From the NCBI RefSeq assembly GCF_018524365.1, contig NZ_JAEKFT010000027.1, positions 1 to 63,922 on the forward strand: a DNA stretch of 63,922 nt, read 5' to 3'. The position numbers and the translations under genes are program-made. Each line of letters begins with the position of its first letter. The first letter of the stretch is position 1. Under the pieces are notes generated by a model that made no database searches, had not been told where the DNA came from, and saw only the letters and a list, made by a program, of their open reading frames with translations. Below are positions 1-63,922 of this stretch, piece by piece. The stretch comes from Denitromonas iodatirespirans (GTDB lineage Bacteria; Pseudomonadota; Gammaproteobacteria; Burkholderiales; Rhodocyclaceae).

Positions 1-382
1 CGGCCCGGGCCACCACGGTGAACGGCTCGGGGTGGATCGAGAACACCGCGCGCAATTCCTTGAACGGGCCGGCCTCGGCGAACTTGCTGGTGCCCTTGAC
101 GGCGTGATACTGCCAGTCGGACTGGGCGACGCCGAAGTCCAGCTCGCCGGCGCGGATGGTGTTGACGTTGTACACCGAGCCGCCGGTACTTTCGACCGAG
201 CAGCGGATGCCGTGGGTGGCGCGGTCCTTGTTCATCAGGCGGCAGATGGCGCCGCCGGCGGCGTAGTACACGCCGGTGACACCGCCGGTGCCGATGGTGA
301 CGAACTTGGTTTCAGCCTGGGCGGGCGTGCCAAAGCCTGCGCCGAGGGCGAGTGCGGCGGCGAGAACGGTCAGCTTCTTCAT
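1..382 (-). CDS. TAXI-family TRAP transporter substrate-binding protein (partial)
   Basis: Only the N-terminal ~127 residues are present; the gene runs off the left edge. The product starts [14 protein letters not shown] and has a Sec signal peptide ending near AQA. It continues with the TAXI-family signature [20 protein letters not shown] and a conserved region ending [21 protein letters not shown]. Proteins of this family are periplasmic receptors for TRAP transporters with fused DctQM membrane subunits. AAGGAG lies 8 nt before the ATG. The ligand cannot be told from this fragment. The membrane subunit may lie beyond the left edge. Confidence 0.9.
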
Positions 383-576
383 TGATGTGACTCCTTGTGG
401 GTATTGTTCTGATGACGAAGTGGCGCGTCGCGACCCGGTTGGGCGGGCGACGCGTGTTTTGCGCCTGAGGGAATGAAGCATTGCCCGCCAACTCTACACA
501 ATGACGATATGAATGCCAAACCCTGAAGCGCCTTGCCTGGTGCGGCTCTCCGACGCATCGGCAGCGTTGCGCCGCC

Positions 577-1875
577 TCAGCGCGAGGAGGCGCCGACCGC
601 CTTGCGCCAGCCGGAGGCGCCGCTGTGCGCCAGGGTGAACTCCTCGTCCGGCACGGCGCGGGGCCGGCCGGCGATGCGGTCGGCGACCAGCCGGGCGCAG
701 CCGGCGGCGAGGGTGAAGCCCAGGGCGCCGTGGCCGAGGTTGAGCCACAGATTGGGGAGGGCGGTGGCGTCGACCACCGGGCGGCCGGTCGGCGTGGCAG
801 GGCGCAGGCCGGCCCAGGGGGCGACGGTGTCGAGCTGCACGCCGTCGCCGAAGTTCTGCCGGGTCTCCCGGATCAGGGTGGCGAGCCGGTCGGCCTGCAG
901 GCTCTCATCATGACCGACGATATCGGCCATGCCCGCCACGCGCAGCTGCGCGCCGAGCCGGGCATAGACGATCTTGCGCTGGTAGTCGGTGATGCTGATG
1001 TCGGGCACCTTGGCCGGATCGGCGATCGGTGCGCTGATGCTGTAGCCCTTGAGCGGATAGACCGGCACCTCGATGCCCAGCGGGCGCAGCAGGGCGACCG
1101 CCTCGACCCCGCCGGCGGCCACGCAGGCGTCGGTGGGGATATCGCCGCGGTCGGTCCGCAGCGCCACCACCCGGCCGCCGCTGACGATCAGCGATTCGAC
1201 CAAGTGGCCGAGGTGGAAGCGCACCGGATTGGCGCCTTCGCCCATGCGCCGGGCCAGCGCCTGGCACAGCTTGAAGCAGTCGCCGACGTCTTCCGAGGGC
1301 GTGTGGATGCCGCCCACCACATCGGCACCCATGCCGGCGATGGCCGGCTCCAGCGCCAGGCAGGCGGCGCGGTCGAGGGCATGCTGCTGGCTGGCCAGCT
1401 CGGGGCGCGATTCGATCAGGGTACGCGCGCTGCGAAACCCGGCTGCGTCGCGATAGACCACCAGCTTGCCTTTGTGCCGAAAGTCGAAATCCAGCGCCTC
1501 GGTCGTCACCCAGTCATGCACCAGCCGCTGGCTGAGCAGCGATAGCGGCAGCAGGGCGGCGACGGTGCGTTGTTTGTCGTTGGCGTTGCAGGCCTTCATG
1601 AAGCTGGCGATCCAGCGCCATTGGTCGCGGTCGAAGCGGGGCTGGAAGCGGATCGGCGAGTCGGCCTGGAGCATCCAGCCCGGCACCTTGGGCAGCACGT
1701 CCGGATCGGCCAGCGGTGCGATGTAGCGGTAGCTCAGCTGGCCGCCGTTGGCCTGGCTGGTGCCCTGACCGACGGTTTCGCGCCGGTCGATGACGGTCAC
1801 GGAATGGCCGTCCTGGCGCAGAAACCAGGCGGTGGCCAGGCCGACGATGCCGGCGCCGATGACGGTGATGTGCAT
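577..1875 (-). CDS. dadA: D-amino acid dehydrogenase (FAD-dependent, DadA type)
   Basis: The 432-residue product begins MHITVIGAGIVGLATAWFL, a Rossmann dinucleotide fold with GAGIVG at residues 7-12. It keeps the DAO-family C-terminal motif NLWLNLGHGALGFTLAAG that contacts FAD. Enzymes of this family deaminate D-amino acids to 2-oxo acids and pass electrons to the quinone pool at the inner membrane. The start at 1875 is preferred over an upstream in-frame ATG because AGGAG lies 7 nt before it. The gene is divergent from a LysR regulator and lies near alanine dehydrogenase, which suggests alanine as a substrate. Other D-amino acids cannot be excluded. Confidence 0.85.
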   Translation of the reverse strand: MHITVIGAGIVGLATAWFLRQDGHSVTVIDRRETVGQGTSQANGGQLSYRYIAPLADPDVLPKVPGWMLQADSPIRFQPRFDRDQWRWIASFMKACNANDKQRTVAALLPLSLLSQRLVHDWVTTEALDFDFRHKGKLVVYRDAAGFRSARTLIESRPELASQQHALDRAACLALEPAIAGMGADVVGGIHTPSEDVGDCFKLCQALARRMGEGANPVRFHLGHLVESLIVSGGRVVALRTDRGDIPTDACVAAGGVEAVALLRPLGIEVPVYPLKGYSISAPIADPAKVPDISITDYQRKIVYARLGAQLRVAGMADIVGHDESLQADRLATLIRETRQNFGDGVQLDTVAPWAGLRPATPTGRPVVDATALPNLWLNLGHGALGFTLAAGCARLVADRIAGRPRAVPDEEFTLAHSGASGWRKAVGASSR

Positions 1876-1925
1876 ACGTGCTCCTGAGAATCGATCCCGT
1901 GAGTCTGGCATCGGCAATGCGCCAG

Positions 1926-1940
1926 CAACATGCTATGTTG
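1926..1940. promoter_or_regulatory. Inverted repeat in dadA-lysR intergenic region (candidate LysR site 1)
   Basis: CAACAT-GCT-ATGTTG is a perfect 6-bp inverted repeat in the 100-bp divergent intergenic region. Its half site AACAT recurs in the second repeat at 1951-1965. The size and position fit a LysR-type operator controlling dadA and the regulator itself. The functional assignment is inferred. Confidence 0.5.
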
Positions 1941-1950
1941 GCCATCAGGT

Positions 1951-1965
1951 ATGTTGATTGAACAT
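1951..1965. promoter_or_regulatory. Inverted repeat overlapping the lysR 5' end (candidate LysR site 2)
   Basis: ATGTT-GATTG-AACAT is a 5-bp inverted repeat with the same AACAT/ATGTT half sites as 1926-1940. Its centre is 25 bp from that of the first site. It covers the ATG at 1964 but lies before the preferred start at 1976. That is consistent with autorepression by the adjacent LysR protein. Confidence 0.45.
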
Positions 1966-1975
1966 GGAGCGTGTC

Positions 1976-2899
1976 ATGCGACTTCGCCAGATCGAAGTGT
2001 TTCGCGCAGTGATGCTGACCGGATCGGCCAGTGCCGCGGCGCGCTGGCTGAACGTGTCGCAACCGGTGGTCTCGCGCGTCATCCGCCATGCCGAAACGCA
2101 GCTGGGGTTTGCGCTGTTCGAGCGGGTCGGCGGGCGCCTGTCGCCCACGCCCGAGGCCGGCGCGCTGTTTGCCCAGGTCAAGCGTGCCTGGGGTGAAATC
2201 GAGCGGGTCGATGCGATGGCCGCCAACCTGCGCCGCGGCGCGTCGGGGTTGCTGCGCGTGGCGGCCACGCCCTCGCTGGCCACTCACTTGCTGCCGGTTG
2301 CCCTGCATGCCCTGCGCGCGGCCCATCCGGACGTGGTCTACGACTTGTGGGCGGTGCATACCCGGCAGATCGAGGATGCCCTGCTGGCCTACGAGGTGGA
2401 TGCCGGTCTGGCGATCGATCCGGTGGCGCAGGTGACGGTGAGCCTGTCGCCGGTGGCCGCGGGCGAAGTGGTGCTGGTGGCGCCGCGGCCGTGGTGCGAC
2501 GGGGTGTTGCGTGTGGACGAGCGCGGCTGGCTCGACGGCCGCCCCTACATTGCGCTGGCGTCGGACACCCCGCTGGGCCAGCGTCTGGCGCAGGCCATGG
2601 AGGCGGCCGGCTGGGAGCCGCCGGCCGCCTTGCGGGTGCAGACCTATGCCCTGGCCGCCACGCTGGTGAGCCACGGACTGGGCTTTGCCTTCGTCGACAG
2701 TTTTACCGCCGCGGGGCTCGATCCGGCGCGGGTGGTGCGCCTGCCGCTGGCGCCGGCAGTGCCTTGCCGCTTGCAGCTGATGCGCGCCGCCGGCACCACC
2801 TCGTCGGTGCTGGTCAGCCGCCTGGTGGATGGCCTGCACGAGGCGGCCGACGCGCAGACCCGCTGGCTGGCGGGCGCCACCCGGTTGTCCTTGGCCTGA
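1976..2899 (+). CDS. LysR-family transcriptional regulator (D-amino acid/alanine locus)
   Basis: The 307-residue protein has an N-terminal winged helix (RLRQIEVFRAVMLTGSASAA, then LNVSQPVVSRVIRHAE) and a LysR substrate-binding domain from about residue 90. Start at 1976 is chosen because GGAG at 1966 sits 6 nt upstream; TTG 1958 and ATG 1964 are in-frame alternatives. It is transcribed away from dadA and followed 13 bp later by the end of the convergent alanine dehydrogenase. Context suggests it controls D-amino acid or alanine catabolism. The inducer is unknown. Confidence 0.88.
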   Translation: MRLRQIEVFRAVMLTGSASAAARWLNVSQPVVSRVIRHAETQLGFALFERVGGRLSPTPEAGALFAQVKRAWGEIERVDAMAANLRRGASGLLRVAATPSLATHLLPVALHALRAAHPDVVYDLWAVHTRQIEDALLAYEVDAGLAIDPVAQVTVSLSPVAAGEVVLVAPRPWCDGVLRVDERGWLDGRPYIALASDTPLGQRLAQAMEAAGWEPPAALRVQTYALAATLVSHGLGFAFVDSFTAAGLDPARVVRLPLAPAVPCRLQLMRAAGTTSSVLVSRLVDGLHEAADAQTRWLAGATRLSLA

Positions 2900-2912
2900 G
2901 CGCCGGTCGCGC

Positions 2913-4028
2913 TCAGGCCAGCATCGTCTCGGCGGCGACCGGCGTCTGCCCGAGCGCCGCGGCGGCTGCCGGATGCACCAGCTGGCCGCGGCACACGTTC
3001 AGCCCGCCGCGCAGATGCGTGTCGTCGCGCAGCGCCTGTTGCCAGCCCTTGTCGGCAAGGGCCAGCACGCAGGGCAGGGTGGCGGCGTTGAGGGCGTAGG
3101 TGGAGGTGTGTGCGACCGCGCCCGGCATGTTGGCCACGCAGTAGTGCACCACGCCGTCGACCACGTAGGTCGGGTCGGCATGGGTGGTTGGCCGGGCGGT
3201 TTCGCAGCAGCCGCCCTGGTCGATGGCCACGTCCACGATCACCGCGCCCTCACGCATCTGCCGCACCATCTCGGCGCTGACCAGATGCGGGGCGGCGGCG
3301 CCGGGGATGAGCACGGCGCCGACTATCAGATCGGCGGCCAACACTGCCTGCTCGATGGCCTCGGCGGTGGCATGCAGGGTTTTGAGGCGGGCGCCGAATT
3401 GGGCATCGAGCCGGCGCAGTACCGCGGCGTCGCGATCGATCAGGGTCACGTCGGCGCCCAGGCCACAGGCCATCGCCGCCGCATTGCGGCCGACCACGCC
3501 GCCGCCGAGGATCACCACCCGCGCCGGAAGCACGCCGGGCACCCCGCCGAGCAGGATGCCGCGCCCGCCCGCTTCCGTCTCCAGGCAGTGGGCGCCGGCC
3601 TGGATGCTCATGCGGCCGGCCACTTCCGACATCGGCGCCAGCAGCGGCAGGCTACCGTCCGGTGCGGTGACGGTTTCATAGGCAATGGCGGTCACGCCGC
3701 TGGCGCACAACTCGCGCGCCTGATCCGGGTCGGGGGCCAGGTGCAGATAGGTGAACAGCACCTGGTCGGCGCGCAGGCGGGCGCGCTCGACCGCTTGCGG
3801 CTCCTTGACCTTGACGATCATCTCGGCGGCGTCGAAGACGGCCTCGGCATCGTCCGCGATGCGGGCGCCGGCGGCGCGGTAGACCGCATCGTCGGCGCCG
3901 ATGCCGAGGCCGGCCCCGGTTTCGACGATGAGCTCATGGCCGTGGGCATGCAGTTCGCGGACGCTGGCGGGGGTCAGGCCGACGCGGTATTCGTTGTTCT
4001 TGATTTCCCTGGGGACGCCGATGCGCAT
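2913..4028 (-). CDS. ald: Alanine dehydrogenase
   Basis: This 371-residue protein begins [20 protein letters not shown], the family's conserved opening. It carries an NAD-binding glycine motif ([14 protein letters not shown]) and the conserved segment [20 protein letters not shown]. It catalyses reversible NAD-dependent oxidative deamination of L-alanine to pyruvate in the cytoplasm. GGAG lies 7 nt before ATG 4028; the longer open frame upstream has no supporting signal. With DadA nearby, the locus could route both alanine enantiomers to pyruvate. It is divergent from the gene at 4124. Confidence 0.95.
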
Positions 4029-4123
4029 GATCTTCTCCGGATGCGTCGATGCCGGTTGGATGCCCTCCCGGGGGCGAAAGTTCGGCGGGGGCGCCGACGA
4101 AGGTGCCACGCTAGAATGCGCCG

Positions 4124-4936
4124 ATGACTGCTTCCGATCCGATTCCCGTCGACGCCCTCGGCCAGCGCCATGCCGCGCTCGGCCGCGATGCCCGTATTGT
4201 CTGCCTGGTGCCGTCGATCACCGAGTTGCTGTGCGATCTGGGGCTGATCGATCAACTCGTCGGCCGCACCGGCTTCTGCATCCACCCGCGCGAGGCGTTG
4301 CGCGCGGTGCCCAAGGTGGGCGGCACCAAGGATGTGAAGCTCGAGCGCATCCGCGAACTGGCGCCGACGCATGTGATCGTCAACATCGACGAAAATCCGC
4401 GCGCCGTGGCCGAGGCGTTGGCCGACTTCGTGCCCAACGTGGTGGTCACCCATCCCTGCGTGCCGGAGGACAACCACGCCCTGTACCGGCTGATGGGGCA
4501 TCTGTTCGCTTGCGCGCCGGCGGCCGCGGCCTTGTCGGACTCGCTGACGGCGGCCTTGGCCGAAGCGCGAGCGGTGGGTGCCGCGCTGCCGGCCGAGCGG
4601 GTGTTGTACCTGATCTGGCGTGAGCCGTGGATGACGGTGTCGCGTGACACCTACATCGCCGCCACGCTGGCGGCCGTCGGCTGGCACACCGAACCGGCCG
4701 CGGCCGGCGAGCGCTATCCAGCCTTCGACTGGCAGGCGCCGTGGCTGGCCGGTGTCTCGCGGGTGCTGCTGTCGACCGAGCCTTATCGCTTTCAGGACAA
4801 GCACGTGGCCGAAGTGGCGGCCCTGTGCGGCCGGCCGGTGCAGCTGATCGACGGGGAATGGACCTCGTGGTATGGCAGCCGGGCGATCGCCGGGCTGCGC
4901 GAACTGGCCCGGCTGCGGCGCGCGCTGGCCGCTTGA
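4124..4936 (+). CDS. Cobalamin-binding-type (BtuF-like) helical-backbone receptor protein
   Basis: The 270-residue protein matches the helical-backbone metal-receptor/BtuF class: RIVCLVPSITELLCDLGL near the N-terminus, GRTGFCIHP, and VPKVGGTKDVKLERIRELAP. No signal peptide is visible: the N-terminus is MTASDPIPVDALGQ. It is therefore either cytoplasmic or a divergent relative rather than a normal periplasmic receptor. No ABC permease or ATPase is adjacent. In this family such solo proteins are usually annotated as cobalamin-binding. The ligand is not established here. Confidence 0.75.
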   Translation: MTASDPIPVDALGQRHAALGRDARIVCLVPSITELLCDLGLIDQLVGRTGFCIHPREALRAVPKVGGTKDVKLERIRELAPTHVIVNIDENPRAVAEALADFVPNVVVTHPCVPEDNHALYRLMGHLFACAPAAAALSDSLTAALAEARAVGAALPAERVLYLIWREPWMTVSRDTYIAATLAAVGWHTEPAAAGERYPAFDWQAPWLAGVSRVLLSTEPYRFQDKHVAEVAALCGRPVQLIDGEWTSWYGSRAIAGLRELARLRRALAA

Positions 4937-4946
4937 GGCGACGGCC

Positions 4947-5381
4947 TCAGTCGCTGGCGGGGAAGGCCTTCTGCCAGGCTTCGGGCGTGATCACCGCGCA
5001 GCGCTCGCGCATCAGGCGGTGGCGGCCGGCGCGCAGCAAGGCCTTGTCGCGGGTGAGCAGCCAGCGGGCCTGGCCGTCATGGGCGATTTCGAGAAACTTC
5101 TGGTCGTCGGCGTCGCGGCAGCGCGGCAGGTCGGCGGCGGGCGCGGCGGGCGGCACGCACGTGGCTTGGGCACGGTAGGTGTCGAAGATCCCGGCCTGGC
5201 GATCGGGCGGGCAGGCGAACTGGCGATAGGCGAGCACGCGGCGCAGCTCTTCGAGCGCGTCCTCGCGTGTCAGCAATCGCGCGTGGCCGGCGGCGATCCA
5301 GGCGCGCAAGATGCCGAGCGCCGGGTCGTCGAAGAACCACAGCGCCATGATGGTGTTGGTGTCGAGAACGGTCGGGGTCAT
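4947..5381 (-). CDS. PIN-domain protein (putative toxin, COG1569-like)
   Basis: The 144-residue protein starts MTPTVLDTNTIMALWFF and ends the fold with the acidic segments DADDQKFLEIAHDGQARWLL and TRDKALL. PIN domains are Mg-dependent ribonucleases whose active site is a cluster of Asp/Glu residues, and these are visible. No antitoxin gene lies next to it, so it may be an orphan or act in another RNA process. The start at 5381 is the first Met of the domain. A strong hairpin at 5394-5419 separates it from phaC upstream on the same strand. Confidence 0.75.
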   Translation of the reverse strand: MTPTVLDTNTIMALWFFDDPALGILRAWIAAGHARLLTREDALEELRRVLAYRQFACPPDRQAGIFDTYRAQATCVPPAAPAADLPRCRDADDQKFLEIAHDGQARWLLTRDKALLRAGRHRLMRERCAVITPEAWQKAFPASD

Positions 5382-5393
5382 GATCGGCGCGTG

Positions 5394-5419
5394 AAAAAGG
5401 GGCCGGTCGGCCCCTTTTT
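5394..5419. terminator. Intrinsic (bidirectional) terminator after phaC
   Basis: AAAAAGGGGCC-GGTC-GGCCCCTTTTT forms a perfect 11-bp stem with a 4-nt loop, flanked by A and T runs so that it can work on both strands. It lies 23 bp past the phaC stop and just before the PIN gene start. Confidence 0.88.
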
Positions 5420-5442
5420 CATCGGGCTGGTCGAGACGTGTT

Positions 5443-7266
5443 TCAGGCCGCCTTCTGTGCATCGAGACGGGTTTTCACGTAGCTGCCCGGCGCCTCTTCG
5501 ATGACGGCCAGCGTGCCCTTGGCCGGGTCGCGTGCGTCGACCTGCACCTGGTTGTGGCCGGTGACCCAAGCCTGCCAGTCGGTCCACCACGAGCCTTCAT
5601 GCTGCACCGAGGCGTCGAACCATTCCTGGGCGGTGTCGGGCAGGGCGCCGTCCTCGCACACGAAGTAGCCGTATTTGTTGGCCGCCGGCGGATTGACGAT
5701 GCCGGCGATGTGGCCGGAGCCGCCCAGCACGAAGCGCACCGGACCGCCGAAGTTGCGCGCACCGGTGTAGGTGCTCTTCCACGGCGCGATGTGGTCTTCG
5801 AGGGTGGAGATGAAGTAGCACGGGACCTTGATCTTCGACAGATCGATCTTGACGCCGTCGATCTCGATGCCGCCCGGCTCCACCAGCCGGTTCTCCATGT
5901 ACAGGTTGCGCAGGTAGAAGCTGTGCATCTTGGCCGGCATGCGCGTGGAGTCGGAGTTCCAGTAGAGCAGATCGAAGGGGAAGGGATCCTTGCCCAGCAG
6001 GTAGTTGTTCACCACGAAGGACCAGATCAAGTCGTTGGCGCGCAGCATGTTGAAGGTGCCGGCCATTTCGGAGCCTTCGAGGTAGCCGCGCTCGGCCATC
6101 TTCTTCTCGAGGCTGGAGACCTGGCCTTCGTCGATGAACACGCCCAGCTCGCCCGGCTCGGAGAAGTCGGTCATGGTGGTGAAGAAGGTGGCGCTGGCGA
6201 TGCGCTTGCGACGCTTGGCGGCCAGGTAGGCCAGCGTGGTGGCCAGCAGCGTGCCGCCCAGGCAGTAGCCGGCCGCATTGATTTCCTTCTCGCCGGTCTG
6301 CGCCTCGATGGCGTCGAGAGCGGCCAGGATGCCGTCGGTCACATAGGCGTCGAAGCTGCGTTCGGCCAGCTTCTCGTCGGGGTTCACCCAGGAGATGACG
6401 AACACTGTGTGGCCCTGGTCGACGGCCCACTTGATGTAGGAGTTCTTCTCGCGCAGATCGAGAATGTAGAACTTGTTGATCCAGGGCGGCACGATCAGCA
6501 GCGGGCGCTTGAGCACCTTGGTGGTCGATGGCGTGTACTGGAGGAGCTGCATCATCTCGGTCTGGAAGACCACCTTGCCCGGCGTGGTGGCGACGTTCTT
6601 GCCCAGCTCGAAGGCCGTGGTGTCGGTCATCTTGACGCGCAGGTTGCCGCCGCCGTCTTCGACGTCGCGCAGCAGGTTGTTGAGGCCCTTGACCAGGTTC
6701 TGGCCATGGCTCTTGACCGTTTCGCGGAACACTTCGGGGTTGGTCAGCGCGAAGTTCGACGGGCTCAGCGCGTCGACATACTGGCGGGTGTAGAAGTTGA
6801 CCTTTTTCTGGGTCTGCTCTTCCAGCCCTTCGACGCCACAGACGGTGTCATGGATGTGGCGGGCGGTGATCAGGTAGGACTGCTTGATGAAGTCGAACAG
6901 GAAGTGCTCTTGCCACTGCTCGTCCTTGAAGCGTTTGTCGTCCTTGGCCGGGGCGGCCACCGGCGGGGCCTGCATGCCGGCGAAGCGCAGCATGGAGTGC
7001 TGCCACAGCGAGAAATAGTCCCACACCAGGTTCATCTGGGTCTGGGCAAGTTTGTACGGGTTGGCCAGCAGCTTGGCCATCATGTCCATGAAGGCCTGGG
7101 CGATGCCCAGTTCGTCGGCCGGGGCGGCGACGCCCTTCTTGAGCTGACGCTGGACATGCTCGCTGATCAGGTGTGAGGCGCGCTGGGCCACTTCGGAGTA
7201 GGTCTGGGCAAGCTCACTCGGGTCGGGCAGTTCCATAGTCCTGTCTTCTGTCTTGGGGGGTGCCAT
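5443..7266 (-). CDS. phaC: Class I poly(3-hydroxyalkanoate) synthase
   Basis: PhaC polymerises 3-hydroxyacyl-CoA into polyester storage granules. The 607-residue product has the usual class I length. Its lipase-like box is GYCLGG, with nucleophile Cys335; Asp491 (EDHIAPW) and His519 (GSGHIAG) complete the triad. PWINKFYILDL and the Trp-rich region near the C-terminus also match the family. ATG 7266 follows the MBL gene stop by 11 nt; ATG 7236 is an alternative start with its own purine stretch. phaA, phaB and phasin genes are not in the window. Confidence 0.95.
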   Translation of the reverse strand: MAPPKTEDRTMELPDPSELAQTYSEVAQRASHLISEHVQRQLKKGVAAPADELGIAQAFMDMMAKLLANPYKLAQTQMNLVWDYFSLWQHSMLRFAGMQAPPVAAPAKDDKRFKDEQWQEHFLFDFIKQSYLITARHIHDTVCGVEGLEEQTQKKVNFYTRQYVDALSPSNFALTNPEVFRETVKSHGQNLVKGLNNLLRDVEDGGGNLRVKMTDTTAFELGKNVATTPGKVVFQTEMMQLLQYTPSTTKVLKRPLLIVPPWINKFYILDLREKNSYIKWAVDQGHTVFVISWVNPDEKLAERSFDAYVTDGILAALDAIEAQTGEKEINAAGYCLGGTLLATTLAYLAAKRRKRIASATFFTTMTDFSEPGELGVFIDEGQVSSLEKKMAERGYLEGSEMAGTFNMLRANDLIWSFVVNNYLLGKDPFPFDLLYWNSDSTRMPAKMHSFYLRNLYMENRLVEPGGIEIDGVKIDLSKIKVPCYFISTLEDHIAPWKSTYTGARNFGGPVRFVLGGSGHIAGIVNPPAANKYGYFVCEDGALPDTAQEWFDASVQHEGSWWTDWQAWVTGHNQVQVDARDPAKGTLAVIEEAPGSYVKTRLDAQKAA

Positions 7267-7277
7267 GCGTTCAGTCC

Positions 7278-8318
7278 TCAATGCTTGGGTAGAGCGGTTG
7301 ATATGAAGCGGGCCACATCGCCGCCCTCGTCCGCCTCGCGCAAGTCCCTCTCCCGCACGAGGTAATTCAGGTGGGCAATGGCCTCCCCCATCGCGAAGAA
7401 TACCTGGTGGGTATCCAGCTCGCGGGGGAACAGGGTTTCGAGCAATTCTGCTGCACTGCGAGATGTCTGGCAGGCGGCCAGCAGCTCATCGCAACGCTCG
7501 CGGTGATGGGTGACCAGCTGCTCGACTCTCGCCCGAATCCCTTGGAAAGGCCTGCCATGGGATGGTAGCACGAGCGTGCTGTCCGGCAAGTTGTTGAAGT
7601 CACGTATCGAATTGAGAAAACGGCCCAAGGGATTGTCATGAGGCGTTGCAGCAAAGACGCTCACATTGGTCGAGATGCGCGGCAACAGCATGTCGCCCGA
7701 GATCAGCAGATCGAGCGCGGGACACCACAGGGCGGCGTGTTCCGGCGCATGCCCGTAGCCGACGATGACCTCCCAATCGTGGCTGCCGATGTTCAGCCGG
7801 TCGCCGTCGATCAAGCGGCGATAGGTCCGTGGCAGGCTGGGGACCCCGCGCCGGTAGCCATTGCCGCGCTGGGCGAGGGCGTCGAGCCGTTCGGCATCGA
7901 GGCCGTGGCGGCGGAACTGGGCAATGGTGTCTTCCACGGCGAAGCCGGGCAGCTGGTGCCACAGCGCGTGGCCCATGAGGAACTCGCCCTGGGTCATCCA
8001 GATGGGCGCGCCGGTGCGTTGCGACAGCCAGTCGGCCAGGCCGAGATGGTCCGGATGGAAATGCGTCACCACGATGCGCGACACCGGCTTGCCCAGCCGA
8101 TCGAGCGCCGCCGCCCACAGGGCCTGGATCTCCGGCAGACCGAAGCCGGTGTCGACCAAGGTGACGGCATCGCCGTCGTCGAGGATCCACAGGTTGATAT
8201 GGTCGAGGGCGAAGGGCAGGGGCATGCGCAGCCAGTGGACGCCCGGCGCGACGGTCAGCCACTGGCCGGCGTCGGGCACTGCGTCGATCGGATAGTTCAG
8301 GGCCTGGGGCGCGTTCAT
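7278..8318 (-). CDS. MBL-fold metallo-hydrolase
   Basis: A 346-residue metallo-beta-lactamase-fold hydrolase. The metal-binding motif THFHPDHLG is preceded by the core Asp in VTLVDTGFG, and later metal ligands lie in YGHAPEHA and ISGDMLLP. It heads a two-gene unit with phaC: its stop is 11 nt before the phaC ATG. AAGGAG lies 8 nt upstream of its own start. It is divergent from the LiuR regulator. The substrate is unknown. A thioester or acyl-CoA substrate is possible from the PHA and acyl-CoA context, but that is inference. Confidence 0.85.
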   Translation of the reverse strand: MNAPQALNYPIDAVPDAGQWLTVAPGVHWLRMPLPFALDHINLWILDDGDAVTLVDTGFGLPEIQALWAAALDRLGKPVSRIVVTHFHPDHLGLADWLSQRTGAPIWMTQGEFLMGHALWHQLPGFAVEDTIAQFRRHGLDAERLDALAQRGNGYRRGVPSLPRTYRRLIDGDRLNIGSHDWEVIVGYGHAPEHAALWCPALDLLISGDMLLPRISTNVSVFAATPHDNPLGRFLNSIRDFNNLPDSTLVLPSHGRPFQGIRARVEQLVTHHRERCDELLAACQTSRSAAELLETLFPRELDTHQVFFAMGEAIAHLNYLVRERDLREADEGGDVARFISTALPKH

Positions 8319-8455
8319 TGGGGTTCTCCTTGCGCGTGGTGATTGCTTCGATGCGCGAATTCTGATTAACTGGATAAATCGTTTATTGCCGATTGTTCCA
8401 TAAAAAACAATTAACTAGCCGAGTGGCTGCAGATTTTTCTTGCGGCGCAACATCC

Positions 8456-8866
8456 ATGACTGCCGAACGTACCTACACCATCACCGAACTGGCGCGCGAG
8501 TTCGACATCACGCCACGCGCCATCCGTTTTTACGAAGACCAGGGCCTGCTCACGCCCGACCGCGCCGGCCGCACCCGGGTCTATTCGCGCGCCGATCGCA
8601 CCCGCCTCAAGCTGTCGCTGCGTGGCAAGCGCCTCGGCCTGACGCTGGCCGAGATCAAGGAAATCCTCGACATGTACGGCGGCGCCAGCAACACCGCGCC
8701 CCAGCTCGACCGCTTTCTCAAGGTGCTCGGCGAGCGCCGCGCCGCGCTGGCCCAGCAGCTCGAGGATATCGAAGTGGTGCTGGGAGAAATCGACATGCTC
8801 GAGCGCCAGTGCCGCGATCTGCTCGACCACCGGACGTCGGACGAATCCAAGAACCAGGGCACATAG
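8456..8866 (+). CDS. liuR: MerR-family regulator of leucine/isovalerate catabolism (LiuR type)
   Basis: The 136-residue protein has a MerR winged helix (YTITELAREFDITPRAIRFY, EDQGLLTP) and a C-terminal coiled coil (QLEDIEVVLGEIDMLERQCR). It lacks the Cys metal ligands of metal-sensing MerR proteins. It heads the leucine degradation cluster, immediately before a 22-bp palindrome. That is the arrangement known for LiuR in other Proteobacteria. The start at 8456 is the first Met before the DNA-binding domain; an upstream extension from 8393 lacks homology. The effector is probably a CoA intermediate of the pathway (inference). Confidence 0.85.
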   Translation: MTAERTYTITELAREFDITPRAIRFYEDQGLLTPDRAGRTRVYSRADRTRLKLSLRGKRLGLTLAEIKEILDMYGGASNTAPQLDRFLKVLGERRAALAQQLEDIEVVLGEIDMLERQCRDLLDHRTSDESKNQGT

Positions 8867-8890
8867 GTCTTGGTTTTTTTTGCAATTTAC

Positions 8891-8912
8891 TTTACGTTTA
8901 CGTAAACGTAAA
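8891..8912. promoter_or_regulatory. Perfect 22-bp palindrome, candidate LiuR operator
   Basis: The half site TTTACGTTTAC is followed by its exact reverse complement GTAAACGTAAA with no spacer. It lies in the 67-bp gap between liuR and the thioesterase, 22 bp before that gene's start at 8934. A weak -35-like TTTACT (8886) and a -10-like TAAATA (8909) flank it with a 17-bp spacer, the layout typical of MerR activators. No other copy was noticed in the window. Confidence 0.75.
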
Positions 8913-8933
8913 TACAAGCCCAGCGAGGACGCC

Positions 8934-9392
8934 ATGAACGCCGGCCAACACTTCACCCCGCGAGACCCCGATTTCGCCGTGCGCGTGCGCGCCGGTTTCG
9001 ACGCACAGCCGATGATGGCCTTCATCGGCGCGACGCTGAGCTCGGTCGAGGCGGGGCGCTGCGTCATCGAGCTGCCGTTCCGGCCCGAGCTGGCGCAGCA
9101 GAACGGCTTCTTCCACGGCGGCATCGTCGGCACGCTGGCCGACAACGCCGGCGGCTTTGCCGGCTACACCCTGATGGCGGCCGACGCCGGGGTGCTGACG
9201 GTGGAGTACAAGTTGAACCTGATGGCCCCGGCGCAGGGCGAACGGCTGATTGCCGAAGGGCAGGTGCTGCGCGCCGGGCGCTCGCTGGTGGTGTCGCGCG
9301 CCGAGGTGTATGTCCTTGGCCCGGCAGGGAAAATTCACTGTGCCACAATGCAACAGACACTGATGACCATGCACGGCAAGGGCGTCGCCTGA
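8934..9392 (+). CDS. PaaI-family hotdog thioesterase
   Basis: The 152-residue protein has a hotdog fold with the PaaI-like motif [18 protein letters not shown] and the strand [11 protein letters not shown]. Such proteins hydrolyse acyl-CoA or aryl-CoA thioesters and may prevent CoA trapping during catabolism. Start at 8934 follows GAGG. It is the first structural gene after the candidate LiuR palindrome and lies 31 bp before isovaleryl-CoA dehydrogenase, so it is probably co-transcribed with liuA. The exact thioester is unknown. Confidence 0.85.
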
Positions 9393-9423
9393 ACCGGACG
9401 AGACTGAACGAGGAGACCGATTG

Positions 9424-10596
9424 ATGAACATTCCGAGCCTGAACTTCGACCTGGGCGAAACCATCGACATGCTGCGCGATGCAGTGTGGGACTTCGCCAG
9501 CAACGAGATCGCTCCGCGCGCCGCCGAGATCGACCAGAAGAACGAATTCCCCGCCGACCTGTGGAAGAAGCTGGGCGACCTCGGTCTGCATGGCATGACA
9601 GTCGAGGAGGAGTACGGTGGCACGCAGATGGGCTATCTGGCGCACATCGTGGCGCTCGAGGAAGTCTCGCGCGCCTCGGCCTCTGTCGGCCTGTCCTATG
9701 GCGCCCACTCCAATCTGTGCGTGAACCAGATCCGCCGCAACGGCAATGCTGCACAGAAGCAGAAGTACCTGCCCAAGCTGGTCTCCGGCGAGCACGTGGG
9801 CGCCCTGGCGATGAGCGAGCCGAACGCCGGCTCTGACGTGGTGAGCATGAAGCTGCGCGCCGAGAAGAAGGGTGACCGCTATGTGCTCAACGGCTCGAAG
9901 ATGTGGATCACCAACGGTGGCGATGCCGACACGCTGGTGGTGTACGCCAAGACCGACATCAACGCCGGCCCCAAGGGCATGACCGCCTTCATCATCGAGA
10001 AGGGCATGAAGGGCTTCTCCTGCGGCACGCACCTGGACAAGCTGGGCATGCGCGGCTCGAACACCTATCCGCTGTTCTTCGATGATGTCGAAGTGCCCGA
10101 AGAGAACGTGCTGGGCACGGTCGGTGGCGGCGTCAAGGTGTTGATGAGCGGTCTCGACTACGAGCGTGCCGTGCTGTGCGGCGGCCCGCTGGGCATCATG
10201 GCTGCGTGCATGGATGCGGTCGTCCCGTTCGTGCATGAGCGCAAGCAGTTCGGCCAGGCCATCGGCGAGTTCCAGCTGATGCAGGGCAAGCTCGCCGACA
10301 TGTACTCCACCTGGATGGCGACCCGCGCCTATGTGTATGCCGTGGGCCGCGCCTGCGACCGCGCCGACCATGCGCGCACGCTGCGCAAGGACGCCGCCGG
10401 CGCGATCCTCTACTCGGCCGAGAAGGCCACCTGGATGGCCGGTGAGGCGATCCAGGCCTTGGGTGGCGTCGGCTACACCAACGAGTACCCGGTCGGCCGT
10501 CTGTGGCGTGATGCCAAGCTGTACGAGATCGGTGCCGGCACCAGCGAGATCCGCCGCATGCTGATCGGTCGCGAACTGTTCGCCGAATCGATGTGA
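9424..10596 (+). CDS. liuA: Isovaleryl-CoA dehydrogenase
   Basis: This 390-residue flavoprotein oxidises isovaleryl-CoA to 3-methylcrotonyl-CoA, the first committed step of leucine catabolism after transamination and decarboxylation. It has acyl-CoA dehydrogenase motifs ([28 protein letters not shown]). The helix motif [16 protein letters not shown] places the catalytic Glu at the position used by isovaleryl-CoA dehydrogenases. The C-terminal region reads [12 protein letters not shown] rather than YEG, which separates it from short-chain enzymes. GAGGAG precedes ATG 9424; an in-frame TTG sits just before it. Confidence 0.95.
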
Positions 10597-10675
10597 AGGC
10601 CGGTGGGCGGGTGACCGAACGTTCGCGCGCGAGCCCCCGCCCTCCGGTATCGTTCCGGATTGTCTTCAATCCTGT

Positions 10676-11827
10676 ATGAGCATCTTCATGGCAACCACAC
10701 TTCGCGTCCTCGACACCACCCACACCGCCGAACTGGAGCATGTGCGCCAGTTCTTTCGCAATTACGCGGCCTGGCTGGGGGTGGACCTGTGCTTCCAGAA
10801 CTTCGATGCCGAGATGGCCGCGCTGCCGGGCGCCTATTCGGCGCCGGGCGGCCGGCTGTTTCTGGCCGAGGTCGATGGCCAGCCGGCCGGTTGTGTGGGG
10901 ATCCGCAAGTTCTCCGACGGCGTGTGCGAGATGAAGCGGCTGTACGTCGAGCCGTCGATGCGGGGCCTGGGCGTGGGGCGCGATCTGGCGCTGGCGGCGA
11001 TCCGCACCGCCAAGGAGTTGGGCTACAAGCGCATCATGCTCGACACCCTGCCGGCCATGCGCATTGCCGTGAAGCTCTATCGCGAGCTGGGTTTCACCGA
11101 AGCGCCGGCCTATTACCCGACGCCGATCGAAGGCACCATCTTCCTCTCGCTCGATCTGTCGGACTGGTCCGAAGACGCGGTCAAGAACGAGAATCTCTTC
11201 CACCTGTTCGACTACAACCGCGCCTGGGCGCGGCAGATGAGCGAGGTCGATCCGCAGTTCTTCGAAAAGCTGGCGCATCTGCAGGCGCCCGAGTACCTGT
11301 GGATCGGCTGCGCCGACTCGCGCGTGCCGGCCAACCAGATCGTCGGCCTGCTGCCGGGCGAGGTGTTTGTCCATCGCAATGTGGCCAACGTGGTGGTGCA
11401 TACCGATCTCAACTGCCTGTCGGTGATCCAGTTCGCGGTCGACGTGCTCAAGGTCAAGCATGTCATGGTGGTCGGTCACTATGGCTGCGGCGGCGTGCGC
11501 GCTGCGCTCAACCGCGACCGTGTCGGTCTGGTCGACCTGTGGCTGCGCCATGTGCAGGACGTGCACACCAAGCACATGTCGCGGGTTGGCGAACTGCCGC
11601 CCGAGATGCGCCATGACCGCCTGTGCGAGCTCAATGTCATCGAGCAAGTCATCAACGTGTGCCAGACCGTGGTCGTCCAGGACGCCTGGGCGCGCGGCCA
11701 GAAATTGACCGTCCATGGCTGGGTGTATGGCCTCAAGGACGGCCTCATGAACGACCTCGGGCTGACGGTCAGTCGCTCGCAGGACCTGGTGCCGCGCTAC
11801 GCCGCGGCCCTTGAAGCGCTGCGCTGA
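10676..11827 (+). CDS. GNAT acetyltransferase-beta carbonic anhydrase fusion
   Basis: The 383-residue protein joins two domains. Residues ~10-160 are a GNAT N-acetyltransferase with the acetyl-CoA loop MRGLGVGRDLA (95-105). Residues ~170-383 are a beta-class carbonic anhydrase. Its zinc-site residues are Cys212-Ala-Asp214-Ser-Arg216, His268 and Cys271 (GHYGCGG). The second domain interconverts CO2 and bicarbonate; the acetyl acceptor of the first is unknown. It lies inside the leucine cluster, which encodes a bicarbonate-using carboxylase. Two in-frame ATGs (10676, 10688) are possible starts. Related fusions occur in other Betaproteobacteria, to my knowledge without assigned function. Confidence 0.9.
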   Translation: MSIFMATTLRVLDTTHTAELEHVRQFFRNYAAWLGVDLCFQNFDAEMAALPGAYSAPGGRLFLAEVDGQPAGCVGIRKFSDGVCEMKRLYVEPSMRGLGVGRDLALAAIRTAKELGYKRIMLDTLPAMRIAVKLYRELGFTEAPAYYPTPIEGTIFLSLDLSDWSEDAVKNENLFHLFDYNRAWARQMSEVDPQFFEKLAHLQAPEYLWIGCADSRVPANQIVGLLPGEVFVHRNVANVVVHTDLNCLSVIQFAVDVLKVKHVMVVGHYGCGGVRAALNRDRVGLVDLWLRHVQDVHTKHMSRVGELPPEMRHDRLCELNVIEQVINVCQTVVVQDAWARGQKLTVHGWVYGLKDGLMNDLGLTVSRSQDLVPRYAAALEALR

Positions 11828-11867
11828 GCGGCGCGCCCCGACATCTACAGAGCATCAGGAGTCCAGC

Positions 11868-13058
11868 ATGAATGATCCCGTCGTTATCGTTTCCGCCGCC
11901 CGCACGCCGATGGGCGGCTTCCAGGGCGAGCTGTCCAGTCTGAGCGCGGCGCAATTGGGGGCGGCCGCGATTGCCGCGGCCGTCGAGCGCGCCGGGCTCA
12001 AGCCGGAACAGGTCGAAGAGGTCATTCTCGGCTGCGTGCTGCCGGCCGGCCTCGGCCAGGCCCCGGCGCGTCAGGCGGCGCTGGGCGCCGGTCTGCCGAT
12101 GTCGACCACCTGCGCCACCGTCAGCAAGGTGTGCGGCTCGGGCATGAAGGCCACCATGCTGGCCCACGACATGCTGCTCGCCGGCTCCAACCAGGTAATC
12201 GTCGCCGGGGGCATGGAGTCGATGAGCAACGCGCCCTACCTGCTGCCCAAGGCGCGCGGCGGCTATCGCCTCGGCCATGGCCAGCTGATCGACCACATGT
12301 TCTTCGACGGCCTCGAAGACCGCTACGGCAAGGAGACCAACGGCCGCCTGATGGGCACCTTCGCCGAAGACTGCGCCGGGCACTACAGCTTCTCGCGCCA
12401 GGCCCAGGACGAATTCGCCATCGCCTCCACCACCCGCGCGCAGGACGCCATCAACGGCACCGGTTTCGACTGGGAGGTGACCCCCGTCACCGTCGCCAGC
12501 CGCAAGGGCGAGGTGGTGGTCGACAAGGACGAGCAGCCGCTCAAGGCCAATCTCGACAAGATCGGCACGCTCAAGCCGGCCTTCTCGAAAGACGGCACCG
12601 TCACCGCCGCCAACTCCTCGTCGATCTCCGACGGCGCCGCCGCGCTCACGCTGATGCGCCGCTCCACCGCCGAAGCCCTCGGCCTCAAGCCGATCGCCAC
12701 GATTCTCGGCCATGCCACCCATGCGCAGGAGCCGCGCTGGTTCACCACCGCGCCGGTCGGTGCCATGCAGAAGGTGCTGGGCAAGGTGGGCTGGAACGTC
12801 GGCGACGTGGATCTGTGGGAGATCAACGAGGCCTTCGCCGTGGTCACCATGGCGGCCATGAAAGAGCTAGAACTCGATCACGCCAAGGTCAACGTCAACG
12901 GCGGCGCCTGCGCGCTGGGCCACCCGATCGGCGCCTCGGGCGCGCGCATCCTCGTCACCCTGCTCGGCGCGCTGCGCGCCCGCGGCCTCAAGCGCGGCGT
13001 GGCCAGCCTGTGCATCGGCGGCGGCGAAGCCACCGCGATGGCCATCGAGATGGTCTGA
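11868..13058 (+). CDS. Acetyl-CoA C-acetyltransferase (thiolase)
   Basis: This 396-residue thiolase has the acyl-enzyme Cys in [10 protein letters not shown], the His motif [11 protein letters not shown], and the general-base Cys in LCIGGGEA. It interconverts acetoacetyl-CoA and two acetyl-CoA. In leucine catabolism, HMG-CoA lyase yields acetoacetate, so a thiolase would finish the route after CoA activation. No acetoacetate activation gene is visible in the window. CAGGAG precedes ATG 11868. The longer frame from 11811 overlaps the upstream gene and is not needed. Confidence 0.93.
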
Positions 13059-13071
13059 AGATCACCCACGT

Positions 13072-13159
13072 GTAGCCCGGACGAAGCCGCAGGCTGACTC
13101 CGGGAGCGGTGGCACATGAACCGATGACCCCGGATTCCGCTGCGCTGCATCCGGGCTAC
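13072..13159. repeat. REP-like dispersed palindromic element, copy 1
   Basis: The element begins GTAGCCCGG and ends CCGGGCTAC, a perfect 9-bp terminal inverted repeat. The interior is GC-rich and contains CCGGATTCCGCTGCGCTGCA. It lies between the thiolase and acyl-CoA dehydrogenase genes. Related copies are at 26957-27073 and, partially, 20505-20535. Confidence 0.75.
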
Positions 13160-13226
13160 GTGACAGAACCAAGGACGGGCGACCGATCGCCCGCCATAAA
13201 GAAAAGAGCAAGAGGAGAACAGCACC

Positions 13227-14360
13227 ATGATCCTGACCCAGGAACAGGAAATGATCCGCGACTCGCTGCGCGCCTTCGCGCAGGAGCGCCTGGCGCCGTT
13301 TGCCGAGGAATGGGACCGCAAGCACACCTTCCCGCGCGAAGCGCTCAAGGAGCTGGCCGAGCTTGGCGCGCTGGGCATGGTGGTGCCCGAGCAATGGGGC
13401 GGCGCCGGCATGGACTACATGAGCCTGGTGCTGGCGCTCGAAGAGATCGCCGCCGGCGACGGCGCCACCTCGACCATCGTCAGCGTGCAGAACTCGCTGG
13501 CCTGCGGCATTCCCAACCGCTACGGCAACGATGCGCAGAAGGAGAAATGGCTCAAGCCGCTGGCCAGCGGCCAGATGCTCGGCTGCTTCTGCCTCACCGA
13601 GCCGCATGTCGGCTCCGACGCCGGGGCGATCAAGACCACGGCCGTGAAAGACGGCGACGAATGGGTGATCAACGGCGTCAAGCAGTTCATCACCACCGGC
13701 CGCGAGGCCGACGTGGCCATCGTGTTCGCCGTCACCGACAAGGCCGCCGGCAAGAAGGGCATCTCCTGCTTCCTGGTGCCGACCCAGACGCCGGGCTACA
13801 TCGTCGCGCGCATCGAAGAGAAGATGGGCCAGAAGGCCTCCGACACCGCGCAGATCCTGTTCGAGAACTGCCGCGTGCCGGCCGACGCGCTGCTCGGCGA
13901 AGAAGGGCAGGGCTACAAGATCGCGCTGTCCAACCTCGAAGCGGGCCGCATCGGCATCGCCTCGCAGTGCCTCGGGATGGCGCGCGCCGCGCTCGAAGCG
14001 GCGGTGAAATACGCCCATGAACGCGAGACCTTCGGCAAACCGATCTTCGAGCACCAGGCGGTCAACTTCCGCCTCGCCGACATGGCCACGCAGCTCGAAG
14101 CGGCGCGCCAGCTGGTGTGGCATGCCGCCAGTCTCAAGGACGCCGGTCGGCCCTGCCTCAAGGAGGCCTCGATGGCCAAGCTGTTCGCCTCCGAGATGGC
14201 CGAGAAGGTGTGCTCCGACGCGATCCAGATCCACGGCGGCTACGGCTATGTGACCGACTTCCCGGTCGAGCGCATCTACCGCGACGTGCGCGTGTGCCAG
14301 ATCTACGAAGGCGCCAGCGACATCCAGCGCCTGGTCATCGGCCGCGCGCTGGCCGACTGA
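13227..14360 (+). CDS. Acyl-CoA dehydrogenase (short/branched-chain type)
   Basis: The 377-residue flavoprotein has the family motifs [16 protein letters not shown] and [18 protein letters not shown]. The C-terminal [15 protein letters not shown] supplies the catalytic Glu in the YEG position of short- and medium-chain enzymes. It is therefore distinct from LiuA and probably acts on a short or branched acyl-CoA such as butyryl- or 2-methylbutyryl-CoA. GAGGAG precedes ATG 13227. A 168-bp gap holding a REP-like element separates it from the thiolase. Confidence 0.92.
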
Positions 14361-14389
14361 ATCTTGGTCCCCAACTCAGAGAGCACACC

Positions 14390-14827
14390 ATGAGCAGCTA
14401 CAGACTGCACCCCGACGCGTCCATCGACAGGCTCAACGCCCGCACGCCCGGCACGCTGCCGGGCTGGTTCGGCCTGGCCGTGACCGCGCTCGAACCCGGC
14501 CGGCTCACCGCAGGCATGAGCATTCGCCCCGAGATGCTGGCACCCAACGGCTATCTGCATGCCGCTTCGGTGATCGCCCTGGCCGATACCGCGGCCGGTT
14601 TCGCCACCATCGCGCACCTGCCCGAAGGCGCGAGCAGCTTCACCACCATCGAGCTCAAGAGCAATTTTCTCGGCACCCAGACCGAAGGCGAGATCAGCTG
14701 CACCGCCACCGCCGTGCACACCGGCCGCAACACGCAGGTGTGGGACGCCGAGGTGATCGGCAGCACCGGTCGCAAGCTGGCGCTGTTCCGCTGCACGCAG
14801 ATGATCCTCTGGCCGAAGGCGGCCTGA
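14390..14827 (+). CDS. Hotdog-fold thioesterase (PaaI/YbdB-like)
   Basis: The 145-residue protein is a second hotdog thioesterase, divergent from that at 8934. Conserved parts are MLAPNGYLHAASVIALADTA and the central strand FTTIELKSNFLGT. It probably hydrolyses CoA thioesters, possibly aromatic or branched ones. It starts 29 bp after the acyl-CoA dehydrogenase and is followed closely by a LysE-type exporter, so it belongs to the same transcript. Two thioesterases in one catabolic region suggest a need to release trapped CoA. Confidence 0.85.
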   Translation: MSSYRLHPDASIDRLNARTPGTLPGWFGLAVTALEPGRLTAGMSIRPEMLAPNGYLHAASVIALADTAAGFATIAHLPEGASSFTTIELKSNFLGTQTEGEISCTATAVHTGRNTQVWDAEVIGSTGRKLALFRCTQMILWPKAA

Positions 14828-14843
14828 GCCCGGGACGGCCGAC

Positions 14844-15470
14844 ATGCTCGACACCCAGCTCCTGCTCCTGTTCATTCCGGTGGCCGCGCTGTTCACCCTC
14901 GCGCCGGGGCCGGACAGCCTCATGCTGCTCGGCCGCGCCCTCGGGCAGGGGCGGTTGGCTGGGGTGGCTGCGGCCGCCGGCTGTGCGCTGGGTATCCTGA
15001 TCACCTCGGTGCTGGTCGCCGCCGGGTTGTCGGCGGTGGTGGCCGCTTCCGAAACCCTGTTCTTCGTGCTGCGCGCCGTCGGTGCGGTGTATCTGGTGTG
15101 GGTCGGCATTCAGGCGATTCGCCGGCACGGGCTGATCCCGCTCAAGGGCGCCGCGCCGCTGCCGCTCAAGCGGGTGTTCCTGAGCAGCCTAACGGTCAAT
15201 CTGCTCAACCCCAAGGTGGCGGTGTTCATGCTCGCCTTCCTGCCGCAATACGCGCGGCCGGCGCTGGGCCATCTCGGCTTGCAGATCTTTTTGCTCGGCG
15301 CCACCTATGCGCTCATCACCCTGGTGCTGATGTCGCTGATGGGCGCCGGTGCCGCGCGCCTGCGCGACTTCCTGCAGGCGCGGCCGGCGGTGATCAAGTG
15401 GCTCAACATCGGGGCCGGCAGTGCCTTCATCGCCTCCGGGCTGAAGGTGGCCAGCATGAAGCATCCCTAG
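14844..15470 (+). CDS. LysE-family amino acid/metabolite exporter
   Basis: The 208-residue inner-membrane protein has about six hydrophobic segments. It has the LysE/RhtB N-terminal signature LFTLAPGPDSLMLLGRALGQ and the motif VNLLNPKVAVFMLAFLPQ. Family members export amino acids or related small molecules. Placement among leucine genes suggests overflow export of a branched-chain amino acid or derivative, which is inference. It begins 16 bp after the thioesterase stop. Confidence 0.88.
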   Translation: MLDTQLLLLFIPVAALFTLAPGPDSLMLLGRALGQGRLAGVAAAAGCALGILITSVLVAAGLSAVVAASETLFFVLRAVGAVYLVWVGIQAIRRHGLIPLKGAAPLPLKRVFLSSLTVNLLNPKVAVFMLAFLPQYARPALGHLGLQIFLLGATYALITLVLMSLMGAGAARLRDFLQARPAVIKWLNIGAGSAFIASGLKVASMKHP

Positions 15471-15480
15471 GAGACCGCAC

Positions 15481-16083
15481 ATGGCAGAGCCCATCGATTT
15501 CTACTTCGACTTCTCCTCGCCCTATGGCTATTTCATGAGCGAGAAGATCGACGGCATCGCCGCCGGCGTCGGCCGCAAGGTGCGCTGGCATCCGATCCTG
15601 CTCGGCGTGGTGTATGCCGTCTCGGAAGGCAAGCCGCTCACCGACGTGCCGCTCAAGGGCGACTACGCGGTGCGCGACATCGCGCGCTCGGCACGCTTTC
15701 ATGGCGTGGATTTCGCCATGCCCAGCCCGTTCCCGGTCGCCACCCAGGCGGCGGCCCGCGCCTTCTACTGGCTGCATGAGCAGGACTGCACGCTGGCGCG
15801 CCGCTTCGCCCATGCCGTGTATCGCGCCTACTTCAAGCTGGGGCGCGATATCTCTTCGCCCGAAGTGGTGGTCGATATCGCCGAATCGCTCGGGGCGGAC
15901 GGTGCCGCGCTGGCCGCTGCGCTGAAGAGCGATCCGCTCAAGGCGCGGCTCAAGGCCGCCTGCAACGAGGCCATTGCCAAGGGGGTGTTCGGCTCGCCCT
16001 TCGTGATCATCGACGGCGAGCCCTTCTGGGGCGTCGACCGCCTGCCGCAGATCGAGCGCTGGCTCGATGGCGGCGCTTTTTGA
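15481..16083 (+). CDS. 2-hydroxychromene-2-carboxylate isomerase-like DsbA-family protein (copy 1)
   Basis: The 200-residue thioredoxin-fold protein begins with IDFYFDFSSPYGYFMSEKID and ends with GVFGSPFVIIDGEPFWGVDR, the pattern of kappa-GST-like 2-hydroxychromene-2-carboxylate isomerases. The Cys-X-X-Cys of DsbA is replaced by Ser-Ser-Pro-Tyr, as in this family. The known activity is glutathione-dependent isomerisation in naphthalene degradation, but no other naphthalene gene is present, so the substrate here is unknown. AGGAG lies before the start. A paralogue is at 25386. Confidence 0.88.
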   Translation: MAEPIDFYFDFSSPYGYFMSEKIDGIAAGVGRKVRWHPILLGVVYAVSEGKPLTDVPLKGDYAVRDIARSARFHGVDFAMPSPFPVATQAAARAFYWLHEQDCTLARRFAHAVYRAYFKLGRDISSPEVVVDIAESLGADGAALAAALKSDPLKARLKAACNEAIAKGVFGSPFVIIDGEPFWGVDRLPQIERWLDGGAF

Positions 16084-16096
16084 ACGGAACCGATCC

Positions 16097-16687
<591 letters not shown>

Positions 16688-16718
16688 ACAGCTGCACCAA
16701 CGACAAGGACGAGGAGAC

Positions 16719-18326
<1,608 letters not shown>

Positions 18327-18337
18327 GAGAGATGACC

Positions 18338-19126
18338 ATGTTTGAGACCCTCGACATTGAACGTGACGGCGGCATTGCCACCGTCTGGATGAACCGGCCG
18401 GACGTGCACAACGCCTTCAACGCCCAGCTGATCGCCGACCTCACCGCCGCCTGCGTCCAGCTCGACGCCGACGAATCGGTGCGCGTGGTGGTGCTGGCCG
18501 GGCGCGGCAAGAGCTTCTCGGCCGGTGCCGATCTGAACTGGATGAAGGCCGCCGGCGAGGCCAGTGTGGACGAGAATCTGGCCGACGCGCGCCGGCTCGC
18601 CGGCATGCTGCGCACGCTGTCCGAGATGGACACGCCGACCATCGCCCGCGTGCAGGGCGCGGCCCTGGGCGGCGGCATGGGCCTGGCCTCGGCCTGCGAC
18701 ATCTGCGTGGCCAGCGAAAAGGCCATCTTCGCCACCTCGGAAGTCAAGTTCGGCATCATCCCCTCGGCCATCAGCCCCTATGTGATCCGCGCCATCGGCG
18801 AGCGCCAGAGCTACCGCTATTTCCAGACCGCCGAGCGCATCAGCGCTGCGCGCGCCGGCGAGCTGGGCCTGGCCCACGAAGTGGTGGCGCCCGAGGCGCT
18901 GGACGACAAGGTGGCCGAGATCGTCGCCGCGCTGCTGCAGGGCGGGCCCAAGGCGCAGGCGGCGGCCAAGGCCCTGATCCGTGCCGTGGCCAACCAGCCG
19001 GTGTCCGACGCCGTGGTCGAGGACACCTCACGCCGTATCGCCACGCTGCGCAGCACGCCGGAAGCCAAGGAAGGCCTGAGCGCTTTCCTTGACAAGCGCC
19101 CGGCGGCCTGGGTGCCGCAGGCCTGA
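18338..19126 (+). CDS. liuC: Methylglutaconyl-CoA hydratase (enoyl-CoA hydratase family)
   Basis: The 262-residue crotonase-fold enzyme has GRGKSFSAGADLNWMK and VQGAALGGGMGLASACDICV (oxyanion-hole Gly residues) and a family Glu in SEVKFGIIPS. Placed directly after liuB, it should hydrate 3-methylglutaconyl-CoA to HMG-CoA. ATG 18338 is preferred over ATG 18332 because the purine run AAGAGAG sits at a better distance. Only 11 bp separate it from liuB, so the two are surely co-transcribed. Confidence 0.92.
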   Translation: MFETLDIERDGGIATVWMNRPDVHNAFNAQLIADLTAACVQLDADESVRVVVLAGRGKSFSAGADLNWMKAAGEASVDENLADARRLAGMLRTLSEMDTPTIARVQGAALGGGMGLASACDICVASEKAIFATSEVKFGIIPSAISPYVIRAIGERQSYRYFQTAERISAARAGELGLAHEVVAPEALDDKVAEIVAALLQGGPKAQAAAKALIRAVANQPVSDAVVEDTSRRIATLRSTPEAKEGLSAFLDKRPAAWVPQA

Positions 19127-19142
19127 GCGGCCGTTGCCGGTC

Positions 19143-19799
19143 ATGAACGAACTGCCCGTCCTGCTCGACAGAGTGCAGCCCCTGCTCGACTGGCGCGACC
19201 TGCCGGTCGACATGGCCTCGCTCGCCGCCCTGGCGGCCGGCCTGGGCTGGGCCAGCGGCTTGCGGCTGTATGCGCTGGTGTTCGTGCTCGGTGTGGTAGG
19301 GCGTTTCGGCGGGGTGCAACTGCCCGGCGAACTCGACATGCTGACCCATCCGCTGGTGCTCGGGCTGGCGGGCCTGATGCTGCTCGCCGAGTTCTTTGCC
19401 GACAAGCTGCCCTGGCTCGATTCGGTGTGGGATGCGGTGCATACCTTCATCCGCATTCCGGCCGGCGCCGCGCTGGCGGCGGCGGTGATGGGCGACCAGT
19501 CGGGCAATGCGCAGATCCTCGCCGCCCTGCTCGGCGGTTCGCTGGCGGCCGGCACGCACTTTGCCAAGGCCGGCGCCCGCGCGGCGATCAACACCTCGCC
19601 GGAGCCGGTGAGCAATGTCGTCACCTCGCTCGGCGAAGACGCGCTGTTCGTCGGCGGGGTGTGGACGCTCTTCAACCATCCGGTGCTCTTCCTGGTGGCG
19701 CTGGGCGTGTTCATGGCACTGGCGCTGTGGCTGGTGGTGAGCCTGTGGCGCTTCGTGCGGCGCCGGCTGCGCCCGCGGCAGCACGAGGTGGCCGCATGA
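19143..19799 (+). CDS. DUF4126 membrane protein
   Basis: The 218-residue protein has several hydrophobic segments (LAALAAGLGWASGLRLYALV, LFLVALGVFMALALWLVVSL) and a basic C-terminus FVRRRLRPR. It matches the DUF4126 family of inner-membrane proteins with the conserved central patch INTSPEPVSNVVTSLGEDAL. No function is known for the family. It overlaps the next gene by 4 bp (ATGA), indicating translational coupling within the liu transcript. Confidence 0.82.
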   Translation: MNELPVLLDRVQPLLDWRDLPVDMASLAALAAGLGWASGLRLYALVFVLGVVGRFGGVQLPGELDMLTHPLVLGLAGLMLLAEFFADKLPWLDSVWDAVHTFIRIPAGAALAAAVMGDQSGNAQILAALLGGSLAAGTHFAKAGARAAINTSPEPVSNVVTSLGEDALFVGGVWTLFNHPVLFLVALGVFMALALWLVVSLWRFVRRRLRPRQHEVAA

Positions 19800-20440
19800 G
19801 GGCCATCGATCATCTGGTCGTCACCGCCCCGAGTCTCGCCGCCGGCGTGGCCTGGGTCGAAGCGACGCTGGGCGTGCCGATGCAGGCCGGTGGCGAGCAT
19901 GTGCGCATGGGCACCCACAACGCCCTGTTGTCACTCGGCCCCGGCGTGTACCTGGAAGTGATCGCGGTAAATCCGGCCGCGCCGCCCCCGGCGCACCCGC
20001 GCTGGTTCGGACTCGATGCGCTGGCCCCCGATGCCGCTCCGCGGCTGGCCACCTGGGTGCTGCGCACGGACGACATCGCGGCCGATGTGGCGGCCTTCGC
20101 CATCTCGCCGGGGGCGGTGATGCCCATGGCGCGCGGCGATTTCCGGTGGCAGATCTCGGTGCCCGCCGACGGCCGGCTGGTGGCCGACGGCGTGCAGCCA
20201 ACGCTGATCCAGTGGGCCGACGCGCGTCATCCGGCCGACTCCCTGGCCGACGTCGGTTGCCGCCTGCTGCGGTTGGTCTGCGCACATCCGCAGGCCGGCG
20301 CCCTGCAGGCGCCACTGGCCCGGCTCGGGCTGGATGCCTGCCTCGAATGGCAGACGCTCATGCCGGGGCAGACCCCGTGCTTGAGCGCCGAACTCGATAC
20401 CCCGGCCGGGCGGGTGACGCTCGGCGGAACAGAACAATGA
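19796..20440 (+). CDS. VOC/glyoxalase-like domain protein
   Basis: The 214-residue protein starts MRAIDHLVVTAPSLAAGVAW, the opening of a glyoxalase-like (VOC) domain, with the metal-site-like segments MGTHNALLSLGPGVYLEVIA and DTPAGRVTLGG. VOC proteins are isomerases, epimerases or dioxygenases on small acyl or aldehyde substrates. The substrate here is not predictable. The ATGA overlap with the DUF4126 gene indicates coupling. It ends 21 bp before the leader ORF of liuD. Confidence 0.82.
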   Translation: MRAIDHLVVTAPSLAAGVAWVEATLGVPMQAGGEHVRMGTHNALLSLGPGVYLEVIAVNPAAPPPAHPRWFGLDALAPDAAPRLATWVLRTDDIAADVAAFAISPGAVMPMARGDFRWQISVPADGRLVADGVQPTLIQWADARHPADSLADVGCRLLRLVCAHPQAGALQAPLARLGLDACLEWQTLMPGQTPCLSAELDTPAGRVTLGGTEQ

Positions 20441-20461
20441 CAGAAACGGTGGAGAAGACAC

Positions 20462-20602
20462 ATGTTTGAAAAAATCCTGATCGCGAACCGCGGTGACCAG
20501 CCGCGTAGCCCGGCCGAGCGCAGCGACGCCGGGGCCGCCATGGCACAGCAGAGCCAAGGGTGTGTTTGCGTCGATTTCACCGCGGAGGTGCACCATGTTT
20601 GA
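20462..20602 (+). CDS. 46-codon leader ORF made from a duplicated liuD 5' end
   Basis: It has its own Shine-Dalgarno (GGAGAAG, 20451) and starts [12 protein letters not shown]. The first 11 residues are identical to LiuD, but the DNA differs from liuD at synonymous third positions (GAA/GAG, AAA/AAG, ATC/ATT, CTG/CTT, GCG/GCC). It then diverges through a REP-like stretch and stops at TGA 20600, inside the first codons of the real liuD (overlap ATGTTTGA). It may be a remnant of a disrupted start or a functional coupler for liuD translation. Expression is not proven. Confidence 0.6.
   Translation: MFEKILIANRGDQPRSPAERSDAGAAMAQQSQGCVCVDFTAEVHHV
20505..20535. repeat. Partial REP-like element inside the liuD leader
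   Basis: GTAGCCCGG at 20505 followed by CGAGCGCAGCG and a CCGGGG block resembles the left half of the elements at 13072 and 26957. It lies directly after the duplicated start of liuD and is probably part of the inserted segment that separates the two copies. Confidence 0.5.
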
Positions 20603-22595
20603 GAAGATTCTTATCGCCAACCGCGGTGAAATCGCCTGCCGCGTCATCAAGACCGCGCGACGCATGGGCATCAAGACCGTGGCGGTGTATTCCGAGGCCG
20701 ACGCCAACGCGCGTCATGTACGCCTGGCCGACGAGGCGGTGCTGATCGGCCCGGCCGCGGTCAAGGAAAGCTACCTGGTGATCGACAAGATCATCGCCGC
20801 CGCCAAGCAGACCGGCGCGCAGGCGATCCACCCGGGCTACGGCTTCCTGTCGGAGAACGAAGACTTCTGCCATGCCTGCGACGAGGCCGGCATCGTCTTC
20901 ATCGGCCCGCCGGTGTCGGCGATCCAGGCCATGGGCTCCAAGTCCGAAGCCAAGAAGATCATGGGCGCGGCCGGCGTGCCGCTCACCCCGGGCTACCACG
21001 GCGACGACCAGGACCCGGAGCTCCTCAAGCGCGAGGCCGACGGCATCGGCTACCCGGTGCTGATCAAGGCCGCCGCCGGCGGTGGCGGCAAGGGCATGCG
21101 CCTGGTGGAGAAGGCCGAGGACTTCCTCGATCTGCTCGGCTCGTGCAAGCGCGAGGCCATCTCCAGCTTCGGCGACGACCATGTGCTGATCGAGAAATAC
21201 ATCACCCGCCCGCGCCACATCGAGATCCAGGTGTTCGGCGACACCCAGGGCAACTGCGTGTACCTGTTCGAGCGCGATTGCTCGGTGCAGCGCCGCCACC
21301 AGAAGGTGCTCGAAGAGGCGCCCGCGCCGGGCATGACGCCCGAGCGCCGCGCCGCCATGGGCCAGGCGGCGGTCGACGCGGCCAAGGCGGTCGGCTATGT
21401 CGGCGCCGGCACGGTGGAGTTCATCGCCAACCAGGACGGCAGCTTCTATTTCATGGAGATGAACACCCGCCTGCAGGTCGAGCACCCGGTCACCGAGATG
21501 ATCACCGGCCTCGACCTGGTCGAGTGGCAGCTGCGTGTCGCTTCGGGCGAGCCGCTGCCGCTGGCGCAGGAGCAGTTGCAGATCCGCGGCCATGCGCTCG
21601 AAGCGCGCATCTATGCCGAAGACCCGGACAAGGGCTTTTTGCCCTCCACCGGCGCGCTGCTCCACCTGTCGCCGCCGGCCGAGAACCTGCATGTGCGGGT
21701 CGACACCGGCGTCGAAGAGGGCGACGAGATCAGCCCGCACTACGATCCGATGATCGCCAAGCTCATCGTCTGGGACCACAGCCGCGAGCGCGCCCTGGCG
21801 CGCATGCTGCAGGCGCTGGCCGAGTACCGCGTGGTCGGCGTATCGAACAACATCAGCTTCCTGTCGCGCCTGACCGCCTGCCCGGCCTTTGCCAACGCCG
21901 ACCTCGACACCGGCCTGATCGAGCGCGAAAAGGCCTACCTCTTCCCCGAAGCCAAGGCCACGCCGGCCGAGGTCTGGTACGTGGCTGCGTTGGCCGAACT
22001 GCTGCGCGAGGCCAACCGCGGCGCGGCCAAAGCCCGCCGTGACGAAGACCCGCTCTCGCCCTGGCATGCCCGCGACGGCTGGCGCCTGAACGCCTCGGCC
22101 AAGCGCGACCTGATCTTCCGCCTTGGCGAAGACCAGAAAACCGTGAATGTGGCCTACCGTGCCGACGGCTACACGCTGACGGTCGACGGCAAGTCGGTCG
22201 AGGCGCGCGGTGAGCTGAACGACCGCGGCCTGCTGCGCGTCGAGCTCGACGGCATGCGCATGGACGCCACCGTGGTGGCCGCCAACGAGAAGCGCCATGT
22301 GTTCTTCCACGGTCGTGCCTGGCAGCTGTCCAATGTCGACCCGCTGCACTTCGCCGGCGAGGGCGGTGGCGCCGAAGGCGGCCTGCTGGCGCCGATGCCG
22401 GGCAAGGTGATCGCGCTCATCGCCCAGGCCGGCGCCGCGGTCGACAAGGGCGCGCCGCTGTTGATTCTCGAAGCGATGAAGATGGAACACACCATCGCCG
22501 CCCCCGCCGCCGGCACGGTCAAGGCCTTCCGCTTCGCGGTCGGCGACCAGGTGGGCGATGGTGATGAGCTGGTTGAGTTCGAGGTGAAGGCATGA
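20595..22595 (+). CDS. liuD: 3-methylcrotonyl-CoA carboxylase, biotin (alpha) subunit
   Basis: The 666-residue protein has a biotin carboxylase domain ([23 protein letters not shown]-grasp glycine loop [36 protein letters not shown]) and a C-terminal biotin domain with the lysine motif EAMKMEHT. It carboxylates biotin with ATP and bicarbonate for LiuB. GGAGG lies 7 nt before ATG 20595, which is the true start; a diverged copy of the first codons lies 133 bp upstream. It overlaps liuE by 4 bp. Confidence 0.95.
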
Positions 22596-23506
22596 ATCTT
22601 CCGACACAGGTCCGCATCGTCGACGTCGGTCCGCGCGACGGGCTGCAGAACGAAAAGCAGGTGATCGACACGGCGGTCAAGGTCGAGCTGATCGCCCGGC
22701 TCGGTGCGGCCGGGTTGAAGAGCATCGAGGCGACCTCCTTCGTGTCGCCCAAGTGGGTGCCGCAGATGGGTGACAACGCCGAAGTCATGGCAAGCATCCA
22801 GCGCCTGCCCGGCGTGGGGTATCCGGTGCTGACGCCGAACCTGAAAGGCTTCGAGGCGGCGCTGGCTGCCGGCGCCGAGGAGGTGGCGGTGTTCGGTGCG
22901 GCCTCCGAGTCCTTCAGTCAGAAGAACATCAACTGTTCGATCGCCGAATCGCTGCAACGCTTCGAACCGGTGATGGCGGCGGCCCAGGCGGCCGGCGTGA
23001 AGGTGCGCGGCTATGTGTCCTGCGTGCTCGGCTGTCCTTACGAGGGCGAGATCGCCCCGGCCGCGGTGGCCGAGGTGGCCGCCACGCTGTTCGACATGGG
23101 CTGCTACGAGGTCAGCCTCGGCGACACCATCGGCACCGGCACGCCGGGCAAGACGCAGCGCATGCTCGACGCCGTAGCGGCGCGGGTGCCGGTGGGTAAA
23201 CTGGCCGGCCACTATCACGACACCTACGGCCAGGCGCTGGCCAATATCTACGCGTCGCTGGAGAGGGGCGTGGCGGTGTTCGACGCCTCGGTCGGCGGGC
23301 TGGGCGGTTGCCCCTACGCGGCCGGTGCCTCGGGCAATGTGGCGACCGAGGATGTGGTCTACCTGCTCGACGGGCTGGGCATCGACACCGGCATCGACCT
23401 GAACCGTCTGGTCGACACCGCAGCATGGATCAGCGCCCAACTGGGCCGCGAGCCGGCCTCGAAAGTGGCGCGCGCGGTGCTGGCCAAGCGGGGCGCCTGC
23501 GTATGA
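22592..23506 (+). CDS. liuE: Hydroxymethylglutaryl-CoA lyase
   Basis: The 304-residue TIM-barrel enzyme cleaves HMG-CoA to acetyl-CoA and acetoacetate, the last step of leucine degradation. Hallmarks are [14 protein letters not shown] near the N-terminus, the His-containing metal site [12 protein letters not shown], and the catalytic Cys loop [16 protein letters not shown]. It overlaps liuD by ATGA and the next small gene by ATGA, so all three are coupled. Confidence 0.96.
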
Positions 23507-23715
23507 GCGTGGCGTCGCCGTGCATCGACATCTGTAAAATGGACCCCCGCACCGGTCTGTGCGTGGGTTGTGCCCGCACGATCGACGAGATCACCGCCTG
23601 GAGTCGCATCGGCGACGACGAGAAGCGGGCGATCCTGGCGCGGGTGGCCGAGCGCGAAGCGGCGCTCGATGTGTTCGACCACGATCCGCAGGCGAGCGGC
23701 GGGCGCACGTCCTAA
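23503..23715 (+). CDS. DUF1289 small Cys-rich protein (copy 1)
   Basis: The 70-residue protein begins [20 protein letters not shown] with CxxxC...CxxC spacing (CIDIC, CVGC) typical of DUF1289. The Cys set suggests metal or iron-sulfur binding, but the role is unknown. It overlaps the liuE stop by 4 bp and so is translated with the liu operon. A second DUF1289 gene is at 25159. It is followed by a 147-bp gap before sbtA. Confidence 0.85.
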
Positions 23716-23862
23716 CTGGGGTGTTTCGCCAGGCGGGGGGAGGAGGGCGCACCGCCCGCCGCGCCGGAACCTTTTGCGCCGACGGCCGTCAGTTTGTCGG
23801 GCCGTGCGGCCGGTGGGGTCGCGGCCCGGGGGCGCGTTGCCCCGATTTGTCTGTGAGCGACG

Positions 23863-24813
23863 ATGAATCCGATCGATCCGATCATCCTGTTTTTCCTGCT
23901 CGGCCTCATCGCGGGCCTGGCGCGCGCCGAGCTGCGGCTGCCGGCGGCCATCTATGATTTCGTCAGCATCCTGCTGCTGCTCGCCATCGGCCTGAAGGGC
24001 GGCATCGAGCTGGCCAAGCAGCCCTTTGGCGATCTGCTGCCGCAAATCCTCGCCGTGCTGGCGATGGGCTTCGCGCTGCCGTTGGTGGCCTATCCGGTGC
24101 TGCGCCACCTCGGGCGCTTCCAGCGCGCCGATGCGGCCTCGATCGCCGCCCACTACGGCTCGGTCAGCGTCGGCACCTACGCGGTGGCGGTGGCCTACTT
24201 CGGCACCCGCGAGATCTTCTTCGAAGCCCACATGCCGCTCCTGCTGGTGGTGCTCGAAGTGCCGGCCATCCTGGTCGGCATCGTGCTGGCGCGCGGCATG
24301 AGCCGCGAGACGCGCTGGGGCGCGGTGATGCACGAAGTGTTTCTCGGCAAGGGCATCGTGCTGTTGCTCGGCGGCCTGCTCATCGGCTGGATCGCCGGGC
24401 CCGAGGGCGTGGTGTCGATCAAGCCGCTGTTCTTCGACCTGTTCAAGGGCATCCTGGCCATCTTCCTGCTCGAAATGGGCCTGATCACCGCGGCGCAGAT
24501 CGGGTCCTTGCGCCAGTACGGCCTGTTCCTGCTCAGTTTCGGCATGCTCATGCCGGTGGGCTCGGCACTGATCGGCGCGCTGCTCGGCTGGGCGCTGGGG
24601 CTGTCGATGGGCGGCACGGCGGTGCTCGCCACGCTGGCGGCCTCGGCTTCGTACATCGCGGTGCCGGCGGCCATGCGGGTGTCGGTGCCCGAGGCCAACC
24701 CGACGCTGTCGCTCACCGCCTCGCTGGGCATCACCTTTCCGTTCAATGTGCTGATCGGCGTGCCGCTTTATCATGCGATGGCCGAGCGTGTGCACGCCTT
24801 CCTGGGAGCCTGA
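23863..24813 (+). CDS. sbtA: SbtA-type sodium-dependent bicarbonate transporter
   Basis: The 316-residue protein has about ten hydrophobic segments and matches SbtA: DFVSILLLLAIGLKGGIELA near the N-terminus, AAHYGSVSVGTYAVAVAYF, and NPTLSLTASLGITFPFNVLI near the end. In cyanobacteria SbtA imports bicarbonate with sodium and is gated by SbtB. The gene lies 147 bp after the liu operon genes and 3 bp before an sbtB-like gene. A role in supplying methylcrotonyl-CoA carboxylase with bicarbonate is a contextual inference. Confidence 0.88.
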   Translation: MNPIDPIILFFLLGLIAGLARAELRLPAAIYDFVSILLLLAIGLKGGIELAKQPFGDLLPQILAVLAMGFALPLVAYPVLRHLGRFQRADAASIAAHYGSVSVGTYAVAVAYFGTREIFFEAHMPLLLVVLEVPAILVGIVLARGMSRETRWGAVMHEVFLGKGIVLLLGGLLIGWIAGPEGVVSIKPLFFDLFKGILAIFLLEMGLITAAQIGSLRQYGLFLLSFGMLMPVGSALIGALLGWALGLSMGGTAVLATLAASASYIAVPAAMRVSVPEANPTLSLTASLGITFPFNVLIGVPLYHAMAERVHAFLGA

Positions 24814-24816
24814 GCC

Positions 24817-25128
24817 ATGAGCCTGGCCAACGACCGTATCCGCAAGCTGCTGACCATCGTCACCGAAGGGGCGATCGAGAGCGCGCTGGTGCGCGACCTC
24901 GACCGGCTCGGCGCGCATGGCTACACCATCACCGAGGCGCGTGGCAAAGGGCGTCGCGGGGTGCGCAACGCCGGCTGGGATGCGAGCAGCAACATCCGCA
25001 TCGAGGTGGTGTGCAACGACGACACCGCGGCCGCCATCGCCGCCCACCTGCAGGCGCAGTACTACGACAACTACGCGATGATCCTGTGGGCGAGCGAGGT
25101 CGAGGTGCTGCGGCCCGAAAAATTCTGA
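24817..25128 (+). CDS. sbtB: SbtB-like PII signalling protein
   Basis: The 103-residue ferredoxin-like PII protein has a short T-loop region with GKGRRGVRNAG and the C-terminal strand YYDNYAMILWASEVEVL, which closely resembles SbtB. Cyanobacterial SbtB binds cAMP, AMP or ADP and controls SbtA. This protein ends at LRPEKF and lacks the Cys-pair C-terminal R-loop of cyanobacterial SbtB, so redox-linked nucleotide hydrolysis is not expected. It starts 3 bp after sbtA. Confidence 0.85.
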   Translation: MSLANDRIRKLLTIVTEGAIESALVRDLDRLGAHGYTITEARGKGRRGVRNAGWDASSNIRIEVVCNDDTAAAIAAHLQAQYYDNYAMILWASEVEVLRPEKF

Positions 25129-25158
25129 GCCCGCGCGGCTCGCCAGCCAGGAGCGCCC

Positions 25159-25341
25159 ATGTCCGAATGCATCGGCATTTGCGAGATCGACCCCGATTCC
25201 GAAACCTGTATCGGCTGCGGCCGTTCGGCCGACGAGATCTTCGGCAACGACCACAGCGACGACCCGACAGACGCCGACGTCCAGCCGCCGCCGGCCGATC
25301 ATGTGCCGATCACGCCGGACGATGCGCAGCCCGTCGACTGA
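25159..25341 (+). CDS. DUF1289 small Cys-rich protein (copy 2)
   Basis: The 60-residue protein starts MSECIGICEIDPDSETCIGC and keeps the CxxxC...CxxC pattern of DUF1289. Its tail is acidic and Pro-rich (DDPTDADVQPPPADH). It lies 30 bp after sbtB, and AGGAG precedes the ATG. The function is unknown. Two copies in one cluster, one behind liuE and one behind sbtB, suggest recurring linkage of this family with these genes. Confidence 0.8.
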   Translation: MSECIGICEIDPDSETCIGCGRSADEIFGNDHSDDPTDADVQPPPADHVPITPDDAQPVD

Positions 25342-25385
25342 CGAATCCGCTTCGTGACGCCGCCGCGCCCCCCGAGGAGACCCCC

Positions 25386-26027
25386 ATGCGCCCCTCCGTC
25401 GATTGGATATTCGACTTCATCTCGCCCTTCGCCTACCTGCAGTCGCAGCAGCTGTCCGCCGTGACCGCAGTGGCGGCGGTGCGCCCGGTGCCGGTGGTCT
25501 TCGCCGGTCTGCTCGACCACTGGGGCCAGCGTGGCCCGGCCGAGATCCCGGCCAAGCGGCGCTTCACCTACCGCCATGTGCGCTGGCTGGCCGAGCAGGC
25601 CGGGCTGCCGCTGGTGTTTCCGCCGGCGCATCCGTTCAACCCCATCGCCGCGCTGCGCCTGGCCGTGGTGGCCGATGAGCTGGCCGCGATCCAGGCCATG
25701 TTTCGCGTCATCTGGGGCGAGGGGCTGGACCCCAACAGCGAAGCCGGCTGGGCGGCATTGAGCGCCGCGGCCGGCTTGTCGCCCGAGGCGGCCCGCGAGG
25801 CGGTGGCGCAGCCCGACTGCAAGGCGCGCCTGCGCGCCAACGGTGAGGCCGCACTGGCTACCGGGGTGTTCGGCGTGCCCACGCTGCTGGTCGACGGCGA
25901 ACCCTTCTGGGGCGTGGACGCCACGGCCATGGCGCTGGCCGCGCTCGCCGACCCGGCGCATTTCGCCTCGGCCGAGTACCGCCGGCTCGACACGCTGCCC
26001 GAGGCGGCGGGGCGGCGCCCGTCATGA
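25386..26027 (+). CDS. 2-hydroxychromene-2-carboxylate isomerase-like DsbA-family protein (copy 2)
   Basis: The 213-residue thioredoxin-fold protein begins VDWIFDFISPFAYLQSQQL and ends with GVFGVPTLLVDGEPFWGVDA. It is a clear paralogue of the protein at 15481 but diverged. As in the family, Ser-Pro replaces the DsbA active-site Cys pair. It shares an ATGA overlap with the MBL hydrolase downstream. The natural substrate is unknown. A glutathione-linked reaction is expected from the family. Confidence 0.88.
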   Translation: MRPSVDWIFDFISPFAYLQSQQLSAVTAVAAVRPVPVVFAGLLDHWGQRGPAEIPAKRRFTYRHVRWLAEQAGLPLVFPPAHPFNPIAALRLAVVADELAAIQAMFRVIWGEGLDPNSEAGWAALSAAAGLSPEAAREAVAQPDCKARLRANGEAALATGVFGVPTLLVDGEPFWGVDATAMALAALADPAHFASAEYRRLDTLPEAAGRRPS

Positions 26028-26935
26028 GCCGCCTGCCCGCATCCATCCGTGTGCTCGAGCGCGGCTGGCTGTCGTCCAACAACATCCTGTTGTTCGACGG
26101 CGACCGCGCGGTGCTGGTCGACACCGGCTATGTCAGCCATGCCGAGCAGACCGTCGCCCTGGTGCGCAGTGCGCTCGACGGCCGCCAGCTCACCGACATC
26201 GTCAACACCCATTCGCACTCCGACCACATCGGCGGCAACGCCGCCGTACAGCGCGCCTTCGGTTGCCGCATCACCGTGCCCGCCGGCATGCATGACGCCG
26301 TCCAGCAATGGGATGAAAACGCCCTGCTGCTCACCGTCGCCAAGCAGACCGGCGAGCGCTTCAGCGCCGATGCCAAGATCCACCCCGGTTTCGAGCGCGA
26401 CATGGGCGGCCTGCATTGGGAGGCGCTGGCCGCGCCCGGCCACGACATGGACGCGCTGATGTTCTTCAACCGCGACCACGGTGTGCTGATCTCCGGCGAC
26501 GCCCTGTGGCGCGAGGGCTTCGGCATCCTGTTCGCCGACGTGCTCGGCACCGGCGACGGCATCGGCGAAGCGCGTCGTACCCTCGATGCCATCGCCCGCC
26601 TGCCGGTGCGCCATGTCATCCCCGGCCACGGCGCCCCCTTCGTCGAAGTCGACGAAGCCCTCGCCGCCGCCTACGCCCGCCTGCGCGCCTTCGAAGAAGA
26701 CGGCCGCCGCATGGCCCGCAACGCCATCCGCGGCTGCACCACCTTCTCCCTGCTCGACATGCGCCGCATGCCCCTGGCCGACCTCCCCGACTGGCTCGAG
26801 CGAACGCCGCTGTTCCGCATCGCCAACCAACGCTTCCTCCACGAAACCCCCGAGCGCCTCGCCGACTGGCTGATCGACAGTCTGGTCAAGGCCGGCGTGG
26901 CAAAGCGCGAAGGTGAGTGGTTGGTGGCTGCCTGA
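26024..26935 (+). CDS. MBL-fold metallo-hydrolase
   Basis: The 303-residue protein has the metallo-beta-lactamase signature NTHSHSDHIGGNAAV, the Asp in VLVDTGYVSH, and further metal ligands in APGHDMDALM and ISGDALW. The C-terminal helical part (residues ~230-303) resembles the extension seen in hydrolases acting on thioesters. It overlaps the isomerase gene by ATGA and is the last plus-strand gene of the leucine region. It is unrelated in detail to the MBL protein at 7278. Its substrate is unknown. Confidence 0.87.
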   Translation: MSRLPASIRVLERGWLSSNNILLFDGDRAVLVDTGYVSHAEQTVALVRSALDGRQLTDIVNTHSHSDHIGGNAAVQRAFGCRITVPAGMHDAVQQWDENALLLTVAKQTGERFSADAKIHPGFERDMGGLHWEALAAPGHDMDALMFFNRDHGVLISGDALWREGFGILFADVLGTGDGIGEARRTLDAIARLPVRHVIPGHGAPFVEVDEALAAAYARLRAFEEDGRRMARNAIRGCTTFSLLDMRRMPLADLPDWLERTPLFRIANQRFLHETPERLADWLIDSLVKAGVAKREGEWLVAA

Positions 26936-26956
26936 CGCTCACCGTCGGCAGGGCGT

Positions 26957-27073
26957 CGCCCGGATACAGCGCAGCGGAATCCGGGTGCAGTCGTTGTGCG
27001 AGCAACATGTAGTTCGGGTCGATCAACCGCCCATCCCGGATTCCGGCCTTCGGCCTGCATCCGGGCTACATGT
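26957..27073. repeat. REP-like dispersed palindromic element, copy 2
   Basis: The element contains CGCCCGGATACAGCGCAGCG and CCGGATTCCGGCCTTCGGCC and ends CCGGGCTACATGT. ACATGTAGTTCGG at 27005 pairs with the end at 27061-27073 at 11 of 13 positions. The same family occurs at 13072. It sits between two convergent genes, so transcription-end or mRNA-stability functions are possible. Confidence 0.7.
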
Positions 27074-27078
27074 GACGC

Positions 27079-28605
27079 CTACCCATACACCAGCGTCGGC
27101 AGATAGGTCACGATCCCCGGCAGCAAGATGCACAGCAGCAGCCCGAGCACCTGCAGCGCCAGGAAAACCAGCGCCGAGCGGAAGATGGTGGCCATGCTGA
27201 TCGACTCCGGCGTGACGCCGCGGATGTAGAACAGGGCGTAGCCGAAGGGTGGGCTGAGGAAGCTCATCTGCATGTTGACCAGGTAAATCACGCCGAACCA
27301 CAGGGCGACCTTGTCGCCGGGCACGGCGGGCAGGCCGAACAGGCCGTCGAAGGTGAGCGCCTTGATGATCGGCACGAAGATCGGCACCGCCAGCAGCAGG
27401 ATGCCGACCCAGTCGAGGAACATGCCGAGGATCACCAGCAGCACCATCATCAGGAACAGGATGCCGTAGGGCGACAGCCCCGTGCCGAGGATGGCGTCGC
27501 TGATGAAGGTCTGGCCGCCTTGCAGGATGTAGAAGCCGACGAAGATCGAGGCGCCGAAGATGATCCACAGCACCATGGCCGAGGCTTTGACGGTGCTGAC
27601 CGAGGCCTCTTTGAGCGCGATGAGGTTGAAGCGCCGGTGCATGATGGCGACGATGATGGCGCCGAAGGAGCCGATGCCGGCTGCTTCGACGGGCGTGGCG
27701 ATGCCGGCGAAGAGCAGGCCGAGTACCAGGATCACCAAGATCACCGGTGCCACCAGCTTGAGCAGCAAGCGCAGTTTCTGCCCCAGCGAGATGCGCTCTT
27801 CGGGCGGCACTGCCGGGCCCATCTCCGGGCGCAGCCAGGTGCGCAGCAGCACGTAGGCCACATACAGGCCGGAGAGCATCAGCCCCGGCAGCAGCGAACC
27901 CAGGTACAGCTCGCCGACCGACTGCTGCGCCACCACGGCATACAGAATGGCCAGGATCGAGGGCGGAATCAGGATGCCCAGGGTGCCGCCAGCCATGATC
28001 GAACCCAGGGCGATCCGCGGGTCGTAGTTGCGTTTGAGCATGGCGGGCAGGGCGATGATGCCCATGGTCACTACCGCCGCGCCGATCACGCCGACCATGG
28101 CGGCGAGGATGGTCGAGGCGATGATGGTGGCGGCCGCCAGACCGCCGCGCAGCCCGCCCATCCACTGGTAGATGACGTCGAACATCTCCTCGATCAGCCC
28201 GGCGCGTTCGAGCATCGAGGCCATGAAGATGAACAGCGGAATGGCCGCCAGGTCGGAGTTGGTCATCATCGGGAAGATGCGCGAGGGGATGATGTTGACC
28301 ATCACCTGGCCGCCGATAAGGTAGATGAACACCACGCCGAGGCCGCCGGTGACGAAGGCCAGGGGCAGGCCGAGCATGAGCAGCACCAGCAGCGAGCCGA
28401 ACATGATGTAGGTGAGTTCGCGAATCTCCACGTCTTCGAGCAGGCCGGCGGTGGTGAACAGGAAGCGCGCGTCCTCGTAGGGGTCGTAGAACAATACGTT
28501 GATCAGCTCGACGCCGAAGACGAACAGGGCGGCGCCGGTGGAGAGGATGAGGGCGGCGGTGCCGAGGCGGCCGGAGAGACTGCGCGAGGCGGTGGATGCG
28601 GCCAT
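27079..28605 (-). CDS. dctM: TRAP transporter large permease (DctM)
   Basis: The 508-residue inner-membrane protein has about 12-13 hydrophobic segments and DctM-family motifs: GGTLGILIPPSILAILYAVV and the region AGIATPVEAAGIGSFGAIIV. It forms the ion-coupled channel of a TRAP transporter with the small permease 2 bp upstream and the binding protein at 29382. GGGAGG precedes ATG 28605. The C-terminal half (SFLSPPFGYALFYIRGVTPE) is typical of the 2-oxo/hydroxy acid or aromatic acid subgroup. No substrate can be named with certainty. Confidence 0.93.
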   Translation of the reverse strand: MAASTASRSLSGRLGTAALILSTGAALFVFGVELINVLFYDPYEDARFLFTTAGLLEDVEIRELTYIMFGSLLVLLMLGLPLAFVTGGLGVVFIYLIGGQVMVNIIPSRIFPMMTNSDLAAIPLFIFMASMLERAGLIEEMFDVIYQWMGGLRGGLAAATIIASTILAAMVGVIGAAVVTMGIIALPAMLKRNYDPRIALGSIMAGGTLGILIPPSILAILYAVVAQQSVGELYLGSLLPGLMLSGLYVAYVLLRTWLRPEMGPAVPPEERISLGQKLRLLLKLVAPVILVILVLGLLFAGIATPVEAAGIGSFGAIIVAIMHRRFNLIALKEASVSTVKASAMVLWIIFGASIFVGFYILQGGQTFISDAILGTGLSPYGILFLMMVLLVILGMFLDWVGILLLAVPIFVPIIKALTFDGLFGLPAVPGDKVALWFGVIYLVNMQMSFLSPPFGYALFYIRGVTPESISMATIFRSALVFLALQVLGLLLCILLPGIVTYLPTLVYG

Positions 28606-28607
28606 GT

Positions 28608-29297
28608 TCAACCCTCCCGTCCCATGCGCCGGAACAGGACGATGTCCTTGATCAGCTTTGAGATGCCGGCCAAGAGCAGCAAGCTGGCGCCGATCACCAT
28701 GGTGGCCTTGACCGGCCAGTACTGGATGCCCCAGGTCTCCACCGTGGTCTCGCCCATGCCGTAGGAGGACATGAAGAAGCCCCATGAGGTGCCGAACAGC
28801 GCGATGGCGAAGATGAAGAAGAACACCGAGGTGAAGATGTCCATGCCCACGCGCCCGCGCGGCGGCAGCTTGATGTAGAGCACGTCGACCCGCACATGCC
28901 CGCCGGTGAGCAGGGTGTAGGCGCCGGCCAGCAGGTATTGCATGCCGAACAGCAAAAAGCACGACTCATGCACCCAGATGGTCGGTTGGTTGAACACATA
29001 GCGCATGATCACTTCGTAGAAGTAGGCGACCACCGCATTCACCGTCCAGAACGCAACGAAGATGCCCGACCACTTGCTGAGCGCATCGATCACGCGGGTC
29101 ACGCCAGTCTCGACATGCAGCGCCGGGTCTTCCTCGGCGAGCAGCTCGGTGGCGAGTTTTTCGTCCGGCGTCGGCGCTTGCGGCTGGCGGGCCTCCTGCC
29201 AGCGGGCCCAGGGGATGAAGATCAGCGGCATGATGGCCAGCCAGCCCCAATACACCAGATGCGGCAGCACGAAGCCGAAGTCGGGTTCTGTGTTCAT
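28608..29297 (-). CDS. dctQ: TRAP transporter small permease (DctQ)
   Basis: The 229-residue membrane protein has four or five hydrophobic segments and the DctQ-type pattern WVHESCFLLFGMQYLLAGAY with HVRVDVLYIKLPPRGRV. It has an unusual ~90-residue N-terminal extension that includes an additional membrane helix (VYWGWLAIMPLIFI) and a charged linker. GGAGGAG lies 8 nt before ATG 29297. Its stop is 2 bp from the dctM start, so the two are coupled. Confidence 0.92.
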   Translation of the reverse strand: MNTEPDFGFVLPHLVYWGWLAIMPLIFIPWARWQEARQPQAPTPDEKLATELLAEEDPALHVETGVTRVIDALSKWSGIFVAFWTVNAVVAYFYEVIMRYVFNQPTIWVHESCFLLFGMQYLLAGAYTLLTGGHVRVDVLYIKLPPRGRVGMDIFTSVFFFIFAIALFGTSWGFFMSSYGMGETTVETWGIQYWPVKATMVIGASLLLLAGISKLIKDIVLFRRMGREG

Positions 29298-29381
29298 GGA
29301 TGCGTCTCCTCCAGCGTGGCGCGCGCAGGCCGCACCGCGCCGGGCAGGCCGGGCGGTGCGGTGCTTCGGGTCGGAACGGAT

Positions 29382-30518
29382 CTAGAGGCTCTGCCCCTTG
29401 ATGTCGGCGGCGGTCACGTAACCCATGATCGGATTCATCATGTAGTCGAGCTGGAGCTTGAACACCTCCGAGGCGGCCTTGTCCTTCTTGGCCCACTTGT
29501 ACCAGATCGGGATTGCCGCCCGGCGGAAGGCGTCCAGATCCTGCGTGCTCATCCGGTTGATCACGCTGCCGGCCTTCTCGAACTTCTCGAGCGCCTCGAC
29601 ATTGCGCTTCTGGATCGACACATAGTGATTCACCGAGTAGGTCTTCACGCGGTCCTCGACCATCCGCTGCATCTGCGGCGACAGGCCTTTCCAGGCGCGC
29701 ATGTTGACCGTCAGGTCCATCAGGTCGACCGGCTGGTACACCGACATCAGCCCCGGCGGGCCGAACAGGATGTACTTGGTCACCTGCGCGAAGCCCAGGT
29801 CCCAGTTCACTGCCGGGCCCACATAGTCGGCCGCGTCGATGGTGCCCTTTTCGAGCGCCGGGAAGATGTCCGAGCCCGGCAGGCTCACCGTGCTCGCGCC
29901 GAAGGCCTGGAACACCTCCGACACCATGCCGCCGGGCACGCGCAGCTTGAGGCCCTGGAAGTCCGCCACGCTGGTCACCGGCTTCTTGGAGTGGATGATG
30001 TTGGCGTCATGCTGGATCGGCCCCACATACACCAGGCCGAATTTCTCATAGATCTTGCGGGTCATCTCCAGCAGGCCGAGCCCGTAGAACATGGTGTCCC
30101 ACTGCGCCGGCTGGTCCGGCCCCACCGGGTAGGAGGAGAGGAAGACACTGGCCGGCATCTTGCCCGCCCAGTACAGGGTGAAGGGGTTCATGCCGTCGAG
30201 CACGCCGGTCTGCACCGATTCGAACAAGGCGTTGTTGTCGGCCGCGACCGCCTTGGCGCCGAAGGGCTGGATCGACAGCTCGCCGCCGGTGGCCTCCTTG
30301 AAGCCGTTGCACCATTCCTCGAACAGGGCGTAGCCGGTGGTGCCGGCGTCCCAGGTGGATTGCACTTTCCAGGTCTTGCCTTTGGCCGCTTCGGCATTGC
30401 CGATGAACGGCGCGCCGGCGATGGCGGCGCCGCCGAGTGCGGCATGGGTCAGAAAGCGGCGTCGGCCAGCTACGGATGTTGCCGGCTGTGCTTCCCGTGT
30501 CGGGATTATTGTCTTCAC
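29382..30518 (-). CDS. dctP: TRAP transporter substrate-binding protein (DctP), Tat-exported
   Basis: The 378-residue protein starts at GTG 30518 (GGAGGAG 7 nt upstream); no ATG is near. Residues ~18-45 are a twin-arginine signal (GRRRFLTHAALGGAAIAGAP) ending near AEA. The mature protein has the motifs GLKLRVPGGMVSEVFQ and FPALEKGTIDAADYVGPAV, resembling the alpha-keto-acid-binding TakP subgroup. It would capture the ligand in the periplasm and pass it to DctQM. A branched 2-oxo acid would suit the leucine context, but this is inference. Confidence 0.92.
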   Translation of the reverse strand: MKTIIPTREAQPATSVAGRRRFLTHAALGGAAIAGAPFIGNAEAAKGKTWKVQSTWDAGTTGYALFEEWCNGFKEATGGELSIQPFGAKAVAADNNALFESVQTGVLDGMNPFTLYWAGKMPASVFLSSYPVGPDQPAQWDTMFYGLGLLEMTRKIYEKFGLVYVGPIQHDANIIHSKKPVTSVADFQGLKLRVPGGMVSEVFQAFGASTVSLPGSDIFPALEKGTIDAADYVGPAVNWDLGFAQVTKYILFGPPGLMSVYQPVDLMDLTVNMRAWKGLSPQMQRMVEDRVKTYSVNHYVSIQKRNVEALEKFEKAGSVINRMSTQDLDAFRRAAIPIWYKWAKKDKAASEVFKLQLDYMMNPIMGYVTAADIKGQSL

Positions 30519-30569
30519 AGGGGTCTCCTCCGGATCAGTCACAAGGGGGACGGACCGGCGGCCCGCCCT

Positions 30570-30598
30570 GCGGCGTCGTCCCGGCGGGGCGACGCCGC
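30570..30598. other. Strong GC hairpin in dctP upstream region
   Basis: GCGGCGTCG pairs perfectly with CGACGCCGC (9 bp) around an 11-nt loop, 52 nt before the dctP GTG start. It could be part of a structured leader or a terminator remnant from the upstream gene. There is no U-tract on the dctP side. Confidence 0.4.
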
Positions 30599-30810
30599 CT
30601 GCCGGCTGCCCGTCGCACGGGCGGCAGAACCGACCTTGCGACCCAGACGCACCGACTTTCTTAGAGTAGGTCGACATCGGCCAATCCGCTGGCGCCATGT
30701 GCGGCAGGGTGTGGCAAATGCCCTGGCAAGGGCGGCCGGTGAGGAGATGGCGCTTCGCTGAGCGCTGCGCCGAGGCCGCTCGCGTCGGCGTCAAGCTGCG
30801 CCTTGCCTGC

Positions 30811-32079
30811 TTAGGGGCGCGTGGCTTCTCGCGGTGGTGGGGTATCCGACATGTCGGGCGAGTAGATCCGGAATCCGTTCTTGCCTTCCGTTTTCGCCCG
30901 ATACATGGCGCAGTCGGCGGTGCGCAGCAATTCGTCGACGGTGTTCGCGTGTTCCGGACAGCCGGCAAGGCCGATGCTGGCCCCGATCACGAGCTCCTTT
31001 CCGTCGATCACCTCGGGGCTGCACAGCGCGTCGACGATCTTTCCGGCAAGAACGCTCGGGCCACTCAGGTCGGTCACGCCATCGACGATGACGGCAAACT
31101 CGTCGCCGCCGATGCGGCAGACGAAGTCGTTGTTGCGCGAGACCTGCGTCAGCCGGCGAGCGACCTCTCGGAGGAGGGCGTCCCCGACATCGTGTCCATG
31201 GGTATCGTTGACCGTCTTGAAGTTGTCCAGGTCAATGAACATGAGGCAACAGCGCGTGCCATACCGCGAGGTGCTGGCAACCGCCTGATGGAGGCGCTCC
31301 ATGAAATAGTGGCGATTCGCCAGGCCGGTGACGTTGTCGTAGTAGGCCATCTGGCTCAGCTTCAGATCGCGCCGCCGGATGCCCGAGAGCATGTCGTCGA
31401 ACGCGTGCGACAGCTTGCCGATTTCGTCGGAGCCGTAGTCGCCCTGCCGCGGCGGCGGGTAGTCTTGATGCTCGGAAACGTAGTTCGCAAGGGCCAGCAA
31501 CTCGGACAGCGGACCGGTGATGCTCTCCTTCAACCACTTGGAAAGCCGCCATGCAATGGCAACCCCGACCGCGGTGGAGAACAGGACCACGAGCAGGTAG
31601 ACGGTCAGCCGATCCCGCAGCGGCGCGGTACTTGTCTCGATGACCAGTGCACCGACGATATCCTGCTTGAGGCGAACCGCCCGGCTCACGACGATGCTCC
31701 CGCCGAGGTCCGAGGTCGCGTCCGGGAAGACCGGGTTCGGCGGTGGTTTGGTGCCTTCGGTGGGCGCGAGGTATTGCGCGAGCACCGTACCGTCAGGCAG
31801 AAATACGGCGCCCTGCCTGACATGGGGGGAGGCGCGAAGCGCATGGAGAATCTCGCCGGCGGCCGCGGCATCGGAAAACGCGGTGGCCGCCACGATGTTG
31901 TCCCGGATGATGCTCGCCTGTACCTCGGCCTCGGCGACGATCGAACGGCGGATCGAGTAGTACTCGTAGCCAAGTGTGATCGCGACGACCGGGAGTAGCG
32001 CGACCATGACCGCGATGACGTTGATGAACGACAACTTGCTCTGGATCGGCAGGCCGCTGAAACGATCCTTGAGTTTCAT
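30811..32079 (-). CDS. Membrane diguanylate cyclase (YfiN-like, GGDEF)
   Basis: The 422-residue protein has a TM helix (~20-42), a periplasmic sensor (~43-155), a second TM helix (~157-178), a HAMP region, and a GGDEF domain from ~255. The active site RIGGDEFAVIV is intact. RNND precedes GGDEF by five residues, so the product-inhibition I-site is present. It should make c-di-GMP. It follows the yfiR-like gene by a 4-bp ATGA overlap, as in YfiN systems where the periplasmic YfiR protein represses the cyclase. The ATG is at 32079. Confidence 0.93.
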   Translation of the reverse strand: MKLKDRFSGLPIQSKLSFINVIAVMVALLPVVAITLGYEYYSIRRSIVAEAEVQASIIRDNIVAATAFSDAAAAGEILHALRASPHVRQGAVFLPDGTVLAQYLAPTEGTKPPPNPVFPDATSDLGGSIVVSRAVRLKQDIVGALVIETSTAPLRDRLTVYLLVVLFSTAVGVAIAWRLSKWLKESITGPLSELLALANYVSEHQDYPPPRQGDYGSDEIGKLSHAFDDMLSGIRRRDLKLSQMAYYDNVTGLANRHYFMERLHQAVASTSRYGTRCCLMFIDLDNFKTVNDTHGHDVGDALLREVARRLTQVSRNNDFVCRIGGDEFAVIVDGVTDLSGPSVLAGKIVDALCSPEVIDGKELVIGASIGLAGCPEHANTVDELLRTADCAMYRAKTEGKNGFRIYSPDMSDTPPPREATRP

Positions 32080-32618
32080 TCGGTTTTCACCCGTCGGGCC
32101 AGGCCGAGCAGTTTGGAGCTGAAGCTGATCTGGGCGTGCTTGGCGGGGCCGAGATCGACCTCGAAGCCGAGGCGCCGATCGGCCCGCAGCAGCGTGATCA
32201 TCGTCGGTACATCGATCAGCGCCCGATCGTCGGCGACTGTCAGCGCTGGGGCGCCGTGCAAGCTGCGGAGCAGGCGGGTGGCGCGGTGACCACCGAATTC
32301 GCCGACATAGAACAGCCGGCACTCCGCCACATCGGTCGTCGAGGTGACCCGCACAGGGTTCAGCGGCCGGCCGTCGATCGTTTTGCCACGCATTTGTTCG
32401 AGCGCGTCGACGATGTCGTCCTGGCCGAGAATGCACAGGTCGAAACGCCCGCTTTCTGCGGCCTGGCTGGCCGGCCACTCGACCAGTTGCGCAAAGTTGT
32501 AGAGATAGGCCGCCTTCATCGCGAACTCGGGCACCGCACCCGTCTGCGTCGCACCAGACAGGGGCTGACAGGCCCACAGGTAGGCCAGGCAAAGAAGCGC
32601 GCGACGAAGACGCTTCAT
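32076..32618 (-). CDS. YfiR-family (DUF4154) periplasmic protein
   Basis: The 180-residue protein begins MKRLRRALLCLAYLWACQ, a signal peptide, followed by EFAMKAAYLYNFAQLVEWPA, the hallmark of YfiR. Later segments RLFYVGEFG and GPAKHAQISFSSKLLGLARR match the family. In Pseudomonas, YfiR is a periplasmic repressor of the YfiN cyclase. Here it sits between a TonB receptor and a cyclase, overlapping both by 4 bp. That indicates tightly coupled translation and a shared signalling role. Confidence 0.92.
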   Translation of the reverse strand: MKRLRRALLCLAYLWACQPLSGATQTGAVPEFAMKAAYLYNFAQLVEWPASQAAESGRFDLCILGQDDIVDALEQMRGKTIDGRPLNPVRVTSTTDVAECRLFYVGEFGGHRATRLLRSLHGAPALTVADDRALIDVPTMITLLRADRRLGFEVDLGPAKHAQISFSSKLLGLARRVKTE

Positions 32619-34522
32619 TTGAAGCGGTACTCCATCTGGAACCACACGTTCCGGCCATCCGCCGGATAGGCGCCTTCCGGGGTCACCTGCGCCTCGCTGA
32701 TCTCGCGGTAGTCGGCATTCCCCACGTTGCGAACGGACACACTCGCAAAGAGGTTGTCCCAGTGTCCGCTCAGGGTCAGGTCGGCGACCGTGTGTGCCGG
32801 TTCGTAGGTGTCGGCGTCGTTGAGGCGGCGACCGAGGTAGCGGACGGCGGCCCCGATCCGAAGTTGGCCCGGTAGGGGCGCGCTCAGGTTGAGTTTGCCG
32901 ATGTGGCGGGCCAGATTGGAGGGCACGCGGCCATCCTCGCGTTTCGCATCCTGATGGGCGTAGCTGGCCCGCAGGCGGATACCGTTGTCCCACACGTGTT
33001 CGAGCTCGGTTTCGAACCCCCGGGAGTCGATCGCTCCGAAATTTCCTGCGACCCAGCCCAGCTGCAGGTTGTAGATATAGTTGTCGATGCGGTAGCGGTA
33101 GACCGAAGCGGTCAGACGCGTTCTGGGCCCGAACATCTGCTCGAGTACCAGCTCGGTGGTGGAGACGCGCTCGACGAGCGGGTCGGGCGCCCAGGATTCG
33201 GAAGCGGCCGTCTGCTGGCGATGCGCCTGTCCGGCCGACAGCTTCAGGGTCGTGCCTGTGCCGGGTGTCCAGATCAGCGCGGCACGCGGGTTGAGCCTGG
33301 AGCGGCGCCCTTGTCGGGCATCCAGTCTGGCGCCGAAACTGAAACGCAGCGCATCGCTGAGGGTGATGTCGTCGTAGCCATACAGGCTGGTGGTTCGGCG
33401 GTATGTCCAGTCGCTCGCCGAATAGTCGAAATCCGGATCGTCTTCGCTGAACCCCTGGCGGAAGTCATCTCGGTATTCGACGCCGGTCACGATGGTGTGC
33501 TTGTCGAACCACGTCCCGACGAGCTTCGCATCGACGCCGCGCCAGTCGCCGCCGGTGGACAGGCGGTGCCTACCGTCGCGGAATGTCCACCGATACCGGC
33601 CGTAGTAGAAGTCGACCGATGTCTTGAGTGCCGGCCCCAGCTCGCCGTCGTAGCGCAACCGGGCGAAGGTGCTGTCGTCAACGTCCCGGCCATTCTCATG
33701 TGGCACCCAGCGTTTGGCCGACGCGGTTTCGAAGGTCCAGCCCGCGTAGCCCGCTTTCAGGAAATAGCGGCGGTTGTGGTCGTTCTCGTAGCCTTTTCCT
33801 TCGAATCCGGGGCTGACGTCGTCTGTCGACATCGTGCGGCCATCGCTACTGAGGCCGGAGGCCGATACGAGCAGATCGAGCCCGCTGTCGAATTGCTGGC
33901 CGAACGCCACCCGCTTGCGCCGCCATCCATGGCTACCGGCGTCCGCGCCGAGCGTCACGCCGCCGACGGCACGGCCCTTTTTCGTAATGACGTTGATGAC
34001 GCCGAGGAAGGCCGAGTCGCCGTAGCTGCTCGACCCCGAGCCGGGAATGTACTCGACCCGTTCGATCAGCTCGACGTCAAGCAGGCCGTCGGCGCCGAAA
34101 TAGGTTTGCCCGTAGTAGTTGTCGGGGGCCCGGTAGCCGTCGATCAGCAGTGTGATCCGGCCCGAGAAGCTCCCCGCGTTGCCGTATCCCCGCCCGCTGA
34201 GAAAGCCGTAGTAGCGATTGTGCGACATCGCTACGCCACGCATGCTGTCGAGGATGTCGCTCAGCGTCCGGTAGCCGTAGGTTCTGATGTCTTCGGCCGT
34301 GACGATGGAAACCGCGGACGGCGCGTCGCTGATCTGCCGCGCCAAGCGGTCGGCGGTGATGATCTCGGTGTTCAGCAACTCTTCGAGGGGGCGGTCGGAG
34401 AGCGCCAGGGCTTGGGCGGATGCGGCCGTGGCAGAGCACATGGCCAGGGTAAGGGCACAAACCAGCAGTTTTCGCGACCACGCCTGCGCGCGCGCCATGC
34501 CAGCACTGACTCGCTCCAGCAT
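32615..34522 (-). CDS. TonB-dependent outer-membrane receptor
   Basis: The 635-residue protein has a signal peptide (LLVCALTLAMCSATAASAQA) and a plug domain with SDAPSAVSIVTAEDIRTYGY and GSGSSSYGDSAFLGVINVIT. It ends with a barrel whose last residue is aromatic-rich (VWFQMEYRFK). It would import a ligand across the outer membrane using TonB energy, or sense one. The stop overlaps the yfiR-like gene by 4 bp. ATG 34522 is preferred, though ATG 34498 is possible. The 267-bp region upstream to the HD-GYP gene presumably holds its promoter. Confidence 0.9.
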   Translation of the reverse strand: MLERVSAGMARAQAWSRKLLVCALTLAMCSATAASAQALALSDRPLEELLNTEIITADRLARQISDAPSAVSIVTAEDIRTYGYRTLSDILDSMRGVAMSHNRYYGFLSGRGYGNAGSFSGRITLLIDGYRAPDNYYGQTYFGADGLLDVELIERVEYIPGSGSSSYGDSAFLGVINVITKKGRAVGGVTLGADAGSHGWRRKRVAFGQQFDSGLDLLVSASGLSSDGRTMSTDDVSPGFEGKGYENDHNRRYFLKAGYAGWTFETASAKRWVPHENGRDVDDSTFARLRYDGELGPALKTSVDFYYGRYRWTFRDGRHRLSTGGDWRGVDAKLVGTWFDKHTIVTGVEYRDDFRQGFSEDDPDFDYSASDWTYRRTTSLYGYDDITLSDALRFSFGARLDARQGRRSRLNPRAALIWTPGTGTTLKLSAGQAHRQQTAASESWAPDPLVERVSTTELVLEQMFGPRTRLTASVYRYRIDNYIYNLQLGWVAGNFGAIDSRGFETELEHVWDNGIRLRASYAHQDAKREDGRVPSNLARHIGKLNLSAPLPGQLRIGAAVRYLGRRLNDADTYEPAHTVADLTLSGHWDNLFASVSVRNVGNADYREISEAQVTPEGAYPADGRNVWFQMEYRFK

Positions 34523-34789
34523 TCGTTGTTCAGTCCCCGTACCGCTCGAATCCAGCCGCGAAATAGAACGCGATCCCAAGGCAGCCCCTCGACAGAAGGG
34601 AGTACCCACTCCGGGCCCATGGTTGGGCGCCGATTTTACCCGAAAGATTGGCGAAAACCTGATGATTTCTATCGGTATTTTCCGGCGCCAGGGCTTGTTC
34701 TGGGCTCGCCCAGCGATCCGGGGGTGAAACCGGGTGGCTCCCGGCTCCGCGTCGCTACGGCTGCAGCCCGGCGCGCCTTCAGCGCAGGC

Positions 34790-35926
34790 TCATACCGGAG
34801 AGGGCGATGTGTTCGATGCTGCGGAGAGGCTACCGGAAGGCGCATCGGTCGGCGCAAGGGGTGGGCACGAGGCCGGGCCCCACGTGGTTGAGATTCTGCC
34901 GGAGAAGTCGATTTGGTAGCCCTTGTGGCGAAACAGGTTCAGGGCCACTTCGACGACTTCCGAGTCGAACAGATCGCCGCGGTTGACCTCGATCTCCGTG
35001 AGGGCCGCTTCGATCCCCAGGCCTGGGCGGTAGGGGCGGTGGGAGGCCATGGCTTCGATCACGTCCGCCACGGACAGGATGCGCGATTCGGGCAGAATCT
35101 GTTCCCCCTTGAGCCCGTTGGGATAGCCCGAACCGTCCAGGCGCTCGTGGTGCTGCAGCACGAACTGGGCGATCGGCCAGGGGAAGTCGATTTCCTTCAG
35201 GACTTCGTAGCCGTCCTGCGCATGGTTCTTGATCAGCTCGAACTCCAGCTTGGACAGACGGCCGGGCTTGTTGAGAATTTCGGCCGGGATCTTCACCTTG
35301 CCCACGTCATGGACCACGCACGCGAGCCGCAGGCCTTCGACCCGGTGCTCGCTCATGCCCAGGTCCCGGGCGATGGCCGCGCCGATCTCGGCGACCCGCC
35401 GCTGGTGGCCCGCCGTGTACGGGTCGCGCATTTCGACGGTTGCGGCGATCGCCATGACCGAATCGAGCAAGGTCTTTCTCAGCTTCAACTCGCTCTGGTG
35501 GAGCGAGTGGGTCCGCTCCGCCACGACGTCCTCAAGCCGATGGCGCAGCCGATACAGCTCCAGATGGGTGTGCACGCGGGCGAGTAATTCTTCCCGCTGG
35601 AACGGTTTGGTCACGTAGTCCACCGCGCCGATCTGCAGGCCCTTGACCTTTTCTCCGGTTTCCGCCGAGGCGCTGACGAAGATTACCGGCAAGTCGCGGG
35701 TGCGCTCGTCCTGCTTGAGTCGCGTGCACACCTCGAAGCCATCCATGCCCGGCATGTTGATGTCGAGCAACACCAACTCGGGGGGCTGTCTCATTGCGGC
35801 CCCCAGCGCCAGTTCGCCGCTGATGGCCGAACGTACTTGGTAGCCTTCGCCCCGCAGGATATCGGTGAGCAGCCTCAGCGAAGCCGGGGTGTCGTCGACG
35901 GCGAGGATCTCTCCCTTGTGTCGCAT
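34790..35926 (-). CDS. Response regulator with HD-GYP c-di-GMP phosphodiesterase domain
   Basis: The 378-residue protein has a receiver domain at residues 5-120 (phosphoacceptor Asp55 in LVLLDINMPG, Lys107). A helical linker leads to an HD-GYP domain at ~150-345 with the His206-Asp207 pair and DGSGYP (264-269) intact. It should degrade c-di-GMP when phosphorylated, probably by the hybrid kinase encoded just upstream. GGGAGG precedes ATG 35926. The last ~35 residues are a Ser/Pro-rich low-complexity tail unlike the family core. Confidence 0.93.
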   Translation of the reverse strand: MRHKGEILAVDDTPASLRLLTDILRGEGYQVRSAISGELALGAAMRQPPELVLLDINMPGMDGFEVCTRLKQDERTRDLPVIFVSASAETGEKVKGLQIGAVDYVTKPFQREELLARVHTHLELYRLRHRLEDVVAERTHSLHQSELKLRKTLLDSVMAIAATVEMRDPYTAGHQRRVAEIGAAIARDLGMSEHRVEGLRLACVVHDVGKVKIPAEILNKPGRLSKLEFELIKNHAQDGYEVLKEIDFPWPIAQFVLQHHERLDGSGYPNGLKGEQILPESRILSVADVIEAMASHRPYRPGLGIEAALTEIEVNRGDLFDSEVVEVALNLFRHKGYQIDFSGRISTTWGPASCPPLAPTDAPSGSLSAASNTSPSPV

Positions 35927-35950
35927 GGATGGCCTCCCATTCGCCCTGCG

Positions 35951-38257
35951 CTAGCCGTCCTGCCGGTCCGATGCCTCGAGTGCGGACAGGATGGCTGCGT
36001 AGTCGAATTCGTGAACCCGTGCTGTCAGTATCGCTCCAAGTTCGGCATCTGTGTGGCCAATCTTCTCCACGATGGCCTCGATGCTTTCGTTGTCCAGCCG
36101 CTCGAGCGCCTCCCTGAAACCGGTGCGCAACGCCTCGGGCAGGGACGACATCCGCTCGGCGGTGAGCGCTTCACGGGGCGCGGCCGGGGTCGGCGAGTGC
36201 GCCGGGGCCCGGAACCGCAGTCCGAGCTGTCGTGCCAGGCAGGCATGGATCTCGGCGAACCGGAAGGGTTTTCGGATCAGGCCGTCGACGCCGGCGGCGA
36301 GAACTTCGGAGTGCTGTTCCTTGAAGGCCGAGGCCGTGACCACGACGATCTTGACCTTGTCGCCACCGGGCATCCGTCGAATGCGCCGGGTCGCTTCCAA
36401 CCCGTCCATGACCGGCATCTGCCGATCCATCCAGATCAGGTCCGGGTGCCATGTCTCGAAGAGCCGGAGCCCCTCCTCGCCGTTGGACGCACTGCGGACC
36501 GGCAGGCCGAGTTCGGTCATCAGGCGTTCGAGCAAGAGCCGGTTCTCGGCATGATCCTCGACGACGAGAATACGATGCTCGGGCTGGCCGGGCGCCAGTT
36601 CGGTGGCGGTGCCGTGGCCGGTGTTTTCGCTTCCCAGCTGGCGCACCTCGTCCTCGGTGGGTAATTCAAGCGGCAGATCGACCCGGAACAGCGAACCCAC
36701 CCCCGGGGTGCTCTCGACACGGATGTCGCCATCCATCAAACGGGCGAACTGGCGCGCAATGGCCAGGCCGAGGCCGGTGCCGCCACGCGCCGAATCGTCG
36801 CCCACCTGAACGAAAGGCTGGAAGACGCTTGGCAGCGCCTCAGGGGGAATCCCCGGGCCGGTATCCTCGACCTCGATCAGCAGATGGCTGCGCGCGTTGT
36901 TCTTGACGCCCAGGCGTATCACGATCTCCCCGTGCGTGGTGAACTTGACCGCGTTGCCGATCAGATTGAACAGGATCTGGCGAAGGCGTGCCTCGTCGCC
37001 GCGAATGTAGCGGGGGAAACGGGACGACTGGTCGAGCGTCAGCGTCAGCCCCTTCTGCTCGGCGCGCAGGCGCATGCTGTCGTGCACGCCGCACACCATC
37101 GCCCCCAGATCGAAGGCGGCGATCACCAGTTGAAGCTTGCCGGATTCGATTTTTGCGATTTCCAGGACATCGTTGATCAGGGCCAGCAGGTGCTCGCCGC
37201 TGCGATTGATGATTTCCACGCTCTCGCGCGCGACCGGTTCCAGGCCGGGGTCCTCCCGGAGGATGCAGGAGAACCCGAGGATGGCATTGAGCGGCGTGCG
37301 CAACTCATGGCTCATGTTGGCCAGGAAGACGCTCTTCGCCTTGTTCGCCGATTCGGCCGCATCCCGTGCCAGCAACAACTCGGTCGTGCGCACCGCCAAC
37401 TGGCGCCGGTCCTCCTGAAAGCGCGCGAGCGCACGTTCCATTTCGTCGATCTCATCGCCGGCGATCGTTGCAGACATGCCGTCTCGCCCCTTGCCGGCAG
37501 GCACCGGGCCTGTCCGGTCGTCCGCCCGAAGCGCGTCGCTGACCCCACGCAGGCGGCCCAGCACGCGACGCCCGAGAAACCAGTGGGCAACGACCCCGGC
37601 CGTGATCAAGCTGGCGGCCATCAGCACGAACACCCATCGTTCGTTACGACCGGTCAGTCGATCCAGTTCCTGGAGCGTCGCCCGATACTGCCGGCTCGAC
37701 GACTCCGATTGGGACTGGGCGACCCGAACCAAGGCATCGGCCCGGGTGCGCAACTCCGAGAGCGTACGTTGCTCGGTGGCGTCAGAGGGCGTGGCGCGGG
37801 CGTCCCCCGCCGCCGCTGCGTCGGATCGCAGCCGGCGCTCCCGCAGCCGCGCGGCGATGTCGGCGGTATTGCGGAACAGCTGGCTCGAATGGCGCAGCTC
37901 GAGCAGGACCGTGCTCTGGTCGTCCGCCGCCAGCAGGTCGACCAAGGCCTCGAATTTGCCCAGATGCGTCAGCATGCTGTCGTAGCTGTCGCGCAACTCA
38001 TCCAGCGCGCCGGCATCCTTCAAGCGATAGGTTTCGCGCTCGATGAGCAAGGTGTTCTGCACCAAGTCCTGGGCCCCCTGCATCTGGACGAGCTGCTCGC
38101 CGGCCAGGGCCCGGATGGTGCCGGCGGAGGCGTGCAGGGCATAGATGGCCATGAGGCCGCTGGCCATGACCAGCAGGGCCCCCACCACGGTCGCCATCAG
38201 AAACTTCTGCCGCAAGGTGTGCGGGCGCCAGAGCGACGGGAGCACGAGACGTTTCAC
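35951..38257 (-). CDS. Hybrid sensor histidine kinase
   Basis: The 768-residue protein has TM helices at ~20-42 and ~208-228 around a periplasmic helical sensor domain. It then has a HAMP-like linker, HisKA (His317 in ANMSHELRTPLNAILGF), HATPase (N-box LFNLIGNAVKF, ~430; GTGLGLAIARQF, ~494) and a C-terminal receiver (Asp611 in IWMDRQMPVMDG, Lys663). The last ~70 residues are helical but lack a recognisable Hpt histidine. The GTG start at 38257 is 14 bp from the upstream periplasmic binding protein, so that protein is a likely co-sensor. The partner output is the HD-GYP regulator. Confidence 0.93.
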   Translation of the reverse strand: MKRLVLPSLWRPHTLRQKFLMATVVGALLVMASGLMAIYALHASAGTIRALAGEQLVQMQGAQDLVQNTLLIERETYRLKDAGALDELRDSYDSMLTHLGKFEALVDLLAADDQSTVLLELRHSSQLFRNTADIAARLRERRLRSDAAAAGDARATPSDATEQRTLSELRTRADALVRVAQSQSESSSRQYRATLQELDRLTGRNERWVFVLMAASLITAGVVAHWFLGRRVLGRLRGVSDALRADDRTGPVPAGKGRDGMSATIAGDEIDEMERALARFQEDRRQLAVRTTELLLARDAAESANKAKSVFLANMSHELRTPLNAILGFSCILREDPGLEPVARESVEIINRSGEHLLALINDVLEIAKIESGKLQLVIAAFDLGAMVCGVHDSMRLRAEQKGLTLTLDQSSRFPRYIRGDEARLRQILFNLIGNAVKFTTHGEIVIRLGVKNNARSHLLIEVEDTGPGIPPEALPSVFQPFVQVGDDSARGGTGLGLAIARQFARLMDGDIRVESTPGVGSLFRVDLPLELPTEDEVRQLGSENTGHGTATELAPGQPEHRILVVEDHAENRLLLERLMTELGLPVRSASNGEEGLRLFETWHPDLIWMDRQMPVMDGLEATRRIRRMPGGDKVKIVVVTASAFKEQHSEVLAAGVDGLIRKPFRFAEIHACLARQLGLRFRAPAHSPTPAAPREALTAERMSSLPEALRTGFREALERLDNESIEAIVEKIGHTDAELGAILTARVHEFDYAAILSALEASDRQDG

Positions 38258-38271
38258 GCGACCGGCCTCCG

Positions 38272-39372
38272 CTACCGTTGCCAGATCCGCCGGTATGCCT
38301 GCCGGTAACCGTTGTCGGGGTCGAAGAACAGCTGTGGGCCGGCATCGACGTTCTCGGGCGTGACCAGCTGAAACGGCGGCACGTAGCCGCTGATGGGCTC
38401 GCCGGAGAGCAGGCGATTGAGTTCATCCACCAGTTGCCAGCCCTGGAGGTTGAGCGGCTCGGCCACCGTGCCGCGCTGGAAGGTGCCCGCCTGAATACGC
38501 AGGAAGGCCCCGGAACTCCCGTCGCCGGCCGAAAACAACTGAACGTCCCGACCCGCTTTGGTCAGTTCGGGGGTCGCGTAGTCGAAGTAGATGTCGTTGA
38601 TGGCCAGGGCGTGGGTCCAGGACGCGCCGTAGCGGGCCAGCAGCTCGCGCGTCTCCTTGGCCATCGTTTGGGCAGAGGAGGAGATCGGAATCGGGCGCAC
38701 CGCCAGCAAGGTACACCCTTGGCAGTCCCGGATCAGCCCGGCCATCGCATCGGCCTTGCGCATCGCAATATTGAAACTCGGGTCGGTGAAGATGACCACG
38801 CCGAGCGGCTCCGGGCTGCTCACGATGGCGGCCATGGCGGTGATGCGGGCCACTTCCAGCGGGTCGGTCGACACATTGATGGCGACATGTTCCGACGCGC
38901 GTACGCCAGCCGTGGCGCCCACATGCCAGCCGACCACGGGGATGTTGCGCCGGGAAAACGCCGCCAGCCGGGCATCGAGGCTCCGAGCGTCGCTGCCGAT
39001 CAGGATGACGCCGTCCGGGTCCATCGCCAGCGCGGCGTCGATCGCCTGGCGGCGCCCCCGGGGCGTGCCGTGCGCCACGAACAGACGCACCTCCCACGCC
39101 ACCACCTGCGCGGCCTCCTCGACGCCTCGGGCGACACCCAGCACGCCGCCGTTGCGCAAGTCCTCGCAGATCACGGCGATGCGCTTTCCGGCCTGCGCCG
39201 CCGGGCCGGTTTGCGGCCCCTCCCAACGGCTCGATAGCGCGCTGGCACGCATGACCGTTTCGCGCATGCGCTCCAAGGTCGGGTGCGCTGTCGGCTCGGG
39301 GGACGCGACAGCAGGGGGCGACATCAACAGGACCGTCGCGAACATCAGGAGGACAACACGGATCGTCTGCAC
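38272..39372 (-). CDS. Periplasmic sugar-type binding protein linked to the hybrid kinase
   Basis: The 366-residue protein has a signal peptide ([20 protein letters not shown]...AVAS) and a type I periplasmic binding fold like ABC sugar receptors ([56 protein letters not shown]). No ABC permease genes accompany it. It leads an operon with a hybrid kinase and an HD-GYP regulator, so a sensory rather than transport role is likely, comparable to LuxP with LuxQ. The start is GTG 39372 with GGAGGA 8 nt upstream; GTG 39378 is less favoured. Confidence 0.85.
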
Positions 39373-39605
39373 AAGCACTCTCCTCCCCGGCAACCGACGC
39401 TTCGGCGCACCCGGGTACCCGGTTCTTCCGGTTCGACCATATTGCCGCAAAGCCACACTCGCCGGCAGGCTTTCTTGGCCGGCGCGCCAACAACTGCGCA
39501 AACGACCGCCGCTTGGGCCGGTCGTGGGCCTGTCGGCGCCGCCGCCTCGGTGCCAGATGGACGCATTGGCTGTACACTGGGCAGCATCTCCACGCGGGGT
39601 GCCCC

Positions 39606-40475
39606 ATGCAGATCGTCCTCATCAGCGGCTTGTCCGGTTCGGGCAAGAGCGTTGCCCTCAATGTGCTGGAAGACGCCGGCTACTACGTGGTGGACAACCT
39701 GCCCGCCACGCTGTTGCCGCAACTCGTCTCGAACCTGCGCGGTAGCGGCTACCAGCGCGTGGCGGTGGCGGTGGATGTGCGCTCGGGCACCTCGATCGCC
39801 GCGCTGCCCGGCGAGGTCGAGCGGCTGCGCGAAATGGTCGAGGACGTGCGCTTCATCTTCCTCGACGCGCGTGACGACACTCTCATTGCCCGCTTCTCCG
39901 AAACCCGCCGTCGCCATCCGCTGGGCGAGGAGAACGTGACGCTGGCCGAAGCCATTGCGCGCGAGCGCGAGGCGCTCGACCCGATCGCCCAGCTCGGCTA
40001 CCGCATGGACACCAGCGACACCCAGGCCAACACTCTGCGCGCCTGGATCAAGGATTTCATGCAGCTCGAAGCCACCGCCGGGCTCACCTTGCTGTTCCAG
40101 TCCTTCGGCTTCAAGTACGGCATCCCGGTCGATGCCGACCTGGTCTTCGACGTGCGCTGCCTGCCCAACCCGCACTACGACCCCAAGCTGCGCCCGCTCA
40201 CCGGCAAGGATCAGGCGGTGATCGACTTCCTCGAACGCATCCCCGAGGTCGGCCGCATGGCCGAAGACATCCGCCGCTTCGTCGCCAACTGGCTGCCGGC
40301 CTACATCCGCGACAACCGCAGCTACCTCACCGTGGCCATCGGCTGTACCGGCGGCCAGCACCGCTCGGTGTATTTCGCCGAGTGGCTGGCCGAGGCCTTC
40401 GGCAGCAGTGTGCGCGTCATGGTGCGCCATCGTGCCTCGGCGCGCCGGGCGCAGGACGGCCAGGGCCACGCATGA
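39606..40475 (+). CDS. rapZ: RNase adapter protein RapZ
   Basis: The 289-residue protein starts [20 protein letters not shown] with a P-loop and contains the C-terminal RapZ core [20 protein letters not shown] and [18 protein letters not shown]. RapZ binds glucosamine-6-phosphate and small RNAs to control glmS mRNA in enterobacteria. In other bacteria it may link cell-wall precursors or nitrogen metabolism. It is not beside hprK or ptsN in this window. Its stop overlaps the next gene start (ATGA). Confidence 0.96.
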
Positions 40476-40861
40476 AGCTGGCCTGGCATGAGTGGCGCGC
40501 CGGCTTCCGCCCGGGCGATGCGCTGGTGGTCGCGGGCGGTCTGCTGGTGTGCGTGGTCTCGGCGCTGAGCCTGTGGCAGGGCGGCGTCGCCCGCTGGGCC
40601 GAGGTGCGCGCCGGCGGCAAGGTGGTGGCCCGCCTGAGCCTCAACCAGCCGGCCGACATCGCCGTGGACGGCCCGCTCGGCCCCACCCGCGTGCAGGTCG
40701 AACCCGGCCGCGCCCGTGTGTTCAGCGACCCCGGTCCGCGCCAGTACTGCGTATTGCAGGGCTGGCTGACGCGTGCCGGCGCGGTGGCCATCTGCGCGCC
40801 CAACGAAGTCAGCCTGCGTCTGCTCGGCGACAGCCCGGCCTATGACACGCTCAACTATTGA
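40472..40861 (+). CDS. NusG domain II-containing protein
   Basis: The 129-residue protein has one N-terminal membrane anchor ([20 protein letters not shown]) and a NusG_II beta-domain with [20 protein letters not shown]. Such small proteins are often found next to Gx/heptaprenyl-type transporters and may be part of an electron-transfer or flavin-linked membrane complex. It overlaps rapZ by 4 bp and the next gene by 20 bp, so all three are coupled. Confidence 0.88.
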
Positions 40862-41369
40862 ACTGCCCGTTACCGCCGCCGATGTGCGCATCGCCCGCTA
40901 TGCGGCGGCGGCGATCGCGCTGTCGGTGGCCGAGGCGGCCATCCCGCTGCCGCTGCCCGGCGTCAAGCCCGGGCTGGGCAACATCATCACGCTGATGGTG
41001 CTGGCGCGCTGGGGCTGGCGCGAGGCGGCCTGGGTGGCCTTGCTGCGCGTGTTTGCCGCCTCGTTGGTGCTCGGCCAGTTCCTGGCGCCGGGCTTCTTCC
41101 TCAGCCTCAGCGGCGCGCTGATCAGCCTCGCCGTGCTGGCGCTGGCGCAGCATCTGCCGGCGCGCTGGTTCGGACCGGTGAGCCACAGCGTGCTGGCCGC
41201 CTTCGGGCATTTCGCCGGCCAGCTGCTGGTGGCCCGGCTGTGGCTGGTGCCGCATGACGGCATCTTTTACCTGCTGCCGGTGTTCGCCTTCGCTGCCGTG
41301 CTGTTCGGCACCGTCAACGGCCTGGTGGCCGCCTACCTGGTGCGTCACGCGCCGTCGCGCCCGGTCTGA
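40842..41369 (+). CDS. Gx transporter family protein (heptaprenyl diphosphate synthase subunit I-like)
   Basis: The 175-residue inner-membrane protein has about five hydrophobic segments (GVKPGLGNIITLMVLARWGW, FLAPGFFLSLSGALISLAVL). It matches the Gx transporter/HepS1 domain family, which resembles ECF-type substrate-specificity proteins. No ECF ATPases are nearby. ATG 40842 gives a 20-bp overlap with the NusG_II gene, supporting coupling. The substrate is unknown. Confidence 0.85.
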   Translation: MTRSTIELPVTAADVRIARYAAAAIALSVAEAAIPLPLPGVKPGLGNIITLMVLARWGWREAAWVALLRVFAASLVLGQFLAPGFFLSLSGALISLAVLALAQHLPARWFGPVSHSVLAAFGHFAGQLLVARLWLVPHDGIFYLLPVFAFAAVLFGTVNGLVAAYLVRHAPSRPV

Positions 41370-41456
41370 GCGCCCGAGCGTTTTTCGGGCGGGACGCGAC
41401 GCCGTCATTGCGGCTAAGATGGCGCAGTGTCTTGCTCTCCCGCGCCCGGACCGGTC

Positions 41457-43517
41457 ATGCGCCTGCTGAAAATCGTCGCCCTTGTCGTACTGAGCCTGCT
41501 GGTGCTGGCGGCGGGCGCGGTGTGGTATCTGTCGACCAGCTTCGACAGCGACCGCGTCAAATCCGAGCTGAGCCAGGCGGTGGCCGATCGCTACGGCCGC
41601 GCGCTGGTCTTCGACGGGCCGCTCACCCTCACGTTTTGGCCGCGGCTGGCGCTCGATGCGAAGCAGGTCACCCTGTCCGCCCGCGACGCGCCGACCGTGC
41701 TGGCGGCGCGGGTGGCGCGCGTGCGCGTGCATGTGGGGCTGCTGCCCTTGTTGGCACGGCGTGTCGACGTGCAGGAGATGCGTCTCGAAGGCGTGCAGCT
41801 GCACTTCGCCCGCGACATGCTCAAGACGCTCGAAGCGCTGCAGGGCCAGCCGGCCGCGGCGTCGATCAAGGACGCGCCGGTGGCCTTCAATGTGCATCGC
41901 GTGAGCGTCACCGATGCCTCGCTCGAACTGGTCGACCCGGTGCAGGGCATGACGCTTCAGCTGTCGCGCGTGACCGCTTTTGTCGGGCCGATCGGCAAGG
42001 GGCTGCGCGGCGTGCTCGGTGTCGAAGGCGACGCCGTGGCGCATGGCCTGCTGCCGGCGCAGGGGCGCTTCCGCATGACGGCCGGCTTCGGTATCGATCG
42101 CACCGGCCTGCTCAGCCTGAACAACGCCGGGGTGGATTTCGACGGCGAAGCGCTGGGCTATCGCGCCACCACGCTGGCCCTCACCTCGGGGGGCGCGGCG
42201 ATCGATCGTGCCGGGCGCTGGCAAGGCAAGGCGCTGGCCTTGCGCGTGCATGGGCAGGGGCGGGCCGGCACCAGCACCATCACCGCCGAGGTGCCGGCAT
42301 GGCGCTGGGAAGACGGCCTGCATCTGGCGCAGGCGGCCGCCACCTTCCAGCGCGACGGCGAGCGCGGCGGTGCGCTGGCGGCGCGGCTGGCCAATCTGCG
42401 CCCGCTGCCAGAGGGCTGGCAGGCCGACACCTTGTCGCTGGAAGGCAATCTGCGCCGCGACGGCCGCAGCCATGCGATTTCGCTGCAGGCCGTGCCGCAG
42501 TGGCGAAGCCCCGACGACAGCCTGCTGCTCAACGGGCTCGACGCGCAGTTCGGCTGGCCCGGCGCGGGCGATGCGCCGGCACGCCGCCTGCAGATCACCG
42601 GCCAGCTGGCGTGGCAGCCCCTGAACGGCCCGCTCGACGCCAGCCTGGCTTTCAACGACGGCGCCCAGCGCCTGGCCGGCAGCGTGCGCATCGCCCCCGA
42701 TGCGAGCCCCGCCCTGCAATTCGAGCTGCATGCGCCGCGCCTGGCGCTGGATGCCTACCGGGCCGAACTGGCCGGCTTGTGGTCGGCCCGTTCCTTGCCG
42801 CCCTTCGCCGGCCGGGTGCGTGCCGACCGTGTCGAGGCGGACGGCTGGGTGCTCGAATCGGTGGTGCTGCCGGTCGCCGGCGAGGGCGCCGCGCTCCGGT
42901 TCGGCCCCTTCGACGGCGCCGTCTTCAATGGCCGCGTGAGCGGGCAGCTGGCGCATGACGCCGAGGGGGCCGGTCTGCTCGAGCTCAAGGCCACCGGTGT
43001 GGCGCTCGAGCAGTGGCCGCGAGCGGCCGAGGCCAAAGCGATGCTGAGCGGCGGGCTCGATGCCGACCTGCGCTTGCGCTTCGACGCAGATGCCGCCGCG
43101 CCCTGGCCGACGGCGCAGGGCCGGATGCGCTTCGTCCTGAACGGCGGGGCCTGGCAGGCCGAGGGCCTGGTGGACGCCTTGCGGGCGCCGGGCGGCCCCT
43201 TGGCGCTGGCGTTGGCCGGGGCGGGCGCCGGGCCGGCGTTACCGATTCGCCAGGCGAGTGCCGATGTGACGGTGAGCGATGGCGCGGGGCAGGTCGATGC
43301 GCTGTCGATCCGCAGCGACGCGCTGCAGCTGACCGGCACGGGCACGGTCGGCCTGGCCGACGGCGCGCTCGATCTGGCCTTGACCGCCCAGCTGACCGAG
43401 AGGCCCGAGGGCATGCGCAAGTCGGCCTTCGCCAAATTGCAGCGTCAGCACCTGCCGCTGCGGCTGAGCGGCACGCTGGCCGCGCCGCAGTGGCAGGCCG
43501 GCGATCACACCCCGTAG
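41457..43517 (+). CDS. AsmA-family envelope protein
   Basis: The 686-residue protein has an N-terminal membrane anchor ([20 protein letters not shown]) and a long beta-rich AsmA-like repeat region, ending with the conserved [20 protein letters not shown] segment. AsmA-like proteins are inner-membrane-anchored bridge proteins thought to move phospholipids to the outer membrane. It starts after an 87-bp gap and overlaps the convergent dienelactone hydrolase by 13 bp at the 3' end. ATG 41457 is the first before the anchor. Confidence 0.88.
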
Positions 43518-44371
43518 CGTTTGAACCAGGCCTGCAGGCGCTGCCCGCCGTCTTTGGCCGCCGCTTCGCGGTAGCTTGGCCGGTAGTCGGCATGGAAGGC
43601 ATGGCCGGCATCTGGGTAGATCACGATCTCGCCCGGCTTGCCGGCGGCCTTGAGCGCGTCGCGCATGGCCTCGGCGTCGGCGGCCGGAATGCCCTGGTCC
43701 TCGGCGCCATAGAGGCCCAACACTGGCGCCTTGAGCTCGCCCACCAGGTCGACCGGATGGCGCGGTGTGAGTGCCGAGGGCTGGCCGCGCAGGCGGCCGT
43801 ACCAGGCCACGCCGGCCTTGAGCTTGGGGTTGTGGGCGGCGTACAGCCACACCACGCGCCCACCCCAGCAAAAGCCGGTGATGCCCAGCCGGGCCGTGTC
43901 GCCGCCCTGGTCGGCGGCCCACAGCACGCTCATGTCGAGGTCGGACATCACCTGCTCGTCCGGCACCTTGGACACCAGCTCGGAGAGCAAGGTGGGGATG
44001 TTGTCGTACTTGCCCGGATCGCCCTGGCGGAAATACAGCTCGGGGGCGATGGCCAGGTAGCCGAGTTTGGCCAGGCGCCGGCACACGTCGCGGATGTGCT
44101 CGTGGACGCCGAAGATCTCCTGCACCACCAGCACCACCGGGAGCTTGTCGCCCGTTGCTGGGGCGGCGTGGTAGATCGGCAATGCGCCGGTGCCGGTGTC
44201 GATGGTGGCGTCGCCGGTGCGCAGGCCGGTGTCGTCGGTGTGGATCATGGTTTGGGCACTCACGGGGTGGACGGCCAGCGCGAAACCGGCGGCCGAGGCG
44301 GTGACAAGGAAGCCGCGGCGGTCGAGCCGCGGCGCGGGGAGCAGGCTGTCGAAGTCGGGATCGTTGTGCAT
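43505..44371 (-). CDS. Dienelactone hydrolase-family protein, Tat-exported
   Basis: The 288-residue alpha/beta hydrolase has a twin-arginine signal ([19 protein letters not shown]), the nucleophile motif GFCWGGR with Cys, and late Asp/His residues in GAEDQGI and [14 protein letters not shown]. It should be a periplasmic esterase or lactonase. Classic dienelactone hydrolase is cytoplasmic in chloroaromatic degradation; this exported version has an unknown substrate. GGAG precedes ATG 44371. The 3' end overlaps AsmA by 13 bp, convergently. Confidence 0.88.
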
Positions 44372-44447
44372 CGGGCGTCTCCGGGGTGGGGGGAAGGATG
44401 CTATTGGGATCTTGCCTCGCCTGTGACCGCCCGGCCCGCTGTCGGGT

Positions 44448-45590
44448 TCAGCCGGGCAGGCAGGCCCAGCCGTCCATCAGCAGGCGCGCGCTGCGGCGCA
44501 GGACGGCCGCTTCCAGCAGCCAGCGGCCCTGGTTGGTGTGCGTGGTGACGCCCACTTCGCTGCGCCCCGAGGGGTGGCCGATGCGCAGCGGCCCGACCGG
44601 GTCGCGTTGCAACTGGCGCGACACCAGCGAGCCGGGCACGCCGGCGGCTGCCGCGATGGCGATCGCCGCGGTGCCGGGGATGGCATGGTGGAAGGCGCCC
44701 ATCGATACCACCCGGGTGAGGAGGTCGAGGTCGCTGGCGGCAAAACGCCGGCCATCGACCGACACGCAATCGGCCGGCGGTGCGACCACCGCCACCTTGG
44801 GCGTGTGCTGGCGCTCGGCGGCGGCGACGGCCGTGTCGGCCAGGCCCATGGCCAGCGCGCCCGCGATGCGGATCTGTTCGCAGCGCGCGCGCAGAGGGGT
44901 GTCGGCATTGAGCGTGGCCTGCGAGGCGGTGGCATCCAGGCCGAGCGCATGGGCGGAGACGAAGACCATCGGGTTGCCGGCGCTGACCAGCGAGGCGTCG
45001 AGCTGCGTGCCGTCGTCGAGCGTCAAGGAATCGACCGCGCGGCCGGTCGGCAGGATGCCGCCGCCCTCGGCGCTGCCGGGGTCGAGAAAGGTGAGCGTGA
45101 TTGGCGCCGAGGCGAAGGCCACGCCGTCGAGCGCGAACTTGCCGTCCTCCACCGGCCGGCCCTCGTGCACCGGCACCCGCGCATGGATGCGTTTGCCCAC
45201 GTTGCCTTGCCACAGGCGCACGTTCACCTCGCCGTCGCCGGCCGCCGGCAGCAGGCCGCGCCACAGGGCGAAGGGGCCGACCGCGGCGGTGAGGTTGCCG
45301 CAATTGCCCGACCAGTCGATCCGGCCGCTGTCGATCAGCACCTGGCCGAACCAGTAGTCCACATCGCAGTCGGGCTGCTGCGAGGGCGCGACGATCACCA
45401 CTTTGCTGGTGCTTGAGGTGGCGCCGCCGAGGCCGTCGATCTGCTTGCCGTAGGGGTCGGGGCTGCCGAGCAGGCGGGTGAGCTGGGCGTCGCGCTCGGC
45501 GGGCTCGGCCGGCAGGTCGCTGGCGAGCAAGAACACGCCTTTGCTGGTGCCGCCGCGCATCCACGCGGCGGGGATTCGGATCTGGGGCAT
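44448..45590 (-). CDS. PrpF-family isomerase (2-methylaconitate / 4-oxalomesaconate type)
   Basis: The 380-residue protein begins [20 protein letters not shown], the family signature, and has the catalytic-region motifs [16 protein letters not shown] (Cys) and [14 protein letters not shown]. PrpF isomerises trans- to cis-2-methylaconitate in propionate metabolism; GalD-type relatives tautomerise oxalomesaconate. Neither prpB/C/D nor gallate genes lie nearby, so the substrate is unresolved. It is divergent from the LysE exporter at 45747. Confidence 0.88.
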
Positions 45591-45706
45591 GGTGGGGGGT
45601 ACCCGGTCGGTGGCAGCTGCAGAACCACGCCTGACAGTTGCCGACAATTCGTTATAGCGGTGGTGCTTGCGCTTGTCATTGTAGCGGGCTACGGTCTGTG
45701 TCTTGT

Positions 45707-45723
45707 GACGGCCGCCGGCCGTC
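45707..45723. other. Inverted repeat in leader of the lysE-type gene
   Basis: GACGGCC-GCC-GGCCGTC is a perfect 7-bp inverted repeat with a 3-nt loop, 24 bp before ATG 45747. It might be an operator or an mRNA hairpin. No regulator gene is adjacent. Confidence 0.35.
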
Positions 45724-45746
45724 AATGCGTCGTTGAGGGGGCCTTC

Positions 45747-46382
45747 ATGGCATTCGATACCTGGTTGATGTTCGTCGTGGTGGCCGCGCTGGCCATCCTC
45801 AGCCCCGGGCCGGCGATCCTGCTGGCGATTACCAACGGCAGCCGCGGCGGGCTGCGCGCCGTGGCGCTGTCCTCGCTGGGCAATATCCTCGGCGTGGCGG
45901 CGGTGGCCGGGGTGTCGGTGTTCGGCCTGGGCGCCTTGCTCCAGACCTCGGCCCTGTTGTTCCTGGTGGTCAAGCTGATCGGCGCCGCCTATCTGGTCTA
46001 TCTGGGCATCAAGCAGCTCCGCCGGGCGGCGGTCAGCCTCTCGCAGGCGGCCGCGGTGGACGGCCCGGTGCAGCGGCCGGCGGCCGGGTTGTTCCGCGAA
46101 GGCGCGCTGGTCGCCCTGACCAACCCCAAGGCGATCGCCTTCTTCACGGCCTTGTTCCCGGTGTTTCTCGATACCGGCCGGCCGCTCGCCCTGCAGTTCG
46201 GGCTGATGACCGCGACCTTCATGGCGCTGTCGTTCATGAGCCTGCTGGCCTATGGCGCGCTGGCGCGTTCCGCCGGGCGCTGGCTGGCCGAGCCGCGTCG
46301 TCAGCGTGCCTTCAACCGGGTGACCGGCGGCGTCTTCATCGGCCTCGGTGCCAGCCTGCTGTCGCTCGGGCGGGGCACCTGA
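45747..46382 (+). CDS. LysE-family exporter
   Basis: The 211-residue membrane protein has the LysE/RhtB pattern AALAILSPGPAILLAITNGS near the N-terminus and LVALTNPKAIAFFTALFPVF in the middle. It likely exports an amino acid or analogue. It is distinct from the exporter at 14844. GAGGGG precedes ATG 45747; the longer frame from 45660 lacks homology. Its regulation is not evident. Confidence 0.9.
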   Translation: MAFDTWLMFVVVAALAILSPGPAILLAITNGSRGGLRAVALSSLGNILGVAAVAGVSVFGLGALLQTSALLFLVVKLIGAAYLVYLGIKQLRRAAVSLSQAAAVDGPVQRPAAGLFREGALVALTNPKAIAFFTALFPVFLDTGRPLALQFGLMTATFMALSFMSLLAYGALARSAGRWLAEPRRQRAFNRVTGGVFIGLGASLLSLGRGT

Positions 46383-46445
46383 GCGCCTTGCGATTTTGCT
46401 ATCGTCTGACCCGGTCTTAGGGCCCACTCTCCACAGGACTTCTTC

Positions 46446-47153
46446 ATGAGCTCACTCAATCTCATCGGCGGCGAAAAAGGCGGGGTCGGCAAGTCCGTGA
46501 CCGCGCGGGTGCTGGCGCAGTATTTCATCGACAAGGGGCGGCCCTTCGTCGGCTTCGACACCGACCGCTCGCACACCTCCTTCACCCGTTTCTATGCCGA
46601 CTACGCCGCGCCGGTGATCGTCGACACCTACGAGGGCCTGGACCTGATCGCCACGGTGTTCGACGAGCCGCCGCCCGACGATGGCGAGGCGCCGAGCGTG
46701 ATCGTCGATCTGGCGGCGCAGACGGCCGCACCGCTGGCGCGCTGGGTGAAGGATTCCGACCTGCTGACCCTGCTCGACGAGATGGGCGTGACGGTCAACT
46801 ATTGGCACCTGGCCGATGCCGGGGCCGATTCGGTGAGCCTGCTCAACCGGCTGATCGATACCTACGGCGCGGGGCTCAACTACATCGTGGTCAAGAACCT
46901 CGGGCGCGGCAGCGATTTCTCGCAGCTCGACAACTCGGCGGCGCTGCAGGGGGCACTGGCGCTGGGCGCGCGGGTGATCTCCCTGCCCGAGCTGCACGAG
47001 GCGAGCATGCGCAAGATCGATCGCCAGAGCGCCAGCTTCTGGGCCGCCGTCAATCTGCGCAGCGGCCCCGAGGCGCTCGGCCTGCTCGAGCGCCAGCGGG
47101 TCAAGACCTGGTTGCGCGCGATCTACGAGCGCTTCGACGAATTGCCGGTGTAA
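46446..47153 (+). CDS. ParA/MinD-like P-loop ATPase
   Basis: The 235-residue protein has a deviant Walker A loop (GGEKGGVGKSVTARVLAQYF), a switch region with FVGFDTDRSHTS, and Walker B-like VIVDLAAQ. It resembles cytoplasmic ParA-type ATPases from mobile elements and conjugation operons (TraL/MobD-like). No ParB or conjugation gene is visible. It converges with a minus-strand pair (membrane protein and small RHH-like protein), overlapping by 31 bp. A role in positioning or mobilisation is suggested but not shown. Confidence 0.8.
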   Translation: MSSLNLIGGEKGGVGKSVTARVLAQYFIDKGRPFVGFDTDRSHTSFTRFYADYAAPVIVDTYEGLDLIATVFDEPPPDDGEAPSVIVDLAAQTAAPLARWVKDSDLLTLLDEMGVTVNYWHLADAGADSVSLLNRLIDTYGAGLNYIVVKNLGRGSDFSQLDNSAALQGALALGARVISLPELHEASMRKIDRQSASFWAAVNLRSGPEALGLLERQRVKTWLRAIYERFDELPV

Positions 47154-47542
47154 GGCGCGCGCAGGCGGTGAAAGAGGGGGGGCGCAATCGCCACCCACAG
47201 CGGGATCAGCGGCCACAGGCGTCCGTGGGTGATGTCGTAGTTGGCCAAGAGATCGGCCCAGCGGTGCCCGGCCACGTAGTGTCCGAACACGAATTCGAAG
47301 GCCAGCGTCAGCGCCAGCCATAGCGCGCCGATGCGCGCCGCCTGGCCGGTCGAGGCCGGTCGCAGGCGCGGCAGCACGCACCAGATGTACACGCCGAACA
47401 GCGCGAGGGCGCTCAATGTCGACAGCTGCTGGGCGCGTGCTTCGCCCAGCGGTGCCAGCAGCCAGGCTTCGCGCGCAGTGCCGTTGGCGATGGCGATGAC
47501 GACCATCGGCAGCCAGGCGAGGCCCGCGCGCATCAGGTTCAT
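47123..47542 (-). CDS. Hypothetical integral membrane protein
   Basis: The 139-residue protein has about four hydrophobic segments: MRAGLAWLPMVVIAIANGT, LSALALFGVYIWCVLP, IGALWLALTLAFEFVFGHYV and LWPLIPLWVAIAPPLF. It is not a family I can name, though its layout resembles small conserved membrane proteins of Proteobacteria. It overlaps the preceding small gene by ATGA, so they form an operon. It overlaps the convergent ParA-like gene by 31 bp at the 3' end. Confidence 0.65.
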   Translation of the reverse strand: MNLMRAGLAWLPMVVIAIANGTAREAWLLAPLGEARAQQLSTLSALALFGVYIWCVLPRLRPASTGQAARIGALWLALTLAFEFVFGHYVAGHRWADLLANYDITHGRLWPLIPLWVAIAPPLFHRLRAPYTGNSSKRS

Positions 47543-47817
47543 TTTGTGTCGGCGAGGGCCCGGGTGAGCAGCTCGGCCATCAGGCCGTTGAGGCCGCCTT
47601 GGTGTGCGGCGCCGCGTTCCTGCAATTGCTTGACCAACGCGATCGGCAGCTTGCAGGCGAAGGGCACCACGCCGAGGGCGCGCTCCTGCTGGCGCTGTTC
47701 GCGCTTGTCGACCGCCTGGGCGGCGGCACCGAAGCGCGCCGGGCTGGCGGCGGCGTTGCGCTTGTTGTTGATCTTGAGGCCGTGGCTCTTGGCCAGATCG
47801 GTGGGTTTCATGGGCAT
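47539..47817 (-). CDS. Small RHH-like hypothetical protein
   Basis: The 92-residue protein is basic in its first half and ends with a pattern like a ribbon-helix-helix domain: VVPFACKLPIALVKQLQERG, then GGLNGLMAELLTRALAD. RHH proteins of this size are often plasmid-type partition or antitoxin regulators. The assignment is by pattern only. AAGGAT precedes ATG 47817. It overlaps the membrane gene by ATGA. Its neighbour across the convergent junction is a ParA-like ATPase. Confidence 0.65.
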   Translation of the reverse strand: MPMKPTDLAKSHGLKINNKRNAAASPARFGAAAQAVDKREQRQQERALGVVPFACKLPIALVKQLQERGAAHQGGLNGLMAELLTRALADTK

Positions 47818-47968
47818 GATGGATCCTTGGTTCCCGACGCCGGCACGGTCGCCGGCGCGGCATTATCGCGCAACGGCGCGGGCGTGGTGAGGCGCGCGCC
47901 GAATGGCCGTTCACAAAGCGGTTGGAAATGATTCTCTATACTGTCGACTCATCGTCAGCCCGGAGTGA

Positions 47969-49090
<1,122 letters not shown>

Positions 49091-49103
49091 CCGAGAACCC
49101 CGC

Positions 49104-49949
49104 ATGTCCCTCGAATGTCTCTCCAGCCAGCGCAGCTTCGGCGGCTGGCACAAACGCTACCGCCATCGCGCCGCCAGCCTCGACTGCGACATGGTGTTCG
49201 CGGTCTATCTGCCGCCGCAGGCCGAGGCCGGCCAACGCCTGCCGGTGGTGTACTGGCTGTCGGGCCTGACCTGCACCGACGAGAACTTCATGCAGAAGGC
49301 CGGCGCGCAGCGCGTGGCGGCCGAGCTGGGCGTCATCCTGGTGGCGCCGGACACCAGCCCGCGTGGCGAGGGCGTGCCCGGCGACCCCGATGGCGCCTGG
49401 GATTTCGGCCATGGTGCCGGCTTCTACGTGAATGCCACCGAAGCGCCGTGGGCGCAGCACTACCGCATGTACGACTATGTGGTGGACGAGCTGCCGGCGC
49501 TGATCGAGGCCCATTTCCCGGCCTCCGACCGACGCAGCATCAGCGGCCACTCGATGGGTGGCCATGGCGCCTTGATCTGCGCGCTGAAGAACCCCGGGCG
49601 CTACCGCGCGGTGTCAGCCTTCTCGCCGATCTGCCACCCGATGGCCTGCCCATGGGGCGAAAAGGCGCTCTCCCGCTACCTCGGCGAAGACCGCAGCCGC
49701 TGGCGCGCCTGGGATGCCACCGAGCTGATCGCCGATGCCGCCGAGCGGTTGCCGATCCTCATCGACCAGGGCGCGGCGGACGGCTTCCTGGCCGAGCAGC
49801 TCAAGCCCGAGGCGCTGGAAGTGGCGGCCCGTGCCGCCGGCCATCCGCTCACCCTGCGCCTGCAACCGGACTACGACCACAGCTACTACTTCATCGCCAG
49901 CTTCATCGAGTCGCACCTGCGCCATCATGCGCAGGCGCTGGCGGCGTAG
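49104..49949 (+). CDS. frmB: S-formylglutathione hydrolase
   Basis: The 281-residue esterase hydrolyses S-formylglutathione to formate and glutathione. It has the nucleophile elbow [18 protein letters not shown] (Ser), [20 protein letters not shown], and the C-terminal His region [18 protein letters not shown], all typical of the family. Located 13 bp after frmA, it is co-transcribed. Formate dehydrogenase genes are not present here. Confidence 0.96.
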
Positions 49950-49952
49950 CGC

Positions 49953-50360
49953 TCAGTCGCCGCTGACCCGGCCGCGGCCCGCCTTGATCGCGCCGCGCCG
50001 GGCCTTGCTCTCCAGGCGCTTCTTGACCGCGCTGCGGGTCGGGCGGGTGGCGCGGCGGGCCTTGGGTTCGACCGCCACGCTGGCGATCAGGTCTTCGAGC
50101 CGGCGCACCGCGTCGGCGCGGTTCTTCTCCAGGCTGCGAAAGGCCTGCGCCTTGATGATCACCACCCCGTCCTTGTTGATGCGCTGATCGCCCAGCGCCA
50201 AGAGCCGCGCCTTGATCGGCTCGGGCAGCGAGGAGGCGGCGATGTCGAAGCGCAGATGCACCGCGTTCGACACCTTGTTGACGTTCTGCCCGCCGGCGCC
50301 TTGGGCGCGGATGGCGGTGAATTCGATCTCGTCGGGTGACAGGGAAATGGTCGGTCGCAT
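49953..50360 (-). CDS. arfB: Peptidyl-tRNA hydrolase ArfB (ribosome rescue)
   Basis: The 135-residue protein carries the GGQ motif (GAGGQNVNKVSNAVHLRFD, residues 22-40), which hydrolyses peptidyl-tRNA on stalled ribosomes. It has the long basic C-terminal tail (RSAVKKRLESKARRGAIKAG) that enters the empty mRNA channel. Length fits ArfB/YaeJ, not RF2. The start at 50360 has a weak upstream purine run. It ends 3 bp after the convergent frmB stop. Confidence 0.95.
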   Translation of the reverse strand: MRPTISLSPDEIEFTAIRAQGAGGQNVNKVSNAVHLRFDIAASSLPEPIKARLLALGDQRINKDGVVIIKAQAFRSLEKNRADAVRRLEDLIASVAVEPKARRATRPTRSAVKKRLESKARRGAIKAGRGRVSGD

Positions 50361-50446
50361 GCGCCGGGCCGGTCGGGAGGAGGTGCTATTGTAGGGGCTC
50401 GTGGGGCGCCGTGCCCTGTCCGCTGTTCCCCGAGCCGAGCGCGCCG

Positions 50447-51175
50447 ATGATCGAAACCATTCTCCTCACCACCGCACGCATCCAGACCTTTCAGGGCACG
50501 CGTGGCCTGACCAACGCCACGGGCTTCTTCTTCGCCCGCGACGCGCGCCTGTTCCTGGTGACCAGCCGCCATGTGATGTGCGACGAGGCGAGCGGCCATC
50601 ACCCCGATCGCATCGAGATCGAGCTGCACACCAACCCGGCCAACAACGCCGAATCGACCGGTTTCTCGATGCTGCTCTACCAGGACGGCAAGAGCGTCTG
50701 GCGCCAGGGCGAGGACTCGGCCGGCGAGGTGGATGTGGCGGTGCTCGAGATCGACCGCGCCGCCCTGCCGGCCACCACGAGCTACCGCGCCTTCACCCCG
50801 CAGCATCTGCTCGGCCAGCTCGACCAGGTCGAGGTCGGCTCATCGCTGCTGGTGGTGGGGTTCCCGCTGGGCTTTCACGACACGCTCAATCACATGCCGG
50901 TGGTGCGGCAGGCGATCATCGCCTCGTCCTTCGGCTTGCGCTTCCAGGGCAAGGGCTATTTTCTGACCGATGCGCGCACCCATCGTGGCACCAGCGGCGC
51001 GCCGGTGGTGATGCGCGTTGCCGATCCGTCCCCTGAACTGGGCGATCTGCCGTGGATGCTGCTGGGTGTGCATTCGGCCCGGCTCGATGTGGGCGAGCGG
51101 GACCTGGAGGTGGACGAGGCGCTGGGGCTCAACTGCGCCTGGTACGCCGATATCCTGATGACGCTGACCGCCTGA
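50447..51175 (+). CDS. Trypsin-like serine protease domain protein
   Basis: The 242-residue cytoplasmic-looking protein has a chymotrypsin fold: catalytic His in LVTSRHVM, Asp in VDVAVLEID, and Ser in HRGTSGAPVV. It has no signal peptide and no PDZ domain, unlike DegP. Such proteins occur scattered in bacteria with unknown targets. The start at 50447 is preferred; the frame from 50336 overlaps the divergent arfB. The ATG follows a weak ribosome-binding site. Confidence 0.83.
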   Translation: MIETILLTTARIQTFQGTRGLTNATGFFFARDARLFLVTSRHVMCDEASGHHPDRIEIELHTNPANNAESTGFSMLLYQDGKSVWRQGEDSAGEVDVAVLEIDRAALPATTSYRAFTPQHLLGQLDQVEVGSSLLVVGFPLGFHDTLNHMPVVRQAIIASSFGLRFQGKGYFLTDARTHRGTSGAPVVMRVADPSPELGDLPWMLLGVHSARLDVGERDLEVDEALGLNCAWYADILMTLTA

Positions 51176-51192
51176 GGGCGGCCGTGGCCGGC

Positions 51193-51372
51193 TCAGTCCT
51201 GGGACGGCGGCGGGGCGTCGTGCCCGGTGTCGGGGGCGTCTGAGGCGTTGGTGTCGGGCTGGCTGCTGCCGGCCGACTTGTTGGCCAGCTTGGCCTGACG
51301 CTTTTCTTCCTGCTTGCGTTTCTTGGCCAGATCGCGCTGGCGCTTTTCGAATTGATAATTGGGCTTGGCCAA
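51193..51372 (-). CDS. Small basic conserved protein (59 aa), TTG start
   Basis: Read on the minus strand, the frame starts TTG at 51372 with AAGGAG 9 nt upstream and encodes MAKPNYQFEKRQRDLAKKRK at its start. It continues with basic helices to residue ~34 and an acidic, Pro-rich tail (DTGHDAPPPSQD). This AKPNYQFEKR opening occurs in a family of small proteobacterial proteins without assigned function. It lies 106 bp downstream of the RRM gene and is too short to be found easily by length-based gene calling. Confidence 0.7.
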   Translation of the reverse strand: MAKPNYQFEKRQRDLAKKRKQEEKRQAKLANKSAGSSQPDTNASDAPDTGHDAPPPSQD

Positions 51373-51478
51373 AGGGTCCGTCTCCTTGTGTCGGCGTGCT
51401 TGCCGGTGCGTGCTTCAGGCGCCTGGGCGGCGCCGGGGAACGCGCCCGCGGGTCGCGGGCGCTGTCGGGTCGGGGCGC

Positions 51479-51841
51479 TCAGTAGCGGCCGCCACCCCCA
51501 CCGCTGCGACCGCCGCCGAAGCCGCCGCCACCACTGCGACCACCGCCGCCGCCGGAACGGCCACCGCCGAAGCCACCGCCACCGCTGCGCGGTGCCTGCG
51601 GACGGGCTTCGTTGACGATCAGGCTGCGGCCGCCGGCATCCTTGCCGTTGAGGGCGGCGATGGCGTCCTCGGCTTCTTTGTCGGAGTTCATCTCGACGAA
51701 GCCGAAGCCTTTCGAGCGGCCGGAGTCGCGGTCCATGATGACCTTGGCCGAGCCGATGGCGCCGAAGGGGGCAAACATGGATTCGAGGTCGGTGTCGGTT
51801 ACGGAGTAGGCCAGGTTGCCCACGTAAAGCTTCTTGCTCAA
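51479..51841 (-). CDS. RRM RNA-binding protein with Gly-rich tail
   Basis: The 120-residue protein has an RRM with RNP2 LYVGNLAYSV and RNP1 SKGFGFVEM, followed by a low-complexity tail of GGGGFGGGRSGGGGGR repeats (~84-120). It resembles cold-inducible single-RRM proteins, which act as RNA chaperones. No ATG exists at the domain edge: TTG 51841 has GGAG 8 nt upstream and encodes LSKKLYVG. A 307-bp upstream region separates it from the next gene, room for a long leader as in cold-shock genes. Confidence 0.88.
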   Translation of the reverse strand: MSKKLYVGNLAYSVTDTDLESMFAPFGAIGSAKVIMDRDSGRSKGFGFVEMNSDKEAEDAIAALNGKDAGGRSLIVNEARPQAPRSGGGGFGGGRSGGGGGRSGGGGFGGGRSGGGGGRY

Positions 51842-52148
51842 GGGAATTCTCCAGAAGATAGAAAAGGCATGACACTCGGCTTGACCTTGGGAACGATCCC
51901 TGGGGTGGAGGGCACGGAGTGGGTCAAGCGGTCGAGGAGCCGCGCGGGGCGGTGTGGCATGCCACGTTCTGTGTTCCGGCCTCGAACGCAAAGCGGTTCT
52001 GGCGTCGGTGCTGCACCTCGGTGCGGCTATTGGAGCAGAGCGCCCGGGCTTTGGCAAGGCGGCTGCGCGGGCGAATGCCGCGTCGTTGCGCGGGATCGGG
52101 CCGCTCGCGCGCCATGCCCGCTGCAAGTCCGTCTGTCGGGCGCCGCGC
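51842..52148. other. 307-bp intergenic region upstream of the RRM gene
   Basis: No convincing coding frame, tRNA or repeat was seen here. It contains the ribosome-binding site and presumed promoter and leader of the RRM gene. A long 5' UTR with regulatory structure is possible but was not demonstrated. Confidence 0.5.
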
Positions 52149-52346
52149 CTAGCGATACTTGGCGAACACCGCCTTGGCATCGACGTGGGCGCGGTCGAGC
52201 GTGCAGATCGACGGGTCGTCGTCATGGCCGCTGAAGAAATCGTCGGCCTGGGCGCGCATCACCATCTGGATGGCGGCGTCGTCCTCGACATCGTATTTCT
52301 CGACGATCAGCGTGGTCACTTCGTCCAGGTGTTCTTCGTAGGTCAT
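52149..52346 (-). CDS. Small acidic hypothetical protein (65 aa)
   Basis: The product begins MTYEEHLDEVTTLIVEKYDV and ends with CTLDRAHVDAKAVFAKYR. It is acidic, helical and soluble with no named domain. It lies 11 bp after the VF530 gene on the same strand and is probably co-transcribed with it. The start at 52346 is chosen over upstream frames that lie inside the VF530 gene. I cannot name a function. Confidence 0.65.
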   Translation of the reverse strand: MTYEEHLDEVTTLIVEKYDVEDDAAIQMVMRAQADDFFSGHDDDPSICTLDRAHVDAKAVFAKYR

Positions 52347-52357
52347 GCGGAGGGCTC

Positions 52358-52594
52358 TTATCGGTCCGGGGAGATGTCGCGCAGCATGTCGAGGTACAGC
52401 GCCTCGACCTGTTCGCGGGCCCACGGCGTGCGCCGCAGGAACTTCAGGCTCGAGGCGATGCTCGGCTCGTGGGTGAAGCAGCGGATGCGCACCGCCTGGC
52501 CGAGCTGGTCCCAGCCGTAGTAGGCCTCCAGCTCGACGAGGATGCGCTCGAGGGTGATGCCGTGGAGCGGATTGTTGGCCTGTGTGCCTGCCAT
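52358..52594 (-). CDS. VF530 (DUF2132) family protein
   Basis: The 78-residue protein matches VF530: [39 protein letters not shown] and [20 protein letters not shown]. Family structures show a small helical DNA-binding-like fold. Its role is unknown. The two-gene unit with the acidic protein downstream is divergent from the PhnA-like gene at 52694. Confidence 0.9.
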
Positions 52595-52693
52595 CGGTCC
52601 TTACGCTTCAAGAATAGGGCGGGTGTCGCTTGCCCGATGCCGGCCCAGCGCTTACCCTGACGCCCCGATTCTACCTTCAAGCCGGAAGCCACC

Positions 52694-53035
52694 ATGAGCG
52701 ATCTGCCGCCGTGCCCGCAATGTGCGAGCGAACACACCTACCCCGACCGCGAGTTCCTGGTCTGTCCCGAATGCGGCCATGAGTGGTCGCCGGGCGATGC
52801 CGCCAGTGCCGAGAGCGCAGGCGAGGGCGAGATCCGCGACGCCAACGGCACGGTGCTGGCCGATGGCGACTCGGTGGTGCTGATCAAGGACCTGAAGGTC
52901 AAGGGTTCGTCCACCACGCTCAAGGTCGGCACCAAGATCAAGAAGATCCGCCTGGTCGGCGGCGATCACGAAGTCGATTGCAAGACCGACGCCGGCAGCT
53001 TCATGCTCAAGGCCTGTTTCCTGAAGAAGGTCTGA
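52694..53035 (+). CDS. yjdM: PhnA/YjdM-type zinc-ribbon protein
   Basis: The 113-residue protein has a zinc ribbon (CPQCASEHTY, then CPECGHEW) and the YjdM domain segment VLADGDSVVLIKDLKVKGSS. It is historically named alkylphosphonate utilisation protein PhnA, but phosphonate activity is not established and no phn genes are nearby. It may be involved in stress. It has the usual length of about 110 residues. Confidence 0.93.
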   Translation: MSDLPPCPQCASEHTYPDREFLVCPECGHEWSPGDAASAESAGEGEIRDANGTVLADGDSVVLIKDLKVKGSSTTLKVGTKIKKIRLVGGDHEVDCKTDAGSFMLKACFLKKV

Positions 53036-53042
53036 GGCTGAC

Positions 53043-53156
53043 ATGCTCGATATCGAACAGCCCTGGTTCCTGCCGCAGCTGTGCCTGCTGATGGGCGGCA
53101 CGTTGGTGCTCGCCGCCGCGGCAACGGCCTGGGGCGCCTGGCCGGTCAGGCCGTAG
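53043..53156 (+). CDS. Possible 37-aa membrane peptide
   Basis: MLDIEQPWFLPQLCLLMGGT then a hydrophobic stretch (LVLAAAATAWGAW) form one predicted helix. It starts 8 bp after yjdM with GAGG upstream. It is too short for reliable coding prediction and could be chance. Confidence 0.35.
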   Translation: MLDIEQPWFLPQLCLLMGGTLVLAAAATAWGAWPVRP

Positions 53157-53178
53157 CGCCCGCGGCCGGTGCCGGGCC

Positions 53179-54798
53179 TCAAGCGCGCAGTCGGTCCTCG
53201 CGGATCATCTGCGCGCCATGGGTGGCGATCATCAGCGTCGGTGCGCTGGTGTTGCCCGAGGTGATGGTCGGCATGATCGACGCATCCACCACCCGCAGCC
53301 CGGCCAGGCCGCGCACCCGCAGGCGGCTGTCGGTGACGGCCGAGGCGTCGTCGGCCCGCCCCATCTTGCAGGTGCCCACCGGGTGGAAGATGGTGGTGCC
53401 GATGTTGCCGGCGGCAAAGGCCAGCTTTTCGTCGGTGTCGTAGCTCGGGCCGGGCAGCTGCTCGACCGGCTTGAACGGCGCCAGCGCCGGCTGGGCGACG
53501 ATATGCCGGGTCAGGCGGATGGCGGCGGCGGCCTTGCGGCGGTCGGCCTCGTGGCTGAGATAGCAGGGCGCGATCTTCGGCGCGCTGGCCGGGTCGCGGT
53601 CGCGGATGCTGACATGCCCGCGCGACTGCGGACGCAGGTCGCACACGCTGGCGGTAAAGGCCGGAAAGGTGTGCAGCGGGTCGCCGAATTTGTCGAGCGA
53701 CAGCGGCTGCACATGGTATTCGAGGTCCGGCGTCGGCACCGACGGATCCGAATGCGCGAACGCCCCGAGCTGGCTCGGCGCCATGGTCAGCGGGCCGCGG
53801 CGGAAGAGCGCGTATTCGAGCCCCATCATGGCCTTGCCCCACAGGCTGTTGGCCTGCTGGTTGAGCGTCTTGATGCCTTCGACACGGTAGATGCTGCGCA
53901 GCTGCAGGTGGTCTTGCAGATTGTTGCCCACGCCCGGCAGCGCATGCGCCACCGGGATGCCGAGCGATTGGAGCAGGGCCGGGTCGCCGATGCCCGAGCG
54001 CTGCAGGATGGCCGGCGAACCGATCGAGCCGGCGGCCAGCACCGTCTCGATGCGGCTGCGTGCCACGCAGTCCTCGCCATTGACCCGGAAATGCAGGCCG
54101 GTGACGCGGGTGCCGTCGAGCACCACGCGGTCGCTCATCGCGGCGGTGACGATGCGCAGGTTGGGGCGCTTGCGGACCGGGTCGAGAAAGCCGCGCACCG
54201 CGCTCCAGCGGGTGCCACGCCGCTGGTTGACCTCGAAGGGGCTGACGCCGCCGTTGTGGCCGCGGTTGAAGTCCGCCGTGGCCGGCACGCCGGCCTGGGT
54301 GGCGGCTTCGGCGAAGCGGTCGAGGATGTCCCAGCGCAGGCGCTGCTGCTCCACGCGCCATTCGCCGCCCGCGCCGTGCGCCTCCGAGGCGCCATGCCAG
54401 TGGTCTTCCACGCCCTTGAACAGCGGCAGCACGCGGTCCCACGCCCAGTTGGCGTCGCCGGTCAGCTGCGCCCACTCGTCGTAGTCGCGCGACTGGCCGC
54501 GCAGGTAGAGCATGGCGTTGATCAGCGTGCTGCCGCCCAGGCCCTTGCCGCGCGCATAGATGATGCTGCGCCCGTTGAGGCCCGGCTCGGGCTCGGTCTT
54601 GTAGCACCAGTCGGTGCGCGGGTTGTTGATGCAGTAGAGGTAGCCGACCGGGATCTTGGTCCAGATCCATCTCTCGTCGTTGCCCGCTTCGAGCAGCAGC
54701 ACGCGCACCTCGGGGTCGGCCGACAGGCGGTTGGCCAGCACGCAGCCGGCCGCACCGGCGCCGGCAATGATGTAGTCGAATTCACCGAAATCTTTCAT
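53179..54798 (-). CDS. GMC-family oxidoreductase (alcohol/choline dehydrogenase type)
   Basis: The 539-residue flavoprotein has an N-terminal FAD fold (FDYIIAGAGAAGCVLANRLS), the GMC signature GKGLGGSTLINAMLYLRGQS, and the catalytic His region GTTIFHPVGTCKMGRADDAS. It oxidises a primary or secondary alcohol to an aldehyde or ketone, passing electrons to a quinone or cytochrome. It lies 23 bp after the CoA-acylating aldehyde dehydrogenase on the same strand, which suggests a two-step alcohol to acyl-CoA conversion. Choline, alkanols and 3-hydroxy compounds are all possible substrates. Confidence 0.92.
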   Translation of the reverse strand: MKDFGEFDYIIAGAGAAGCVLANRLSADPEVRVLLLEAGNDERWIWTKIPVGYLYCINNPRTDWCYKTEPEPGLNGRSIIYARGKGLGGSTLINAMLYLRGQSRDYDEWAQLTGDANWAWDRVLPLFKGVEDHWHGASEAHGAGGEWRVEQQRLRWDILDRFAEAATQAGVPATADFNRGHNGGVSPFEVNQRRGTRWSAVRGFLDPVRKRPNLRIVTAAMSDRVVLDGTRVTGLHFRVNGEDCVARSRIETVLAAGSIGSPAILQRSGIGDPALLQSLGIPVAHALPGVGNNLQDHLQLRSIYRVEGIKTLNQQANSLWGKAMMGLEYALFRRGPLTMAPSQLGAFAHSDPSVPTPDLEYHVQPLSLDKFGDPLHTFPAFTASVCDLRPQSRGHVSIRDRDPASAPKIAPCYLSHEADRRKAAAAIRLTRHIVAQPALAPFKPVEQLPGPSYDTDEKLAFAAGNIGTTIFHPVGTCKMGRADDASAVTDSRLRVRGLAGLRVVDASIMPTITSGNTSAPTLMIATHGAQMIREDRLRA

Positions 54799-54821
54799 GG
54801 GGCGTCCTTGTTCGTGGCGTG

Positions 54822-56339
<1,518 letters not shown>

Positions 56340-56416
56340 ATCCGGCGAAGGCTCCATGAACGAAGTGGCATCATGGGCTTCATTAAAATCGCCATTGCGC
56401 GGCAGATCCAATGATT

Positions 56417-56433
56417 TATCCTTGGGCTGGATA
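56417..56433. promoter_or_regulatory. Inverted repeat in mmsA-lysR intergenic region
   Basis: TATCC-TTGGGCT-GGATA includes a T-N11-A core (T...A across CCTTGGGCTGG), the typical LysR-type box, in the 115-bp divergent gap. A second short palindrome, ATATC-G-GATAT, overlaps the regulator start at 56446-56456. Operator function is inferred. Confidence 0.5.
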
Positions 56434-56454
56434 TTTAGACTGCTTATATCGGAT

Positions 56455-57345
56455 ATGGATTACGTCAGCCTGCGAGCCTTCGTCACCGTCGCCCGCGAGG
56501 GCAATCTCACCCGCGCCGCCCAACGGCTGTTCGTCACCCAACCGGCGCTCAGCCTGCAGCTCAAAAAGCTGCAGGCGGGGCTGGAGCTGACCCTGTTCGA
56601 ACGCACCCCGCGCGGCATGCGCCTCACCGAAGCCGGCCAGCGCCTGCTGCCGGCGGCCGAGCGGGCGCTGGCGGCCGGGGCCGAGTTCAGCGCCGCGGCG
56701 GCCGGTTTGAAGGACACCGTGGTCGGCCGCCTGCGCCTGGGCACCATCGTCGATCCGGAATTCCTGCGTCTGGGCACCTTCCTCGGTGCGCTGGCCGAGC
56801 GGCATCCGGCGCTGTCCTTCGAGCTGAGCCACGGCATGTCGGGCACGGTGGCGCGGCGGGTCGAGGCCGGCGAGCTGGACGTGGCCTACACCCTCGGCGC
56901 GCCCGGCTTCCCCGAGCTGGCCGGCCGGTTTCATGTGGTGGGGCTCACCGAGTTCAGCTACCGCGTGGTGGCGCCGCCGGGCTGGGCGGGGCAGGTGCGC
57001 GGCAAGGGCTGGCGCGCGCTGGCCGCGCTGCCGTGGATCGAAACCCCGCCCGAGTCGGTGCACCACCGCCTGCTGGCGCGCATCTTCGCCGCCGAAGGGG
57101 TGCGCCCGCATGTGGTGGCGCGAGTGGACCTGGAGCCCTCCATGCTCGACCTGGTGCGCTCGGGCGTGGCGCTGGCGCTGGCCCGCGACAGCCTCGCGCT
57201 GCGCGCCGCGCATGCCGAAGGCGTGGCGATGGCCGACGCGGTGTCGGTGCCGGCCGAGCTCGGCTTCCTGTGCCGGCGCGACCGGCGCACGGAAGCGCCG
57301 ATCCAGGCGGCGATGGATGTGATCGAGCAGGTGTGGCGGGGGTAG
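56455..57345 (+). CDS. LysR-family transcriptional regulator (mmsA-GMC locus)
   Basis: The 296-residue protein has an N-terminal LysR helix-turn-helix ([35 protein letters not shown]) and an effector domain. It is divergent from the aldehyde dehydrogenase and presumably controls it. The start at 56455 fits the domain boundary. A candidate operator lies at 56417. The ligand is unknown, perhaps an alcohol or hydroxyacid. Confidence 0.9.
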
Positions 57346-57359
57346 GGGTTATCGCCCCG

Positions 57360-57385
57360 GTAGCGCGGGTTTCAACCCGCCAGCG
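57360..57385. repeat. GTAG-type dispersed palindrome, copy 1
   Basis: GTAGC-GCGGGTT-TC-AACCCGC-CAGCG has a perfect 7-bp stem. The same layout occurs at 61616-61640. The two share the flanks GTAG...CCAGCG and the TTCA centre but differ at one base of the stem with a compensating change. This is a second repeat family, distinct from the REP-like element at 13072. Confidence 0.75.
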
Positions 57386-57459
57386 TCGGCGCAAGAGCCC
57401 CGCGCACCCAAGAAAAAGGCGAACCCATCGGGTCCGCCCTCGCTGGCAGGCAAGACAGG

Positions 57460-57693
57460 TTACTTCTTGTCATCCATCTTCTTATCGTCCATTTTCTTGT
57501 CGGCCATTTCCTCGAGTTTCTTGCACTCGGCCTTCATCTTGTCATCGGCCTTCATCGGATCCATTTTCTTGCAGGCCTCCATCTTCTCGGCCTTTTCCTC
57601 GTCCGACATCGCGCCCCCGTGAGACATCGCGCCGGCGCCGAGGGAAACCGTTGCGAGCAAGGTGGCAGCCACTACGGATAGCAATCTGTTCAT
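57460..57693 (-). CDS. Small secreted Lys/Met/Asp-rich protein
   Basis: The 77-residue protein has a signal peptide (MNRLLSVVAATLLATVSLGA, cleaved near GAM). The mature part is rich in Lys, Met, Glu and Asp, with repeats such as KKMDDKKMDDKK and two single Cys in CKK. The composition suggests metal or cation binding in the periplasm. GAGGAC precedes ATG 57693. It is divergent from the TPR-HupE operon at 57775. I do not recognise a named family. Confidence 0.7.
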   Translation of the reverse strand: MNRLLSVVAATLLATVSLGAGAMSHGGAMSDEEKAEKMEACKKMDPMKADDKMKAECKKLEEMADKKMDDKKMDDKK

Positions 57694-57774
57694 GTTCGCG
57701 TCCTCAATGTTGTGGGAAGATCCAACGGCAACGTTGGAGAGTTTCACTGTAGTTCACCGGGGGATGCCCGACAA

Positions 57775-58974
57775 ATGACCGTCATTGCGCGCCTCGCGCG
57801 CCATGTTGCATTGGCGGTGGCGCTCGGTCCGGTGGCGGGGGTGCAGGCCGTGCCCTTTACGCCGGCCCATGACGACGTCGTGATCGAGCGGCTGCCCTTT
57901 CGCGCCGGAGACGCCGAGGCGCGCGAGCTGGCCAGCCTGCGCGCCGCGCTGGCACGCGCGCCGGATGACCGGCAGGCGGCCGCCGAACTGGCGCGCCAAT
58001 ACTTCGACACCGCATTGGCCAAGGGCGACCCGCGCTACGTGGGCTATGCCGAGGCGGTGGTCGGCCGCTTTGCCGAGCCACTGCCGGCCGACCTGCTGCT
58101 GGTGCGCGGCATGCTGCGCCAATACCGCCATGACTTCGACGCCGCGCTCGACGACTTCGCCGCCGCACTCGCGCGCGACCCCGATCTGGCCGGCGCCCAT
58201 GCCTGGCGCGCCGCCATCCACCTGGTGCGGGCCGACTACGCACGTGCCGCCGACGAATGCGAGGCGCTGGCGCGGCTCGGCCGCCGCGTGCTGGCCGGCG
58301 GCTGCACCGGGCTCACGCTCGCCTACACCGGCCATCTCGACCAAGCCGAGGCCACGCTCACGCAGGCCCTGGCCGCGGCGAACGCCCCCGGCAATCGCCA
58401 GTGGCTGCTGACCCGCCTCGGCGAAGTCGCCGCCTGGCGCGGCCGGCCGACCGAGGCCGAGCGCCACTACCGCGAGGCCCTGGCGATTGGGCAGGACGAC
58501 ACCTACCTGCTCGCCGCCTGGGCCGACTTCCTGCTCGACCAGGGCCGGCCGGCCGAGGTGGTCGATGCGTTGCAGGACTGGGTCGCCGCCGACGTGCTGC
58601 TGTTGCGCCTGGTCGAGGCCGAAACCCGGCTCGACCGGCCGGCGGCCGCGTCCCACCGGCAGGCGCTCGCCGACCGCTACGCCGCCGCCCGGCTGCGCGG
58701 CGACGCCACCCACCGCGCCGAAGAGGCGCGCTTTGCCCTGCGTATCGAAGGCGACGCTGCCACGGCGCTCACGCTCGCCGCCGACAACTACCGCGTCCAG
58801 CGCGAACCGCGCGACGCCCGCATCCTGCTCGAAGCGGCAGTGGCCGCAGGCGACCCCGACGCCGCCCGCCCGGCGCTCGACTGGCTCGCCACCAGCGGTT
58901 TCGAAGATGCGCACCTGCGCGATCTGGCGCAACAGCTTGGCCAGCCCTCGGGAGGGAAGGACGGCACCCGATGA
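57775..58974 (+). CDS. TPR-repeat periplasmic protein
   Basis: The 399-residue protein has an N-terminal export-like segment (VALAVALGPVAGVQAVPF) and several TPR-type helix pairs, for example DFDAALDDFAAALARDPDLA and GRPTEAERHYREALAI. It lies 4 bp overlapping (ATGA) upstream of a HupE/UreJ protein, so a scaffold or assembly role for that transporter is plausible. No catalytic domain is seen. Confidence 0.8.
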   Translation: MTVIARLARHVALAVALGPVAGVQAVPFTPAHDDVVIERLPFRAGDAEARELASLRAALARAPDDRQAAAELARQYFDTALAKGDPRYVGYAEAVVGRFAEPLPADLLLVRGMLRQYRHDFDAALDDFAAALARDPDLAGAHAWRAAIHLVRADYARAADECEALARLGRRVLAGGCTGLTLAYTGHLDQAEATLTQALAAANAPGNRQWLLTRLGEVAAWRGRPTEAERHYREALAIGQDDTYLLAAWADFLLDQGRPAEVVDALQDWVAADVLLLRLVEAETRLDRPAAASHRQALADRYAAARLRGDATHRAEEARFALRIEGDAATALTLAADNYRVQREPRDARILLEAAVAAGDPDAARPALDWLATSGFEDAHLRDLAQQLGQPSGGKDGTR

Positions 58975-60101
58975 CGCGGCGCCTCATCTTCCTCCTCGCG
59001 CTGCTCGTCCTGCCGCTGTCCGCCTGGGCGCACAAGGCCAGCGACAGCTATCTGGTGGTCAGCGCCGAGGGCGCCGCGATCACCGCCCAGTGGGACATCG
59101 CGCTGCGCGACATCGACTTCGCCCTCGGCCTCGATGGTGATGGCAACGGCGAGATCACCTGGGGCGAACTGCGCACGCGCCGCGCCGCTGTCGAGGCCTG
59201 GGCGCTGAGCCGGCTCGAACTGGCGCGGGGCGGCCCGTGCGCCCTGCAGCCAGCCGGCCTGCAGGTCGACACCCACAGCGACGGCGGCTACGCCGTGCTG
59301 CAACTGGCCGGCACCTGCCCGCAGGCCGAGGGCGCGCTGGGCCTGCGCTACCGCCTGCTCTTCGACCTCGACGGCCTGCACCGCGGCCTGCTGCGCCTCA
59401 CCGTCGACGGCACCGCCCACAGCGCCGTGCTCGGCCCGGACAGCGGCACGCAACACTTCGGCGCCGACACGCCCTCGCGCCTGGCGCAGTTTGGCCAATA
59501 CCTCGTCGAAGGCATCTGGCACATCTGGATCGGCTTCGACCACATCCTCTTCCTGCTCGCGCTGCTGCTGCCCGCCGTGCTGGTGCGCAGCGGCGGCCGC
59601 TGGCAGGGCGTGGCGCGGCTGCGCGACGCGCTGCACGAGGTGCTGTGGGTGGTCACCGCCTTCACGGTGGCGCACTCCATCACCCTGTCGGTCGCCGTGC
59701 TCGGCTGGATCTCGCTGCCCTCGCGCCTGGTCGAATCGGCCATTGCCGCATCGGTGGTGCTCGCCGCCGCCAACAACCTGTGGCCGCTGGTCGAGCGCCG
59801 CCGCTGGATGGTCGCCTTCGGCTTCGGGCTGATCCACGGCTTCGGCTTCGCCAGCGTGCTGGCCGAACTCGGCCTCGCCCCGGGCGCCTTGCTGCTGTCG
59901 CTGTTCGCCTTCAACGTCGGCGTCGAAGTCGGCCAACTCGCCATCGTCGCCGCCTTCATCCCGGCGGCCTACGCCCTGCGCAACACCCGCTTTTACCGGC
60001 AGGGCGTGTTCGTCTTGGGGACGGCGCTCACGCTGCTCATTGCGCTGGTGTGGCTGGTGGAGCGGGTATTCGATCTGCAGCTGATGAGCGGGGTCGGGTA
60101 G
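58971..60101 (+). CDS. HupE/UreJ-family membrane protein with EF-hand-like loop
   Basis: The 376-residue protein has a signal peptide (LIFLLALLVLPLSAWAHKAS), a periplasmic N-terminal half containing the calcium-loop-like LDGDGNGEITWGEL, and about six C-terminal membrane helices. The family motifs are IGFDHILFLLALLL, AHSITLSVAVLG and GFGLIHGFGFASVLAELGL. HupE/UreJ proteins transport nickel or related metals. No hydrogenase or urease genes are in the window. It overlaps the TPR gene by ATGA. Confidence 0.85.
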   Translation: MTRRLIFLLALLVLPLSAWAHKASDSYLVVSAEGAAITAQWDIALRDIDFALGLDGDGNGEITWGELRTRRAAVEAWALSRLELARGGPCALQPAGLQVDTHSDGGYAVLQLAGTCPQAEGALGLRYRLLFDLDGLHRGLLRLTVDGTAHSAVLGPDSGTQHFGADTPSRLAQFGQYLVEGIWHIWIGFDHILFLLALLLPAVLVRSGGRWQGVARLRDALHEVLWVVTAFTVAHSITLSVAVLGWISLPSRLVESAIAASVVLAAANNLWPLVERRRWMVAFGFGLIHGFGFASVLAELGLAPGALLLSLFAFNVGVEVGQLAIVAAFIPAAYALRNTRFYRQGVFVLGTALTLLIALVWLVERVFDLQLMSGVG

Positions 60102-60172
60102 GCGGGCATGGCCGCGTCGGCGCCTGCGCCGGGCGGAAATTTCATCGGCGGCCGCGTCGTTCGTTCTGCTAG

Positions 60173-60206
60173 TATCGATTCAACGATCTATTCACGAATC
60201 GATTCA
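60173..60206. promoter_or_regulatory. Direct repeats upstream of yjjJ
   Basis: TATCGATTCA (60173) and AATCGATTCA (60197) are direct repeats 24 bp apart, containing palindromic ATCGAT cores, and end 6 bp before the yjjJ start codon. They are candidate operators for the protein's own HTH domain. The link is inferred. Confidence 0.45.
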
Positions 60207-60211
60207 TCCCC

Positions 60212-61555
60212 ATGCCCGACCACGCCGAATCCCTCCGCCGCCACCTCTCGGCCGGTGCGCGCACCGCGCGCCAACTGGCCGATCGGCTGGGCGTCAGCCA
60301 GCCCACGGTGTCGCGCGCCATCGCCGCGCTGGGCGACGACATCGTGCGCATCGGCGCTGCGCGATCCATTCAATACGCCTTGCGCGACACCACGCGCGGC
60401 CTGCCCGACATGCCGGTGTACCGTGTCGACACCCAAGGGCGGCTGCGCAAGCTCGGCATGCTGATCCCGGTGCGGCCGGACGGCTTCGTCATGCGCCAGG
60501 AAGACGGCGTGACGCTGCACAGCGAAGGCCTGCCCTGGTGGCTGTTCGACATGCGGCCGCAAGGCTACCTCGGGCGCGCCTACGTGGCCCGCCACAGCCA
60601 GGCCCTCGGTCTGCCCGACCGGCTCGCCGACTGGAGCGACACCCACGCCCTGCATGCGCTGCTGGCGCACGGGCACGACGTGGTCGGCAACCTGCTGCTG
60701 GGCGACACCGCCCGGCAGCATTTCCTCGCCGCGCCCGAGGGCGTGCCGCTCACGCAGCCCGGCAGGGGCGCGGCATATGCCGAGCTGGCGCAGGCCGCCG
60801 CTCGCGGCGAGGCGCCGGGCTCGTCCGCCGGCGGCGAGCAGCCCAAGTTCACCGCCCTGGCCGCCACTCCCGACGGCCCGCGGCATGTGATCGTCAAGTT
60901 CAGCGAAGCCGAAGCCAGCCCGGTCACCGAGCGCTGGCGCGACCTGCTGCTGGCCGAACACCTTGCCCTCGACACCCTGCGCCGCGCCGGCCTCCCGGCC
61001 GCCACCTCGCGCATCGTCGACCATGCCGGGCAGCGCTTCCTCGAAGTCGAACGCTTCGACCGCGTCGGCCCTCTCGGCCGGCGCTCGCTGCACTCGCTCG
61101 CCGCGCTCGACGCCGAATTCGTCGGCACCGGCGCCGGCATCTGGCCCACCGCCGTGCGCCCGCTGGCCAGCGCCGGGCAGATCACCCCCGAGGCCGCGGA
61201 TACCGCCGGCCTGCTGTGGGCCTTCGGCACCCTCATCGGCAACACCGACATGCACCACGGCAACCTCTCCTTCATCGCCGACCACGGCCGCCCGTACGGC
61301 ATCGCCCCCGCCTACGACATGACCCCCATGGCCTTCGCCCCCCATCGCAGCGGCGCCCTGCCCGACACCCTGCCGGCGGCGACCATCCACGCCAGCGTCA
61401 GCGCCGAGCACTGGCGCCGCGCCGAAGCGCTGGCGCGGGCGTTTTTGGGGCAGGTTGGGGGAGAGCAAGGATTCAGCCCGCGGTTTCGGGCGTGTGTCGA
61501 TGCCCTGGCGGGGCATGTGGATGCGGCGGGGGAGAAGATCGGGCGGTTGGGGTGA
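60212..61555 (+). CDS. yjjJ: HipA-family kinase YjjJ (solo, with N-terminal HTH)
   Basis: The 447-residue protein has an N-terminal winged helix (TARQLADRLGVSQPTVSRAI, ~18-37) and a HipA kinase body. Its Gly-rich loop is SSAGGEQPKF (204-213), with Lys229, catalytic Asp346 in GNTDMHHGN, and metal-binding Asp369 in PAYDM. E. coli YjjJ has this architecture and acts without a HipB partner. No hipB gene precedes this one. The fused HTH probably provides self-regulation. The targets of phosphorylation are unknown. Confidence 0.9.
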   Translation: MPDHAESLRRHLSAGARTARQLADRLGVSQPTVSRAIAALGDDIVRIGAARSIQYALRDTTRGLPDMPVYRVDTQGRLRKLGMLIPVRPDGFVMRQEDGVTLHSEGLPWWLFDMRPQGYLGRAYVARHSQALGLPDRLADWSDTHALHALLAHGHDVVGNLLLGDTARQHFLAAPEGVPLTQPGRGAAYAELAQAAARGEAPGSSAGGEQPKFTALAATPDGPRHVIVKFSEAEASPVTERWRDLLLAEHLALDTLRRAGLPAATSRIVDHAGQRFLEVERFDRVGPLGRRSLHSLAALDAEFVGTGAGIWPTAVRPLASAGQITPEAADTAGLLWAFGTLIGNTDMHHGNLSFIADHGRPYGIAPAYDMTPMAFAPHRSGALPDTLPAATIHASVSAEHWRRAEALARAFLGQVGGEQGFSPRFRACVDALAGHVDAAGEKIGRLG

Positions 61556-61615
61556 GGTGGGCGGGTGTTTGGCTTCGGGGGCGCGCGAACAAAGGCGCGT
61601 GCCATGCCGATACCG

Positions 61616-61640
61616 TAGGGCGGGATTCATCCCGCCAGCG
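61616..61640. repeat. GTAG-type dispersed palindrome, copy 2
   Basis: GTAGG-GCGGGAT-TC-ATCCCGC-CAGCG, in the same layout as 57360-57385, with a compensated A/T change in the 7-bp stem. It lies in the 280-bp gap between yjjJ and the Fic gene. Confidence 0.75.
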
Positions 61641-61727
61641 GTGGTTGATTGGCCGCGGCTGCCGCTCGCCGCTGCTGCCCAAGATGGGGTAAGGCCAACG
61701 AGCGCGGGTTGGCACCAGACCGTGCGA

Positions 61728-61754
61728 TGGCGCAGTTCACCCTGAACTGCGCCA
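61728..61754. promoter_or_regulatory. Inverted repeat 1 upstream of the Fic gene
   Basis: TGGCGCAGTTCA-CCC-TGAACTGCGCCA is a perfect 12-bp inverted repeat with a 3-nt spacer. It is followed 42 bp (centre to centre) by a related repeat, so two operator sites are probable. The 42-bp distance is close to four helical turns. Confidence 0.65.
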
Positions 61755-61770
61755 CATCTTTGGCCAAAAC

Positions 61771-61795
61771 TGGCGCGGTTCAATAAACTGCGCCA
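61771..61795. promoter_or_regulatory. Inverted repeat 2 upstream of the Fic gene
   Basis: TGGCGCGGTTCA pairs with TAAACTGCGCCA at 10 of 12 positions, using the same GCGC(A/G)GTT half site as repeat 1. It ends 40 bp before the Fic start at 61836. The two sites probably bind the protein's own HTH or another regulator. Confidence 0.6.
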
Positions 61796-61835
61796 CAATC
61801 GCGCCACGACCCCCTCGAACGGCGCCAACGTTCCC

Positions 61836-63197
61836 ATGTCTTCGACCAACGACCTGCTCAACAGCATCCGCGCCTCAGCGAACGGATTGACGCTGGCCGA
61901 ACTCTTGGCCGGGCATCCTGACATTGCCCGGCGAACGGCACAGCGCCACATCGCGAAACTGATCGATAGCGGCCGGATTACCGCACGGGGTGAAGGCCGG
62001 GCCCGTCGATATTTTGATGTCAGCCCCCAGACCGGCGCGGATGCGCCGGCTGACGGCGCCGATGGTTTCCCCCGCCATATCCCCCTGTCGGCCGATAGCG
62101 TCGATGTCCTGGCCTACATCGACCAGCCGCCCGAAGCGCGCACACCGGTGGGCTACCAGCCTGATTTTCTGGAGGCCTACCGCCCCAATGAAACCTGGTA
62201 TCTGTCGGCGTCGCTGCGCCGCCAGTTGCACAAGATGGGCAGAACCGCCGACGTCGACAAGCCGGCAGGCACCTACAGTCGTGCGATTCTCAACCGGCTG
62301 CTGGTCGACCTGTCATGGGCGTCAAGCCACCTCGAAGGCAACACCTACTCCCGGCTCGACACGCGCGCACTCATCGAGCACGGCAAGGCCGCGCGCGGCA
62401 AGGCCGCGATCGAGACGCAGATGATCCTCAACCACAAAACAGCCATCGAGCTGTTGGTTGAAAACATCGAAGCCACCGAGCTCAATCGATACACCTTGAT
62501 GAACCTGCACAGCGCGCTGGCGGAAAACCTGCTGCCCAACCCGGCCGACGAAGGGCGAATCCGCCAGCACGCCGTTGATATCGGAAAGAGCGTCTACCGC
62601 CCGCTCTCCACGCCGCAGCAGATCGAGCATGCGCTGGATGCGCTGCTGGGCAAGGTCACGCAGATTCGCGACCCGTTCGAGCAGTCCTTCTTCATGATGG
62701 TGCACCTGCCCTACCTGCAGCCCTTTGCCGACATCAACAAGCGCACCTCGCGCCTGGCCGCCAACCTGCCCCTGTTCCGCGCCAACCTGTGCCCGCTCAC
62801 CTTTCTGGACGTGCCCGAGCAGGCCTACAGCCGCGCCACACTGGGTGTGTACGAGATGACCCGCGTCGAGCTGCTGCGCGACCTGTACGTCTGGGCCTAC
62901 GAACGCTCGACGCAGGAATATCTCGCCATCAAGCAAGACCTCGCAGAACCCGACCCCCTCCGCCTGCTCTGGCGCGACCTGATCAAACAAACCATCCACG
63001 AGGTCATCACGCACCCGACGGCGGACCCGCTCGGCTGCATTCAACGAATCACGGGAGAGCGCGTTCCCGAGCAACAGCAACCCGACGTGCAAGCCCTCAT
63101 CGTCGAAGAACTCCGTCGGCTGCATGAGGGTGTGCTGGCTCGCTATGGTTTGCGGCCGTCAGAGTATTTGGCGTGGAAGGTGGTGCAGGGGCGTTGA
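61836..63197 (+). CDS. Fic-family protein with HTH and degenerate active-site motif
   Basis: The 453-residue protein has an N-terminal winged helix (LAGHPDIARRTAQRHIAKLI, ~24-43) and a Fic domain (~130-330). The class II inhibitory motif S-x3-E-G is present as SSHLEG (163-168). The catalytic motif usually reads HPFxxGNGR, but here it is QPFADINKR (295-303), with Gln for His and Ile/Lys for the two Gly. AMP transfer by the usual mechanism is therefore unlikely. A regulatory role or another chemistry is possible. The N-terminal HTH and the repeats upstream suggest autoregulation. Confidence 0.85.
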   Translation: MSSTNDLLNSIRASANGLTLAELLAGHPDIARRTAQRHIAKLIDSGRITARGEGRARRYFDVSPQTGADAPADGADGFPRHIPLSADSVDVLAYIDQPPEARTPVGYQPDFLEAYRPNETWYLSASLRRQLHKMGRTADVDKPAGTYSRAILNRLLVDLSWASSHLEGNTYSRLDTRALIEHGKAARGKAAIETQMILNHKTAIELLVENIEATELNRYTLMNLHSALAENLLPNPADEGRIRQHAVDIGKSVYRPLSTPQQIEHALDALLGKVTQIRDPFEQSFFMMVHLPYLQPFADINKRTSRLAANLPLFRANLCPLTFLDVPEQAYSRATLGVYEMTRVELLRDLYVWAYERSTQEYLAIKQDLAEPDPLRLLWRDLIKQTIHEVITHPTADPLGCIQRITGERVPEQQQPDVQALIVEELRRLHEGVLARYGLRPSEYLAWKVVQGR

Positions 63198-63366
63198 CGG
63201 GGGGGAATCGCACCGGGGGGGCTTGGGCGGCGGCCGGACAGCCAGCAACTGAGCTGCAGCTTGACGGGTGATGAGCCACTTTTGCGCCTGTATATAGCAG
63301 GGCACTCGTATCATCAACAGTGTCTCTGGTAGGAAACAGCCTTTGAGTGTGGTGCTGGTCTTGCCA

Positions 63367-63636
63367 TCACGCGACCGCCTTGTTCGACGGCGTAACCTGC
63401 TTTTCGGTTCCGATTGATGCAACCCACGCATCGGCCATCGCAGAGGCCTCGACCTCTTGCCCAGACAGTAGCAGCGCGGTGGCTGCAGCAAGAACACCAG
63501 CAGCATCCTCCCGCTCTTGGATCTCGGGCACACGAACCGCTCCTAGGTCGGCGGGCTCGAATTTCAGCGGGAGTGTCAGAATTTCTGTGTGTGAGGCGCT
63601 CTGAATCGCTTCCTGAGTTGGAAACGCGGTTTTCAT
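63367..63636 (-). CDS. Hypothetical protein whose 5' end lies in IS DNA
   Basis: The 89-residue frame begins MKTAFPTQEAIQSASHTEIL at ATG 63636, within the right end of an IS256-type element. The rest (GAVRVPEIQE, REDAAGVLAAATALLLSGQE) is not recognised. The start of the native gene may have been replaced by the insertion. The overlap with the transposase stop supports this. It may be a broken gene or not expressed. Confidence 0.4.
   Translation of the reverse strand: MKTAFPTQEAIQSASHTEILTLPLKFEPADLGAVRVPEIQEREDAAGVLAAATALLLSGQEVEASAMADAWVASIGTEKQVTPSNKAVA
63571..63597. repeat. Putative right terminal repeat of IS256-family element
   Basis: The sequence GAGTGTCAGAATTTCTGTGT with trailing GTGAGGC resembles IS256-family end sequences, from memory. 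It lies 36 bp past the transposase stop, on its downstream side. The exact end base is uncertain because the left end lies outside the window. Confidence 0.5.
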
Positions 63637-63922
63637 TTTAGGCGATGATCCGTGAAGCGGTCCTCGTAGAGGATCGCGAATTGGTTCATCGCCGCCTTCC
63701 AGTCCTTGGCCGCCCGCCCCCAGTCGGCCGTGATGTTGCGCAGGGCCAGCCAGATGAGCTTGGTGGCCGCCTCATCGCTCGGAAAGTGCCCGCGTGTCTT
63801 GATGATCTTGCGCAGCCGGGCGTTGATGCTCTCGATCGCGTTGGTGGTGTAGATCACACGGCGGATCGGTGAGGGAAAGGCGAAGAACGGAATCACCCGA
63901 TCCCACGCTCGGCGCCAGGCAG
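63633..63922 (-). mobile_element. IS256-family transposase (C-terminal part, cut by window edge)
   Basis: The encoded C-terminus reads AWRRAWDRVIPFFAFPSPIR, then IYTTNAIESINARLRKIIKT, RGHFPSDEAATKLIWLALRN and DWKAAMNQFAILYEDRF. This is the conserved C-terminal region of IS256/Mutator-like DDE transposases, which carries the catalytic Glu. The reading frame is open to the window edge; the N-terminal part lies beyond it. It marks a recent mobile insertion at the right end of the region. Confidence 0.93.

What the first reader, a model, noticed from the sequence alone, without database searches (positions are those of the whole stretch)
10676..25128. Bicarbonate supply genes embedded in the leucine degradation cluster
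A GNAT-carbonic anhydrase fusion and an SbtA-SbtB bicarbonate uptake pair flank liuB/liuD, whose biotin carboxylase consumes bicarbonate. SbtAB is best known from cyanobacterial CO2 concentration. Here it may feed methylcrotonyl-CoA carboxylase or anaplerotic carboxylases during growth on leucine. The GNAT part could add acetyl-CoA-linked feedback.
Basis: partly seen in the sequence, partly recalled or inferred. Interest (0 to 1): 0.7.

Follow-up and report, generated by a model that had tools for sequence, protein, structure and literature searches.

The report
Carbonic anhydrase inside leucine-degradation operon
A bacterium's leucine-breakdown gene cluster carries its own enzyme for turning carbon dioxide into bicarbonate, which one step of that pathway consumes; this pairing recurs in many related bacteria, whereas the bicarbonate-pump genes beside it were found there only in a few close relatives.

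Summary
In detail: a leucine/isovalerate (liu) cluster with a GNAT–beta-carbonic-anhydrase (CA) fusion between isovaleryl-CoA dehydrogenase and thiolase, and sbtA-sbtB after HMG-CoA lyase.

The two halves behave differently. In 111 Rhodocyclaceae genomes the fusion occurs in 30: within 20 kb of liuB in 15, beside other liu genes or liuR in 9 more, beside only accessory genes on short contigs in 2, alone in 4. An unfused CA holds the same or a neighbouring place in liu clusters of six families of the order; outside the order, 0 of 16 genomes with both genes are linked. A promoter-like element stands before liuR in 10 of 10 genomes tested, 0.8-2.8 kb upstream of the fusion. SbtAB beside liu was found in 4 of 8 close relatives, and in 0 of 26 other family genomes having both.

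Best reading: the CA rehydrates CO2 to bicarbonate for methylcrotonyl-CoA carboxylase; SbtAB is a lineage-specific accessory that does not track RuBisCO. The GNAT motifs are intact, but GNAT and CA are separable, which weakens acetyl-CoA feedback. Main rival: the fusion is simply the housekeeping CA. No expression or growth data were available.

The parts
8343..8371 (+). Promoter-like element TTGC-N13-WTCTGMTTAACT before the MerR regulator (probable LiuR control region; inferred)
   Evidence: Exact match; one site with at most 1 mismatch in each of 9 of 10 genomes searched (G100 has a second, 1-mismatch site with no liuR match), each main site before a liuR homologue; reversed-pattern control 0
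8456..8866 (+). MerR-family regulator, probable LiuR
   Evidence: PF13411/PF09278; start set
8880..9392 (+). 4HBT-type thioesterase
   Evidence: PF03061
9421..10596 (+). Acyl-CoA dehydrogenase, probable isovaleryl-CoA dehydrogenase (liuA)
   Evidence: PF02771/PF02770/PF00441; IVD assignment from recalled sequence features
10676..11827 (+). GNAT acetyltransferase-beta carbonic anhydrase fusion, 383 aa
   Evidence: key residues invariant in 37 distinct fusions
11868..13058 (+). Acetyl-CoA C-acetyltransferase (thiolase)
   Evidence: PF00108/PF02803; NCBIfam NF005404 above cut-off
13227..14360 (+). Second acyl-CoA dehydrogenase
14844..15470 (+). LysE-type exporter
   Evidence: PF01810
15481..16083 (+). 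DsbA-like (2-hydroxychromene isomerase-like) protein
   Evidence: PF01323
16067..16687 (+). LOG/'lysine decarboxylase' family protein
   Evidence: PF03641
16719..18326 (+). liuB, methylcrotonyl-CoA carboxylase carboxyltransferase subunit
   Evidence: PF01039; start inferred from homologues
18338..19126 (+). liuC, enoyl-CoA hydratase family (methylglutaconyl-CoA hydratase)
   Evidence: PF00378
20595..22595 (+). liuD, methylcrotonyl-CoA carboxylase biotin subunit (bicarbonate user)
   Evidence: PF00289, PF02786, PF02785, PF21139, PF00364
22592..23506 (+). liuE, hydroxymethylglutaryl-CoA lyase
   Evidence: PF00682; NF004283 above cut-off
23503..23715 (+). DUF1289 protein, overlaps the liuE stop codon
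   Evidence: PF06945 E 1.7e-21
23863..24813 (+). sbtA, PF05982 transporter, predicted Na+/bicarbonate symporter
   Evidence: matches Slr1512 structures
24817..25128 (+). sbtB, PII-like regulator
   Evidence: PF00543; SbtB structures among PDB matches
25159..25341 (+). Second DUF1289 protein
   Evidence: PF06945 E 2.7e-9

Best explanation
The window holds a LiuR-type leucine/isovalerate degradation cluster that encodes its own cytosolic type-II beta-carbonic anhydrase. Leucine degradation releases one CO2 at the branched-chain keto-acid dehydrogenase and takes up one bicarbonate at methylcrotonyl-CoA carboxylase (established biochemistry). The CA most likely closes that gap by converting the released or ambient CO2 to bicarbonate, and is made together with the pathway because it sits in the same gene string. 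In Rhodocyclaceae this CA is fused to a GNAT acetyltransferase with intact acetyl-CoA-binding and tyrosine motifs; its substrate is unknown and it probably has a separate job in or near the pathway. SbtA-SbtB is a later, lineage-limited insert between two DUF1289 genes downstream of liuE in the window's closest relatives; it may add bicarbonate uptake but is not part of the conserved core. Shown: gene content, conserved order, intact residues, distribution. Inferred: co-transcription, catalysis, physiological purpose.
For: Same-strand, mostly short spacing from liuR to thiolase (13, 28, 79, 40 bp). Fusion in 30 of 111 Rhodocyclaceae; 15 of the 25 that also have liuB within 20 kb, against 4 of 44 for unfused CA; 9 more fusion genomes have it beside liuR, IVD, thiolase, acd, liuC or liuE. 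Unfused CA between IVD and thiolase, or directly before thiolase or liuB, in families f1, f11, f31, f38, f48, f49. In all 10 genomes tested the liuR-side element stands 0.8-2.8 kb upstream of the fusion (distances worked out); in G044 and G100, where liuB lies elsewhere, the fusion is the first gene after liuR that my queries recognise. Zn ligands, Asp/Arg dyad and W/R/Y triad invariant in 37 of 37 fusions. In 8 of 30 fusion genomes there is also an unfused Can-type CA; 6 of those 8 keep the fusion with liu genes. Parallel: Arabidopsis mitochondrial beta-CA6 and human CA V feeding MCC (PMC13103436, abstract and passages).
Against: 22 of 30 fusion genomes show no second Can-type CA (4 of them have a weaker beta-CA match), so the fusion may be the general CA. 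In 10 of 25 genomes with fusion and liuB the two are not within 20 kb on one contig, and 4 fusion genomes show no liu gene within an 18-kb stretch (G017, G024, G028, G061). 40 of 44 genomes with unfused CA and liuB are not linked, and 0 of 16 outside the order, so leucine degradation does not need a linked CA. Ralstonia eutropha can mutants fail on substrates other than leucine (PMC3904209). Slot CAs do not form one clade (10 changes, poorly resolved), so the arrangement may have arisen more than once or been overwritten. No expression data.
Confidence: 0.5

Rival explanations
1. Housekeeping CA: the fusion is the cell's general CA (the Can role: bicarbonate for all carboxylases). It happens to be transcribed with, or merely lies among, leucine genes, and its purpose is not specific to leucine.
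For: Only Can-type CA in 22 of 30 fusion genomes. The closest solved relatives are general bacterial beta-CAs. In R. eutropha deletion of can impairs growth on fructose and other non-leucine substrates, restored by CO2 on fructose (PMC3904209, sections 15 and 19); whether that gene (H16_A0169) also lies in a liu cluster is my recollection only, and that paper does not contain the word leucine.
Against: Fusion far more often near liuB than unfused CA (15/25 against 4/44); retained with liu genes in 6 of 8 genomes that also have an unfused Can-type CA; recurrent same-slot position in several families.
Confidence: 0.35
2. SbtAB is an independent uptake module that landed next to liuE by chance and has no leucine-specific role.
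For: Adjacent to liuE only in 4 of 8 close relatives; sbtA not within 20 kb of liuB in 26 of 26 other family genomes and 31 of 31 other order genomes that have both (3 of those 31, G169, G189 and G289, at 20-30 kb). Elsewhere it has its own neighbours, a LysR gene in 4 sampled loci (L072, L076, L081, L085). 147-bp gap before sbtA and no liuR-type element there.
Against: Kept in register next to liuE with divergence like liuE's (sbtA 97/93/94% against liuE 95/91/92% in G111/G112/G115), as for an old resident; 30-bp gap from sbtB to the next gene; the tree needs 3 changes, compatible with one gain and two losses. Many assemblies are fragmented, so linkage can be missed.
Confidence: 0.6
3. SbtAB here is part of an autotrophic CO2-concentrating mechanism serving RuBisCO.
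For: G000 and G111 carry a full RuBisCO large-subunit match; SbtAB is best known from cyanobacterial CO2 concentration.
Against: SbtAB without RuBisCO in G112 and G115, RuBisCO without SbtAB in G110, G114 and G060. RuBisCO is on another contig in G000 (C2). G115 is a 3.1-Mb MAG, so its absence is weak evidence.
Confidence: 0.1
4. The GNAT domain is an acetyl-CoA sensor or lysine acetyltransferase that adjusts CA or the leucine enzymes to the pathway's end product.
For: R/Q-x-x-G-x-G motif and Tyr135 kept in 37 of 37 fusions (36 R, 1 Q); a homologous GNAT lies between liuD and liuE in G010; fused GNATs form one side of a branch (support 90).
Against: CA works in the slot without GNAT elsewhere. 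Standalone homologues are otherwise not near liuB: 1 of 6 in the family, 0 of 16 in the order. Closest solved GNATs are only weakly similar and do not tell a substrate.
Confidence: 0.15

Closest known systems
Mitochondrial CA supplying methylcrotonyl-CoA carboxylase (Arabidopsis beta-CA6; human CA VA/VB; PMC13103436, abstract and passages)
   Same: A CA placed with leucine degradation to provide bicarbonate for MCC; beta-class in the plant
   Different: There the link is by organelle, here by gene cluster; no GNAT fusion or transporter is mentioned in what I saw
Can of Ralstonia eutropha H16 (PMC3904209: abstract, passages, sections 15 and 19)
   Same: Cytosolic beta-CA needed in air; its family shows the CA-thiolase arrangement if G276 and G238 are kin (unnamed, not tested)
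   Different: Not fused to GNAT as described; the paper does not mention leucine
Type-II beta-CA of E. coli (YadF/Can, 1i6o)
   Same: Full-domain similarity (E 5.1e-82)
   Different: The window protein carries an extra N-terminal GNAT domain of about 165 residues
SbtA-SbtB of Synechocystis (Slr1512/Slr1513; 7cye, 7cyf)
   Same: Family, gene pair, both substrate-site serines S322 and S324 aligned to serine
   Different: Two of four docked bicarbonate contacts changed; no C-terminal CGPxGC motif in SbtB; no RuBisCO association
Shewanella SO_3758 SbtA-like transporter (PMC12093963, passages)
   Same: Heterotroph SbtA with a Ser-Ala-Ser core like the window's
   Different: No leucine link is mentioned in the passages seen

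Membership tests
Leucine/isovalerate (liu) cluster | MCC subunits, hydratase, HMG-CoA lyase, acyl-CoA dehydrogenase, MerR regulator together | tested here: met
Liu cluster | Induction by leucine or isovalerate | not testable with these tools
   No expression data
Beta carbonic anhydrase, type II | Zn ligands C212, D214, H268, C271 and R216 | tested here: met
   37 of 37 fusions; roles of the residues recalled
Beta carbonic anhydrase, type II | Bicarbonate-regulatory triad W209, R234, Y351 | tested here: met
   37 of 37; triad recalled from H. influenzae/E. coli work
Beta carbonic anhydrase, type II | CO2 hydration activity | not testable with these tools
   -
GNAT acetyltransferase | Acetyl-CoA loop R/Q-x-x-G-x-G and conserved Tyr | tested here: met
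   R96 36, Q 1; G99, G101, Y135 37 of 37; motif recalled
GNAT acetyltransferase | Identified acetyl acceptor | not testable with these tools
   Only weak PDB matches, best E 1.5e-6; structure prediction failed
SbtA | PF05982 fold family | tested here: met
   383 bits against cut-off 27
SbtA | Bicarbonate contacts S114, Y140, S324, S327 (docking in PMC8352866, passages seen) | tested here: inconclusive
   Aligned residues S102, L128, S263, A266: 2 of 4 kept (my reading)
SbtB | PII-like protein encoded beside sbtA | tested here: met
   3-bp gap
SbtB | C-terminal CGPxGC hairpin (present in some homologues) | tested here: not met
   Protein ends ...VLRPEKF
Cyanobacterial-type CO2-concentrating mechanism | SbtAB together with RuBisCO | tested here: not met
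   Of 8 close relatives, RuBisCO in 2 of 4 with SbtAB and 3 of 4 without

The most novel reading that the evidence does not exclude
A leucine-operon inorganic-carbon module: the CA recycles pathway CO2 to bicarbonate for MCC on the spot, and the fused GNAT couples this to acetyl-CoA, the pathway's end product, by acetylating CA or liu enzymes; in one lineage SbtAB completes it with regulated bicarbonate import.
Probability: 0.12. Interest if true: 0.75.

Novelty: new variant of a known kind. Interest (0 to 1): 0.5.

Why it matters
If the CA serves MCC, bacteria have solved by gene clustering what mitochondria solve by compartment: keeping bicarbonate up with a carboxylase inside a catabolic route. 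That would make CO2 dependence of amino-acid catabolism directly testable in cultured Thauera, Denitromonas or Aromatoleum-type strains. It would also give a first functional handle on a GNAT-CA fusion for which I found no paper (searches; open-licence library only).

Tried and rejected
SbtAB as a RuBisCO helper: rejected as the main reading because presence does not follow RuBisCO in 8 close relatives. SbtAB under its own liuR-type site: no match to TCTGMTTAACT (1 mismatch allowed) in the window except at 8361-8371; no sigma-70-like site by the simple scan in 22400-26200. CA slot as one ancient vertical trait: the quick tree does not put the slot CAs in one clade, but most deep forks are unresolved, so this is open. 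GNAT tree to place the G010 GNAT: long branches, not resolved. Literature: no paper on a CA in a bacterial leucine cluster or on a GNAT-CA fusion in the searches; subscription papers (for example the LiuR regulon study that I recall) are not held, so this is weak; the three LiuR papers listed were not opened. Alpha- and gamma-class CAs in the window's genome were not searched.

Rows dropped before counting: liuB-query matches of 56% identity or less (other carboxylases), so 72 of the 75 genomes were kept; split fragments of one sbtA, five partial matches (class P), loci L001 and L042 (copies of the window), identical rows and rows under 170 or 110 aa. The order and class samples were drawn by the tool (200 and 229 genomes) and reuse a few genomes.


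Full report
What is there. The window is a whole contig (C123) of an unnamed 5.2-Mb genome. Its nearest named relatives are an unclassified MAG (L002) and Denitromonas strains (L003, L004), at 93-98% identity in the fusion protein. From 8456 to 23715 runs a co-directional cluster: MerR regulator, 4HBT thioesterase, acyl-CoA dehydrogenase (probable IVD), GNAT-CA fusion, thiolase, second acyl-CoA dehydrogenase, LysE, DsbA-like, LOG, liuB, liuC, DUF4126, glyoxalase-like, liuD, liuE, DUF1289. Gaps from liuR to thiolase are 13, 28, 79 and 40 bp; the largest gap is 483 bp, before LysE. sbtA and sbtB follow, 147 bp after the DUF1289 gene, with a second DUF1289 gene 30 bp after sbtB.

The fusion. Thirty-seven distinct fusion proteins were aligned. 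The CA metal ligands, the Asp/Arg dyad and the W/R/Y triad that I recall as the bicarbonate-regulatory site of type-II beta-CAs are invariant in 37 of 37. The GNAT acetyl-CoA loop (R96 in 36, Q in 1; G99, G101) and Y135 are kept as well. Both domains therefore look active; neither activity was tested. The CA half matches E. coli and other general beta-CAs in the PDB; the GNAT half has only weak PDB matches.

Distribution of CA with liu genes. In 111 Rhodocyclaceae genomes (GTDB family) the fusion is found in 30; 25 of these have liuB, 15 within 20 kb. Unfused Can-type CA is found in 73; 44 have liuB, 4 within 20 kb (Fisher p = 1e-5). Reading the stretches around the other 15 fusions: 9 lie with liuR, IVD, thiolase, acd, liuC or liuE (G009, G018, G044, G045, G049, G079, G094, G100, G103); 2 only with DsbA/LOG genes on short contigs (G089, G104); 4 with none in 18 kb (G017, G024, G028, G061). 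G024 additionally has an unfused CA beside IVD (L153). In a 200-genome order sample, 69 genomes have CA, 93 have liuB, 52 both, 12 within 20 kb. Among the order loci read, IVD-CA-thiolase order is seen in f11, f38 and f49; f31 has the same order with a longer IVD-CA gap (L119) or liuR-CA-thiolase (L130); f48 shows CA-thiolase with the upstream side at a contig end (L126). In f1, L112 and L113 show IVD-CA-thiolase, L087 IVD-CA-liuB, L091 CA-thiolase-liuB. The only fusion matches in the order sample are in the window's own family (G000, G062). In the class sample, outside the order, 54 genomes have CA, 61 liuB, 16 both and 0 within 20 kb.

Control region. A promoter-like element in front of liuR (TTGC-N13-WTCTGMTTAACT, written from an alignment of upstream regions) was searched in 10 genomes with up to 1 mismatch. 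Each has it once, except G100 with a second 1-mismatch site; the reversed-pattern control gave 0. All 10 main sites precede a liuR homologue; the extra one does not. From the coordinates each main site lies 0.8-2.8 kb upstream of the fusion on the same strand. That this is the LiuR operator is inference.

Evolution. In a quick CA tree the fusion CAs form one group (SH-aLRT 97) that also holds the unfused CA of G071, so GNAT was probably lost there. The slot CAs of other families do not group together, on a poorly resolved tree. In G010 a separate GNAT (45% identical) lies between liuD and liuE, and that genome's CA is elsewhere. Standalone GNAT homologues are otherwise not linked: 1 of 6 in the family, 0 of 16 in the order. 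GNAT and CA are thus separable parts.

SbtAB. In the family sample sbtA is in 34 genomes, 27 with liuB, and within 20 kb only in the window; in the order sample 52, 32 and again only the window, with G169, G189 and G289 at 20-30 kb. Among 8 close relatives, SbtAB sits next to liuE in G000, G111, G112 and G115; no sbtA was found in G110 (the same genome as G113), G114, G060 or G116. In G110 and G060 the site is empty: liuE, two DUF1289 genes, MBL; the site was not read in G114 and G116. On a tree of eight liu proteins the pattern needs 3 changes, for example one gain and two losses; sbtA diverges about as much as liuE. RuBisCO is present in 2 of 4 relatives with SbtAB and 3 of 4 without. The transporter keeps the Ser-x-Ser core in 53 of 53 loci compared (some from the same genome) but 2 of the 4 docked bicarbonate contacts of Synechocystis SbtA are changed (with passages of PMC8352866), so the substrate is a prediction. 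CA next to SbtA occurs elsewhere in G004, G232 and L021.

Mechanism and rivals. The simplest account is a CA made with the leucine pathway to match the bicarbonate use of MCC, as argued for mitochondrial CAs (PMC13103436, abstract and passages). The strongest rival is the housekeeping role: 22 of 30 fusion genomes show no other Can-type CA, and R. eutropha can mutants are sick on non-leucine substrates (PMC3904209, sections 15 and 19). Both can be true at once; the growth test on leucine against acetate would separate them.

Verdict. Ordinary genes in a conserved and apparently little-noticed arrangement.

Noticed in passing
L002 about 9261-9760 (genome G111): An additional, different GNAT-like ORF lies between IVD and the fusion gene in the closest relative (frame read); it explains the longer IVD-fusion gap there.
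   Followed up: no
23503-23715 and 25159-25341: Two small DUF1289 (Cys-rich) genes bracket sbtAB; they adjoin each other in the relatives without sbtAB (G110, G060).
   Followed up: partly
25386-26027: A second DsbA-like gene overlaps the MBL gene start; seen in the window and G111 but not in G110, G112, G115 or G060.
   Followed up: partly
5443-8318: PhaC-type polymerase and a metallo-beta-lactamase-fold gene diverge from liuR; the same neighbours recur in many liu clusters of the family.
   Followed up: no
L076 (genome G004): sbtA and a weak beta-CA (43%) lie 43 bp apart, with a LysR gene nearby: a stand-alone inorganic-carbon module.
   Followed up: no
L128 (genome G190): A standalone GNAT (50%) and a CA (69%) lie about 7 kb apart with no liu gene match in the stretch.
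   Followed up: no
27082-30968: TRAP transporter genes (DctM, DctQ, DctP) beyond the MBL gene on the opposite strand.
   Followed up: no
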